Of a stretch of DNA of 52,238 nt, positions 1 to 52,238 are shown piece by piece (the first letter of the stretch is position 1; each line of letters starts with the position of its first letter). A model generated the notes under the pieces. The model was not told the origin of the DNA, ran no database searches, and saw nothing but the letters and a program-made list of their open reading frames with translations. The DNA is from Verrucomicrobiota bacterium (lineage in GTDB: Bacteria > Verrucomicrobiota > Kiritimatiellia > CAIKKV01 > CAITUY01), in the NCBI GenBank assembly GCA_011391785.1, contig JAABPW010000325.1, forward strand, positions 1-52,238. The letters run 5' to 3'. The position numbers and the translations under genes were made by a program.

Positions 1-20
1 CCCTGAGCGAAGTCGAAGGG

Positions 21-99
21 GTGCCACGGGTCGCAAAAATGTTCGGTTCCCGCCACGCAAGGTGGCGGGGCACCCCCTATAACAGACCCATTACCTACA
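21..99 (-). repeat. Hairpin-containing dispersed repeat, copy 1 (inverted relative to copy at 1904-1984)
   Basis: Reverse complement TGTAGGTAATGGGTCTGTTATAGGGGGTGCCCCGCCACCTTGCGTGGCGGGAACC...CCGTGGCAC matches 1904-1984 at roughly 90% by eye; internal hairpin CCCGCCAC-cttgc-GTGGCGGG. Confidence 0.85.
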
Positions 100-568
100 A
101 AACCGGTATGGTGCTTCCCCATCCTGCAGCGGAGGACAAGACCTTCAACCAGGCAGGCAGGAGTTTGCGCAGGGGAAAAGGCTCAAGGTGATTCCGACCC
201 AAGGCGGATAAAGGGATCCATTTGAACGCAATCCAATGCTCGCAGGCCTCAGGAACGGCCCCGGGTGAAAGGCGGGGGATATCCATCCGGAACATCAGGT
301 TGATCTCACAATGCCTTTTCCCTTTCTGGATGAAGGTATGCTCGACCGCCCCCAGGAACTCCTTCACGTTCGCCTTCACCCCAAGCTCCTCCTGGATCTC
401 GCGCACGAGTCCGGCACCAGCCCTTTCGCCGAATTCCACATGCCCGCCGGGCAAATACGTGTTGGCCGCCCCTTTGCTCTGGCACACCAGCAGTTTCCCT
501 TCCTTTACGCAAACGCCCCGCACCAGGATTTCGATGGTCTTGTCATGGCTCACAGGAACACCCCTCAT
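95..568 (-). CDS. NUDIX hydrolase
   Basis: Nudix box GGHVEFGERAGAGLVREIQEELGV; stop codon lies inside repeat copy 1. Confidence 0.9.
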   Translation of the reverse strand: MRGVPVSHDKTIEILVRGVCVKEGKLLVCQSKGAANTYLPGGHVEFGERAGAGLVREIQEELGVKANVKEFLGAVEHTFIQKGKRHCEINLMFRMDIPRLSPGAVPEACEHWIAFKWIPLSALGRNHLEPFPLRKLLPAWLKVLSSAAGWGSTIPVL

Positions 569-1859
569 CCTTTATCTGATTCAACACTTCGCCCGCAAGA
601 AATAGGGAACCGGCAATACAAACGGCGCCATCATGTTCACAGGCCCAGTTCTTCGCCTGTTTCAGCGCCACGGACAGGGAGGCCGGCTCCGCCTCCCACC
701 CTTCCGTCCTCGCAATCTGCACCAGTTTATCCGGCGCCAGGCTTCGCTCCGTGTCAATCGGAACAGCCCAGCACTTGCGGACAGAGGAAGCCCCCATGGC
801 CTTGGCAAACCCGAGCGCGTCCTTGTCGTTGCACATGCCCCAGACAAGGGCGATCTTCCGCTTCTTGAACAATTCCTTCAAGGATGCCGCCAGGGTATTT
901 GCCCCGTCGGGATTATGGGCGCCATCCAGGACCATCGGGGGATCCCGCGAAAGGATTTGAAGCCGCCCCGGCCAGATCGCCTTGGAAAGGCCGGTCCGGA
1001 TGATCTCGGCCGGTATCGCCACAGGGCTGCAGGCGGCCAGGGTTTCAAGCGTTGCCACAACCGTGGCACAATTCTCAAGCTGATGCCGCCCCAGCATCGC
1101 CATCAACACAGGACCGTAATTCAGCTCTCCCCCGGAAATGGAAACCTTCTGGCCATCCAAATCCTGGGCCACACGCCGCACGGAAACGGCTTCAGCGGCA
1201 TTTACGAAAGGCGCCTTGCGGGCCTGCGCGGTGTTTCGAATGACAGCCAGCGCCTCCTCCGGAGTGGCTCCGCAAACCACGGGACGCCCGGGCTTGATAA
1301 TTCCAGCCTTCTCCCCGGCAATCGCCTCGATCGTATTCCCAAGGTAATCCGTGTGCTCCAACCCGATACGGGTAATCACTGAAATCAAGGGCAGCACGAC
1401 ATTGGTGGAATCCAGACGCCCCCCCATCCCGGTCTCCACCACCGCCACCTGGACCTTGCATTGCCGGAAATACTCAAAAGCCAGAGCTGTGGTGAATTCA
1501 AAAAAGGTGGCTTCACGTCCCTCCGCGGCAACGGCGGCGGCATGGGGCTCCATCTCCCCGAACAGGGCCGCAAGAGTCTTGTCGGAAATATCCTCCCCGT
1601 CCACCTTGATCCGCTCATTGAACCGGATCAGGTGCGGCGAAGTATAGAGGCCGACTCGCAGGCCAGCCTCACGCAGGACGGACTCCAACATCGCGCACAC
1701 GGACCCCTTGCCGTTGGTGCCTGCAACATGGATGGTGGCAAAGGCGTGATGGGGATTGCCAAGTCGCTCCAACAGGGCAAGCGTTGTCTCCAGGCCCGGC
1801 TTGACCCCGAAGGTCCGCAACGCAACCAGCCGCTCCAGCGATTGTTCAAGTGTCCTCAT
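543..1859 (-). CDS. folC: Bifunctional folylpolyglutamate synthase/dihydrofolate synthase
   Basis: HVAGTNGKGSVCAMLESVLREAGLRVGLYTSPHL, DGAHNPDGANTL motifs. Confidence 0.93.
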   Translation of the reverse strand: MRTLEQSLERLVALRTFGVKPGLETTLALLERLGNPHHAFATIHVAGTNGKGSVCAMLESVLREAGLRVGLYTSPHLIRFNERIKVDGEDISDKTLAALFGEMEPHAAAVAAEGREATFFEFTTALAFEYFRQCKVQVAVVETGMGGRLDSTNVVLPLISVITRIGLEHTDYLGNTIEAIAGEKAGIIKPGRPVVCGATPEEALAVIRNTAQARKAPFVNAAEAVSVRRVAQDLDGQKVSISGGELNYGPVLMAMLGRHQLENCATVVATLETLAACSPVAIPAEIIRTGLSKAIWPGRLQILSRDPPMVLDGAHNPDGANTLAASLKELFKKRKIALVWGMCNDKDALGFAKAMGASSVRKCWAVPIDTERSLAPDKLVQIARTEGWEAEPASLSVALKQAKNWACEHDGAVCIAGSLFLAGEVLNQIKDEGCSCEP

Positions 1860-1903
1860 ACCCGGTCAAATTCGCACGTTTCCAATCGTCGTTCAATATT
1901 GAA

Positions 1904-1984
1904 TGTAGGTAATGGGTCGGTTAAGGGGGGGGTGCCCCGCCACCTTGCGTGGCGGGAACCAAACATTTTCGCGCCCCGTGGCAC
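1904..1984 (+). repeat. Hairpin-containing dispersed repeat, copy 2
   Basis: Inverted copy of 21-99; followed by a second hairpin CCCCGTGGC-acaag-GCCACGGGG. Confidence 0.85.
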
Positions 1985-2073
1985 AAGGCCACGGGGACGC
2001 CCCCATATGATTGTTTGACGATATTGGCACAGGCAACTAAAGTTACCGCCAATTGCAAAAGAAATGAGGCTCA

Positions 2074-3609
2074 ATGATGAACAAGATCCCGCACTTCGAC
2101 TCTTCGGATAATCCGCCGCCGATTTTACGGCAGTTCTCCCTGTTGCGGGCGGCCTTCTGGCCGATCTTCATCCTGGGAATCCTGCTGTTTATTCCCCTCT
2201 TCACCTGGTTCTTCTGCCGAATCGAGCCGGGTAGCGGCGAAATTGCCATCCTGATCCACAAAACCGGCGAAGACCTGCCCTCGGGCCAGCTCCTGGCCGA
2301 ATCCCCAAAACAAAAGGGGATTCAACTTGAGGTGCTTGCGGAAGGGCGATTTTTCCGCAACCCCCTGTTCTGGGACTGGCAAATGGCCCAGATCACGGAC
2401 ATCCCCGCAGGCAAGCTGGGCGTGGTCACCCGTCTCTACGGGAAGAACCTTCCCGCCAACCAGATCATCGCCGGAAAAGGCGAGAAAGGGATCCTCGCCG
2501 ACATCCTGAGCCCCGGCAAGCACCGGCTCAACCCCTACGCCTTCCGCGTCGACCTGGCCGATGCCATCACCATCCGCCCGGGACATGTCGGGGTCGTGAC
2601 GTCGCTGAATGGCGAAGATGTCCTGAGCGGCACATCCACCAACAAACCCAACGGCTTCCTGGTTGAAAAATCGATGAAGGGGATCATCTCCGATGTCCTG
2701 GACTCAGGAACCTACTATCTGAACCCCTATCTCTTCAGCGTGGCCGAGGTCAACCTCCGAAGCCAGCGGTTCGAGATGAGCGGACTGGATGCCATCACCT
2801 TCCTGACCATGGATGGGTTCACCGTATCCGTTGAAGGTACCATCGAGTTCGCCCTGCAGGGTGACAAGGCGGCGCTCCTGACCCACCGGGTCGGCGATAT
2901 AAACGACATCATCAAGAAAGTGATCCTGCCCCGCGCCCGCGGCTTCAGCCGCATAGAGGGCAGCAAGCATCCCGCCACCACGTTCATCGTCGGCGAGACC
3001 CGGCAGCAGTTCCAGAAAGACCTCGAAGCACACCTGCACACCACCTGCGAAAAATGGGGCGTTTCCATCCGGTCGGTGCTGATCCGCAACATCACCCCGC
3101 CCGAGGAAATCGCCAGCATCATCCGGGACCGTGAAGTCGCGGTCCAGGAAAGCAAGCGCTACGACATGGAAATCGGACAGGCCAAATCAAAGGCCGAACT
3201 CGTGAAGCAGGAGATGCTGGCCAAGCAGAGTAGCGAGAAGGTGGAAGCCGACACCGCCCGCATCCGCGCCGTGATCAATGCCACACAGGAACAGACCGTG
3301 CGCGTCGTCCAGGCCAACCGGGAACTGGAGGTGGCCAAGATCGAGAATGATGCCGCCATCGCCCAGGCCAAGGCCGTCATGTACAAGGCGGAAGCCGAAG
3401 CCGCCGTCGTGAACATGCAGAACGTGGCCGAGGCGTCCGTCTTCGCCAACCAGGTCCAGGCCTTCAGCAACGGCATGAACTACTCTCGCTATACTTTCTA
3501 CAAGAAAGTCGGTCCGCGCATCCAGTCCATCCTCACCACCGATCAGGGTGATGGGCTCGGCGCACTGTTCAACCCCTATCTTCCCCAGGCGCCCAAGGAG
3601 GTCAAATAA
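2074..3609 (+). CDS. Membrane-anchored SPFH/Band 7 protein with three N-terminal repeats
   Basis: N-terminal TM helix; repeats of type PGxxGVVTxxxGxxLPxGxxxAxxGxKGIxxDVLxPGxxxxNPxxF; SPFH core; Ala/Glu-rich coiled coil. Confidence 0.88.
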   Translation: MMNKIPHFDSSDNPPPILRQFSLLRAAFWPIFILGILLFIPLFTWFFCRIEPGSGEIAILIHKTGEDLPSGQLLAESPKQKGIQLEVLAEGRFFRNPLFWDWQMAQITDIPAGKLGVVTRLYGKNLPANQIIAGKGEKGILADILSPGKHRLNPYAFRVDLADAITIRPGHVGVVTSLNGEDVLSGTSTNKPNGFLVEKSMKGIISDVLDSGTYYLNPYLFSVAEVNLRSQRFEMSGLDAITFLTMDGFTVSVEGTIEFALQGDKAALLTHRVGDINDIIKKVILPRARGFSRIEGSKHPATTFIVGETRQQFQKDLEAHLHTTCEKWGVSIRSVLIRNITPPEEIASIIRDREVAVQESKRYDMEIGQAKSKAELVKQEMLAKQSSEKVEADTARIRAVINATQEQTVRVVQANRELEVAKIENDAAIAQAKAVMYKAEAEAAVVNMQNVAEASVFANQVQAFSNGMNYSRYTFYKKVGPRIQSILTTDQGDGLGALFNPYLPQAPKEVK

Positions 3610-5282
3610 TGAATTCGCTTAAATCCGTTATCATTGGTTCCATCGTACTCGTTCTCCTCGCCATCTTCACCTGGGAATGGGGCTTTTGCCGTTTTTATGT
3701 TGAGCCGGACCAGATGGCGATCCTCATCGCCAGAATCGGCACCCCCCTGCCGCCGGGGGAAATCCTGGCGAAGAAGGGACAAATGGGCATTCAGGAGGAG
3801 GTTCTGGGCGAGGGTCGCCATTTCAGGAACCCCTTCGAATTTGACCATCAGATCATGCCCGTGATCAACATCCCGCCCGGCAAAGTCGGCGTGGTCACCG
3901 CCAAGGTTGGAGCTGAATTGCCACAGGGCGAATTCCTCGCCAATGATGGCCAGAAGGGTGTTTCCCGGCGCGTGCTGGGCCCTGGAAAATACCGCATCAA
4001 CCCCATTGGCTATGAGGTTCAGATCGAGGACGCCGTGGCGATTCCCATCGGCTATGTCGGCCTCATCACCTCGCTATCCGGAACCCAGGCCCCTCAAGGC
4101 GCCTTCGCCAAGCCCGGAGAAAAAGGCGTCCGATCAGATATTCTCCAGCCCGGCCTGTATTATGTGAACCCGAAGGAATTCCAGATCAACGTCCTGGAAA
4201 TCGGCGTCAACCAGGTATCCCTGTTGGGCCGGGAAGGCAGCACCGTCATTACGAAGGGCAAAATTGAAGGGCAGAATGCCGCCATGGAAGCCCTTGAGGG
4301 GAACCTGCTCAAGCAACAGCAGGCGAAGCGACGTGACTATTACCAGCAGATGGATGCCGACACCCAGCAGCGGACAGCCAGCCAGCCTCCAGCCAAACGT
4401 CCCGCCACACAGCAACGTGACACCGACAACGTGCATGTCCTCAATGAGTTCGTGTCCTTCCCCTCGCGTGACGGTTTTCTTATCAGCCTCGACATGACCC
4501 TTGAATACGAATTTCTCCCCGAAAGCATTGCCTGGCTTTACCGGAGCTACGGGGATCTTCCCGCCGTGGTCGACAAGATTATCATGCCGCAGATCCTCTC
4601 CATCACCCGCAACAAGGGCTCTGAATACCGCGCCAAGGACTTCATCCTCGGCGAGGGCCGCGAGAAGTTCCAGAACGATATGACGGAGGCGCTATCCAAG
4701 ACCATGGCCGAGAAAAAGATTATCACCCACAATGCCCTTATCCGTCATGTGGATGTCCCCATGCAGATTCTTGACCCCATCCAGAAGGCCAGCATCGCCA
4801 CGGAACAGAACCTGACCAACATCGAGCGGCAGAACACGGCGCGGAAGCAGGCTGAACTGAACAGCAACCAGTCGCTGATCGAACAGCGCCGTGCCCAGGT
4901 CGCCCAGGAGACCCTGAAGCTCAAGGCGGAGATTGCCGCCGACCAGGACAAGCAGGTGGCCGAGATTCAAGCCGGAACGGTCCAGCAGATTGCCTTGATT
5001 GACAAAAACACCGCCGAAGTCCGGGCCAACAAGACCCGCACCCTCGGGAAAGCCGCCGCCGATGCCATGAAACTTGTCGAAAGCGAACGGGCCCGCGGGT
5101 CACAGATGAAAACCCAGGCCTTTGGCGACCCCATCGCCTACAGCCTCTATGAATTCGCCGGCAGCCTCCGCCCGGACCTGATGATCAACATCCTGCACTC
5201 CGGCCAGGGAACCCTCTGGACCGACCTCGAAAAAGCCAATCTCGGGGAGCTGGGCGGCGCGTCTCTGCTGAACAAGAAGTAA
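3609..5282 (+). CDS. Second membrane-anchored SPFH/Band 7 protein, paralogue of upstream gene
   Basis: Start overlaps upstream stop (TAATG); same three-repeat N-terminus, Q-rich insert, SPFH and coiled coil. Confidence 0.88.
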   Translation: MNSLKSVIIGSIVLVLLAIFTWEWGFCRFYVEPDQMAILIARIGTPLPPGEILAKKGQMGIQEEVLGEGRHFRNPFEFDHQIMPVINIPPGKVGVVTAKVGAELPQGEFLANDGQKGVSRRVLGPGKYRINPIGYEVQIEDAVAIPIGYVGLITSLSGTQAPQGAFAKPGEKGVRSDILQPGLYYVNPKEFQINVLEIGVNQVSLLGREGSTVITKGKIEGQNAAMEALEGNLLKQQQAKRRDYYQQMDADTQQRTASQPPAKRPATQQRDTDNVHVLNEFVSFPSRDGFLISLDMTLEYEFLPESIAWLYRSYGDLPAVVDKIIMPQILSITRNKGSEYRAKDFILGEGREKFQNDMTEALSKTMAEKKIITHNALIRHVDVPMQILDPIQKASIATEQNLTNIERQNTARKQAELNSNQSLIEQRRAQVAQETLKLKAEIAADQDKQVAEIQAGTVQQIALIDKNTAEVRANKTRTLGKAAADAMKLVESERARGSQMKTQAFGDPIAYSLYEFAGSLRPDLMINILHSGQGTLWTDLEKANLGELGGASLLNKK

Positions 5283-5345
5283 TAGGATTGGCCGCTCACC
5301 TCATTGTCTTGACTCTTTCGCCCTGTGTGGTTTGATTAATAATTC

Positions 5346-7742
5346 ATGGGCTTTTTCAAGAAACATCGTTACGCGGGCTATCTGCTGGCCGCGGCCATCC
5401 TGCTGGCCGCGGCGGTTGCCATCTACCCGTACGACACCGCCATCTACCAGATGCTCCGGACCTTCTCCCACCGCGTCGGAAAGATTCATATCGTCCAGGA
5501 GATGTTGAATCTGGTCCGTCCCTTCGGAAAAGGGGATGTGGTCATTCTGATCGTGACCGGACTCGCCATTGCCGGCGCACGCCGGAAAGCGGCCCATATC
5601 CTGATCGCCCTGCTGGTGGTAACAGTCCTCATCTGGCCGTTTAAAATCGGCATCGCCCGGGAACGTCCCGGTTTCACCAACAAGCATTCCTTCCCCAGCG
5701 GTGATGTCGCAACCGCCGCCGCCTTCTGTGTCCCCCTCATGACCGCATCCCCATGGACGGCCCCTCTGGCGGTCGTCATCACAGGGGGGGTTGCCACCGG
5801 CCGCGTGTATGACGGACGGCACTTCCCCAGCGACGTACTCGCCGGTGCCGCCTTCGGGATTCTCAGTAGCGCCCTCGCCCTCGCCATCCTGCGGAGACGC
5901 CCCTGGCAGCCAAAACGAGTCTGGTTCCTCGCCGTAGCAGGACTCATCGTGGCCTTCTCCCTGCTGAACCTCACCTGGGCCCGCGCCACACCCTTTGTGG
6001 TCGACTTCCTCCGCGTCTGGGGCCCGCCCGGCGCATTCCTTCTGATCGCCAGCCTGATTCCCGTCTGGCAGCGAAGAAAAAAACAAGCCTTCGGCATTCG
6101 GAGTTCACGGCTTCTCTTCCCCCTGCTCTTCGCCGTTTACCTTTCCCTCACCACGGCCTCCACCTTGTGGGACCGTGACGAACCGCGTTTTTCGCGCGCC
6201 ACCGTTGAAATGGTGGAGTCCGGAAATTATCTTTACCCGACGTTCAACGGCTCGCTTCGCCCGGACAAGCCCATCCTGATCTACTGGCTTATGTCCGTAC
6301 CCGTCCGCCTTCTGGGTGTCTCCGAACTCTCCTGCCGCCTCGTGGCCCCAATCGCCACCCTTCTGGCGGCCCTGCTGGCGGCGTGGATCGCCTACCGCCT
6401 GGGAGGCAGGCAAGCCGGACTGCTGGCGGGATTGTGCATGATGCTTACTCCCTTGATGGCCGTCAGCGGAACCGCCGCAACAACCGATGCGCTCCTGCTG
6501 GCCTGCATCAGCGGCGCCATTTTCGCCTTCCTGCTGTCCTGGCTGGACGGATTCCGGATCTGGCACATTTTACTGATGATAGCGTCACTCGCTGGCGCCA
6601 TGCTGACCAAGGGACCGGTGGGACTGGTTGTCCCGCTCCTGGTCATCGCCAGCATCATGATCTTCGTCCGGACCGGGGCGATCCGCCCCCTTCCCTACAC
6701 AGGCTGGCTCCTGTTCGCCGTAGCCTCCTCCACGATCCTGTTCCTGGCATGGGGACTCCCCGCCAATGCCGCCACAAACGGAAAATTCCTTCAGATGGGA
6801 ATCGGGAAGCATGTGGTCAGCCGCTCCCTCACCGCCATGGAGAGCCACGGGGGAAAGAATTTCTTTTTTTATTTTTATTACCTGCCGGTGCTGCTCCTGA
6901 CGTTTTTCCCCTGGACGCTGTATTTGCCGCGACTTTTTGCCCGGAAGAATTCTCCCTCCCCCGGCAACATGACCCTCCCAGCGGCCACGGTCGGCCGCCT
7001 GCTCCTTTGCTGGGTGATCCCTGTTGTCGTCCTCATGAGCCTTGTCGCCACCAAGCTGCCGCATTACATCCTGCCCGCCTGGCCCGCCTTGGCGGTTGCG
7101 ACGGCACTGGGAATCCAGCGCGCCAGCCGTGACGGCAAGGAAGGCAACCGTTCCGTTGCGGCGAAAACCGGCCTCCTCCTGTTTCTGGTTGTTGGCAGCG
7201 CCCTCGGGCTCGGGCTCATCATTGCCCCCTGGTTTCTCCCGCTGTTCGGCGCGCGCATTCCCGCAACAGGCGTCGGCCTGATTTTCCTGGCCATGGTCAT
7301 CCTTGCCTGGCGGCAGTACCGGATCGCCCGGCATGAGGCCGTTGCGGCCATCCTCATGGCCGGCATGATCGCCGTCCTGATGTCGGCTTCACTCCTGCTC
7401 CTTCCCGCCCTTGAAAAACATAAGCCCGCGCCGTTTATCGCGGAAGTAATCCTGAACCGTTCGGATTCGTCCGTGCCTGTGACCACCTGCGGGTTCGGTG
7501 AGCCGAGCCTGAACTTCTACATCGGGCGGAGCCCGATCATGGCCATAGAGACTGACGCGCTTCCCGCCTGGGCCGCCGCCCCCGGGAAAGGAATCCTGGT
7601 AATCACGGAATTGAAGAGAAGAGGCCAGCGATGCCTCGATGACTCCCCGGCGATTGATACGCTGGATATCATTCCCGGCTTCAACTACTCTCAGGGAAAA
7701 TGGGTCCGGGTTCATATCCTGACCAGGGATAATGCACCATGA
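5346..7742 (+). CDS. Fusion protein: PAP2-family phosphatase domain + ArnT/PMT-like GT83/GT39 glycosyltransferase
   Basis: PAP2 motifs KIGIARERP, SFPSGD, GRVYDGRHFPSD; then WDRDEPRFSRATVEMVESGNYLYPTFNG..RPDKPILIYWL typical of ArnT-like proteins. Confidence 0.88.
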   Translation: MGFFKKHRYAGYLLAAAILLAAAVAIYPYDTAIYQMLRTFSHRVGKIHIVQEMLNLVRPFGKGDVVILIVTGLAIAGARRKAAHILIALLVVTVLIWPFKIGIARERPGFTNKHSFPSGDVATAAAFCVPLMTASPWTAPLAVVITGGVATGRVYDGRHFPSDVLAGAAFGILSSALALAILRRRPWQPKRVWFLAVAGLIVAFSLLNLTWARATPFVVDFLRVWGPPGAFLLIASLIPVWQRRKKQAFGIRSSRLLFPLLFAVYLSLTTASTLWDRDEPRFSRATVEMVESGNYLYPTFNGSLRPDKPILIYWLMSVPVRLLGVSELSCRLVAPIATLLAALLAAWIAYRLGGRQAGLLAGLCMMLTPLMAVSGTAATTDALLLACISGAIFAFLLSWLDGFRIWHILLMIASLAGAMLTKGPVGLVVPLLVIASIMIFVRTGAIRPLPYTGWLLFAVASSTILFLAWGLPANAATNGKFLQMGIGKHVVSRSLTAMESHGGKNFFFYFYYLPVLLLTFFPWTLYLPRLFARKNSPSPGNMTLPAATVGRLLLCWVIPVVVLMSLVATKLPHYILPAWPALAVATALGIQRASRDGKEGNRSVAAKTGLLLFLVVGSALGLGLIIAPWFLPLFGARIPATGVGLIFLAMVILAWRQYRIARHEAVAAILMAGMIAVLMSASLLLLPALEKHKPAPFIAEVILNRSDSSVPVTTCGFGEPSLNFYIGRSPIMAIETDALPAWAAAPGKGILVITELKRRGQRCLDDSPAIDTLDIIPGFNYSQGKWVRVHILTRDNAP

Positions 7743-8575
7743 GCGAAGAAAACGACGAGCGGTATGAGGATCTCCCGAGTGCTGAAGGCCGGACTCCCGT
7801 AGGCTCCCCGACGGGCTTCGTGCCTGCCACACCTCTTGGCGCCAGGCCCCCCGGGCCGGATGAAGAACCGGATCCCGTCCCGATCGAGCTGGAGATCGAG
7901 GTTGCGGAATCCGCAGGCAAATCCGAAAGAAAATTTTTATTCATGGCGCTCGGCATCGTCTGCTGCATTGCCATCGTCCACTATACCCCGCTCGAGCAAC
8001 TCACCAATGACCAGAACTGGAAGCAGCAGGTCCAAGCACTCGGGATCTGGGCGTACGCCCTCTTTTTCCTGGTTAGCACCGGCTTGATCGCCTTGGGCAT
8101 CCCCCGCATGTTCCTGTGCGGACTGGCTGGCGCCCTGTTCGGATTCATCTGGGGATTCATCATTGGACAGATCTCCGCCCTGTTTGGATCCTATGCCACC
8201 TTCTGTTTTGCCCGTCTGGGTGGGCGGGATTGGGTGATGAAACGCATTGAAAACAAACAGCGGCTCCGGAATCTGCTCAAGAAGCCATCCACCTTCACCA
8301 TTGTCCTGGTACGCCAGCTTCCCATTGCCGGAATTGTCCCCAACTTGATACTGGGGTTGACGCCCGTGAAACACCGGTATTTCCTGCTGGGTTCCTTTTT
8401 GGGCTACCTTCCAAGCTCAGCCCTGGTCGCCGCCATGGGAAGCAGTCTGGGTAAAGGGTTCAGCCGTGAAACCGTGGCTCATTCCATAAGCCAGATCGGT
8501 CTGGCCATGCTCGGCCTTGGCGCCATTTCCTGGCTGGTCTGGACGTTGAAGAAGAAGCTCGCCCAGCGTCACTAA
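7739..8575 (+). CDS. TVP38/TMEM64 (VTT/DedA-like) family membrane protein
   Basis: ATGA overlap with upstream gene; GLIALGIPRMFLCGLAGALFGFIWGFIIGQISALFGSYATFCFARLGGRDW and FTIVLVRQLPIAGIVPNLILGLTPVKHRYFLLGSFLGYLP. Confidence 0.85.
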   Translation: MSEENDERYEDLPSAEGRTPVGSPTGFVPATPLGARPPGPDEEPDPVPIELEIEVAESAGKSERKFLFMALGIVCCIAIVHYTPLEQLTNDQNWKQQVQALGIWAYALFFLVSTGLIALGIPRMFLCGLAGALFGFIWGFIIGQISALFGSYATFCFARLGGRDWVMKRIENKQRLRNLLKKPSTFTIVLVRQLPIAGIVPNLILGLTPVKHRYFLLGSFLGYLPSSALVAAMGSSLGKGFSRETVAHSISQIGLAMLGLGAISWLVWTLKKKLAQRH

Positions 8576-8584
8576 TGTTCCTGA

Positions 8585-8679
8585 AATAATCTGGACATCC
8601 TCCAAGGTGGACCGCGACCTCCGGGCGCGGTTTGACGCCGCCCGGAGGTCGGCGTCCACCAGTGGATGCCTGGATTATT
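8585..8679. repeat. Long imperfect palindrome between convergent genes (possible bidirectional terminator or REP-like element)
   Basis: GGTGGAC(8606-8612)/GTCCACC(8654-8660), CGACCTCCGGGCG(8615-8627)/CGCCCGGAGGTCG(8639-8651), outer arms aataatctggacatcc/ggatgcctggattatt. Confidence 0.85.
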
Positions 8680-8700
8680 ATGAGATCATTAGTAAGCCGG

Positions 8701-9816
8701 CTATTTCAAACGCCAGGTGAGCCAGCCGCCGATTCCCAGGAAGGTCAGGTTGGGCATCCAGCCGGCCAGCCAGGGCGCGAGAATCTCCCGCTTACCCAGG
8801 ATCATGCCCCCCTGCACCAGGAAATAATAGCCGAACAGGGCCACCACCCCGAAGGCGACACTGCGCATGGCCGGTTGCCGTGCCCCTCCTGCCGTGGCTG
8901 GCAGGCCCAGCAGGATCAATACCAGACACGCCCAAGGCCAGGCCACCCGGCAATGAATATCCACCAGGCGCTTTGACAGCCAGGGGCCGGTAGCATGCTG
9001 ACGGGTTCGGATGGAACGGATCATATCGCTGGTTGCCATCAAATCGGTGTCCTTGAGCTCATTCTCAAAATCTTCAGGCCGCTCGACATAATCGGGCATT
9101 TCAACCGGACGCTCCGCCACTTCACTCACGGGGCCGACCGGGTCGCTGCGGTCGTCGAAATCACGCCTTTGAAGCCCGTAGAACCACCAGGCTCCGTCCA
9201 ACCACTCGGCCCGGTCCGCGGTAATTTCCATGGCCAGCGATCCATTGGGCCGCTCGTGCAGCACCCTCACCCCCTTCACCCGGCTGGGAGTACGCACATC
9301 CATTTCCTTGATCACCCATTGCCGGCGCGCCTTTCCGGCATAATAAATATAATCCCTCACCACGAAGGAGGAATCCTTTGAACGCTTCAGCACCTGCTTG
9401 GTGTATTGATTGATCCAGCGCGTCGCCTGGGGCCCCAGGGTTTCCTGTACCACGGCGCCGAACAGGCTGGCGCATAGCCCGACGGCCAAAAGGGGCACCA
9501 TCATCCGCCGCTGGCTCACCCCGCTGGCGCTCATCGCCGTGAGCTCATTGTGGCGGGCGAACATGGTGAGGGTATACAGCGTGGCCAACAACAGGACAAT
9601 CGGAAGCACCACCACAATGAAGGGGACAAATCCGTTCACCTTGAAAAGGTAATACCCGTAATAGATCAGGATATCCGTCCACGCCGCCTTCACTTCCATG
9701 AAATCGTCAAAGCGATCGAACAGATCCAGCACGATGAACAGCAGACTGAACGCCGCCATCACATACCCGAAGGGAATCAGGTACTGCTTCAATATGTATT
9801 TATCGATAATCTTCAT
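8701..9816 (-). CDS. LptF/LptG-family lipopolysaccharide export permease
   Basis: N-terminal MKIIDKYILKQYLIPFGYVMAAFSLLFIVLDLFDRFDDF and LptF/G topology. Confidence 0.9.
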   Translation of the reverse strand: MKIIDKYILKQYLIPFGYVMAAFSLLFIVLDLFDRFDDFMEVKAAWTDILIYYGYYLFKVNGFVPFIVVVLPIVLLLATLYTLTMFARHNELTAMSASGVSQRRMMVPLLAVGLCASLFGAVVQETLGPQATRWINQYTKQVLKRSKDSSFVVRDYIYYAGKARRQWVIKEMDVRTPSRVKGVRVLHERPNGSLAMEITADRAEWLDGAWWFYGLQRRDFDDRSDPVGPVSEVAERPVEMPDYVERPEDFENELKDTDLMATSDMIRSIRTRQHATGPWLSKRLVDIHCRVAWPWACLVLILLGLPATAGGARQPAMRSVAFGVVALFGYYFLVQGGMILGKREILAPWLAGWMPNLTFLGIGGWLTWRLK

Positions 9817-9899
9817 GGCTTGTGTCGGAAAAAGGTAGACTTTAGCCGAGCCGCCCCTCTTCCGTCAATGGCAACACCATCCCCTCTTCCCGCTTCCCT

Positions 9900-9978
9900 C
9901 GGAGGTAGTCGAATGGGTTCGCCTCATGGATCGCGACAACCGGATGTGTGTCATAAAGCGGAGCGACCTTGATTTCTC
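9900..9978 (+). pseudogene. 79-bp relic of murB (from a murC-murB-like gene)
   Basis: Aligns without gaps to 22194-22272 with 3 mismatches, all at synonymous third codon positions. Confidence 0.9.
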
Positions 9979-10038
9979 GCGGCTTTGCCCTCGACATCTT
10001 TCGTGGGGGAGGGCGGGATCACAGCGTAACCAATCCGG

Positions 10039-13000
10039 TTACTGGACTCGAATGCGGTAAAATGCAGGGCTGATCCCTTTTGCCGTAATGTCGGTTGCCG
10101 TATTCATCGGGGCCACCGCCGCAACATTGGAGAAAACAGTTGTATTGAATGTTCCTGTCAGCAGGTTGGTTTCCCGTTGCACGGAGTAAGTGTGATCCGC
10201 CACGCTGGACCACCGAACGATCATTCCGTTTGTCGAGCCGGGCAGCGGGGTGATGCTGATGAGCTCCAGTCGAGATGCGGCGTTTGTCGGATCGGTTCCA
10301 GCCTGATACTCGCTTGAGTTGATGAATCCATCGGCATCGTTATCGCTGTTCGTCACCAGCCCGGTCATTGTGCGTGCGTAGTCCCATTCCCACCAATCCG
10401 GCAGGCCATCGGCATCCGAGTCCCAAACGTGGGGTATGAGTTCATGGGCGCCTATATCAACCCGCCCGTTCAACAGGCGCGGTTTACCCTCCCGATCGGT
10501 CCCTGTGCTCATCCACGCCTGATTTGTACCCGCGTCGATGCAGGGGGAATTGGTGGCCAGACGAACATCGCCGGCGGCGAGATCGCGGAACTTCGGAGCA
10601 TTCGTAATGTTACCGATGCCACCGGGATCGGGAGCGATATTGCACGCTCCAAAGGTGTCGCTGCCGCTGGTGAAGTAGTCGGGTGTCCCCGGCGGCGTGT
10701 TGTGGAAAAGGATGCAATTCAGCAGGCTACCGCCGCCGCTACTGGTCAGTCCGCTACCCGAATTGATGATGTAATCGACGTGATTCGTGGCAAGGGTGCA
10801 GCTTTCCAGACGGAATCCGGCCCCGTTCGCATAGATCCCGCCGCCGCGCATGGCCGCGCTATTCCGCGTAATCACGCAGTTGAAAGACGTGACGGCACCC
10901 ACCGTGTAGAGTCCCGCTCCATATTGCGCGGTATTGTCCCGCAGAGTACACGCCGCGATCGCACCGCCATTGAGATACCCGCCTCCGCCATTCTGGGCCG
11001 TGTTGCCACTGATCGTGCAGTTGGTTGCTAATCCAGCTCCATCAATGTACAGGCCGCCACCCTGCACCGCGCCGTTGCCCACGACCAAGCAGTTGACCAA
11101 ATGGCCGAGGTTTAGATAAGCGCCGCCCCCGCCGATCAACCCGTTATAGCCATTCGTCAGGGTGAGATCCCGCACAACGCCCCCGCCCGTGACCTTCACG
11201 CAACGGTGGGCATAACTGCCATTAAGGACGGTCATGCCGGGGTCACCGCTGCCCCGCAGGGTCACCGGCAGGGTGATGAGTACCTCGCCGGCGGGACTGT
11301 GTATGCCGGCACAGACCAGAATGGTGTCATTGCCGCGGGCGGCATCAACGGCTGCTTGAATCTCGTGGGCGGCGCCGGACGGGTCCGCGTAGGGCCAGAC
11401 GTTGCCGGCTGCCGGATTGACGTGGTGCACCGGAGTCGTCTCGCTGGCACCCATGTCCACGCGCCCCTCCGACACCCGGGGAAATCCATCTACATCCACG
11501 GCGGCAAGCATCCAGTCCTGATTGGTGCCGGCATTAATCGCCGGTGAGTTGGTGGCAAGCCAGATCTCCCCGCCTGCGCCATGGATCAAAACCGGTTCAT
11601 TGGTGATGTTGCCATTGCCGCCGGGATTAACGGGCGTGCAGGAGAAACTCATCGGTGTGTCACGGAAATCAGCATCCTCCGGTGCCGTATTGAAATAGAT
11701 GATGGAGTTGGTGGCGGAGCCCAGAGTGATTCCGCCAGCGTAGGACTCGGACACGTTACTGACAACCGTGCAATTGCCCAGAATGGCCCCGTACGCACCG
11801 CCGCCCTGCCCAACCGAGACATTGCGCGTCACGCGACAGTCGACCAACACGCCATTTGCGGAGCCCCCTCCCGATCGGCTCCAGTTATTGTCAATGACCG
11901 ACTCATACGCCCAGGCATTATTCAGGCCACCCCCCTGCCGCTCGCCGCGGTTATCCGCGATGAGGCACCGGCGATAGACGCCCCCGGCGGCGCCGCCCCC
12001 GATATCGGAATGATTTCCGGTAATGATCCCGCGTTCCAGGGTGCAGTCACAGACACCTCCTCCATAGGCAAATTCACCGGCGGCCGTGTTGTTGCTGACG
12101 ATGGCATCGTACAGGGTCATCCGGCAGACTCCGCCGCCGCTCCCCCCTTCGGCAGTGTTTCCGGTCACCAGAAGGCTGTACGCGGTCCCGCTGTAGAAGT
12201 ACGCACCGCAGATCCCGCCCCCGTCAAGGTGGGCCAGGCAATCGGACACAATGCAGTTGGTCAGCGTTCCGCCCGAGGTATACACACCGCCCCCGGAGCG
12301 GTCGAGGGACACGTCGCCAGCCGTCAATGTGGCGCCGGACAGCACCGTAAATCCGTCGAGCACGGCCCCGCTTCCCAAGTACACGCCCCTCACGGCCGTC
12401 GCCCCAAGCGGACGCTGGCCGACGATCGTGGTCCGGGCGGGCCCATTCACGCTGCGCAGCGTGATGGCGTTCGTCACGCAAACCCGGTTCGTGAGGCTGG
12501 CGCCGGGAGTCGCACCACCGCCGGCAGAATAGACGCCATTCGAGACCAGTACCGTTTGCCCTTCCCAGGCGGCATCGACGGCATCCTGAATCGTCGGGGC
12601 GGCCGTGGCCCATGACCCGAAAGGCCAGGCCGGCACCGCGTTCGTGGCGACGTAATGGACGGGCACCAATTCATAAGCGCCCACATCGACGCGGTCACCG
12701 AAGATGCGGGGCGCACCGAGCACATCACGGGCCGTGGCCATCCACCCCAAGTTCGTGCCGCGATCCACACAAGGCGAATTACCCCACGGCCGCTCATCAC
12801 CCGCCAGGGGATTGCGCAGGCCGGGGTTATTCGTGAAGTTGCCCGGTCCCGCGGGCATGGGAACCGTACAGCACCAGGCCCAGTCGATGTTCCCGGCTCT
12901 GTTCGCGTAGTCGGGGTTGGCCGCCGAATTATCATACACGATGCAGTTGAGCAGGAACGCATTCGTCTCCGTGGCGCCGAGCTGGCTTCCACAGATCCCG

Positions 13001-15717
13001 CCGCCGACACCCGCCGACCAATTACTGACCACCGTGCAGTTCACTAGCGTTGCATAACAAGCACCGCCTCCCAGGATACCCGCCACGTTGCCATACAGAA
13101 CACTGGATACGACCTGCCCCGTATAGACACCGCCGCCATTCACAGCGACATTTCCGATCACCCTGCAGTTCGTGAGGCTTGATTCATAGCATCCGCCACC
13201 ATGTTGCGTGGCGCTGTTCCCCTGGACAAGGCAACGCAGCAGCGAGGAGGAAAAGGTCGCGCCACCATAGCTGGCGGTGTTACCCATAAGCGTGCAGTCG
13301 GTCAGCGTTGAGTAATCTCCTGCGCCTCCGGCCCGGGTGGCGGCATGGTTGTTCAGCAGGAGGCAGTTGTTGAGGGTACTGGAAGCGGCGCCCCCTTCTT
13401 CAGAACTTGATGAATTGCCCACCAGCAGGCAGTTTGTCAGCGTGCAGGCGTACACTCCGCCCGCCCAGCCCGACATGTTATTGGTGATTATGCAATGATC
13501 CAGCGAGGAGTCCTGAGCGCCACCATACATCGAGGCGGTATTGTCGGCAAGGGTGCTGCTGAGCAGGGAACAATACCGGGCCCCGCCCGCCCACCACGCG
13601 GAATTGCCCCGGATCGTGCAGTCCCGCACGGTGGCATTGGCGCAGCCGCCTCCGTAACCGAATGCCGAGTTAGAGATGATCTGGCAAGCCGTCAGGGTGC
13701 CACCGTACACGCCACCGCCATTGATGGCATCGCTCTGGCGCAGGACGCAATTAGTCAGGCGGCTGCCGGAAGCAAAAACCCCGCCGCCGCAGATATCGTC
13801 CTCGGGCAGGGATCCTCCCTGGCGGGTGCAGCCGTTGGACAACGTGAACCCGTAGAGCCGGGCATCATTGGTCAGGTAGGCGCAGCGGATGGCATTGTCA
13901 CCACGGGGCCCCATCCCCCCGATCACGGTCACGGCAGGCCCGTTGACGCTTCGCACCGAGATGCGCTGACCCACGAACACCCGGTTGGTCAGGAACGATC
14001 CGGGCGCCACGGCGCTGCCGTTGGTGTAGACACCGTTCGTCACGATCACATGGTCGTAGGGGATGCACACGTTCACGGCCGCCTGGATCGTCCGGGCCGC
14101 CATGGCCCAGTTCGTATAGGGGGGTGTATTGCCTCCCGTGAGGGATACATAGCGGACCGTTCCACCGGGCTCGGTCGTGCGAGTAACCTGCACCGTGCAG
14201 CTGCCGACAACCCCGTAGATATTGGTCCCGGCAACCACAATCGTGTTGTTGGTCACCGCCAGGGGAACCTCGGGTATCACCCAGGGCGTGACCGCGGCAA
14301 AGGAACCGCCTGCCTGCCCTGCGGCATTCGTCCACCACATGGTGCCCACCACAAACACATTGTTCGATCCGCTTACGCTCACCGCTTCGTCATCATTATT
14401 AAAGGTGGCCCCGTTGACCGGATTGGTGATGGTGACCACCGGGTCCCAACTCTCATAGGCCCCCATGTCCACGGTACCGTTACCGAGCCGCGGCCTGCCG
14501 TCCAAGTCAACGGCAGTGGACATCCATCCCTGGTTCACGCCAAGATCAATGCAGGGCGAATCGGGCCGGAGCCGAAAGTTTCGCTGCCCCGGCGCGACCA
14601 GCCGGGGATCGGTGGAGAGGCATCCCGCCCCCCCTCCGATGCCGGCAAGCGGCGTCGTGCAGGAATACAGGAACGTTCCCCTGTACCAGTTGGGGCTGGC
14701 GGGCGCCTCATTGTGGTAAATAATGGAATTGGTGACCCCGTTTCCCGCTTCCAACCATACCCCGCCGCCCTTGTTCGCCCGGTTGCTCACGACAGTGCAG
14801 TTGAGGAGCGTGCCTCCGTTCACACCGCCCCCGTCGTCACCCGCCTGGTTCCCTGCAAAAAGACAGCCAATAAACACCCCGCCCCAGGCTCCTCCTCCAA
14901 TGTTTGTCGCGGCATTGTCAATAACCTGGCAGTCCCGCAATTCGCAACTGACTGTGCCGCCTCCGGCCCAGTCCACCCGATTACTTGTGATCAGGCACCG
15001 GGTAAGGGTTGACGCGTAAGCACCCCCACCATAGTGCGCTGAACATCCGCTGATGATGGAATCATAGGCGGTAGAGCTCTCGCCAATACCCCCGCCGCTG
15101 CTGGACGCACGGTTGCCGACAACAAAACAGTTGTACAGAGTGCACGAATAGGTTCCCCCGCCCCCAATGGCGGAGCTGTTTTCAATGCGGCAGTCATGGA
15201 GCTCACACTCCGTCGCTCCGCCACCGATGTCAGCACTGCACCCTGTGATCACACAGTTGGAGAGTATGGCTGAACCCCACGCGGTATCGCCACGCACCCC
15301 GCCGCCCAGTCCGCCGGTGGTCGTGAACCCGTTTGTGAGCGTAAATCCGTGAAGCTGTGCGCCCCACCCGAGGTACGCACACCGCACGGCGCTGGCACCC
15401 ATTGGCCCCTCCCCAACGATAAAGGTCACCTCAGGCCCCCCCGTGCTCCGAATCATAACCGCACCGAGGTGCGCAATCCGGTTTTCGCTGGCAACCTTGC
15501 TGGTGGCATAGACGCCGTTGGTGACGAGGACCGTGTCGCCCAAACCGGAGGCATCCAAGGCAGACTGGATGTCGTGAAACGCGTTGGTCCAGTCCGTGCC
15601 GGGGCCATCGCTCGGGCTACTGGCCCAGACGTGCAACGTTGCGGCAGACGCCGCGATCGGACTGGATAAAATCCCCCAGCAGCACCATCCCACCAAAGCA
15701 AGACGACATGATTTCAT
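10039..15717 (-). CDS. Very large secreted right-handed beta-helix repeat protein, with Ca-binding-type linker and C-terminal sorting-like domain
   Basis: ORF 10039-15837; ATG at 15717 has upstream GGAGAAG and gives signal peptide MKSCRLALVGWCCWGILSSPIAASA; four modules with GVY..RSVNGP..G..P.GA.A.R..YL..GA.L.GFTL.NG and RVD.GAYE; C-terminal DSDADGLPDWWE..DNDADGF. Confidence 0.9.
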   Translation of the reverse strand: MKSCRLALVGWCCWGILSSPIAASAATLHVWASSPSDGPGTDWTNAFHDIQSALDASGLGDTVLVTNGVYATSKVASENRIAHLGAVMIRSTGGPEVTFIVGEGPMGASAVRCAYLGWGAQLHGFTLTNGFTTTGGLGGGVRGDTAWGSAILSNCVITGCSADIGGGATECELHDCRIENSSAIGGGGTYSCTLYNCFVVGNRASSSGGGIGESSTAYDSIISGCSAHYGGGAYASTLTRCLITSNRVDWAGGGTVSCELRDCQVIDNAATNIGGGAWGGVFIGCLFAGNQAGDDGGGVNGGTLLNCTVVSNRANKGGGVWLEAGNGVTNSIIYHNEAPASPNWYRGTFLYSCTTPLAGIGGGAGCLSTDPRLVAPGQRNFRLRPDSPCIDLGVNQGWMSTAVDLDGRPRLGNGTVDMGAYESWDPVVTITNPVNGATFNNDDEAVSVSGSNNVFVVGTMWWTNAAGQAGGSFAAVTPWVIPEVPLAVTNNTIVVAGTNIYGVVGSCTVQVTRTTEPGGTVRYVSLTGGNTPPYTNWAMAARTIQAAVNVCIPYDHVIVTNGVYTNGSAVAPGSFLTNRVFVGQRISVRSVNGPAVTVIGGMGPRGDNAIRCAYLTNDARLYGFTLSNGCTRQGGSLPEDDICGGGVFASGSRLTNCVLRQSDAINGGGVYGGTLTACQIISNSAFGYGGGCANATVRDCTIRGNSAWWAGGARYCSLLSSTLADNTASMYGGAQDSSLDHCIITNNMSGWAGGVYACTLTNCLLVGNSSSSEEGGAASSTLNNCLLLNNHAATRAGGAGDYSTLTDCTLMGNTASYGGATFSSSLLRCLVQGNSATQHGGGCYESSLTNCRVIGNVAVNGGGVYTGQVVSSVLYGNVAGILGGGACYATLVNCTVVSNWSAGVGGGICGSQLGATETNAFLLNCIVYDNSAANPDYANRAGNIDWAWCCTVPMPAGPGNFTNNPGLRNPLAGDERPWGNSPCVDRGTNLGWMATARDVLGAPRIFGDRVDVGAYELVPVHYVATNAVPAWPFGSWATAAPTIQDAVDAAWEGQTVLVSNGVYSAGGGATPGASLTNRVCVTNAITLRSVNGPARTTIVGQRPLGATAVRGVYLGSGAVLDGFTVLSGATLTAGDVSLDRSGGGVYTSGGTLTNCIVSDCLAHLDGGGICGAYFYSGTAYSLLVTGNTAEGGSGGGVCRMTLYDAIVSNNTAAGEFAYGGGVCDCTLERGIITGNHSDIGGGAAGGVYRRCLIADNRGERQGGGLNNAWAYESVIDNNWSRSGGGSANGVLVDCRVTRNVSVGQGGGAYGAILGNCTVVSNVSESYAGGITLGSATNSIIYFNTAPEDADFRDTPMSFSCTPVNPGGNGNITNEPVLIHGAGGEIWLATNSPAINAGTNQDWMLAAVDVDGFPRVSEGRVDMGASETTPVHHVNPAAGNVWPYADPSGAAHEIQAAVDAARGNDTILVCAGIHSPAGEVLITLPVTLRGSGDPGMTVLNGSYAHRCVKVTGGGVVRDLTLTNGYNGLIGGGGAYLNLGHLVNCLVVGNGAVQGGGLYIDGAGLATNCTISGNTAQNGGGGYLNGGAIAACTLRDNTAQYGAGLYTVGAVTSFNCVITRNSAAMRGGGIYANGAGFRLESCTLATNHVDYIINSGSGLTSSGGGSLLNCILFHNTPPGTPDYFTSGSDTFGACNIAPDPGGIGNITNAPKFRDLAAGDVRLATNSPCIDAGTNQAWMSTGTDREGKPRLLNGRVDIGAHELIPHVWDSDADGLPDWWEWDYARTMTGLVTNSDNDADGFINSSEYQAGTDPTNAASRLELISITPLPGSTNGMIVRWSSVADHTYSVQRETNLLTGTFNTTVFSNVAAVAPMNTATDITAKGISPAFYRIRVQ

Positions 15718-15943
15718 AGTCACTTCTCCAGTTATAAGAATAGCCGCTACATCTACGCGAAGAGTATCAATGCAGAGGGGGTTGAACAAGTCTTTCCTGT
15801 AGGACCTGAACACCCCTTTTGCTTGATTTGCATGCACACTGCATAATTATCTTTCTTCAATTCTGAAAAACATCACACCTTCCCGGCCGAAATGAAAAAG
15901 CAAGATCACCGATGCAGAGACAGACCGGTCTCCCCGCGGTAGT

Positions 15944-16385
15944 TCATTCGTTCGCGTACGCCATCACGGGTTCGGTGTCGTAGTCCGGGAGTGGGGTATC
16001 GAGCAAAGGCTCGATACCCCATCCACCAGGTGCCGAGGCAGGCGGGCCTGTGGTTGGACTCACCCCTACCCCTTGTTCCCACAATCCGAGGTGTCGAAGG
16101 ATACGTTCGATGACTGCCCGTTCATCAATCAACGCCACAATCCGCATCTCGTGCGTACAGCGCGGGCACAGGAGAGGATCGGCTTCCCACACCTTCTTGA
16201 TCAGTTCCCGCCACTTGGCTGACGGGATGCAGCGGGGTTTGTAGTCGGAGACATCCATCACTTGGACGGCATTGACCGCCATGGCCTCGGCCTCCTCGGC
16301 GGCCCGCTTGTCGCGTTGGCCGCGCATCTTAAATGATGGGCCCGCCGGGCTGTTTGATTCTCGTTCCACTCCGCAGTACTTGATG
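15944..16385 (-). pseudogene. C-terminal remnant of an IS91/IS801-type (Y2) transposase
   Basis: KMRGQRDKRAAEE...KWRELIKKVWEADPLLCPRCTHEMRIVALIDERAVIERILRHLGLWEQG resembles the C-terminal segment of IS91-family transposases; catalytic N-terminal part absent. Confidence 0.75.
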
Positions 16386-16414
16386 TTTTGAGGGTGATTT
16401 GGCACGCTCACGCC

Positions 16415-19400
16415 ATGAAAACATTTCTCGTCGCGGTTCTGTCTCTCGTGTTCCTGACTGCGCCATATGTCCAGGCCGATGACATCAAGGTCTGGCCGGT
16501 TTTCTACCAGAATACCGATCCTGAAACCCACACTGCCCGGACGGAGTTCCTCTGGCCGTTGTACGTGCGGGAGACAACGTCGGCCTACACTGCAAACCAA
16601 TTCCTGAGCTTCCCCCAGTCCTTTCCGGAGGAGTATCCCCACCAATTCTATTTCCTCTGGCCGCTCAGCGGGCTCAGGACAGGCGCGGGGCATGACGCCT
16701 GGCTTTTCCCTCTGTTGTGGAGCGGTGCCGAGCAAGGGGGAAGTGATCATTACTTCGCCTTATTTCCCGCTTTCTATTACGGAAAGGACGGGAAGGCGAC
16801 TACCCTTAACATCGCCCTGTTGCAACACAATCATTGGGATGCGAAGGGGGCCGGCCATTATCTCTTTCCACTGTTCTGGAATTCATGGGAGTCGTGGGGT
16901 ACCAGTGCTGAGCGTTCTTTCGGACTCTTGCCTCTTTTCTGGATGAACAGGAGTCAAAACAACGACAGTAAGCACCAGTCCCGTTCGCGTTCCGGGGGCG
17001 CACTGCTCCTCAACTGGTGGAGCAGGCGGAGTGCGACCAATTCGACCGGCAATGGCATCAGTATTTCCGAGAGCGCCTCCGAAAATCTTTTCCCTGTTTT
17101 CCGCCGTGCCCGATCCTCGACGACATCATTCATATCCGGGGCCGGGGATCACTTCAGGGATTCCCTGTGGATCATTCCCTACTGGCAGTCGCATATAACC
17201 ATCACTAACAGTCATGAGACTGTTTTGGAATCCCGTCACCGGTTTTTTCCATTCTACTGGGACTGGAACGAGACGAGGGGTCGAAAAGGGGAGAGCGGAC
17301 GGGCTTTGCTCCCTCTCTGGTGGCATTCCGCCACTCTTGAAGGCGGTGAGTTGGCCGAGTCAGCCGATTTCCTTCTTCCCATCGGCGCCCACTTCTACAA
17401 GAAGGGCGAGTATGATACACGGAATATCCTGGGTCCCATGTTCAATCGAACGGAGAATACCCGGACCAAAACGGTGCGTTATGACGCCTTCTTTCCGTTT
17501 TTCTCACTCACGCGCGGGGAGTCTGAATCGGGTGGACATATTTTCCCGCTGGCGGGATGGAATACGGAGCGGGGCCGGCATGACAACCTCTGGTACGGCT
17601 TTCCACTGGGCTGGGATTGCGAGTCGCAGGAAGCCTTCGATTACCGGATGAGTCGTCCGCAATTCTTCGCCCTGCACGAGTTGGAGACCCGTCCGGCTGT
17701 GTCAGAAACCGATTGCCGCAAAGGCCCGCGTCGTACGGTTGCCTTCTACCCGTTCTTCTGGTCAAAAAGGCAGGCCGACGAACAGCATCACGGATTCCTC
17801 CCGTTCTATTGGCGCAACAGCCTGCGATACGGGCGGTCCCTCTGCGACCATACGGTTCTGCCGTTTCTTCTAGGTGATTACAGAACCGTGTATCGCGACG
17901 ACCTTCCCGTTTCTTCGCAACAGAACTGCCTTCTCTCCCTGATTTCAAACGGGCGGGGTCCCGACTCCCGAAATTGGCGACTCTTCCCGTTGTTTTCATA
18001 TGACCGGTCCAGTGGCTCGCTGGATTATTCGTCCTTCATCCTGCCCTTCTCCTATCACTCGTGGCGCGACCCCGAACGTCCCGATGGCGCCCGTTCATCC
18101 GAGTTATCGATTCCCTTCTCGTTCCTTCCGTTGTTCCGGAGCGCGTCCAGTCAAAGTGGATCGACGAATGGTACTCGGAAGAGCTGGTTTTTCCCGTTCT
18201 ACAAACGGGAGACTCTATCCGGATCGGAAGGGGATTTTTCCAAGCTCTCGATTCTTTGGCCGCTGTGGAACGGGGAATGGGTGAACGGGGAAACCCATAT
18301 CCGCGGGCTTGGTGGCGTAATGAACTACTATGAGCGGGATGCAGAAGGATTTGTCGAACAGCGCCTCCTTTACCGGGTCTTTACCCGGCGAACACGCAGT
18401 TGGTTCAACGAGCACGAATTCATGCCCCTGTTCGCCCGATCATCACGCGAAGATGGCTCATCCTCGTGGGGATTTCTGGGCGGGCTGCTTGGTGGCGGGA
18501 GCGACGGCACCCGGAACTACCTGCGTCTGCTGTATCTGAAGATTCCCACCCGCGCCGTTCCTCCGGTTACGGCGGAGACGCTTGCCGCCGGCCAGAAGCG
18601 GCATGCCGAACTGGCCCTCCATTACCTGCAACATGACCGACATGACCGGGCCGCAATCGAGTTTACTCTGGCGGGGAACGCCTATGCCGACGATGCGGCT
18701 TTCCAGCTTGCCGCCGGGGAGGCCTACATGAAGGCCCAGCCCGATGCGCTGGGCAAGGAATTGCGATCGAGTCTACCCAAGTCGCTCGATCCGATCTATG
18801 GGCGGTCGAACAGCGGTAATCTCAACAGTATCCAGCGGAACCTGCAGACCCTCGCCATCAGTCGTTTCGAGGAGGCCATCAGGCTGGGGGCCGACAAGCC
18901 TTCGACCCTGGTGAAACTGGCGGAAGCCTACACCGCGCTCGGAATCGATGCCGAGGCGCTGAAGCGCCTGGAGGAATCGGATCGGCTCCATCCCGCTTTC
19001 GCCACGGCCATGATGCGATTGAATACGGCAAAAGCCATCTGGAGTAGCTTCATCCACTCCGCGAAAACCAACGCGCTGGGGGGGCAGGCGGCCGAGGACT
19101 CGGTGAACTCCACCTTGAAGGAATTGAAAGCCCGTTATCCACGCTCACCGTCCCTCGCGCTTGCGGAAGGCGCATGGATCATGAGCGAAGCGAATCCGAA
19201 AAGCTATTGGTCTAATGGGGATGACTTCGGGTATCTCTATGATAACTGGGAGTATTCCCTCGTGAACGACGTGTTTTCGCCCGGGAACCGCAAGCGGCTC
19301 GAGCTCTACCGGCAAGGGGCGGAGTGGACGCCAGGGGTCGAGGAGGTAGCGTGGTTGAGTACCCGCCAGCCGCGCCCGCGTCCCCGTGGACTCTGGATGT

Positions 19401-20200
19401 CCCTTGTCCCTCCGGGCAGGCCCGCCCTTCAGCCCGGTGCCCAGTGTGCCCGCAAGGCGGCCATGATCCTGAATCAGCAATTTTCGACGCTGATTTCCGA
19501 GAAGCGCTATGCCGAGGCCGAGGCATTTCGCGGGCCAATCTCCCGGATCCTCCCGAAGGTTTGCAGCCTGTGTCCTGCCGCCGTCTCCGGCAAGGGCCAA
19601 TATGCCACCAGTCAGGAGCCTACCTCTCAATTCCTCTGGCATCTTTATGGCCTTTACATCACGGCTACCAATCGGCCGCTGGACTACATCGCGGCGGCCG
19701 AGGAACTGGCTCCCACGCTTTGCCGGCACCAGCAGCCGGCGGTCTCGAACGCCCTGGAGTCCGTTCGCCTGGAGCAGCAATACATCAAGACCTGGCATAT
19801 CGCCGGCGAGGTTGCAGGGAAGCGGGTCAGCCGGGATTACTCGGGCAAATTCTTCGAGCGCTATGTGGATCTGGACGCGATTCTCGGTCAGCCTGACGGC
19901 TGTACGGTCGCGGCGGAGTGTTCCGTGGTCTCGCCTGACGAACGCCGGGTGCTCCTGCGCCTCGGTTTCGACCACACACTCACAGCCGAGCTGAACGGGC
20001 GTGTTGTGTTCGGGCCCAAGTCCAGAAAGATTGCGGTGAGGGATGAGTACCGGGTGCCCCTCACGCTGAAGGCCGGGACGAACCGCTTGAATCTGAAGGT
20101 GACCGACGACACGTTAGCCTATGGTTTCTTTGCCCGGTTGAGTTCTGAAAGCGGGGAGTTCATGAAGGACCTTGTGATTGACGCGGTGCATCAGCCTTGA
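16415..20200 (+). CDS. Large secreted protein: numerous aromatic 'LFPLFW' repeats, TPR-like region, C-terminal beta-sandwich-like domain; function unknown
   Basis: ORF 16388-20200; likely start at M10 gives signal peptide MKTFLVAVLSLVFLTAPYVQA; repeats FLWPLY, YLFPLFW, GLLPLFW, RFFPFYW, ALLPLWW, GFLPFYW, RLFPLF, WFFPFY, ILWPLW. Confidence 0.85.
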   Translation: MKTFLVAVLSLVFLTAPYVQADDIKVWPVFYQNTDPETHTARTEFLWPLYVRETTSAYTANQFLSFPQSFPEEYPHQFYFLWPLSGLRTGAGHDAWLFPLLWSGAEQGGSDHYFALFPAFYYGKDGKATTLNIALLQHNHWDAKGAGHYLFPLFWNSWESWGTSAERSFGLLPLFWMNRSQNNDSKHQSRSRSGGALLLNWWSRRSATNSTGNGISISESASENLFPVFRRARSSTTSFISGAGDHFRDSLWIIPYWQSHITITNSHETVLESRHRFFPFYWDWNETRGRKGESGRALLPLWWHSATLEGGELAESADFLLPIGAHFYKKGEYDTRNILGPMFNRTENTRTKTVRYDAFFPFFSLTRGESESGGHIFPLAGWNTERGRHDNLWYGFPLGWDCESQEAFDYRMSRPQFFALHELETRPAVSETDCRKGPRRTVAFYPFFWSKRQADEQHHGFLPFYWRNSLRYGRSLCDHTVLPFLLGDYRTVYRDDLPVSSQQNCLLSLISNGRGPDSRNWRLFPLFSYDRSSGSLDYSSFILPFSYHSWRDPERPDGARSSELSIPFSFLPLFRSASSQSGSTNGTRKSWFFPFYKRETLSGSEGDFSKLSILWPLWNGEWVNGETHIRGLGGVMNYYERDAEGFVEQRLLYRVFTRRTRSWFNEHEFMPLFARSSREDGSSSWGFLGGLLGGGSDGTRNYLRLLYLKIPTRAVPPVTAETLAAGQKRHAELALHYLQHDRHDRAAIEFTLAGNAYADDAAFQLAAGEAYMKAQPDALGKELRSSLPKSLDPIYGRSNSGNLNSIQRNLQTLAISRFEEAIRLGADKPSTLVKLAEAYTALGIDAEALKRLEESDRLHPAFATAMMRLNTAKAIWSSFIHSAKTNALGGQAAEDSVNSTLKELKARYPRSPSLALAEGAWIMSEANPKSYWSNGDDFGYLYDNWEYSLVNDVFSPGNRKRLELYRQGAEWTPGVEEVAWLSTRQPRPRPRGLWMSLVPPGRPALQPGAQCARKAAMILNQQFSTLISEKRYAEAEAFRGPISRILPKVCSLCPAAVSGKGQYATSQEPTSQFLWHLYGLYITATNRPLDYIAAAEELAPTLCRHQQPAVSNALESVRLEQQYIKTWHIAGEVAGKRVSRDYSGKFFERYVDLDAILGQPDGCTVAAECSVVSPDERRVLLRLGFDHTLTAELNGRVVFGPKSRKIAVRDEYRVPLTLKAGTNRLNLKVTDDTLAYGFFARLSSESGEFMKDLVIDAVHQP

Positions 20201-20323
20201 TGATAATATTAATTAATTCGCTGCAGGGATGCGGCGGGGCTTGGAGAAGCACCTGAAGAAGTTTGCGTCCCCTCTTCCCGCTTCCCGCATCCCTTTGCCT
20301 TTGCTATCTTCCCTCCGTTTCCC

Positions 20324-22648
20324 ATGAACAGCACAACCGATACTGACAGTCCGGATCTGAAACGCCTGATTCAGGCAGGAGCAGGTCATATCCATCTTGC
20401 AGGAATCTGCGGTGTGGGCATGGCAGGGCTCGCTGTCTTGCTCAAGACCCGGGGGTTCCGGGTCAGCGGCTGCGACCTGATGGTCAATAAGCTGGCCGGC
20501 TGGCTTCGCGAACGCGGCATTGAGGTCATCGAGCGACACTCCCCTGCCCACCTCACCGAGGATGTGATCGCCGTCATCCGTAGCACTGCCGTACCGGAAT
20601 CGGCCGGCGAGATCCTTGCCGCACGGGCCCGGGGACTGCCTGTCTTCCGGCGCGGCGAAGTGCTGCCCGCACTCCTGTCGGACTCCCGCTCCATCGCCGT
20701 GGCCGGAACCCATGGCAAGACCACCACGGCCACATTCATCGCCCAGGTCCTTACCAAGGCCTCACTAGCCCCCTCCTTCTGTATCGGGGGCGAAGTGGAA
20801 CCTCTCGGCGGTGTCGCAGGAATCGGCACCGGGGACATCACCGTGGCAGAGGCCGATGAAAGCGACGGCACCCTTGCCCTCTATTCCGCGGAAATCGCCG
20901 TGGTGACCAATATCGAATTCGATCACATGGAACATTTCAACGGCGTGGATGCCTTTGAGGACTGTTTCCGGCGTTTTATCCGGCAAACCCGCCGACGTAT
21001 TGTTTATTGTTGCGATGATCCCCGTGCCGCATCCCTCTGCGGGTCCCAATCCAACACCACCTCCTACGGGTTATCGGAAAGTGCCTCTTTCAGGGCCATC
21101 CATCTCAAGGAAAGCGGTTCCGCCTCTGAATTCGAGGTCACGTCAGGCGGCTTCTCGCTCGGACGATTCACCCTGCCCGCCCCGGGACGCCACAACATCC
21201 TCAACGCCCTTGCCTGCCTTGCCGTGGGCATCGAACTGGGCCTTTCCCCGGACATCCTCCGCGCCGCCCTGGCAAAAGTGGTTCTGCCGCGCCGTCGTTT
21301 CGACCGGATTATTGACCGCGACGACATTACCGTTATTTCAGATTATGCCCATCATCCCTCCGAGATTGCCGCCCTCGTCAATACCGCCAGGGGATTGAAG
21401 CGCCCCAGGATCCTGGGGGTGTTCCAGCCCCATCGTTATACGCGCACCCAGGCACTTGGCCCCGCCTTCCCGCCTGCATTCCAGGGACTCGACGAAATCG
21501 TGCTCTGCCCCGTCTACGCCGCCTCCGAGCCCCCCATCCCCGGCGGATCCATCTGGGATCTCTACGGACATTGCCGAAAGCATCCTGACCTGAATATCAT
21601 GGTGGCACCCTCGCTCCTCAATGCCTGGGAATATTGCCGGGGCCAGCTGCGGATCGGTGACCTGCTTCTGGTCATTGGGGCGGGTGATGTCGAGCGCATC
21701 GCCGGCTGGGCCCGTGCAGACCTGCTCCGCCACCGCGTGGACGAACTCGGCAGCCTGGTCGGCCGGCTTATCCGAGAAATTGACCTGGAAGCCACCTTGG
21801 TTAAGGGACATGAATCGCTGGCACACCGGACGACCCTGGGTGTCGGGGGACGCGCCGATCTGTGGGCGGAAATCGGGACGGAGCCGGACCTCCTGAAAAT
21901 CGTGAAATGGGCTCGCTCTGAATCCATCCCTTTTCAAGTCCTCGGCGGTGGCAGCAATGTCCTGGTCAGCGACCTCGGCGTTCGGGGGGTTGTCGCCCGC
22001 CTTGCAGGCGCCTGTTTCCGGCAGATCACGGAACGCGAGGGTCTTGTCGTCGCCGGTGCGGGGACCCCGCTTTCCGGTTTGCTGGGCTGGGCCATGGAAC
22101 GAGGATTGTCCGGTTTGGAATTCCTGGAATCCGTTCCAGGCACTGTTGGTGGTGCCGTCCGGGGCAATGCCGGCGCCTGGGGAAAATCCATAGCGGAGGT
22201 AGTCGAATGGGTTCGCCTCATGGATCGCGACAACCGGATGTGCGTCATCAAGCGGAGCGACCTCGATTTCTCCTATCGCTCCTGTCCGGCACTACGCGAC
22301 CAGATCATCGTCGAAGCCGCCTTCCGTCTTGTCCCCGGTGAGGCCGCCAGCATCCGGAGCACACAGGCTGAACTGGCTGGCCGCCGCTCCTGGATGAAGG
22401 GAATACGGTCAGCCGGGTCGGTCTTCAAGAATCCGCAGGGCGCGGCAGCAGGCCAACTGATTGATCAGGCCGGCCTGAAAGGCTTCACGGTGGGCAATGC
22501 CTCCATTTCCCAGCACCACGCCAATGTGATTGTAACCCGCCCCGGCGCCCGGGCCTCGGATGTCCAGGCTGTCCTCGAAAAAGCCCGGTCTGAAGTTCAT
22601 CGCCAGACAAGCATCTTCCTCGAAACCGAGATTCAAATCCTGGAATAG
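20324..22648 (+). CDS. murC-murB: Fused UDP-N-acetylmuramate-L-alanine ligase (MurC) / UDP-N-acetylenolpyruvoylglucosamine reductase (MurB)
   Basis: MurC AGICGVGMAGLA, VAGTHGKTTTATF; then MurB LGGGSNVLVSD, VPGTVGGAVRGNAGAWG, AGSVFKNP. Confidence 0.93.
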   Translation: MNSTTDTDSPDLKRLIQAGAGHIHLAGICGVGMAGLAVLLKTRGFRVSGCDLMVNKLAGWLRERGIEVIERHSPAHLTEDVIAVIRSTAVPESAGEILAARARGLPVFRRGEVLPALLSDSRSIAVAGTHGKTTTATFIAQVLTKASLAPSFCIGGEVEPLGGVAGIGTGDITVAEADESDGTLALYSAEIAVVTNIEFDHMEHFNGVDAFEDCFRRFIRQTRRRIVYCCDDPRAASLCGSQSNTTSYGLSESASFRAIHLKESGSASEFEVTSGGFSLGRFTLPAPGRHNILNALACLAVGIELGLSPDILRAALAKVVLPRRRFDRIIDRDDITVISDYAHHPSEIAALVNTARGLKRPRILGVFQPHRYTRTQALGPAFPPAFQGLDEIVLCPVYAASEPPIPGGSIWDLYGHCRKHPDLNIMVAPSLLNAWEYCRGQLRIGDLLLVIGAGDVERIAGWARADLLRHRVDELGSLVGRLIREIDLEATLVKGHESLAHRTTLGVGGRADLWAEIGTEPDLLKIVKWARSESIPFQVLGGGSNVLVSDLGVRGVVARLAGACFRQITEREGLVVAGAGTPLSGLLGWAMERGLSGLEFLESVPGTVGGAVRGNAGAWGKSIAEVVEWVRLMDRDNRMCVIKRSDLDFSYRSCPALRDQIIVEAAFRLVPGEAASIRSTQAELAGRRSWMKGIRSAGSVFKNPQGAAAGQLIDQAGLKGFTVGNASISQHHANVIVTRPGARASDVQAVLEKARSEVHRQTSIFLETEIQILE

Positions 22649-22688
22649 CGACAACGGGGACACCCCGGACTCGCCTCGGTCTTTCGCC

Positions 22689-23264
22689 TTACTCCGGCAA
22701 TTCGGCCTCGATCGACAAACTCAGGTTATCCACCTTGTAGACTTTGCCCGTCACAACATTCGCCACAACGGTTCGGTTCCCTGACGTTGAATCCTTGATT
22801 ATCACCCGAAAGGTTCCTCCGGGACTGGCCCCATCAGCGTTCACAAGTTTTACAGGCGAATTCAGCACCTCGACCCCGGTGACGAATAGGGCGGCCTCCT
22901 TGTCCTCGCCATAGTCCTTGTAACCCGAGAGGCGAACCATTTTGGCGCCTTCAATCTCGACAAGTTCCTTAAAAACCCGGGAATCCTGAGAGCAGTAGAC
23001 CGACGTGAAGGTTCCCTGGGATTGAGGATCGCGAACCGTGAACCGGCTAAACCCCTTTCCCTTCAGGTTACGCCCCTTCGCCTCAACCAGCCCCGGCTCG
23101 GGCACATACACCGCTTCAAGTGTCACCGCGGCCCGGTCCGCCAACGATCCCGCCGCACCACGAAGGAACGAGACGGTCACCTCCTTGGTCTGCCCCTGTG
23201 CCCCGAAGGGAATCATCATGAGGCCAGCAACCAAAACCACGCAACCCCGTGATCCAGCATTCAT
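22689..23264 (-). CDS. Predicted secreted protein of unknown function
   Basis: ORF 22689-23312; start MNAGSRGCVVLVAGLMMIPFGAQGQ looks like a signal peptide. Confidence 0.65.
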   Translation of the reverse strand: MNAGSRGCVVLVAGLMMIPFGAQGQTKEVTVSFLRGAAGSLADRAAVTLEAVYVPEPGLVEAKGRNLKGKGFSRFTVRDPQSQGTFTSVYCSQDSRVFKELVEIEGAKMVRLSGYKDYGEDKEAALFVTGVEVLNSPVKLVNADGASPGGTFRVIIKDSTSGNRTVVANVVTGKVYKVDNLSLSIEAELPE

Positions 23265-23340
23265 CCCCGCCTCCTCTGCCGCAACGTCATTTTCACCACC
23301 TGAAGAAGTCAAGCCACCCTTGACATTCCACCCTATTTAA

Positions 23341-23355
23341 ACCACTTTAAGTGGT
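23341..23355. promoter_or_regulatory. Operator-like palindrome in divergent intergenic region
   Basis: ACCACTT-T-AAGTGGT, perfect 7-bp arms, 22 bp upstream of the ridA-like start. Confidence 0.45.
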
Positions 23356-23376
23356 GATAATACAACAAACATTAAC

Positions 23377-23760
23377 ATGAAAAAACAGATCATCACATCC
23401 ACGCGGGCCCCGGCGCCTGTCGGTCCCTATCAGCAGGCCGTCCGCACCGGAAACCTTATTTTCACAGCAGGCCAGATTCCCATCAATCCTGCGACAAACG
23501 AGGTACTGACAGGCAGCATCGAGGACCAGACCCGGCAAGTGATCGAGAATCTCAAGGCGCTTCTGGAGGCGGCAGGCAGCTCCCTGGAACGCGTCGTGAA
23601 AACCACGGTCTTCCTGCGCGACATGAACGATTTCCAGAAAATGAACAGTGTCTACGCCGCTTACTTCCAGGCCGAAACCGCTCCCGCCCGCTCCACCGTC
23701 CAGGTTGCCCGCCTCCCCCGGGATGTGGCCGTCGAAATCGAGGCTGTCGCCGAAGTCTGA
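23377..23760 (+). CDS. ridA: RidA family reactive intermediate/imine deaminase
   Basis: [30 protein letters not shown]..; [23 protein letters not shown]. Confidence 0.93.
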
Positions 23761-23792
23761 CCTTCGCTCCTATTCATGCCAAAGGCGTAAAC

Positions 23793-25463
23793 ATGGCGAA
23801 ACGGAAAAAGGTGCTTTTTGTCCAGCTCCCGCAACTGGACAATGATCTCAAGGGGGATCATGAAAATGTCCTGCTGGCGGCGGCTTATCTCCGCTACGCC
23901 GCCGAATCCGCCGGGGAGGACTCCCATTACGAATTCATCCAGCTTCCGCAGGATGTTCGGGAATACGACAATGCCGCCTTGCTCGACGTGATCACCGTCC
24001 TGTCACCCTCCGTTGTGGCCTGCACCCTGTATCTCTGGAACGTCGAACGGACCTTGCGCCTGATGCAAGCGGTCCGCAAAAGGCTACCGGGCGCGCACAT
24101 TCTCCTGGGGGGGCCGGAGGCCGCCTATACCCACCCGTTCCTCTTTGACCGCCCTATCGCCGATGCCATCGTGGTGGGCGAGGGCGAGACCATCTTTCCC
24201 GCCCTCCTGAAGGCGTTGCGAACCGGACACCGGATCAACTTCTCCACCGTGGCGCTCAAGGTCAAAAACGGCTACCGCTGGGGGAAAAACAGTCCCCCTC
24301 CCGTCTCCCTCTCCCTCCAGCTCCCCCCGCCCGGATACGCCTCCTGCCGTCCCGACACCAGGGGAATGGCCTATCTGGAAACCTCGCGGGGTTGCCCCAT
24401 GCGTTGCACCTACTGCCGCTACCCGCACCTGCGTCGGTCCATGTCATTTCTAGAGCCCGATGAAATCCTTGCCCGTGTGCGGGCCTTGCGCCGCCTGGGC
24501 GCCCGGGAGATCCGCATCGTGGATCCCTCCTTCAATTCCCACCCCCGATTCAAGGAAATTATTTGCCGGCTGGCCGCATTGAACCGCACAGGAACCCTCT
24601 CCTTCTTCGCGGAATTAAATGCCGAGCGGCTCACCGAAACAGAAGCAGAGGAACTCACCCGAGCCCGTTTCGTCGAGATTGAGGTCGGAATGCAGAGCCG
24701 CTCACCTGAAGTCCTCAAGGCCATCCGCCGGCCGACCACCCTGCCCCGGCTGGAGGCAGGTATCCGGCTTCTGACGGAACGCAGAATCAAGGTCACGCTG
24801 GACATCATGTATGGATTGCCGCTCCAGGACGAGGGTGACGTCAGGCGCTCCATCAAGTGGGCGCTGAAACTGCCGCGCACCAATGTTCAATGCCTGCAAA
24901 CCCTTCTGCTCCCGGGCACGGAATTGCGGGAACGCTACCGGGAGTGGAAACTTCGCGCAGGAGCACTCCCCCCCTACCCTGTCACAATGACCAGCACCAT
25001 GGATAGGGCGGCATTCCGCAAAGTGGAAAGCATGATCAGCCGCCATCCGAAACTGCGGTCCGATGTCCCCACGAAAATCTTTACGGGAATAAACCCGGAA
25101 CTATTCCCGGAATCAGGCTCCAAACCGGGTCTCATCCGGCGGGCCCATCTTTTCAAGGGAGCGGACCTCTACGCCCGACGGCAGGCCATTGGGCAATTCA
25201 TCAGGGACGTCATGACACAGGAACCGGATGGGTTGTTCCAATTCGTGCTCTGTCCCCTTCAGGAGGAGCCATTGGACCTGCTCGATCACCTGATCGCGGT
25301 CATCCGCAGGCAACCGCGCCACCTCCTGGACCGGTATGCCTCTGTGGCGCTGGATGATAAAATCACCTCGCGGCGGCTGCTAATCCGCCTACCCAGGGGC
25401 AGGAGGCTGTCAAAGGACTGGATCAAAGCCGCAGACCAAATCCTCTCAGACACCTTCTTTTAG
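23793..25463 (+). CDS. B12-binding-domain radical SAM protein
   Basis: Cobalamin-binding-like N-terminus (LGGPEAAY..ADAIVVGEGE) and TSRGCPMRCTYCRYP CxxxCxxC motif. Confidence 0.88.
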   Translation: MAKRKKVLFVQLPQLDNDLKGDHENVLLAAAYLRYAAESAGEDSHYEFIQLPQDVREYDNAALLDVITVLSPSVVACTLYLWNVERTLRLMQAVRKRLPGAHILLGGPEAAYTHPFLFDRPIADAIVVGEGETIFPALLKALRTGHRINFSTVALKVKNGYRWGKNSPPPVSLSLQLPPPGYASCRPDTRGMAYLETSRGCPMRCTYCRYPHLRRSMSFLEPDEILARVRALRRLGAREIRIVDPSFNSHPRFKEIICRLAALNRTGTLSFFAELNAERLTETEAEELTRARFVEIEVGMQSRSPEVLKAIRRPTTLPRLEAGIRLLTERRIKVTLDIMYGLPLQDEGDVRRSIKWALKLPRTNVQCLQTLLLPGTELRERYREWKLRAGALPPYPVTMTSTMDRAAFRKVESMISRHPKLRSDVPTKIFTGINPELFPESGSKPGLIRRAHLFKGADLYARRQAIGQFIRDVMTQEPDGLFQFVLCPLQEEPLDLLDHLIAVIRRQPRHLLDRYASVALDDKITSRRLLIRLPRGRRLSKDWIKAADQILSDTFF

Positions 25464-26644
25464 CGGACTGAATCAGCCAACTCGCGGCCGTAGTCGCGGC
25501 AGAGCTTCAGATCGGCAACACCAGGTTGCCACTTGAGGCGAATCCCGGGCTTGACGATGGGAATGGCGGACTTCTGGAAATTCTCCTCGATCTCCTTGAC
25601 GCTCTCACCACTCCAGCCATAGGAACCGAACGCCGCGCCAACCTTGTTCTTGAAGCGCAGGCCTCTCAGCTCCGTCAGGATCTTGGCCATGGACGGCAGG
25701 ATTCCATTGTTATAGGTACAGGACCCGAGAACCACCAATTTCGACTTGAATATCTCGACCATCAGATCATTGGCGTCCGACGCCGCCGCATGGAACACCT
25801 TGCAATCCACGCCCCGCTCGATCAAGCCCTCGGCAATCGCCTTGGCCATATGCTCGGTGGCATTCCACATGGTATCATACACGATCACCGCGGAGGGAGC
25901 GGGAACCTGAAGGGACCATTCCTGGTATTTTTTGACGATCTGGATCGGATCCTTGCGCCAAATCACGCCATGGCTGGGGGCAATCATGTTCACCGGCAGG
26001 TTCAAGGCGAGAACTTCGTCAATTTTCTTCAGGATCTTGTCGGTATAGGGGGTCAGGATATTGGCAAAATACTTCAACGCCTCCTCGTAGAGTTCGGCCT
26101 GGTCCACCAGGTCGTTGAACAGGAAAGCGGTGGCATAATGCTGGCCGAACGCGTCGTTCGGCATCAGGATCGCCTCATTGGTCAGGTAGGTGAACATGCT
26201 GTCGGGCCAGTGCAACATCGGCGCCTCGACAAAAACCAGCTCATTCTTGCCAAGATTGATGCGGTCGCCGGTCTTGACGATCTTGAAGTTCCAATTCTCA
26301 TGATAATGCCCGGGCACACTGCTGGCGCCATTCTTCGAAACCACCACGGTGGCATTGGGGCATAACTTCATCAGCATCGGCAAACTGCTGGAATGGTCGG
26401 GCTCGCAATGATTCACCACGACATAATCAATTTTGGCGGGATCCACAATCTCGCGGATCTTGGCGAGAAACTCATCGGAATGAGGCGACCAGACGGCATC
26501 TACCAGCGCAATTTTCTCATCCATGATCAGGTACGAGTTGTAGGTCGTCCCCCGATGCACCGACAATTCAAACCCATGGAAACGTCGGATACCCCAGTCG
26601 GTCACACCCACCCAATAAACATTCTTGGCCAATTCAACAGACAT
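25460..26644 (-). CDS. Flavodiiron protein (A-type flavoprotein)
   Basis: Diiron motif NHCEPDHSSSLP, MLHWPDSMFTYL, C-terminal flavodoxin VIVYDTMWNATEHMAKAIAEG. Confidence 0.92.
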   Translation of the reverse strand: MSVELAKNVYWVGVTDWGIRRFHGFELSVHRGTTYNSYLIMDEKIALVDAVWSPHSDEFLAKIREIVDPAKIDYVVVNHCEPDHSSSLPMLMKLCPNATVVVSKNGASSVPGHYHENWNFKIVKTGDRINLGKNELVFVEAPMLHWPDSMFTYLTNEAILMPNDAFGQHYATAFLFNDLVDQAELYEEALKYFANILTPYTDKILKKIDEVLALNLPVNMIAPSHGVIWRKDPIQIVKKYQEWSLQVPAPSAVIVYDTMWNATEHMAKAIAEGLIERGVDCKVFHAAASDANDLMVEIFKSKLVVLGSCTYNNGILPSMAKILTELRGLRFKNKVGAAFGSYGWSGESVKEIEENFQKSAIPIVKPGIRLKWQPGVADLKLCRDYGRELADSVR

Positions 26645-26725
26645 ATTTCACCTCAGTTCTTCCAATTCACATAATAACGATTTCCTGAAAATGCTATCAG
26701 AGTCCCGAACAAAAATACACAGTTC

Positions 26726-27376
26726 TTAACACCCATCGCCCGTGAAGGGATGGGTTTCCAGAGTGTCGGGGGCGATATATCCGGCGGAGATCAACATTTT
26801 GAAGGCGCCTTCCACTGTGATATTGGCAATCCGGATTTCCTCAACGGGCACGAGATGGAGAAACCCCGAGGTCGGCAGCGGCGACATCGGCAGGAACACC
26901 CGCCCCCATCTCCGCTTATCCTCATCCGTGGTGACTCCGGTTAGAAACCCGACGATCCTGATGCCGGGCCGGGGATATTCAATAAGAACCACGGACTTGA
27001 AGGTCTGCTCCTTCTGTAACGATATGGCCTCCACCACCTGTTTGGCGGCGGAATAAACCGACTTGACGACGGGAATGCGCAGGATCAGTGACTCGCCCCA
27101 CTCCAGGAACCGCAACCCCACCACACGACCCGCCACAATCCCCACCATCAAAACCAGGAGAACGAACGCCAGTATGGAAATCACCAGTTTGGCCCAGTAA
27201 TGTTCATACAGGCCCGGCAGCAATTGCTCAACAAGGGGCAGCAGTACCGACGCCATGGCGTTAAACGCCGCGATCACCACCACATAGGTCACCCAGACGG
27301 GGACCAGGACAAACAGTCCTGAAATCAAGTAGTTACGCAACATTCGCCGGAAGGATGAAGTGGGGAACAGTTTCAT
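26726..27376 (-). CDS. DUF502-family membrane protein
   Basis: LISGLFVLVPVWVTYVVV..LPGLYEHYWAKLVIS..SLILRIPVVKSVYSAAKQVVEAI. Confidence 0.8.
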   Translation of the reverse strand: MKLFPTSSFRRMLRNYLISGLFVLVPVWVTYVVVIAAFNAMASVLLPLVEQLLPGLYEHYWAKLVISILAFVLLVLMVGIVAGRVVGLRFLEWGESLILRIPVVKSVYSAAKQVVEAISLQKEQTFKSVVLIEYPRPGIRIVGFLTGVTTDEDKRRWGRVFLPMSPLPTSGFLHLVPVEEIRIANITVEGAFKMLISAGYIAPDTLETHPFTGDGC

Positions 27377-28479
27377 TTTAACACCTCATTCGACTGAACA
27401 CCGCCTGCCCAATAGAACGGCTGGGATGGAAAGGCAAACGCAATATTTTCTGCCTTGAACCGTCTCATGATCTGGAGATTCACACCTTCCGAAAAGGCCA
27501 TGAACGCCCAGTAGTCAGTGAGATGACACCAGTACATGACCCGAAGAGTCAGGAATGTGGTTCCCACCTCGAAAAAAACAGCGCGGGGCGGGTTGTCGGG
27601 GTGCAGTCCCGGATGCCCGGCCAGAATCTCCCTGAGAATGGCCAGAGCCCTCTCGACTTTCTCAGGAGTCGTATCCGGCGCGATCTGCAAATCCATGAGC
27701 CGCCGGAAAAAGGTGCGCTTGCCGGTGTTCTCAATGACCTTGCTGGCGAGCTCGCCGTTGGGAATGGAGATCAGACTCCCTTCCATCGTGCGGATCCGGG
27801 TGGAGCGCACCCCCACCGACTCGACCACTCCATCATATTTCAAATCCACGATAATCCGGTCACCCAGCTCAAACGGCTTGTCGGTCAGCACCGTCATGGA
27901 GCCGAAGAAATTCTTGATGGTCTCCTGGGCCGCCAGGGCGACCGCCAACCCACCCACCCCGAGACCGGCCAGGATGGAAGTCAGGGGCTTGTCACTGAGG
28001 ACGGTGGCAACCTGGACCAGCCCGAGGACCACCAAGGTGACCTGCGCGGTCCGGCGCACAATCGGCACCAGCATGTCATCCATCCTGCTGGGAGTCCGGG
28101 CAGCCTTGATGGCCCACATCTGGCACAGTGCGTCCACCAGGCAGTAGAGCACATAGGTGATCGCCACAATCATCAGGATATTCGAGGCGGTGAGCGTGAA
28201 CACCGACACCGTGTCGCTCATCACCAGAAAATGGAGCCCGGACTTCAGGGCGATGCAGACCAGCACGAACACAATTGAACGACTGCCGGCCCGAAAAAAA
28301 ATCGCCATCATATTCCGGTGATGGCGATCCATCATGACAGCCGCCCGTTTCCCATAATGCCGCGCGATCCGTCCTGCCAGAAACGCCAACAGGATCACGC
28401 ACAACCACGCCAGGAATCTCCAGACCTCATTCCCCGCCACGGTACTCCTGAACCACGCCAATCCCAATGTCAGATCCAT
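27373..28479 (-). CDS. MscS-family mechanosensitive ion channel
   Basis: GLGVGGLAVALAAQETIKNFFGSMTVLTDKPFELGDRI..GVVESVGVRSTRIRTMEGSLISIPNGELASKVIEN. Confidence 0.92.
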   Translation of the reverse strand: MDLTLGLAWFRSTVAGNEVWRFLAWLCVILLAFLAGRIARHYGKRAAVMMDRHHRNMMAIFFRAGSRSIVFVLVCIALKSGLHFLVMSDTVSVFTLTASNILMIVAITYVLYCLVDALCQMWAIKAARTPSRMDDMLVPIVRRTAQVTLVVLGLVQVATVLSDKPLTSILAGLGVGGLAVALAAQETIKNFFGSMTVLTDKPFELGDRIIVDLKYDGVVESVGVRSTRIRTMEGSLISIPNGELASKVIENTGKRTFFRRLMDLQIAPDTTPEKVERALAILREILAGHPGLHPDNPPRAVFFEVGTTFLTLRVMYWCHLTDYWAFMAFSEGVNLQIMRRFKAENIAFAFPSQPFYWAGGVQSNEVLK

Positions 28480-28486
28480 AGGTCGC

Positions 28487-30019
28487 TCATTTCAGCCGTT
28501 CATTGATCGAGGCAGCCGCGCGACGGCCCTCTCCCATGGCAAGAATGACCGTGGCCGCCCCGAGCACGATATCCCCGCCGGCGTATACGCCATCGATGGA
28601 TGTCTTGCCCGTTTCATCCACGATAATGTTACCCCACTTGGTCGTTTTCAACCCCTCGGTGGTTCGCGGGATCAGGGGATTGGAATCGTTTCCAATGGCC
28701 ACAATCACCGCCTCGACATCACGGATAAATTCACTACCCTTGATTTCGACAGGGCGCCGGCGCCCGGAAGCATCCGGCTCACCCAACTCGTACCGGAGGC
28801 ATTCAACCGCCTTGACACAGCCGTTCTCGTCGCCCATGACGCGGCTCACATTCTCCAGCAGGTGGAAAATTACGCCCTCCTCCTTGGCGTGGGCAATCTC
28901 CTCGACACGGGCAGGCATTTCCACCTCGGTCCGCCGGTAGATGACATGCACTTCGGCGGCGCCCAGCCGCACGGCGGTGCGTGCCGCATCCATGGCCACA
29001 TTGCCACCACCCAGGATCGCCACCCGGCCCGCCCTGTAGATCGGGGTGTCAGCCCGGCCGAAATCATAGGCCTTCATCAGGTTGGCGCGGGTCAGGTACT
29101 CATTGGCCGCAAAAACACCGACCAGGTTCTCCCCTTCAATGTTCATGAACTTGGGAAGCCCGGCACCCGTGCCGATAAATACCGCATCAAACCCGTCCTC
29201 CTCGATCAACGCCTTCAATTTACGGGTCCGCCCAATCACGAAGTTGGTCTTGATTTCCACGCCCATCGCCAGCAGCGCATCAATCTCCTTCTGTACAATC
29301 GCCTTGGGCAGCCGGAACTCGGGAATACCATAGACCAGAACGCCACCCGGCTTGTGAAAGGCCTCGAACATGACCACCTGATGTCCCTCGCGGCGCACAT
29401 CCGCCGCCACGGTGACGCTGGCCGGACCGGATCCAATGACCGCCACCTTTTTCCCCGTGGCGGGCTTGATCACCGGAGACACCGCCTTGCCGCTGTCGCG
29501 CTCCAGATCGGCAACATAGCGCTCCACACGTCCGATGGAAACGGCCTTATCCACGCTCTTGAGCGACTTGCCCACCGTGCAATGTTCCTGGCATTGGACT
29601 TCCTGCGGGCAAACCCGGCCACAAACCGCCGGCAGAAGGCTGTTCTTCTTGATCACAGCGCAGGCACCCAGAAAATCCCCCGCCGCCGCGGCCTTCAGGA
29701 AACCGGGAATATCAATCCGAACCGGACACCCCTGCACGCAGGGGGCATTCCTGCATTGAAGACAGCGCATGGATTCCAGCCGAGCCTGTTCCGGAGTGTA
29801 TCCAAGGGCCACTTCCTGGACATTCTTCCGCCGCACCTCAGGATCCTGCGTCGGCATGTCCTGCACCGGAATGGCAATCCGCTCCTTGGGAGTCAGGGGT
29901 GCGGTTTTCTTTAAAATGGCGTCCAGTTCACGATGGGCGGCTTCCGCCAACGCTTCAGGCGTAATGTGACTCATGACAGGCTCCGCTCCTTGGCTTGAAT
30001 CTCCGCATCCAGATGACAC
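28487..30019 (-). CDS. NADPH-dependent glutamate synthase small-subunit-like / NfnB-like flavoprotein
   Basis: Cys motif CLQCRNAPCVQGCPVRIDIP, VIGSGPASVTVAADVRREGHQVVMFEAFHKPGGVLVYGIPEFRLPK. Confidence 0.9.
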   Translation of the reverse strand: MSSGCGDSSQGAEPVMSHITPEALAEAAHRELDAILKKTAPLTPKERIAIPVQDMPTQDPEVRRKNVQEVALGYTPEQARLESMRCLQCRNAPCVQGCPVRIDIPGFLKAAAAGDFLGACAVIKKNSLLPAVCGRVCPQEVQCQEHCTVGKSLKSVDKAVSIGRVERYVADLERDSGKAVSPVIKPATGKKVAVIGSGPASVTVAADVRREGHQVVMFEAFHKPGGVLVYGIPEFRLPKAIVQKEIDALLAMGVEIKTNFVIGRTRKLKALIEEDGFDAVFIGTGAGLPKFMNIEGENLVGVFAANEYLTRANLMKAYDFGRADTPIYRAGRVAILGGGNVAMDAARTAVRLGAAEVHVIYRRTEVEMPARVEEIAHAKEEGVIFHLLENVSRVMGDENGCVKAVECLRYELGEPDASGRRRPVEIKGSEFIRDVEAVIVAIGNDSNPLIPRTTEGLKTTKWGNIIVDETGKTSIDGVYAGGDIVLGAATVILAMGEGRRAAASINERLK

Positions 30020-30831
30020 TGATGATGGGCCGTATCCTCATGCTTGCGATAGGCCTTCAACCGCTGCATCATATTGTCAAAATCCACCTTGTGCCCATCG
30101 AATTCAGGACCGTCCACGCAGACAAACTTGGTCTGACCGCCAACCGTCACGCGGCACCCCCCGCACATCCCCGTGCCATCAATCATGATGGTATTCAAGG
30201 AGACCAAAGTATGCACCCCGAACGGGCGGGTCGCTTCAGCGCAAAACTTCATCATGACCGGCGGCCCGATCGCCACCGCCAACTCTGGTTTCGGAATCCG
30301 GGCGCACACTTCCTTGAGGGGTTCAGTAACCAGCGCCTTCCGGCCATACGAGCCGTCATCCGTGCAGACGATGAACTCATCCGCCAGGGCGCGCATCTGC
30401 TCCTCCAGGATCACCAGCTTGCGATTGCGGGCGCCCACGATAACGATGACCCGGTTACCCGCCTGTTTCATCCCCTTGACAATCGGGTGCAACGGGGCGA
30501 CCCCGATTCCCCCACCTACGCAAACCACGGTGCCGAACTTCTCGATATGGGTTGGCTGTCCCAGCGGCCCCAGTACACTGACCACGGATTCGCCAACCGC
30601 CTTGTCGGCCAGATTGTGCGTGGTTTTTCCCACAGCCTGGAAAATGATCGTGAGCGAGCCCTCCGCCGGATCCGCATCCGCAATGGTCAGGGGAATGCGT
30701 TCACCGTAGTCATTATCGAGCTGGAGGATGACAAATTGTCCCGGCAGCCTTTCGCGGGCAATATGAGGGGCATCCAGCCGCATCATATAGACATCGTCCG
30801 ACAATTGCGTCTTGGCCAAAATTCTATTCAT
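29971..30831 (-). CDS. Sulfide dehydrogenase / NfnA-like FAD-NAD binding [2Fe-2S] subunit
   Basis: ORF to 30873, start at MNRILAKTQLSDDVYMMRLDAP; GGGIGVAPLHPIVKGMK; C-terminal CGGCRVTVGGQTKFVCVDGPEFDGHKVDFD; overlaps the NfnB-like gene. Confidence 0.88.
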   Translation of the reverse strand: MNRILAKTQLSDDVYMMRLDAPHIARERLPGQFVILQLDNDYGERIPLTIADADPAEGSLTIIFQAVGKTTHNLADKAVGESVVSVLGPLGQPTHIEKFGTVVCVGGGIGVAPLHPIVKGMKQAGNRVIVIVGARNRKLVILEEQMRALADEFIVCTDDGSYGRKALVTEPLKEVCARIPKPELAVAIGPPVMMKFCAEATRPFGVHTLVSLNTIMIDGTGMCGGCRVTVGGQTKFVCVDGPEFDGHKVDFDNMMQRLKAYRKHEDTAHHQCHLDAEIQAKERSLS

Positions 30832-30953
30832 GAATAACCCTCGCCTGAGTAAGTTGGGGGTGGAGTATGCCACCCCCCGATTCGTCCCTCAAGCACAATA
30901 CCCACGGGAACGCGGGAAGAAGGAGTCAGAAGACAGTAGTCAGGGGACGGGGA

Positions 30954-31715
30954 TCAGCCGGACTTCGACTGCTGGCGGCGGACTTCAAACAGGGCAATGG
31001 CGGCGGCAACGGCGGCATTAAGGGACCCTACCCTGCCCCGCATCGGCAACCGGATGACGACATCACAGGTTTCCCGGATCAACTTGCCCAGCCCCTCCTC
31101 CTCGCTGCCCACCACCACCCCGATGGGCCCCGTCAGATCAGCTTCCTCGTAGGGCATGGCCGAGTTGCTGCCTTCCAGCCCCACCAAGCGGATCCCCTGC
31201 TCCTGAAGTTCCAGCATCGCCTGGTGCAGGTTCCCGACCTGTGCCACCTTGACGTGCTCCGCCGCACCCGCCGAGGCCCGCACCACGGCAGGGGTGACGG
31301 AGGCAGCCCGGTGACGCGGAATCACCACCCCATTGACGCCTGCGGCATCCGCCGAGCGCAGCATGGACCCCAGGTTCTGGGGATCCTGGACATGATCCAC
31401 CAACAGCAGTAGCGGCGGGGTCTTGCGCTCACCCGCACCTTCGAGCACCGCTTCCAACTCGACATACTCGTAATCCGACACCACGATGGCAACCCCCTGG
31501 TGGTTCCCGCTCCGGCACATGCGATCCAGCTCGAACACCGCCACCGGCTGGATGGTGATCGAACGTTTTTCGGCCAACTTCAGCAACTGCACGATAGAGG
31601 CGGCAGACTGGCGGACGTTATTCGCCATGCAAAGCTGTTTCACTTCGCGTCGCCCTGCCTTCAGCAATTCACAGACCGGCTGACGCCCATAGACAATATC
31701 GGGTTCATGTGTCAT
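30954..31715 (-). CDS. rlmB: TrmH/SpoU-family 23S rRNA 2'-O-methyltransferase
   Basis: VYGRQPVCELLKAGRREVKQL..LVDHVQDPQNLGSMLRSADAAGVNGVVIPRHRAA..VVVGSEEEGLGKL; start taken at MTHEPD. Confidence 0.88.
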   Translation of the reverse strand: MTHEPDIVYGRQPVCELLKAGRREVKQLCMANNVRQSAASIVQLLKLAEKRSITIQPVAVFELDRMCRSGNHQGVAIVVSDYEYVELEAVLEGAGERKTPPLLLLVDHVQDPQNLGSMLRSADAAGVNGVVIPRHRAASVTPAVVRASAGAAEHVKVAQVGNLHQAMLELQEQGIRLVGLEGSNSAMPYEEADLTGPIGVVVGSEEEGLGKLIRETCDVVIRLPMRGRVGSLNAAVAAAIALFEVRRQQSKSG

Positions 31716-31797
31716 GTCCGGAAAGGTACACGGTGCCATACAGGAAAACAATTCCGCAATTGATGTCTGGAAAACCCGCCGGTATAATCGCCAGAAC

Positions 31798-32931
31798 ATG
31801 ATCATACGCATTACAGATCCCCCGGGATACGGAACGGCCGTCTCGGAATCGTTTCTTGAAAACCGCTTTGACGTGGTCTCCCGATCGGGCCTTCACATCA
31901 CCGAAGCCCACTTGATCAATGCGCTACCCACGCTCTCCCACCCGGCCCGGATGCTGATCCTCGGGAACCGCACGGGCACGCTGGGCATGATTGCCAACCG
32001 CTTCCACGAAAACCTGGAGGTTGTGGTTTCCTCCCTCGATATCTTCCACCACCATGCCATCGAGCGGAACCTTGCCCGGAACCCCTTCACCGCGGTCACT
32101 GCCCGCTGTGAACCCGACATCCCGGAGCGTGACTTCTTTGATGCCGTTTGCCTGCAACTCTCGGCGGGCGGCATGGCGGATGAACTGATTCTCGACCTCC
32201 TCCAGCAAAGCCACCTGGCGCTGAAAAAAGAGGGCACCTTCATGGTGGCGGCCGAGGAAGACATCCCCTGGCTGACGGAACACATGAAGAAATCCTTCGG
32301 CGCCTGCTCCATTCGAGGAACCGAACAGACCTCCACCCTGCTTGTCAGCCGAAAAAGGAAGGAGTTGAAAAAGCTCAAGGACTACCGGGCGGAATTCACC
32401 ATGACGACGCCGGGCGGCAAAGCCGTCCAGCTGGTCACCCACCCCGGGGTATTCGCACACCGCCGCGTGGATGAGGGTGCCCAGGCGCTCGCCGAGGTCG
32501 CCCTCACGAAACCCGGCGACTCCATCCTCGACATGGGTTGCGGGTGCGGAAGCATTGGGTTGACGCTTGCCGTGAACCAGCCCTCGGCCCGTGTTTGCTT
32601 CGTGGATTCCCATGCCCGGGCGGTTCATGCAACCGAGCATAACTGCCTGGCCAATGGGCTGACGGAATACAAGGTGATCCTCAGTGATGAAGGACCGCCT
32701 CCCGATATGGGGGAATTCACGCTGTTTGTCGGGAATCCGCCCTACTATTCCAACGACCGGATTTCAGACTTCTTCATTCAAACGGCCTATAAGACCCTTC
32801 AGTCCGGCGGACGGGCCTATGTGGTGGGGAAAAAGGCCGCCCATAACGCCGAAATGATGAAGACGCTTTTTGGAAATTCGGAAATCATCCACCGGCGCGG
32901 CTATGAAATCGCCATGTCGGTGAAATCGTGA
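31798..32931 (+). CDS. Class I SAM-dependent methyltransferase, RsmC/RlmG-like
   Basis: ILDMGCGCGSIGLTLA..VGNPPYYSNDRISDFFIQTAYKTLQSGGRAYVVGKK; start at MIIRITDPPGYG. Confidence 0.85.
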   Translation: MIIRITDPPGYGTAVSESFLENRFDVVSRSGLHITEAHLINALPTLSHPARMLILGNRTGTLGMIANRFHENLEVVVSSLDIFHHHAIERNLARNPFTAVTARCEPDIPERDFFDAVCLQLSAGGMADELILDLLQQSHLALKKEGTFMVAAEEDIPWLTEHMKKSFGACSIRGTEQTSTLLVSRKRKELKKLKDYRAEFTMTTPGGKAVQLVTHPGVFAHRRVDEGAQALAEVALTKPGDSILDMGCGCGSIGLTLAVNQPSARVCFVDSHARAVHATEHNCLANGLTEYKVILSDEGPPPDMGEFTLFVGNPPYYSNDRISDFFIQTAYKTLQSGGRAYVVGKKAAHNAEMMKTLFGNSEIIHRRGYEIAMSVKS

Positions 32932-33182
32932 AGTGCCGGGTCGGATGCGCGGCCTGTTGCGTCAACATATCCATCTCATCCCCCATCCCGGGCATGCCCG
33001 ACGGCAAGCAAGCCGGGGTGCGGTGTATCCAATTATCCGAGGACGGACGTTGCAAGGTGTTTGGATTGCCCTCCCGGCCGGACATCTGCAACCGCCTCAC
33101 CCCCAACGAAGAGATGTGCGGCACCACCGACCAGCATGCCTATGATTATCTTGCAGCCCTTGAAAAAGCGACACAGCCCTGA
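32928..33182 (+). CDS. YkgJ-family cysteine cluster protein
   Basis: ATGA-type overlap; CRVGCAACCVNISISSPIPGMPDGKQAGVRCIQLSEDGRCKVFG. Confidence 0.85.
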   Translation: MKCRVGCAACCVNISISSPIPGMPDGKQAGVRCIQLSEDGRCKVFGLPSRPDICNRLTPNEEMCGTTDQHAYDYLAALEKATQP

Positions 33183-33242
33183 AATTCGGGGGTCAGGGCG
33201 CGGGGTTCAGGCAACACATTCATCAGGTGCCAGAGAACGGAT

Positions 33243-33842
33243 CTAGCCTGCGAGGGCTTTACGGACAATCCCCTCGACATCCGCCTTCGCCATGGAAGAC
33301 AGGTTGATGACGCGGGCAACCATCTCCTGGGCGTCACCCCTTTTGTAACCGAGGGAAATCAGGGCCAGGACGGCATCACGAAGCTTGATGTCGGATTCGG
33401 TTTCAGGCTGGCCCGCTACCTGGGCGGACATCATTTCGCCGGCGCTGAACTTGTCGCGCAACTCCACCACCATTCGCTCGGCGGTTTTCTTGCCGATGCC
33501 GGAAATGGAACTGAGGCGCTTGATATCGGCATCCTTGATCGCCACCTTGAGCTCACGCACAGTCATGCCGCTCAACGCCGACAGTGCGGTTTTCGGACCG
33601 ATCCCGGAAACCCCGAGCAGCAAGGTGAAGACCCGCCGCTCATCATCGGTCATGAACCCGAACAACTGGTGATCATCCTCGCGGATATGGTCGTGGGTGA
33701 GAACCCGGGCCTTTTCACCCACTCCGGGCAGGCGGTCATAGCTGCTCAGCGGGATAACGACCTCGTACCCCACCCCGCCGACATTCAACACCAGATGGGT
33801 GGGCTTCTTGTCTTCAATGATGCCTTCCAGGAATGTTATCAT
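33243..33842 (-). CDS. ruvA: Holliday junction branch migration protein RuvA
   Basis: MITFLEGIIEDKKPTHLVLNVGGVGYEV..LLGVSGIGPKTALSALS..ISGIGKKTAERMVVELRDK. Confidence 0.95.
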   Translation of the reverse strand: MITFLEGIIEDKKPTHLVLNVGGVGYEVVIPLSSYDRLPGVGEKARVLTHDHIREDDHQLFGFMTDDERRVFTLLLGVSGIGPKTALSALSGMTVRELKVAIKDADIKRLSSISGIGKKTAERMVVELRDKFSAGEMMSAQVAGQPETESDIKLRDAVLALISLGYKRGDAQEMVARVINLSSMAKADVEGIVRKALAG

Positions 33843-33870
33843 AAGCGTGACAGGGCTTGGGGTTGAGGAC

Positions 33871-34368
33871 TCAAATGGGCTGAGGGTTCAGTTCGGCAAC
33901 CGGAGACCGGCTGTTGATGTGGCAGAGAGCAATAGCCAGGGCGTCGCCGGCGTCCTCCTGGGGCTCATCCTTGAGTCCCAGAAGCACCATGATCATCCTG
34001 CGGACCTGCAGCTTATCGGCAGCGCCATTTCCGGCAATGGCTTTTTTCACGCGACGCGGCTCGTATTGATAAACAGGAATCCCCGATGCGGCGCAGGCGG
34101 CAATCACCACCCCGCGGGCTTCGCCGAGAACCAGGGAGGTGCGGGCATTCTTGGCGAAAAAGATATCCTCGATCGCCGCCAGATCCGGCTTGGTCCGGCC
34201 GATAATCTCCCGGATTCCGCCGTCGATCCGCCGCAGACACTCTGACAGCGGCAATTTGTCCGGATTATGGATCCGCCCGTATTCCAGAGCCGTGTTGCGA
34301 CCTGCCAGGGACTCAACCACCGCCACGCCTGATGAGCGCAGCGACGTGTCTATCCCCAGCACCCGCAT
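33871..34368 (-). CDS. ruvC: Crossover junction endodeoxyribonuclease RuvC
   Basis: MRVLGIDTSLRSSGVAVVE..DLAAIEDIFFAKNARTSLVLGEARG; syntenic with ruvA and yebC. Confidence 0.95.
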   Translation of the reverse strand: MRVLGIDTSLRSSGVAVVESLAGRNTALEYGRIHNPDKLPLSECLRRIDGGIREIIGRTKPDLAAIEDIFFAKNARTSLVLGEARGVVIAACAASGIPVYQYEPRRVKKAIAGNGAADKLQVRRMIMVLLGLKDEPQEDAGDALAIALCHINSRSPVAELNPQPI

Positions 34369-34376
34369 GGTCCGGC

Positions 34377-35132
34377 CTAGTCCTTCTCGAGCTCCGCCAG
34401 CACGGCGTCATCCATGTCCATGTTGTTGTAGACGTTCTGCACGTCGTCGTTGTCCTCGAGGGCCTCAACGAACTTCATCACGGACTTGGCCACGGACTTG
34501 TCACTAACAGGAACATAGGTTTCCGGAACAAGCCGGACTTCCGAGTCATCCGTCTTGATGCCGGCCTTCTCCAGGGCTTCCATGACGCCATTGAAGGCGT
34601 TGGGATCGGTCAGGATCTCGAACTGATCGCCATCGCGGCTCATATCCTCGGCGCCTGCGTTGAGGACGATGTCCATCAACTTGTCCTCTTCAACCGAATT
34701 GGCATCCACGAAAATCTGGCCACGGCGCTTGAATCCGCGTGACACGGCGCCCTGGGAGGCGAACCCGGAAGCCATCTTGCTGAAGAGATGACGAATTTCG
34801 GCTGCCGCCCGGTTCTTGTTGTCGGTCAACACCTTGACCACCACTCCGACGCCACCATCGGCGAACCCCTCATAGGTGATTTCTTCCATGATATCGGCCG
34901 CCAGCTCGCCGGTACCCTTCTTGATGGCGCGATCAATGTTTTCGTTGGGCATACTGACAGCCTTGCAGCGCGTAATCATGGTACGCAACGCTGAATTGGT
35001 GTCGGGACTGCCGCCGCCGGCCTTGGCGACAACCATCAATTCCTTCGCCATCTTGCTGAAAATCTTACCGCGCTTGGCATCCGCAGCGCCCTTCTTGTGC
35101 TGAATTGTCTTCCACTTACTATGACCGCTCAT
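34377..35132 (-). CDS. yebC: YebC/PmpR-family transcription/translation factor
   Basis: MSGHSKWKTIQHKKGAADAKRGKIFSKMAKELMVVAK. Confidence 0.96.
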   Translation of the reverse strand: MSGHSKWKTIQHKKGAADAKRGKIFSKMAKELMVVAKAGGGSPDTNSALRTMITRCKAVSMPNENIDRAIKKGTGELAADIMEEITYEGFADGGVGVVVKVLTDNKNRAAAEIRHLFSKMASGFASQGAVSRGFKRRGQIFVDANSVEEDKLMDIVLNAGAEDMSRDGDQFEILTDPNAFNGVMEALEKAGIKTDDSEVRLVPETYVPVSDKSVAKSVMKFVEALEDNDDVQNVYNNMDMDDAVLAELEKD

Positions 35133-35169
35133 CTCATTCCTCCCTTTCCTATAGTGTTCCCGAGCCGGA

Positions 35170-36078
35170 TCACACCGGACTCATCTTGAATCCCACCAAA
35201 CTGTCGGGCGAGGGAGTCTCATACTCCTGCACCCATCCTTCAGAAAACCCCAACCGCTCCACCGCCTCCACCACGCGCCCGTACTCTTCCGCCGTCGGAC
35301 GCCGGTTCCACGGCGCGGCCTGCAGGGCCTGATACGCAGGCGTATACTGCGCCATGACGCTCACGGGGATTTCCGTCCCCACAGCCTCCGCCAGCCACTC
35401 CAGATTCGCCACCGCCTCGTCGGCACGCCCGGGCAGGACCAGAAGCCGGCAGATCGTTCCCCGCCGCGCCACTCCGTCCCCGCCTGTCTCAAGGGGACCT
35501 GTCTGCCGCCACATTTCCAGGAGTGCCCGCCGCGCCACATCCACATAATCCGCGGCCCGAGAGCCTTCTTTTGCCGAATCCGGCTCCGAATATCGCAGAT
35601 CGGTCAGGTACACATTGACCCAGCCGTCCAGCGCCCGAAGCACCTCCACCCGTTCAAAACCGCTCGTGTTATACACAATTGGCAGAGCGTGTCCATCTTT
35701 CACAACACATTCCCAGGCCGCATGGATCCATGGCAGCCAGGGTGTCGGACTCACAAAATTCCAATTATGGCACCCTTCAACAGCCAGCGACTTCAGGATG
35801 GCGGCCAAACCAATCTCATCCACTTCACGCCCCTGCCCCTCCTGACTCCAGGGATAATTCTGGCAGTAAAGACATTTCAGCGTGCACCGGCTGAAAAAAA
35901 CCGTCCCGGATCCCCGTGTCCCTGAAACCGGCGGCTCTTCACCATGATGCGCCCCGTAGCGATAGACTTCGGTTACTCCGCCCGCCCCGCACCAGCCGCG
36001 CTTCCCCTGCTGGCGGTTCACACCGCATTCACGGGGACAAAGCCCGCAGCGGGCCAACGATGAAACAAGCGGATTCAC
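35170..36078 (-). CDS. Radical SAM protein related to pyruvate-formate lyase activating enzymes
   Basis: CGLCPRECGVNRQQGKRGWCG and SRCTLKCLYCQNYPWSQEG. Confidence 0.87.
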   Translation of the reverse strand: MNPLVSSLARCGLCPRECGVNRQQGKRGWCGAGGVTEVYRYGAHHGEEPPVSGTRGSGTVFFSRCTLKCLYCQNYPWSQEGQGREVDEIGLAAILKSLAVEGCHNWNFVSPTPWLPWIHAAWECVVKDGHALPIVYNTSGFERVEVLRALDGWVNVYLTDLRYSEPDSAKEGSRAADYVDVARRALLEMWRQTGPLETGGDGVARRGTICRLLVLPGRADEAVANLEWLAEAVGTEIPVSVMAQYTPAYQALQAAPWNRRPTAEEYGRVVEAVERLGFSEGWVQEYETPSPDSLVGFKMSPV

Positions 36079-36087
36079 CAGCCAGGC

Positions 36088-38124
36088 CTAGTCCTGATCC
36101 TCCTCCTTCACCTTCGCCGCGGCTGCAATAATCTTCTGGGCCACATTGCTGGGCACGACATCATACCGGGCAAAGGACATCTCGAAGGATCCCCGCCCGC
36201 CCGTCATGCTGCGCAACTCGGCACAATACGTGAACAGTTCCGCCTGGGGAATATCGGCGGTAATCACCTGCATGCCGTCGGCTGACTCCATTCCCACGAT
36301 CCGTCCGCGCCTATGGCTCATATCGCCGTTGACATCACCCATGAACTGCTCGGGTATGGTAATCCTGACCGACATGATCGGCTCCAGCAGGACAGGCTTG
36401 GCCTTGCTGACCGCGTCCCGGAAGGACCGGCTCCCGGCAATCTTGAAGGCAATTTCAGAGGAATCGACATCATGGTAGGAACCGTCATAGACGGTGGACT
36501 TGACCTTCACCATGGGTGACCCCGCCAAGGCTCCCTTGGACATTCCCTCAACCACGCCCTTCTGGACTGCAGGCACGAAGTTATGCGGAATGGCCCCGCC
36601 CACCAGGGCATTGGCAAACCACTCGTCATCCCCTTCCATCAGGGGCTCGACCTTGAGGTAAACCTCCCCGTACTGGCCGCGGCCACCGGACTGCTTCTTG
36701 TGCTTGTAATGGCCCTCGGCCCGCCCGGTGATGGTCTCCGTATAGGCGATCTTCGGGGTGCTCAGGATCACGTCCACGCTGTTGCGCTTCTTCATCCGTT
36801 CCACGGCCACCGACAAATGCGTGTCGCCCATCCCGGACAAAATGGTCTCATGGGTGTCGGGATGACGTTCCACATGGATGGTTGGATCGTCCTCGGCAAG
36901 CTTGTGCAGGGCCGTCCCGATCTTGTCCTCATCCCCCTGGGTCTTGGCCGAAACCGCGGTCCACATAACCGGATTCGGGAAGGAGAAGGGCTCAAACGAC
37001 ACCTTGGCTCCGTTCTGGCACAGGGAATCCCCCAACGTCGTAACCTTGAGCTTGGCAATCGCCACGATGTCGCCGGCCTCTGCCTCCGTGATTGGAAGCT
37101 GCTTCTTGCCGTTCAGGGCGACAAACTGGACAATCCGCTCCTTCTGTTCCTTGTTGACGTTCAGCACCTCGGTATCCGCCTTCAGGGTGCCGCCGCAGAC
37201 ATAAACGAAACTCATGTGCCCGATAAAGGGATCATTGACCGTGCGCCACACATACCCCACGAAAGGCGCCGAGGGGGAGGTGTCGATCGGCTTGCCAGCC
37301 GAGTCTTTCATCGGACGATCCGCCGGAGAGGGAAAGAACCGGGCAATGCCGTCGAGGAGCTCACCCACGCCGACGTTCTTGAGCGCCATGCAGGCGAAAA
37401 CGGGGACCAGCTTGCGATCGAACACCGCATGGCGCAGCCCATCGGCGATCTCGCGCGCCGTCAGCGGCTGACCCGCCAGATATTTCTCGATCAACGTGTC
37501 ATCCGTCTCTGCCGCCATTTCAACCAAGGCGCCCTTGGCCGCCTTGAGCGCCTCGCTGATCGAAGCGGGAACATCCGTCGCCGCCAGCACGTCCACCACG
37601 GCGCTGTTATCGGGAAGCGGCATCAGCACGGGGATACACCGGTCGCCCCATGTGGCCTGGATTTCAGCCATGACCTTCTCGAAGGGCGAATTCTCGCGAT
37701 CCAGTCCGGTGACCACGATGGCACGGGGAATGTCGAGCAACGACGCCTGTTTCCAGGCCTTCATGGTGCCGACCTGGATACCGGCATGCGCATCAACCGT
37801 GATCAGGGCCGCGCCGGCAATGCGGCTGGCCTGGATGACCTGCCCGAAGAAATCGGCATAGCCGGGCGTGTCGCTGAACACGATGTCCATGTTGTGGCCG
37901 TCTGCACTCTTGTACATTCCACAAAAGGACTTGGCATAGATCGTTGTCTTGCGCGACTTCTCCTCGTCGGTATAGTCGCCCAGGCTGGTGCCCTGATCGA
38001 CTGACCCGAGACGGTCATTGATGCCCATCTTGTAAAGCATCGCGTCAGCGAGCGTTGTCTTGCCGCTTGCCGTATGTCCCATCAAAACAAAGTTCCGAAC
38101 GTCAGTAACAGCAATATCCTTCAT
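36088..38124 (-). CDS. Elongation factor G-like GTPase (EF-G paralogue)
   Basis: P-loop GHTASGKTTLAD, DTPGYADF, domain IV/V GRGQYGEVYLKVEPL. Confidence 0.9.
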   Translation of the reverse strand: MKDIAVTDVRNFVLMGHTASGKTTLADAMLYKMGINDRLGSVDQGTSLGDYTDEEKSRKTTIYAKSFCGMYKSADGHNMDIVFSDTPGYADFFGQVIQASRIAGAALITVDAHAGIQVGTMKAWKQASLLDIPRAIVVTGLDRENSPFEKVMAEIQATWGDRCIPVLMPLPDNSAVVDVLAATDVPASISEALKAAKGALVEMAAETDDTLIEKYLAGQPLTAREIADGLRHAVFDRKLVPVFACMALKNVGVGELLDGIARFFPSPADRPMKDSAGKPIDTSPSAPFVGYVWRTVNDPFIGHMSFVYVCGGTLKADTEVLNVNKEQKERIVQFVALNGKKQLPITEAEAGDIVAIAKLKVTTLGDSLCQNGAKVSFEPFSFPNPVMWTAVSAKTQGDEDKIGTALHKLAEDDPTIHVERHPDTHETILSGMGDTHLSVAVERMKKRNSVDVILSTPKIAYTETITGRAEGHYKHKKQSGGRGQYGEVYLKVEPLMEGDDEWFANALVGGAIPHNFVPAVQKGVVEGMSKGALAGSPMVKVKSTVYDGSYHDVDSSEIAFKIAGSRSFRDAVSKAKPVLLEPIMSVRITIPEQFMGDVNGDMSHRRGRIVGMESADGMQVITADIPQAELFTYCAELRSMTGGRGSFEMSFARYDVVPSNVAQKIIAAAAKVKEEDQD

Positions 38125-38244
38125 GCCGGTATTCCCTTCGCTCTGTCCCTGCTTGTTGCTTCTGGTACCAGTTCACACTCAATCACAAAGGGTCGTTTTT
38201 TATCATAAGCCACCCGATCTGCACAACCAAAACCCACCCCGGAT

Positions 38245-39597
38245 TCACATCCCGAGTCTGCAGGCACAGCTAAGGGGCAGCACCCGCGCCTCCCGGCCTT
38301 CCGAGGCCACCAACCCCTCCAGCGCAAGGTAGACATAAACCTTGCCATCCTCCGCCGCGCCGGGAATGAAGTCATCCTTGTCCTGCTCGAATTTAAAGGT
38401 AAACGTGGCCTCTGCATGGCCATTCGTGATGGAAACGTTTTCCAGCGGAACGGACCGGATATACGGCCCCCCCCCGTCCTCGGCCGCGGGAATATAAACC
38501 CATATGCTGTATTTCCGGTTTGGCGGCTGGAGACGGTTGAACACGAGCCGCAGCGGCAGGGTATAGGAACTGTTCAGTCTTATTCGCTCAGGCTGCTTGA
38601 GCGGAAACACCAGGCACTGCTCATCGCGCTCGGATGAAAAGGAGACCCTCGAACTGTAATTCTGGTATTTATTCAGCAAGGCCCTGTCGTTCGCTGTCAG
38701 CGGGTAACCCTTGTAGTCGAACTTGTATGCCGGCAGGACCCTGCCAGCATCGCGCGCCAGGCCACTCATCATGGTATCGATGGCCTTCTGCTGGATTTCC
38801 TCGGCGGCAAGCACAACCCGGGACCGATGCAGCAGGTCAAGGCTGGAAAGATACGCGTTAACGGTCCGGGCGGTCGCAAACCCGTCAAGCGCCAGGCGGG
38901 TATTTGAGCGGAGCGCAATCTGCCGCGCCTTCTCCAGGCACTTGCCAGCCTTCTCCTTGTGCGGCGCGTCGCAAAACTCCGAGAGGGCGACAACCAGTTC
39001 CTTGGTTTCGATGAAATCGACCAAATTGATTTTGTTGGTGGCCGACAAGGCTTCAAGGCGTGCAAAACCGGCCTCGTAATAATCCTTCTTTGCATCCTGG
39101 ACCAACGTATCGATTTTCGCCGCATACTTCCCCTGCGCATCCTTGTATTTAAGCATGCCCAGGTTCATCACGGCGCCCTTGTAGGCCTTGGTCAGCTTGT
39201 CGCTCGCCTTGAAGGTCTTTGCCTCGTCGTCAATTGCCTTCTCCAAACCGGGGTCCTCCTTCAGGAACGACTCCCATTCCTGGAGAAGCTGGGTGAGAAT
39301 CCGCTTCAGTCTCTGGTGCTTCTTCTCCAACGCCTTGAGACTGCTCACATACCCGTTGACCTGCTCGAGCGGATACGGCGTTCCCGGCTTCATCTTTGGA
39401 ATAACCGCTTCCACGTCGCCGGCGGGAAAGCTCTTCTCGTCCCCTGTTTCCTTGTCGATGTACAGGATCTTATCGTTGTCCTTGCGCGTACTCCACACCC
39501 ACAGCCCTTTCCCGTCCTTGGTCACGACAAAGGACTCAGCCTGGGCGCAGGCGCAAAAACCGGCAACAACCATTAACATGCACAATATTTTTCTCAT
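38245..39597 (-). CDS. Predicted secreted coiled-coil protein of unknown function
   Basis: Signal peptide MRKILCMLMVVAGFCACAQA; helical midregion. Confidence 0.75.
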   Translation of the reverse strand: MRKILCMLMVVAGFCACAQAESFVVTKDGKGLWVWSTRKDNDKILYIDKETGDEKSFPAGDVEAVIPKMKPGTPYPLEQVNGYVSSLKALEKKHQRLKRILTQLLQEWESFLKEDPGLEKAIDDEAKTFKASDKLTKAYKGAVMNLGMLKYKDAQGKYAAKIDTLVQDAKKDYYEAGFARLEALSATNKINLVDFIETKELVVALSEFCDAPHKEKAGKCLEKARQIALRSNTRLALDGFATARTVNAYLSSLDLLHRSRVVLAAEEIQQKAIDTMMSGLARDAGRVLPAYKFDYKGYPLTANDRALLNKYQNYSSRVSFSSERDEQCLVFPLKQPERIRLNSSYTLPLRLVFNRLQPPNRKYSIWVYIPAAEDGGGPYIRSVPLENVSITNGHAEATFTFKFEQDKDDFIPGAAEDGKVYVYLALEGLVASEGREARVLPLSCACRLGM

Positions 39598-39643
39598 TTG
39601 TATCTCCTGTCGATTCCGCTCTTCATTTCACATGCAATTTCCA

Positions 39644-40936
39644 TCAGGCCGTTCGTTTCAATAGGGTGGCGAAGGCGCCGTCAACCTTGTCACGGGGCGG
39701 GAAAAGCTTGCGTTCGGAAACCTTCATGAAGTTGGGATGAGCCGTAAGCCAGGCGGAAACCAGCGCCTCATCCTCCTCGATTTCAAGGCTGCAGGTGCTG
39801 TAGACAATGCGTCCCCCGATGCGGACCCGCGTGGCCGCGCCATCCAAAATCATCCGCTGGGTCTCGCAGACCCGGGCAAGGCGCTCATCGGAGAAACGCC
39901 AGCGCGCGTCAGCCCGGCGCCGCAAAACACCGGTGTTCATGCAGGGTACATCCAGCAGGATGCCGTCAAACAGTAACCCGGCCAACTCGGGTATCCCTTC
40001 AGCCCCGGGCCGGCAGCGGGTCATGTCGCCTTCAATCACGCACACCCCCTCCAGCCCCATCCGCTTCAGGTTTTCATTCAGGAACCCCATCCGGTCGGCA
40101 TGGACATCCATCGCGGTCAGGGTCTCGCCGCTCCCCATTTTCTCGGCGATGGCCACCGTCTTCCCCCCTGGCGCGGCACACGCATCCAGAATGCGTTCCT
40201 GCCGTTTCGGATCAAGCAGGTCCACCGCCATGATCGTGGAGGGATCCTGCACCATGAACCAGCCATCCTCGAACCCGAGGACATCCTCCACATTGACGCC
40301 GCGCGCCAGATTGCAGAAACGGGCGGGATCAAAGGGGTGCGGCTCCACCTTGATGCCCACGGAGGCCAGCCGGTCCCTGAAATCAGCCATTTCAATGCGC
40401 TGGGTGTTCAGCCGCAGGGTCACCGAGGCCCGGGTGTTGTTCCACTCGCACAAGGCATCGGTATCCGCCTCGCCGTACACCTGCGTCCAACGCCGGACCA
40501 GGGTTTCAGGATGCGACAGTCGGACGCCCGGCGGCTGGCCCTTCAAGGCCTGAATGACAAGCGGTTTCTCGCGCAACACCCGCCGGAGCACGCCATTGCA
40601 AAAATTGACTTCCGCCTGCCCGAACTCCGCCTTGACCGCCTCCGCCGTCTCATTCACCGCCGCATAGGCTTCGACCGTGTCCATGTGCAGGCATTGGTAC
40701 AGGCCGACCATCAGGTGCGCCCGGAGCGGAATGGCGGGCAGCGATTTCATGCACTGTTTCAGCACCCACTCCAGTTCGCGCTTCCACTTGACCACCCCGT
40801 AGGCGACCTCCATCACAAACCCGCGGTTGGCGAGCACCCGGTTCATCATGCGGTCCGGAAAATCGCCCGTTTCCATCCATTGGGCTATGATTCCCGCCGC
40901 CACCGCCCGTGAACTCGTCTGTGCAGTAATTTTCAT
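39644..40936 (-). CDS. rsmB: 16S rRNA m5C methyltransferase RsmB (NOL1/NOP2/Sun family)
   Basis: NusB-like N-terminus; ILDACAAPGGKTVAIAEKM, LDVPCMNTGVLRRRADARWR, VYSTCSLEIEEDE. Confidence 0.9.
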   Translation of the reverse strand: MKITAQTSSRAVAAGIIAQWMETGDFPDRMMNRVLANRGFVMEVAYGVVKWKRELEWVLKQCMKSLPAIPLRAHLMVGLYQCLHMDTVEAYAAVNETAEAVKAEFGQAEVNFCNGVLRRVLREKPLVIQALKGQPPGVRLSHPETLVRRWTQVYGEADTDALCEWNNTRASVTLRLNTQRIEMADFRDRLASVGIKVEPHPFDPARFCNLARGVNVEDVLGFEDGWFMVQDPSTIMAVDLLDPKRQERILDACAAPGGKTVAIAEKMGSGETLTAMDVHADRMGFLNENLKRMGLEGVCVIEGDMTRCRPGAEGIPELAGLLFDGILLDVPCMNTGVLRRRADARWRFSDERLARVCETQRMILDGAATRVRIGGRIVYSTCSLEIEEDEALVSAWLTAHPNFMKVSERKLFPPRDKVDGAFATLLKRTA

Positions 40937-41964
40937 AATGTCTTCCGGCTTCTCAACCGCAACTGTCCGCAGGCGGCATCGATGTTTGTCCCCTTGGAAA
41001 TCCGTGTCGTGGCATTGATTCCGGCACGGCCGAGCACCTCGATGAAAAGGGGTGCCGTACCGGGATCGGGAGCCTGTCCCTCAAATCCGTCAACCGGGCT
41101 CAGGGGGATGAGATTCACCCGCCCGGGAATGGAGCGCAACAGGCTGGCCAGGGCGGCGGCGTGCTGCCGGGTGTCATTCACCCCGCGGATCAGCGTGTAC
41201 TCAAAGGTGATAATCCGGCGCGTGGCGGCCGCATAGCGGGTGCAGGCCGCCATGAGCGCTTCCAGGGGATATTTGCGGTTCACCGGCATCAGCTTGCTGC
41301 GCAGTGGATTGTCCGGCGCATGAAGCGACACGGAAAGCTCGACCTGAATCCCCTCATCGGCCAGTCGCGCAATGCCAGGCACGACACCGCTGGTGCTGAT
41401 CGTGATATGACGGGCCCCGATGTTGAGACCTTCCGCGTCGTTGATGATCCTGACCGCCTTGAGAACGGCGTCGTAATTGTCAAAAGGCTCCCCCATCCCC
41501 ATGAAGACGATATTCGACGGGCGGTCCCCGTATTCCCGCCAGGCCAGCAGGAGCTGCCCGATAATCTCACCGGTCTCCAGGTTCCGGACATAGCCCCCCT
41601 TCCCGCTGGCGCAGAAAACACAGGCGAACCGGCAGCCCACCTGGCTTGACACGCAAACGGTTTTCCGGTCACGGGCCGGAATGAGCACTTCCTCCACGCA
41701 CTCGCCATCCCGCAACCCTGCCAGGATCTTCCGTGTCCCGACAGGGTCCCCTTCGGTTTTGAGGGGAGCCACACCCGCGAGATCGAATTTCGATGCCAGG
41801 CCCGCCCTCAACGCGGCGGGCAGGTTCTTCATCTCCGCCCAGTCCGCCACCCGCCGGGCATACAACCACGCCCAGATCTGGCCAGCCCGGTAGGACGGCA
41901 GTCCAAGCGCCTGGCATTCGGTCTCCAATTCAAGTCGGGACAGGCTGTGAATCAGGGGTTTCAT
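40933..41964 (-). CDS. rlmN: 23S rRNA (adenine2503-C2)-methyltransferase
   Basis: CVSSQVGCRFACVFCASGKGGYVRNLETGEI, NIVFMGMGEPFDNYDAVLKA. Confidence 0.94.
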   Translation of the reverse strand: MKPLIHSLSRLELETECQALGLPSYRAGQIWAWLYARRVADWAEMKNLPAALRAGLASKFDLAGVAPLKTEGDPVGTRKILAGLRDGECVEEVLIPARDRKTVCVSSQVGCRFACVFCASGKGGYVRNLETGEIIGQLLLAWREYGDRPSNIVFMGMGEPFDNYDAVLKAVRIINDAEGLNIGARHITISTSGVVPGIARLADEGIQVELSVSLHAPDNPLRSKLMPVNRKYPLEALMAACTRYAAATRRIITFEYTLIRGVNDTRQHAAALASLLRSIPGRVNLIPLSPVDGFEGQAPDPGTAPLFIEVLGRAGINATTRISKGTNIDAACGQLRLRSRKTL

Positions 41965-43559
41965 GCGCGTTTTATGAATTTCCGGTGGAGGATACCGACC
42001 ACCGTGCGGGTTTCATGGACATGAAAAAGCCAGCTCATTCCGAAATAAACACAGGCGCCCACCCCGATCTCGATCAGCAGGGCGGTGATCAGCATGACAA
42101 GTCCCTGCCCGAATCCCGCCAGCCAATGCTTCAGGAACCAGACCGAGACACCGCAGGCCAGGGCGGGGATGCCGATCGCCAAAGCATACCGGAACCAGCG
42201 CCCCCAATCGCCATAGTCGACATCCCGCCGCAAATACATCGCCAATTGAATGGAATTGACGAGGGCCAAACATCCGGTGGTGGCCGCCAGCCCGACATGG
42301 CCCATATGAAAATACTTAACCAGGGTGAAGTTCATCACGAGGTTCAGGCCGATCCCCGCCAAACTGACCATGAGGGGCGTCCGACGCCGGTCGAGGGCAT
42401 AGAAGCAGGGCGTCACAACCTTGATCGCGGCGTAACCGGCTAACCCGATGGAATAGGCGCGCAGGGCATTGGCCGTCAACAGGGTGTCACCCGAATTGAA
42501 TTTCCCGTGTTCGTAGATGACCCTGATGATATCCGGCGCCAGGACCACCAGCCCCACCGTGGCCGGAATAGTCAGGAAAAACGCGAGACGCAGAGCATCC
42601 TCGATAGTTTTTCCGACGGCCTTCATGTCCGAGCGGGCATGCAACCTCGCAACCGCAGGAAGCGTGACGGTGGCAATGGCAACGCCGAACACCCCGATGG
42701 GAAACTGCATGAGCCGGAAGGCGCAGTTCAACCAGCCGCGCGCCCCGTTGATTTCCGAGGCGAATATCCCGTTGATGAGGACATTCACCTGCACGGCGGC
42801 GCCGGCGATCATGCTGGGCCAGGCGAGGGCCCAGACCATGCGCAGGCGCGGATCGGAAAAATCGAGTTTCCAGTGGAACCGATATCCAAGCTTCCACAAC
42901 GACGGAATCTGGACGGCCAATTGGGCCAATCCTCCCAGCAGGACCCCGAGCGTCAGTCCATACAACGCCCGCTCGGAAAAGTCGGGATGCCGCCAGTTGT
43001 CCTGGGGGTCGAACGCATAGGCCAGCAGGACCCCACTAGTCACCGAGACCAGGTTGAAGATCGTAGAAGCCGAGGCCGGGAGCCCGAACACAAACCGGGC
43101 ATTGAGGATCCCCATCACCACCGCCGCCAGCGACACAAACATGATGAAGGGGAAAAGGATACGGGTCAGCTTCACCGTCAGCTCGAATTTCCCCGGCACG
43201 CCATGAAACCCGAAGTTCGTGATCTGGACCAGAAGCGGGCTGGCGGCGATACCCACGACGCAAATCACCCCCATGATCAGGATCATGGCACTGAACAGGA
43301 GGCTGGCCAGCCGCCAGGCGGGGGGTTCGCCCTCCTTCTCCAGCGTCTTGGCGAAGGTGGTCGTAAAGGCCGTGGATAAAGCGCCTTCCGCAAACAAATC
43401 GCGAAGCAAGTTGGGAATCTGGAATGCCGCCAGGAACGCGTCGAGGTATTTCCCTGCGCCAAACATGGCGGCAAAGACCTGCTCGCGAACAAGACCCAGA
43501 ATCCGGGATCCCATCACGGCCAGACCCACAATGCCGGCAGATTTATGATGGCTACTCAT
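41961..43559 (-). CDS. murJ: Lipid II flippase MurJ (MviN family)
   Basis: LAVMGSRILGLVREQVFAAMFGAGKYLDAFLAAFQIPNLLRDLFAEGALSTAFTTTF. Confidence 0.95.
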   Translation of the reverse strand: MSSHHKSAGIVGLAVMGSRILGLVREQVFAAMFGAGKYLDAFLAAFQIPNLLRDLFAEGALSTAFTTTFAKTLEKEGEPPAWRLASLLFSAMILIMGVICVVGIAASPLLVQITNFGFHGVPGKFELTVKLTRILFPFIMFVSLAAVVMGILNARFVFGLPASASTIFNLVSVTSGVLLAYAFDPQDNWRHPDFSERALYGLTLGVLLGGLAQLAVQIPSLWKLGYRFHWKLDFSDPRLRMVWALAWPSMIAGAAVQVNVLINGIFASEINGARGWLNCAFRLMQFPIGVFGVAIATVTLPAVARLHARSDMKAVGKTIEDALRLAFFLTIPATVGLVVLAPDIIRVIYEHGKFNSGDTLLTANALRAYSIGLAGYAAIKVVTPCFYALDRRRTPLMVSLAGIGLNLVMNFTLVKYFHMGHVGLAATTGCLALVNSIQLAMYLRRDVDYGDWGRWFRYALAIGIPALACGVSVWFLKHWLAGFGQGLVMLITALLIEIGVGACVYFGMSWLFHVHETRTVVGILHRKFIKRA

Positions 43560-43612
43560 AGCCGGCCATTAAACAGGCGGATAACCCGCGGCGTCAAGGA
43601 TGCAAAACGAGA

Positions 43613-44248
43613 TCAGTCTCCCGCGGTCTTGGTCCCCAGCGCAGCGGCTTCGACAACCGCCTTGGCCTTGCGTTCGGCATGATCCTGGAAGAAAAACGGA
43701 TTCTGCCCCTGCGCCCAGGCTACCTCGACATCCTTGATCCCGACAAATCCCACGGCGGCCTTGATGCCATTCCGGATTCCGTCACGCAGGTCACCGGGCT
43801 CGTAAGTCCCGCCGGATGAAGCCAGCACGACGACCTTGCGGATCTTGTGGAGCGCTTTAACGCCCTCCCCACCGATCGAGAAGGTCACGTTCGGCATAAG
43901 AACCTGGTCAAACCACGCCTTCAGGATCGCCGGCATGCCGAAGTTCCACATGGGGGTCGTTATCACCAGCACATCCGCCTGCTTGAACAGCTCGCACTGT
44001 TTCTGGGCATACTTGACAGCCGCCTTTTCCTGGTCGGTCGGCTTGTACCCCGCATCGAACACCGGATACCAGTAATGACGGTAGGTTGAATAATCATAAA
44101 AAGGCGGGGGATTCGCATAGAGATCCAGTTCAGTCACGGAAACCCCGGGCTGTTTCGCCTTGAGGGCCTGGAAAAACGAGGCGCTGAGCGCCTTGGAATT
44201 CGCCTCGGCGGCAGGCTTGGGATTCGCAATCACGTGCAGGACATGCAT
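43613..44248 (-). CDS. FMN-dependent NAD(P)H azoreductase/quinone reductase
   Basis: Flavodoxin-like fold; VLVITTPMWNFGMPAILKAWFDQVLMPNVTFS, VVVLASSGGTYEPGD. Confidence 0.88.
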   Translation of the reverse strand: MHVLHVIANPKPAAEANSKALSASFFQALKAKQPGVSVTELDLYANPPPFYDYSTYRHYWYPVFDAGYKPTDQEKAAVKYAQKQCELFKQADVLVITTPMWNFGMPAILKAWFDQVLMPNVTFSIGGEGVKALHKIRKVVVLASSGGTYEPGDLRDGIRNGIKAAVGFVGIKDVEVAWAQGQNPFFFQDHAERKAKAVVEAAALGTKTAGD

Positions 44249-44265
44249 GCTAACCTCTCTTTATG

Positions 44266-44679
44266 TTATTTTCGAACTTCGATGGTAACACGACCGGGAA
44301 ATGCCTGGGACAGGACAGTGGCCAGATTTTGCCGGAATGCCTTGTACGACTCTTCCCGGCTCTCGCCCGGGGTCAGTGGATTGGCATAAACAGCAATACG
44401 GTTCTGGGTCCGCTTGGCAAAGAACCCGATCTGATAATTGGCTGACGCCTGATAGAGTCGGATAATATTGAGCTCACCGGATTTGACTTTCGCCAACTTA
44501 TACCGGGCGGCGAAGGCATCCAGCGTCGCCCTCAGCTTGTCTGCGTCCGAATCCGTGATCGCCGTCCCCACCCCGCCAGCCCCGTGGATGACATAGTACT
44601 TCACCGGTTCCTGCTTCATGCAGGCACCACAAGCCAATAACACCAGCACCAGCGCCATACAGCGGACTATCATGCTCAT
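44266..44679 (-). CDS. Small predicted lipoprotein
   Basis: ORF 44266-44727; internal start MSMIVRCMALVLVLLACGAC with lipobox. Confidence 0.6.
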   Translation of the reverse strand: MSMIVRCMALVLVLLACGACMKQEPVKYYVIHGAGGVGTAITDSDADKLRATLDAFAARYKLAKVKSGELNIIRLYQASANYQIGFFAKRTQNRIAVYANPLTPGESREESYKAFRQNLATVLSQAFPGRVTIEVRK

Positions 44680-44726
44680 TACGGATCCTCCTGATATCGT
44701 CACACGGCTCCCCCCGGCATCGGACA

Positions 44727-45461
44727 CTAGACCCCCAGCCGCAGGCGGATGGCCAGGCGCTCGGGCAACCCGGCGGAAACAATTTTCTTCTGGGCCCCGG
44801 CAATATCGTAGTCCACACGCCGCAACTCGATCTCGCGGGACGTGGTGTCATAGATGGCGTAGGAAGAACGATTGTCGCCATCACGCGGCTGACCAACGCT
44901 CCCGACGTTCACAAAATACTTCTTGCCGAGCGTCACAGGAAACTTGCCGCCGCCATTGATCCGGCGGACATAGCCGGCCTTTTCGAAAACAACCGGCTGG
45001 TGGGTGTGCCCGTAGAAACAAACCGTGGTAGACTGGTAGTTGAAATTGGATTCGGCCTCCAGCTCATCAAAGACATAGCCCCATTTTTCAGGCATATCGA
45101 GCGTGCTGTGAACCAGCGTGAAGCTGCTTACGACCCGGACCAGCTTCAACTGCTTGAGAAACGCCAGCTCCTCATCCGTCAACTGGTTGCGGGTCCAATC
45201 CACCACATTGGCGGCCAGGGGGTGGAAATCGCGGATGCAGTCATCATGGGAGCAATAATGGTCGTGATTGCCCCGGACACAGATCGCGTTCAGTTCCCGG
45301 ATCTTCCGCAGGCATTCGGCGGGATTGGCATTGTAGCCAACCATGTCGCCGACGCAGGTAAAATTCGTCACCCCATTGGCCTGGGCGTCCTCAAGCACGG
45401 CAGACAGCGCCTCCCAGTTCCCGTGGATATCCCCCATCACCGCATATCGCACATTCGCCAT
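44727..45461 (-). CDS. Calcineurin-like metallophosphoesterase
   Basis: VMGDIHGNWEALSAVLEDA, CVGDMVGYNANP, VRGNHDHY, CFYGHTHQPVVFE. Confidence 0.92.
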   Translation of the reverse strand: MANVRYAVMGDIHGNWEALSAVLEDAQANGVTNFTCVGDMVGYNANPAECLRKIRELNAICVRGNHDHYCSHDDCIRDFHPLAANVVDWTRNQLTDEELAFLKQLKLVRVVSSFTLVHSTLDMPEKWGYVFDELEAESNFNYQSTTVCFYGHTHQPVVFEKAGYVRRINGGGKFPVTLGKKYFVNVGSVGQPRDGDNRSSYAIYDTTSREIELRRVDYDIAGAQKKIVSAGLPERLAIRLRLGV

Positions 45462-45467
45462 ACTGAG

Positions 45468-46145
45468 CTATACCTTCAGAATCATCGCCGCGAGGGCAAG
45501 ATCCCCTGGAGTCGTAATTTTGATGTTTGTGCCGGGTGCCGGGACAAGATGAACAGGCTCCCCGACCGCCTCAACCGCCGAGGCGTCATCCGTTACTGTT
45601 AGCTTTTTCTTTCCCGTCTGTCCATAAGCTTTCATCAGCCAGTCCGTCCGGAAGGTTTGCGGCGTCTGGACCGTCCACAGTTTCGCGCGATCCACGGTTG
45701 CCGAAACCATCGTCCCGCGGTCCACCGACTTGACGGTATCAGTCACCTTCACTGCCGCGACACCGGATCCGGTGCGTTTGGCCGACAGGATGGTGGCCTC
45801 GATCACGGCCGGAGTCACGCAGGGCCTGGCCCCGTCATGAATCGCCACGATTTTGACGTCATCGCCAAGCTCGGCCAGTCCGTTCATCACCGAGGCCTGC
45901 CGCGAGGCGCCTCCGGCAATCACTTTACGGACCTTGGAACACCCGAACATCTGAACCAGCCCGCGCGCCGAATCCAGGCGATCCTTCCGGACCACCAGGA
46001 TCACGCCATCGATGAGAGGACACTTCTCGAAAGCAAGCAATGAATACGCCAGAACCGGCTTGGTCCCGAGTGACAGGAAAGCCTTGTCGATGTCCGCTCC
46101 CATCCGCTCACTTTTTCCCGCCGCAACAATAATACCAACTATCAT
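45468..46145 (-). CDS. ispD: 2-C-methyl-D-erythritol 4-phosphate cytidylyltransferase
   Basis: GIIVAAGKSERMGADIDKAFLSLGTKPVLAYSLLAFE, VAIHDGARPCV, TVQTPQTFR. Confidence 0.93.
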   Translation of the reverse strand: MIVGIIVAAGKSERMGADIDKAFLSLGTKPVLAYSLLAFEKCPLIDGVILVVRKDRLDSARGLVQMFGCSKVRKVIAGGASRQASVMNGLAELGDDVKIVAIHDGARPCVTPAVIEATILSAKRTGSGVAAVKVTDTVKSVDRGTMVSATVDRAKLWTVQTPQTFRTDWLMKAYGQTGKKKLTVTDDASAVEAVGEPVHLVPAPGTNIKITTPGDLALAAMILKV

Positions 46146-46257
46146 AATCCACCACCCCCTTCAGGTAATCGGAATAGTACCCTCTCCCTGCCCCCCTGTC
46201 AAAAAGGTAATATTTTCATCCTTCATGCCGGGAGCGCTCTGTGCTAAAGCTTTCACG

Positions 46258-48120
46258 GTGAAACACCCTCGAAAAGCAATTGTGCTGGCAGCCGGATACG
46301 GAGCGCGCCTCCTTCCGCTCACCCAGATTAAGCCCAAGCCCCTTTTTCCGCTCTGGGGAAAGCCGGTACTGGGTCACACCCTTGAACTGCTCCAGCGCTG
46401 GGGGGTGCGCGAAGTGCTGGTCAATGTCCACTATCATGCCGGCCAGATCCTGGACTATCTCCGGACCAATCCCGTCAAGGGGCTCCATTGCCAGCTTTCC
46501 TTCGAGCCCGAAATCCTGGGAACCGGCGGCGTCCTGCCAAAGGCACGCTGGTTCCTCGATGAAGACCCGTTCTGGATGCTGAACGCGGACGTCCTCGCCG
46601 ATCTCCCCTGCCGCCCCCTTCTGGAAGCCAACGAACGTCATAACCCCATATCAACGTTATGGTTGCACCCTGAGCGCGGACCGCGAACCGTCGAGCACCG
46701 CGATGGGCTGGTAACCGTGTTCAAAAGCCCCCTTTCCGGCACAGAGGGCACCGCGACCTTCTGCGGACTCCAACTGCTCTCCCCCCGGATCCTGAACCAC
46801 CTTCCCCCATCGGGCTTCGCCTCCATTATCGACGCTTATGAAAACGCACTGAACGCAGGCGAGAAAATCGCCGGTGTCATTGTACCGAACGCGTATTGGG
46901 CCGATATCGGAAAGGCGGAAGCCTATCTGGCCACGCACCGGGAAATGCTGGATCATCCCCGCTGGAAACATCACCGGCCCGGGGACGGCCGCATGGTGGC
47001 CAAGGGCGCCGGAACCACCGTCTCGCCGTCCGCCTCCATTGACCATAGCGTGTTGTGGGACAATGTCACCGTCGGACCAACCGCCCGGATCGAGAATGCC
47101 ATTATTGCCGATAACGTCACGGTGCGGGGGCCAGTCTCCTACATGGCAGTAAGGGCGGACCAGCTGCAGGACCCGGAAGTAACTGGAATTCTGCGCGAGC
47201 TGGAATGGGAGCCTGAATCGACCACCGTCATGCCCCTGCCCCCACGCGGATCCGCCCGCACCTTCACCCGCCTTTCCACCGCCCGGAATAGCGCCATCCT
47301 GGTGCGCTACACCCTGGAACGGCCCGAAAATGCCCTCTATTGCAGCCACGCCCGCTTCCTGACACGGAACGGGGTCAAGGTTCCCGGCGTTCTCCTCGAC
47401 CGGCCGGATGACCACATCTGCGTCATGGAGGATGTCGGCGCCGACAGCCTGGAGCAGCTGGTCCCGGCCCTGTCCCGCAAATCCTGCCTTGCGCTCTACC
47501 GGCAAACGCTCGATACCGTGGCCCGCCTTCACGGCCAGGCCACCCAGGCAGCCCGGCACCGCCCGATCGAACTCTCCATGCCCTTCACCCGCCACCTTTA
47601 CGAGTGGGAACAAAATCTCTTCTGCGAGCAGTTCCTGAGCCGGCATCTTGGAGTGGAGACCGGGAAGCTGGCCCTGATCCGGCAGGAACTCGCCCGCCTG
47701 ATTCCGGTGCAGATACGGGCGCCCCGGGTGATCATTCATCGCGATCTCCAGTCCAGCAATGTCCTGGTGAAAAAGGGCGAGATTTTCCTGATCGACTTCC
47801 AGGGTATGCGACTAGGGACGGCGGCCTATGACCTGGCCTCGCTCCTGTGTGATCCCTATGTGAACCTGCCGGACGATATCCGCTCGGAATTGCTCGACTA
47901 TTATCTGGGAATCGTGCCGGACGGCAAATCCACGCAATCGCTTTTCTGGGTGGCCGCGGCGGAACGGCTCGCCCAGGCCCTGGGCGCCTTCGGCCGGCTT
48001 GGGGCCAGCCCCGCCACCGCTTACTTCCTGAAGCACATCCCCTCCGGCGTCCGGCAACTCCGCCACGCGCTCAACCATGTCCCGGGCCTGCCAACCCTGA
48101 AAGGCTGCCTGGAGCCGTGA
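46258..48120 (+). CDS. Fusion: sugar-1-phosphate nucleotidyltransferase (MurU-like) + hexapeptide LbH segment + APH/AmgK-like kinase
   Basis: KAIVLAAGYGARLLPLTQIKPKPLFPLWGKPVLGH; VSPSASIDHSVLWDNVTVGPTARIENAIIADNVTV; VIIHRDLQSSNVLVKKGEIFLIDFQGMRLG. GTG 46258 or ATG 46225 are candidate starts. Confidence 0.85.
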   Translation: MKHPRKAIVLAAGYGARLLPLTQIKPKPLFPLWGKPVLGHTLELLQRWGVREVLVNVHYHAGQILDYLRTNPVKGLHCQLSFEPEILGTGGVLPKARWFLDEDPFWMLNADVLADLPCRPLLEANERHNPISTLWLHPERGPRTVEHRDGLVTVFKSPLSGTEGTATFCGLQLLSPRILNHLPPSGFASIIDAYENALNAGEKIAGVIVPNAYWADIGKAEAYLATHREMLDHPRWKHHRPGDGRMVAKGAGTTVSPSASIDHSVLWDNVTVGPTARIENAIIADNVTVRGPVSYMAVRADQLQDPEVTGILRELEWEPESTTVMPLPPRGSARTFTRLSTARNSAILVRYTLERPENALYCSHARFLTRNGVKVPGVLLDRPDDHICVMEDVGADSLEQLVPALSRKSCLALYRQTLDTVARLHGQATQAARHRPIELSMPFTRHLYEWEQNLFCEQFLSRHLGVETGKLALIRQELARLIPVQIRAPRVIIHRDLQSSNVLVKKGEIFLIDFQGMRLGTAAYDLASLLCDPYVNLPDDIRSELLDYYLGIVPDGKSTQSLFWVAAAERLAQALGAFGRLGASPATAYFLKHIPSGVRQLRHALNHVPGLPTLKGCLEP

Positions 48121-48537
48121 TCAGATATCCAGCAGCGTCATCTGGTCGGGGTCATCCGGCGCGCGGTTCTTCTCCAACTCCGCCTCAAGCCAGCGCTTGA
48201 GGACGGAAAGCACATAGTCCTTTTCCCCCTGGGCCAGGGGGCGCCCCGACTCGATCTGATGCCAGCTCAGGAGGCAGCGCCGGCAGCAGGTGGCCGTGGC
48301 GTGCTGGGCAACAAACACGGGATGCCCCTTCATAGGGGTCTGCATCCCATCCTTGGCGGGATTGGCGGGGGCCAGGCGTTCTTCGATAAAGGCGGCGGCA
48401 TGCCGCAACGCGACCGGAACCCCGCCGGACTTCAACGCCAGGAAATCCTTCCTCCCCAGCCTGAATTTCTGTCGAAATTCCGATTTCTGAAGGGCCTCGA
48501 ATACCGAATCAAGTCTGGCTGAATCCTGAGTCGTCAT
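48121..48537 (-). CDS. DUF4186-family protein
   Basis: ALRHAAAFIEERLAPANPAKDGMQTPMKGHPVFVAQHATATCCRRCLLSWHQI. Confidence 0.85.
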   Translation of the reverse strand: MTTQDSARLDSVFEALQKSEFRQKFRLGRKDFLALKSGGVPVALRHAAAFIEERLAPANPAKDGMQTPMKGHPVFVAQHATATCCRRCLLSWHQIESGRPLAQGEKDYVLSVLKRWLEAELEKNRAPDDPDQMTLLDI

Positions 48538-48623
48538 GGAATGTCCTGCTCTGTCATAGATCCGACGATTATGAAATCCCCCACCGACCGACTCAAGCGC
48601 AATTAATTGTCCTCGGGTATGTG

Positions 48624-48651
48624 TTGAACCCGGCTGGGATTATGGTATCCT
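48624..48651 (+). promoter_or_regulatory. Candidate sigma70-type promoter of tmRNA
   Basis: TTGAAC - 16 bp - TATCCT, 17 bp upstream of the mature tmRNA 5' end. Confidence 0.5.
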
Positions 48652-48667
48652 ATTTGAAGTCGTCTTT

Positions 48668-49022
48668 GGGGGCGACTGGTTTCGACGTGTTGGTTGAAGC
48701 CTCAGTGGCGTGCCGAGGACTCCGGTTGGCCTCGTTAAACACTTCCGGAAAAAACATAAAAGCGAACACTGAGTACGCTCTCGCGGCTTAATTGACTGCG
48801 ACGTCTCCCCGCCAACACCTGCTAGGCGGAGTGAGGCGACAATAGCAGGGTAGTCCTGAGGTTGGGTGACCGGGCCCCGGGGCGAAACTTAACGTGGACA
48901 CTGGTTACAGAGGTGGCCTGACGGTCGGCAGCCGCTGTAACGAGATTAAAAGATCGGATACGCACGTAGAAGCTGTGGTGACTCCAGTACGGACGGGAGT
49001 TCGATTCTCCCCGCCTCCACCA
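48668..49022 (+). ncRNA. ssrA: tmRNA, tag peptide ANTEYALAA
   Basis: 5' GGGGGCGACTGGTTTCGAC pairs with 3' CGCCTCC-ACCA; T-arm GTTCGATTC; tag reading frame GCG AAC ACT GAG TAC GCT CTC GCG GCT TAA at 48762-48791. Confidence 0.96.
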
Positions 49023-49056
49023 ACCTTTGCTCGCAGCGCAGCAAGAGCAAAGGTTG
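49021..49056 (+). terminator. Hairpin immediately after tmRNA, candidate terminator
   Basis: CAACCTTTGCTC / GAGCAAAGGTTG perfect 12-bp stem; no strong T tract. Confidence 0.6.
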
Positions 49057-49107
49057 TCACGCCGTAGTCCCTGTACTCAGGGCGAAGGCGGACGGCGGAC
49101 TCTTGGC

Positions 49108-49971
49108 TCATCGACCAGACTCCTGCACCCGCCGCCTCCTGATCTCCAGATTCCCGTACACGATGGCATTCCCGAACACTGCCCGCGACATGGAAAGAAC
49201 GTTCCCTCGGGGGGTGATGATGCAGCTATGGCCCCGGCCAGGCCATTCCTCGTCCACTGTCGGACTGGTCCAGTTGGCCGCCACAACGTCAAATCCATAC
49301 GGGATTACCGCCTTCTCCGGAAAAGATTTCCCAAACCAGGACTCCTCGTTCGGCCCATACCATCCCACGGAATAAAGAACGATATCGGCGCCACCCTTAG
49401 CCAACAACGGAGGCAGTACATGAAAATCGTAACAGATCATAAGCCCGATCCTGCCGTATTCGGTCTCCACGATCTGGACCGGCAAATCACCCGCCGTACA
49501 CCAGGTCGAGTCACCCGGCGTCCACAGGATTTTCTTCCGGTGATGGGCAATGATCGCCCCCTGAGGGTTTAGGAGAACCTGCGAATTGTAGAACGCGTTG
49601 CTGGAGGATTCTATGAGGCCGGCACAAAGGTAGATCCGTAATTCCTGCGCCAGGCTGGAAAGCCTCAGAGTCGAGGGGCCGGGCACCGTCTCGGCAACCT
49701 TACTCACATCCGTTGCCCCGGGGCCTGAAGATGACCAACTGGTCCAGGTTGTCGGGTCGAGGTAGCCTTGGACGGCACACTCCGGCAGGACAATAATCTT
49801 GGCACCCTGTGAGGCCGCCTGCCTGACGAGATTGGTGATGTTTTTGAGGTTGTCAGCCGTCCTTCCCATGGCCGAGGGGCATTGGATGGCCGCAACGCAA
49901 ACCTTTCCCGTACTGGCTGCAGCGATGCCGCCGGATACCAGTACCGTCAATATGCCCAGGATGATCTTCAT
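49108..49971 (-). CDS. Exported carbon-nitrogen hydrolase (nitrilase superfamily)
   Basis: Signal peptide MKIILGILTVLVSGGIAAAS; Glu-Lys-Cys sites IIVLPECAVQGY, HHRKKILW, LMICYDFHV. Confidence 0.87.
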   Translation of the reverse strand: MKIILGILTVLVSGGIAAASTGKVCVAAIQCPSAMGRTADNLKNITNLVRQAASQGAKIIVLPECAVQGYLDPTTWTSWSSSGPGATDVSKVAETVPGPSTLRLSSLAQELRIYLCAGLIESSSNAFYNSQVLLNPQGAIIAHHRKKILWTPGDSTWCTAGDLPVQIVETEYGRIGLMICYDFHVLPPLLAKGGADIVLYSVGWYGPNEESWFGKSFPEKAVIPYGFDVVAANWTSPTVDEEWPGRGHSCIITPRGNVLSMSRAVFGNAIVYGNLEIRRRRVQESGR

Positions 49972-49989
49972 TTTTCTAAGAGGGATCCG

Positions 49990-50091
49990 TTACATCCGCT
50001 CAACGAAAGGCTTGAAATAGTAGTCTAGCAATACGGCTGAAGCCACCAGCATGATGCCGTTGTCAATGAACTGTGCAATCAATCTGGCCAT
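49990..50091 (-). CDS. Possible 33-aa hydrophobic small protein
   Basis: MARLIAQFIDNGIMLVASAVLLDYYFKPFVERM; no clear SD. Confidence 0.3.
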   Translation of the reverse strand: MARLIAQFIDNGIMLVASAVLLDYYFKPFVERM

Positions 50092-50119
50092 GATATTCTA
50101 TTCTACGATGTCCAATCGT

Positions 50120-50473
50120 TCAGCGCTGAGGATCGTCGAGCTTGCGAACCGTATCCGGCACTTGGTTCGCTGTTTTACTTCTCTCGTTGTTCCAAAGATA
50201 TAACGAGACGATCAAACCATATATGACGAGGATCCCTCCACCAAAGTAAACCGGATCGGGATGGAGGAAGTAACCAGTGACAATCAGCTTTTTACGATAG
50301 CTCGTGATTCTGGGGCCATCACCAGCTTGAGTCCATCCTGACTGTTCGCTTACAACTTCCGTCTTCCGCGTTTCGGTCTCTCCTGTTTGTGCATACCTCG
50401 GACAGATCAATATCCAGAGGACAGTGAGGATTTGCGCCGCAATCAAGTATCCCGCGATTTTTTTCATAATCAT
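50120..50473 (-). CDS. Small membrane protein of unknown function
   Basis: Two predicted TM segments; GGGGAG upstream of start. Confidence 0.6.
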   Translation of the reverse strand: MIMKKIAGYLIAAQILTVLWILICPRYAQTGETETRKTEVVSEQSGWTQAGDGPRITSYRKKLIVTGYFLHPDPVYFGGGILVIYGLIVSLYLWNNERSKTANQVPDTVRKLDDPQR

Positions 50474-50485
50474 TTAACTCCCCAG

Positions 50486-50543
50486 CGAACGGCGAAAGTC
50501 AGGTTCCGAGCGGAACGCGAGGCAACCTGGACTTTCTGGTTCG
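50486..50543. repeat. 58-nt imperfect palindrome (attC-like geometry)
   Basis: CGAAC-ggc-GAAAGTC-AGGTT ... AACCT-g-GACTTTC-tg-GTTCG with inner TTCCG-ag-CGGAA hairpin. Confidence 0.6.
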
Positions 50544-50544
50544 A

Positions 50545-50799
50545 TCATTTTTCATAGATTTCCCGTCGGTGGCCAATTCGCAGGACAAGGACTTGTGTTC
50601 CCAAGATGGCATAAATGACACGGTAATCACCGACGCGAAATTTTCTCAACCCGGCAAACTGGCCTTTCAAAACAGGATATGAATCTGCGCGCGAGGCGAG
50701 ATCCTTCTCAATCTTGTCGAGTATCCGCCTAGCTTCGGCCTTGCCGAGACTCGCGAGATCTTTCGACACACTCTTCTTGTAGGTGATTTCAAAGGCCAA
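50545..50799 (-). CDS. RelE/ParE-family toxin
   Basis: MAFEITYKKSVSKDLASLGKAEARRILDKIEKDL..LKGQFAGLRKFRVGDYRVIYAI..VLRIGHRREIYEK. Confidence 0.92.
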   Translation of the reverse strand: MAFEITYKKSVSKDLASLGKAEARRILDKIEKDLASRADSYPVLKGQFAGLRKFRVGDYRVIYAILGTQVLVLRIGHRREIYEK

Positions 50800-51007
50800 G
50801 GGATTTCCTCAATTCGTGGCCGGACACAACCGCATCCTTTTGATCGCGTAGCCGATCAAGGGCAATTTGCACATCGGCAAAGTCAGCAATGTAGGATTCC
50901 AATGCCCTTTGAATATGGAAGGAGCGGGGCCTTTCCGTTTCATCCGCAATATGGGTCAGTTCATTGACCAGACCATCAGGCAATCGAATTGATACAGCAA
51001 TACTCAT
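50789..51007 (-). CDS. Ribbon-helix-helix antitoxin
   Basis: SIAVSIRLPDGLVNELTHIADETERPRSFHIQRALESYI; 11-nt overlap with toxin. Confidence 0.9.
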   Translation of the reverse strand: MSIAVSIRLPDGLVNELTHIADETERPRSFHIQRALESYIADFADVQIALDRLRDQKDAVVSGHELRKSLGL

Positions 51008-51019
51008 GTCATCTCCTCA

Positions 51020-51066
51020 TGTATTCTTGTGTAATACAATGTATGCAATGCCATCATTACTGTCAA
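51020..51066 (-). promoter_or_regulatory. TA operon promoter and operator
   Basis: On minus strand: TTGACA (51066-51061) - 17 bp - TACATT (51043-51038), then inverted repeat TGTATT-acacaag-AATACA (51038-51020) and GAGGAG SD. Confidence 0.65.
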
Positions 51067-51214
51067 TTTCATTTTTGTTTTGAGCAGGATGTCCCATCTC
51101 CCCCCATGTCGACAGACGTCTGCCCCGTACGGTTTTACCTTTAAACCTTCTATTGAAAGTGTTACCTATTTTCGCGTGAATTTTAAGTCCATTATCCGGT
51201 CGATACCATACTCC

Positions 51215-51952
51215 ATGCGCCCACTGATCACCGCGCTACGAACCTTGACCTGCCTCCCTGTCCCGGGAACCGATTCCATCAGCCTGGCAGCGGCCCTGCC
51301 CTATTTCCCGGCGGTCGGCCTGCTGATTGGCGCCATCACCGCCGGGATCCTCTATGGTGCCAGCCTCAGTGGATGGGCAGGTGGATCGGGAACGGTCGCC
51401 ATGATCGCGGTTGTGTGGCTCACCCGCGGACTGCATGTGGACGGGCTGGCCGATGTCGCTGACGCCTTGGGCGCCGGACGCACCAGGGAACGTCGGCTGG
51501 AGATCATGAAGGATCCGCACATGGGTGCCTTCGGGGTCATGGCCATCGTCGGCGACCTGCTCCTGAAAGCCGCGGCCCTCGCCCATCTGGCAGCCCTGAA
51601 CCAGTGGATCCTTGTCATCCTTCCCTTCATCATCTCCCGCAGTGCCCAGGTCCTCCTGGCCGTCTCGCTCCCCTACGCGCGCCGCGAAGGCGGCAAAGCG
51701 GGGCCGTTTGTGGACCATGCCCGCATCCTGCATTTCGTCCTGGCCATCGTGACCGCCCTGCTCTTCTGTGGCACCCTTGCGGGACTGACCGGAATCATCC
51801 TGCTAAGCCAGGGCCTGCTTGCCGCCATCCTGCTCCGCCTCTGGATGAAACATCACTTCGGCGGCATCACCGGGGACCTGCTGGGAATGTCGAATGAACT
51901 CATCGAAACCAGCCTCCTCGCCTTCCTGGCCTTTATCAGCCCCACCGTTTAA
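51215..51952 (+). CDS. cobS: Adenosylcobinamide-GDP ribazoletransferase
   Basis: MRPLITALRTLTCLPVPG, YFPAVGLLIGAITAG, RGLHVDGLADVADALGAGRTRERRLEIMKDPHMGAFG. Confidence 0.92.
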   Translation: MRPLITALRTLTCLPVPGTDSISLAAALPYFPAVGLLIGAITAGILYGASLSGWAGGSGTVAMIAVVWLTRGLHVDGLADVADALGAGRTRERRLEIMKDPHMGAFGVMAIVGDLLLKAAALAHLAALNQWILVILPFIISRSAQVLLAVSLPYARREGGKAGPFVDHARILHFVLAIVTALLFCGTLAGLTGIILLSQGLLAAILLRLWMKHHFGGITGDLLGMSNELIETSLLAFLAFISPTV

Positions 51953-52038
51953 TAAAACGGGCACTCAAGAGCAGAAAGAAGAAGATTTACCACGGAGGGG
52001 CGGAGGTTGAGAGAGAGGGGGGAAAGAAAATGTTTCAC

Positions 52039-52076
52039 GAATTTCACAGGGCCGGAGTACCTGCCCCGTGAAATTC
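52039..52076. repeat. Hairpin downstream of cobS
   Basis: GAATTTCACAGGGC / GCCCCGTGAAATTC, one mismatch. Confidence 0.7.
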
Positions 52077-52194
52077 ATAAAACACCTCCCGGTGAAGAGT
52101 GCCTCCGTCGCTAAAGCTATGGAGGCCAAGGGAAGAAGGTTTTGTTTGTCCGAAGGGCAGATGGAGTCTCGGTATTCTTCTTCAGGAGAGGGTT

Positions 52195-52238
52195 GCGGCA
52201 ATTTTCAAATGGGGTACTCGCCATTTTAAAATTGCCGC
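52195..52238. repeat. 18-bp inverted repeat at window edge
   Basis: GCGGCAATTTTCAAATGG-ggtactcg-CCATTTTAAAATTGCCGC, one mismatch. Confidence 0.8.

What the first reader, a model, noticed from the sequence alone, without database searches (positions are those of the whole stretch)
2074..5282. Tandem SPFH pair with three N-terminal beta-type repeats: possible membrane-anchored, vault-like cage
Seen: both proteins have one N-terminal TM helix, then three ~55-60 aa repeats (for example IPAGKLGVVTRLYGKNLPANQIIAGKGEKGILADILSPGKHRLNPYAF and IPPGKVGVVTAKVGAELPQGEFLANDGQKGVSRRVLGPGKYRINPIGY), then an SPFH domain and a long Ala/Glu/Gln-rich helix. The genes overlap (TAATG), so equimolar heteromeric assembly is plausible. 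Established: major vault protein is built as tandem ~55 aa repeats, an SPFH-like shoulder and a long cap helix; HflK/HflC and flotillins form membrane cages. Inference: this two-gene system could form a taller, membrane-tethered cage combining both themes.
Basis: partly seen in the sequence, partly recalled or inferred. Interest (0 to 1): 0.72.

Follow-up and report, generated by a model that had tools for sequence, protein, structure and literature searches.

The report
Paired SPFH cage proteins, tandem repeats
Two overlapping bacterial genes encode sister membrane-anchored proteins of the stomatin/prohibitin/HflK-C (SPFH) kind in which the small first SPFH sub-domain is copied three times in a row; the closest structural match to this layout is the protein of the eukaryotic vault particle, so they probably build a taller-than-usual cage on the membrane.

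Summary
Genes A (2074-3609) and B (3609-5282, TAATG overlap) each encode one N-terminal TM helix, three homologous ~57-63 aa beta repeats, an SPFH core and a ~130 aa Ala/Glu/Gln-rich helix. All 43 A and 43 B homologues examined have exactly three repeats; repeat, SPFH and helix lengths are nearly invariant at ~55% identity; all 44 loci examined keep A next to B, with no other conserved neighbour.

One correction: repeat 3 is the SPFH domain's own first sub-domain (SPFH1). The novelty is two extra SPFH1-like copies between membrane and SPFH core. Single-gene cousins with three or four repeats exist in the same phylum, and a four-repeat one in Rhizobium, annotated 'flotillin'.

A Foldseek search with the B model, whose repeats fold, ranks major vault protein first (E 8.7e-11, ~570 columns); with the A model, whose repeats did not fold, vault falls to rank 40. 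Sequence comparison shows no homology to vault. I found no published description of such repeats; a recent paper calls MVP repeats unique to the vault.

Verdict: new variant of the SPFH cage family, probably a periplasm-facing heteromeric cage raised on stacked SPFH1 rings. The vault analogy is supported structurally; homology is unproven; cellular function is inferred only.

The parts
2074..3609 (+). Gene A, 511 aa: TM + 3 SPFH1-like repeats + SPFH2 + long helix
   Evidence: ORF; Band_7 E 2e-26 at residues 166-372; orthologues in about 60 of 289 genomes of the phylum
2149..2214 (+). A: N-terminal transmembrane helix (about residues 26-47)
   Evidence: Hydropathy, only one such segment; net charge before TM +2.4, after -0.5, N-in in 98% of homologues
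2215..2400 (+). A repeat 1 (residues 48-109)
   Evidence: groups with B repeat 1 in the repeat tree, support 0.99
2401..2571 (+).
   Evidence: closest to B repeat 2 (99.9%, E 2e-32)
2572..2757 (+). A repeat 3 (residues 167-228) = SPFH1 sub-domain of the Band_7 domain
   Evidence: Band_7 alignment begins at residue 166, profile position 2
2758..3129 (+). A: SPFH2 sub-domain (residues 229-352)
   Evidence: hhalign to SPFH2 of canonical SPFH proteins 96%, E 1e-9; 124 aa in 43/43 homologues
3130..3537 (+). A: long Ala/Glu/Gln-rich helix (residues 353-488)
   Evidence: AF2 helices 344-463 and 467-488; 136 aa in 43/43 homologues
3609..5282 (+). Gene B, 557 aa: TM + 3 repeats + linker + SPFH2 + long helix; start overlaps the stop of A by 1 nt
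   Evidence: ORF; Band_7 E 6e-15; adjacent to A in 44/44 loci
3612..3686 (+). B: N-terminal transmembrane helix (residues 2-26)
   Evidence: AF2 helix 2-26, pLDDT about 77-88; hydropathy
3687..3869 (+). B repeat 1 (residues 27-87)
   Evidence: AF2 strands 28-31, 35-41, 60-66, 69-72, 78-84
3870..4040 (+).
   Evidence: AF2 strands 92-98, 117-123, 126-128, 135-145
4041..4217 (+). B repeat 3 (residues 145-203) = SPFH1
   Evidence: AF2 strands 149-155, 171-179, 182-185, 191-197
4218..4424 (+). B: variable Gln-rich helical linker inserted between SPFH1 and SPFH2 (residues 204-272)
   Evidence: 57-123 aa among homologues, 32% mean identity; low pLDDT helix 217-256
4425..4787 (+). B: SPFH2 sub-domain (residues 273-393)
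   Evidence: Pfam Band_7 271-415; 121 aa in all 43
4788..5168 (+). B: long Ala/Gln/Glu-rich helix (residues 394-520)
   Evidence: AF2 helices 385-505 and 508-520; 127-128 aa in all 43

Best explanation
A and B are the two subunits of a membrane-anchored SPFH cage. Each is held in the inner membrane by one N-terminal helix (N-in, rest periplasmic, as in HflK/HflC). Outside the membrane each chain runs through three stacked SPFH1 beta modules, then SPFH2, then the long helix that closes the dome. A and B alternate in a ring; each repeat level forms one beta ring, so the wall between membrane and dome is three SPFH1 rings high instead of one. The cage then encloses a larger or taller patch of envelope space for membrane proteins or lipids, possibly with FtsH as client protease. 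Shown: the anatomy, the triplication before the A/B duplication, the constant pairing, the fixed lengths, the vault-like predicted fold of B. Inferred: hetero-ring, periplasmic side, height, cargo, FtsH.
For: Three repeats in 43/43 A and 43/43 B; 6-7 repeat matches in 58 of 59 pair genomes, the exception lying at a contig edge. Adjacent same-strand pair in 44/44 loci, stop/start overlap of 4 nt in 30 and 1 nt in 6. A and B distances correlate at r = 0.95 (shared descent alone predicts much of this). Repeat, SPFH2 and helix lengths vary by at most 1-4 residues at about 55% mean identity, while N-terminus, linker and tails vary freely: what registry between neighbours in a ring would demand. Foldseek with folded repeats: MVP first (E 8.7e-11), then prohibitin, erlin, HflK/C, stomatin, QmcA, flotillin, all cage or ring formers; with unfolded repeats MVP drops to rank 40 and about 287 columns. 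Single TM with positive-inside N-in topology for A 98%, for B only 60%. FtsH is present in the genome.
Against: No complex was modelled and no copy number is known. Both AF2 models have low pTM (0.32-0.33) from a 7-row alignment; repeats fold only in B, and TM-scores to MVP are low (about 0.2) because the models are extended and their long-range arrangement is not trustworthy. Topology of B is weakly supported. No conserved neighbour points to a client. FtsH is near-universal, so its presence proves nothing.
Confidence: 0.68

Rival explanations
1. Cytoplasmic flotillin-like scaffold: same repeats and SPFH ring, but on the cytoplasmic face, organising membrane microdomains rather than enclosing periplasmic space.
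For: Single-gene repeat-bearing cousins are annotated as flotillins. One cousin lies immediately downstream of two TIR-domain genes, whose products are normally cytoplasmic. Charge bias for B is weak.
Against: A has a strong N-in charge bias (98% of homologues); a TM helix, not a re-entrant hairpin or acyl anchor, precedes repeat 1; no Pfam flotillin C-terminal model matches A or B.
Confidence: 0.2
2. The extra repeats are ligand- or partner-binding beta domains carried by an otherwise ordinary SPFH ring, not ring-forming levels of a taller wall.
For: Repeats 1 and 2 are as conserved as functional domains (57-66% identity). Prediction of B does not itself show lateral contacts.
Against: They are copies of SPFH1, which in known cages sits in the wall next to the membrane (PMC12624060); they lie between the membrane helix and the SPFH core, where a wall must pass; lengths are fixed; MVP provides a precedent for repeats forming a wall (PMC13347060).
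Confidence: 0.15
3. An HflK/HflC replacement: the pair is simply the lineage's HflKC and regulates FtsH, the extra repeats being a lineage decoration with no change of function.
For: Two-gene tandem SPFH with N-terminal TM, like hflK-hflC; weak hflK match; in several genomes, including this one, the pair are the only Band_7 proteins found; FtsH present.
Against: The hflK model scores 26 bits against a cut-off of 159; many genomes hold the pair together with several other SPFH proteins (G007 8 matches, G020 8, G012 6); genome G000 is only 86% complete and carries NfeD genes near a contig start, so a further SPFH gene may be missing from it.
Confidence: 0.25
4. A bacterial relative of the vault by common descent: MVP repeats R1-R9 descend from SPFH1 duplications of the kind seen here.
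For: Top Foldseek hit and repeat-dependence; same order of repeats, SPFH, helix; repeat number varies (3 and 4) across bacterial cousins, so growth by duplication happens.
Against: No sequence signal: profile against MVP scores no better than shuffled MVP, no PDB sequence hit for the repeat profile at E 10; MVP has no TM helix and closes through its N-termini (PMC13100048); SPFH1 duplication could easily have occurred twice.
Confidence: 0.3

Closest known systems
Major vault protein (vault particle, eukaryotes)
   Same: Tandem beta repeats, then SPFH (shoulder), then a long cap helix; best structural match of the B model
   Different: Nine repeats, about 890 aa, one gene, no TM helix, cytosolic 78-mer closed barrel; no sequence similarity or MVP Pfam match
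HflK/HflC (FtsH-associated SPFH cage, bacterial inner membrane)
   Same: Tandem two-gene SPFH pair, N-terminal TM, SPFH1-SPFH2-helix core, likely periplasmic; 24 alternating subunits in the known cage (PMC12048511, PMC12624060)
   Different: One SPFH1, no tandem copies; A reaches only 26 of the 159 bits needed for hflK, and B has no hflK match
Prohibitin 1/2 and Erlin 1/2
   Same: Two sister subunits, TM + SPFH1 + SPFH2 + coiled coil, membrane-bound dome (PMC12624060); Foldseek E about 1e-9
   Different: Single SPFH1
'Flotillin family' or 'SPFH domain-containing' proteins such as WP_064830263.1 of Rhizobium phaseoli
   Same: Same tandem SPFH1-like repeats before SPFH2 and helix
   Different: Single gene, four repeats; not paired with a sister gene at the one annotated Rhizobium locus inspected
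Twelve prokaryotic SPFH subfamilies of Hinderhofer et al. 2009 (PMC2636767)
   Same: Belongs somewhere in this superfamily; subfamilies 6-12 are undocumented, most with N-terminal TM
   Different: The held text mentions neither N-terminal repeats nor the vault; assignment to one of the twelve could not be tested

Membership tests
SPFH / Band 7 superfamily | Band_7 (PF01145) domain above the curated cut-off | tested here: met
   A 93.4 bits, B 56.3 bits against a cut-off of 23.6
SPFH / Band 7 superfamily | SPFH domain followed by a long alpha-helical segment | tested here: met
   AF2 helices 344-463 (A) and 385-505 (B)
SPFH / Band 7 superfamily | Assembly into a ring or cage on a membrane | not testable with these tools
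   Only single chains can be modelled
HflK/HflC | Match to the hflK (TIGR01933) or hflC equivalog model above cut-off | tested here: not met
   A 26.2 bits against 159.4; no hflC hit; B neither
HflK/HflC | Single SPFH1 sub-domain after the TM helix | tested here: not met
   Three in all 43 A and 43 B
HflK/HflC | Association with FtsH | not testable with these tools
   FtsH is in the genome, on another contig
Major vault protein | Match to an MVP/Vault Pfam model | tested here: not met
   No such family at E<=1 for A and B, or at E<=5 for three cousins; MVP_shoulder 0 of 278 genomes (positive control silent)
Major vault protein | Tandem beta repeats N-terminal to an SPFH domain and a long helix | tested here: met
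Major vault protein | No membrane anchor, nine repeats, closed two-half barrel | tested here: not met
   One TM helix and three repeats; barrel closure untested
Flotillin/reggie | Flotillin C-terminal family model in addition to Band_7 | tested here: not met
   Only Band_7 above cut-off in Pfam
Flotillin/reggie | Neighbouring NfeD gene (prokaryotic flotillins, SPFH2 subfamily) | tested here: not met
   No NfeD among the neighbours in the window; NfeD genes lie on another contig; no conserved neighbour in 44 loci

The most novel reading that the evidence does not exclude
Bacteria carry a family of membrane-anchored SPFH proteins whose wall grew by tandem duplication of SPFH1, and the eukaryotic vault arose from this architecture: vault-like walls are ancestral bacterial features, and the A/B pair is a two-component, membrane-tethered 'half vault'.
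Probability: 0.3. Interest if true: 0.87.

Novelty: new variant of a known kind. Interest (0 to 1): 0.62.

Why it matters
A recent vault paper states that the MVP repeats are unique to the vault and that other SPFH proteins make half-cages seated directly on the membrane. A conserved bacterial pair with exactly three SPFH1-like repeats, and single-gene cousins with three or four, shows how a higher SPFH wall could be built by repeat duplication. It makes the origin of the vault architecture testable in bacteria by cryo-EM, and it offers a natural two-component scaffold of tunable height.

Tried and rejected
Repeat profile against PDB sequences: no hits at E 10. Profile against human MVP and against an internal MVP repeat alignment: not above shuffled or reversed controls. 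MVP_shoulder in 278 genomes: none, but the tool's control also stayed silent, so absence is not proven. Viral contigs: no relatives. Gene A's AF2 model: repeats below pLDDT 50, so no structural claim rests on it; used as a control only. Conserved operon partner: none in 44 loci; neighbours are ferritin, HDAC, AraC regulator, M28 peptidase, lipid A acyltransferase, Na/Ca exchanger and others. PAP2-PMT, VTT and LptG genes downstream are shared only within the genus. A search centred on another phylum was not possible. Loci taken with the fetch from genomes were not sent to structure prediction because that tool's stated list does not include them. A terminator or operon boundary around the pair was not resolved.

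Full report
What is there. Gene A (2074-3609, 511 aa) and gene B (3609-5282, 557 aa) lie on the + strand and overlap in TAATG. Pfam finds Band_7/SPFH in both (A 166-372, E 2e-26; B 271-415, E 6e-15) and nothing else above cut-off. The window belongs to a 3.07 Mb, 86% complete assembly; one of the two closest relatives by gene A (80-81% identity) is titled 'PVC group bacterium'.

Are the repeats real? Yes. In the window alone every one of the 15 comparisons among the six repeats scores z = 8.9-27 against shuffles. Sub-profiles cut from 43 A and 43 B homologues match each other at 94.9-99.9% probability, while SPFH2 sub-profiles do not match the repeats (<5%). An HMM of the repeats finds exactly three copies in all 43 A and all 43 B proteins and none in shuffled copies. 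In a survey of 278 genomes of the phylum, 58 of 59 pair genomes have six or seven repeat matches; the exception, G148, has its A gene cut by a contig start.

What are the repeats? Copies of SPFH1, the first sub-domain of the SPFH domain. The Band_7 model begins where repeat 3 of A begins, and repeat 3 runs straight into SPFH2 in A, whose SPFH2 matches canonical SPFH proteins at 96%. The broad repeat profile aligns collinearly, in two weak local pieces, with canonical SPFH1: 'IPPGKVGVVTAKVGAEL' with 'VVPQRSAYVVERLGKYH' (not significant on its own), and 'VLGPGKYRINPIGYEV' with 'LDAGLHFLFPFIDAV' (50% probability). In B the TM plus repeat 1 also aligns with TM plus SPFH1 of canonical proteins (74%). 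So the architecture is TM - SPFH1 - SPFH1 - SPFH1 - SPFH2 - long helix. The homology to SPFH1 is modest by sequence, but its position is consistent for all six repeats.

How old is it? In the repeat tree each of the six repeat types is a clade, and repeat 1 of A groups with repeat 1 of B (support 0.99), repeat 3 with repeat 3 (0.74); the repeat 2 pairing is recovered with weak support. Triplication therefore most likely came before the A/B duplication. A and B are adjacent, on one strand, in all 44 loci read; 30 overlap by 4 nt and 6 by 1 nt, and in the other eight the mechanical start call, a frameshift or a gap obscures the junction. About 60 of 289 genomes of the phylum hold the pair, in many families. 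No third gene is conserved beside it.

Wider family. Twelve other genomes in the survey hold weaker matches; these and one more (G085), when read, proved to be single genes with three repeats (L121, L125, L127) or four (L122, L126, L128, L131-L133, L138; with larger inserts L123, L124, L129, L130) before SPFH2 and a helix. A four-repeat protein finds 68 plasmid records in Rhizobium, Streptomyces, Novosphingobium and Paraburkholderia; the Rhizobium copy, annotated 'flotillin family protein', has four repeats as well. Repeat number is thus fixed inside the pair but variable in the superfamily.

Structure. With a seven-row alignment, AF2 folds the first 200 residues of B at pLDDT about 63-88 into a TM helix and three beta modules (strands 28-84, 86-145, 149-197); the same job for A leaves the repeats below 50. 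Foldseek with B places major vault protein first (9r86, E 8.7e-11, 573 columns; several more MVP entries at 2e-10 to 5e-9), followed by prohibitin, erlin, HflK/C, stomatin, QmcA and flotillin. The A model is an accidental control: without folded repeats the order is erlin, HflK/C and stomatin, and MVP falls to rank 40 with about 287 columns. The repeats therefore appear to supply the vault match. Two cautions apply: TM-scores are about 0.2 because the overall arrangement of these extended models is unreliable, and sequence comparison gives no support for homology with MVP.

How it probably works. In known cages SPFH1 sits against the membrane, SPFH2 forms the wall and the helices the dome (PMC12624060; PMC12048511). 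In MVP the repeats form the wall of the barrel (PMC13347060). Inserting two more SPFH1 modules between the membrane helix and the SPFH core would raise the same dome on two more beta tiers. The near-perfect conservation of lengths (A: SPFH2 124 and helix 136 aa in all 43; B: SPFH2 121 and helix 127-128 aa; repeats within 1-4 aa), against freely varying termini and linker, is what lateral registry in a ring would enforce. The constant pair, as in HflK/C, prohibitin and erlin, suggests alternating A and B. Charge bias puts the bulk of A in the periplasm (98% of homologues) and B less clearly (60%). What the cage encloses is unknown; FtsH is present in the genome and is a reasonable but untested partner.

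Is it known? Hinderhofer et al. (PMC2636767) divide prokaryotic SPFH proteins into twelve subfamilies; the text mentions neither repeats of this kind nor the vault, though I could not test whether this family falls in one of them. The Pseudomonas aeruginosa SPFH survey does not mention repeats (PMC13086221). [quoted passage not shown] Searches of the open library for repeat-bearing SPFH proteins or vault-like bacterial SPFH proteins found none. Subscription papers are not covered, so absence of a report is not proven.

Verdict. Real, conserved, apparently undescribed, and of interest to vault and SPFH specialists; a new variant of the SPFH cage kind. It works like a small vault wall on a membrane, with moderate confidence; it is not shown to be a member of the vault family, and it fails the sequence tests for MVP and HflK.

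Noticed in passing
L142:2121-6123 (Streptomyces clavuligerus plasmid pF1D1A): An SPFH protein that matches the four-repeat cousin (its own repeat number was not counted) lies directly downstream of two TIR-domain genes on the same strand, an arrangement suggestive of a defence or signalling operon.
   Followed up: no
L141:3836-9824 (Rhizobium phaseoli plasmid): The four-repeat 'flotillin family protein' is followed by a 'DNA repair exonuclease' and a large 'AAA family ATPase', resembling an SbcD/SbcC-like pair by annotation only.
   Followed up: no
window 5346-7742: One ORF fuses a PAP2 phosphatase domain to a PMT_2 glycosyltransferase domain; with VTT (7739-8575) and LptG-like (8701-9816) genes it is shared next to the pair only within the genus.
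   Followed up: partly
window 20324-22648: MurC-MurB fusion (Mur ligase domains followed by FAD_binding_4 and MurB_C) in one ORF.
   Followed up: no
window 10039-15837 (-) and 16388-20200 (+): Two very long ORFs (1932 and 1270 aa) without any Pfam match at 1e-5.
   Followed up: no
window 2215-2217 and 3687-3689: A cysteine directly after the TM helix (residue 48 of A, 27 of B) is kept in 40 of 43 B and 26 of 43 A proteins, Trp replacing it in the other 17 A; possible inter-subunit disulfide or lipidation.
   Followed up: partly
L003:8432-8493: Gene B of this close relative is split into two ORFs (298 and 239 aa), probably an assembly frameshift.
   Followed up: no
G000:C186:156-810: Two NfeD-type matches lie near a contig start; a partner SPFH gene could lie off the contig, so 'only two Band_7 proteins' in this genome is not certain.
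   Followed up: no
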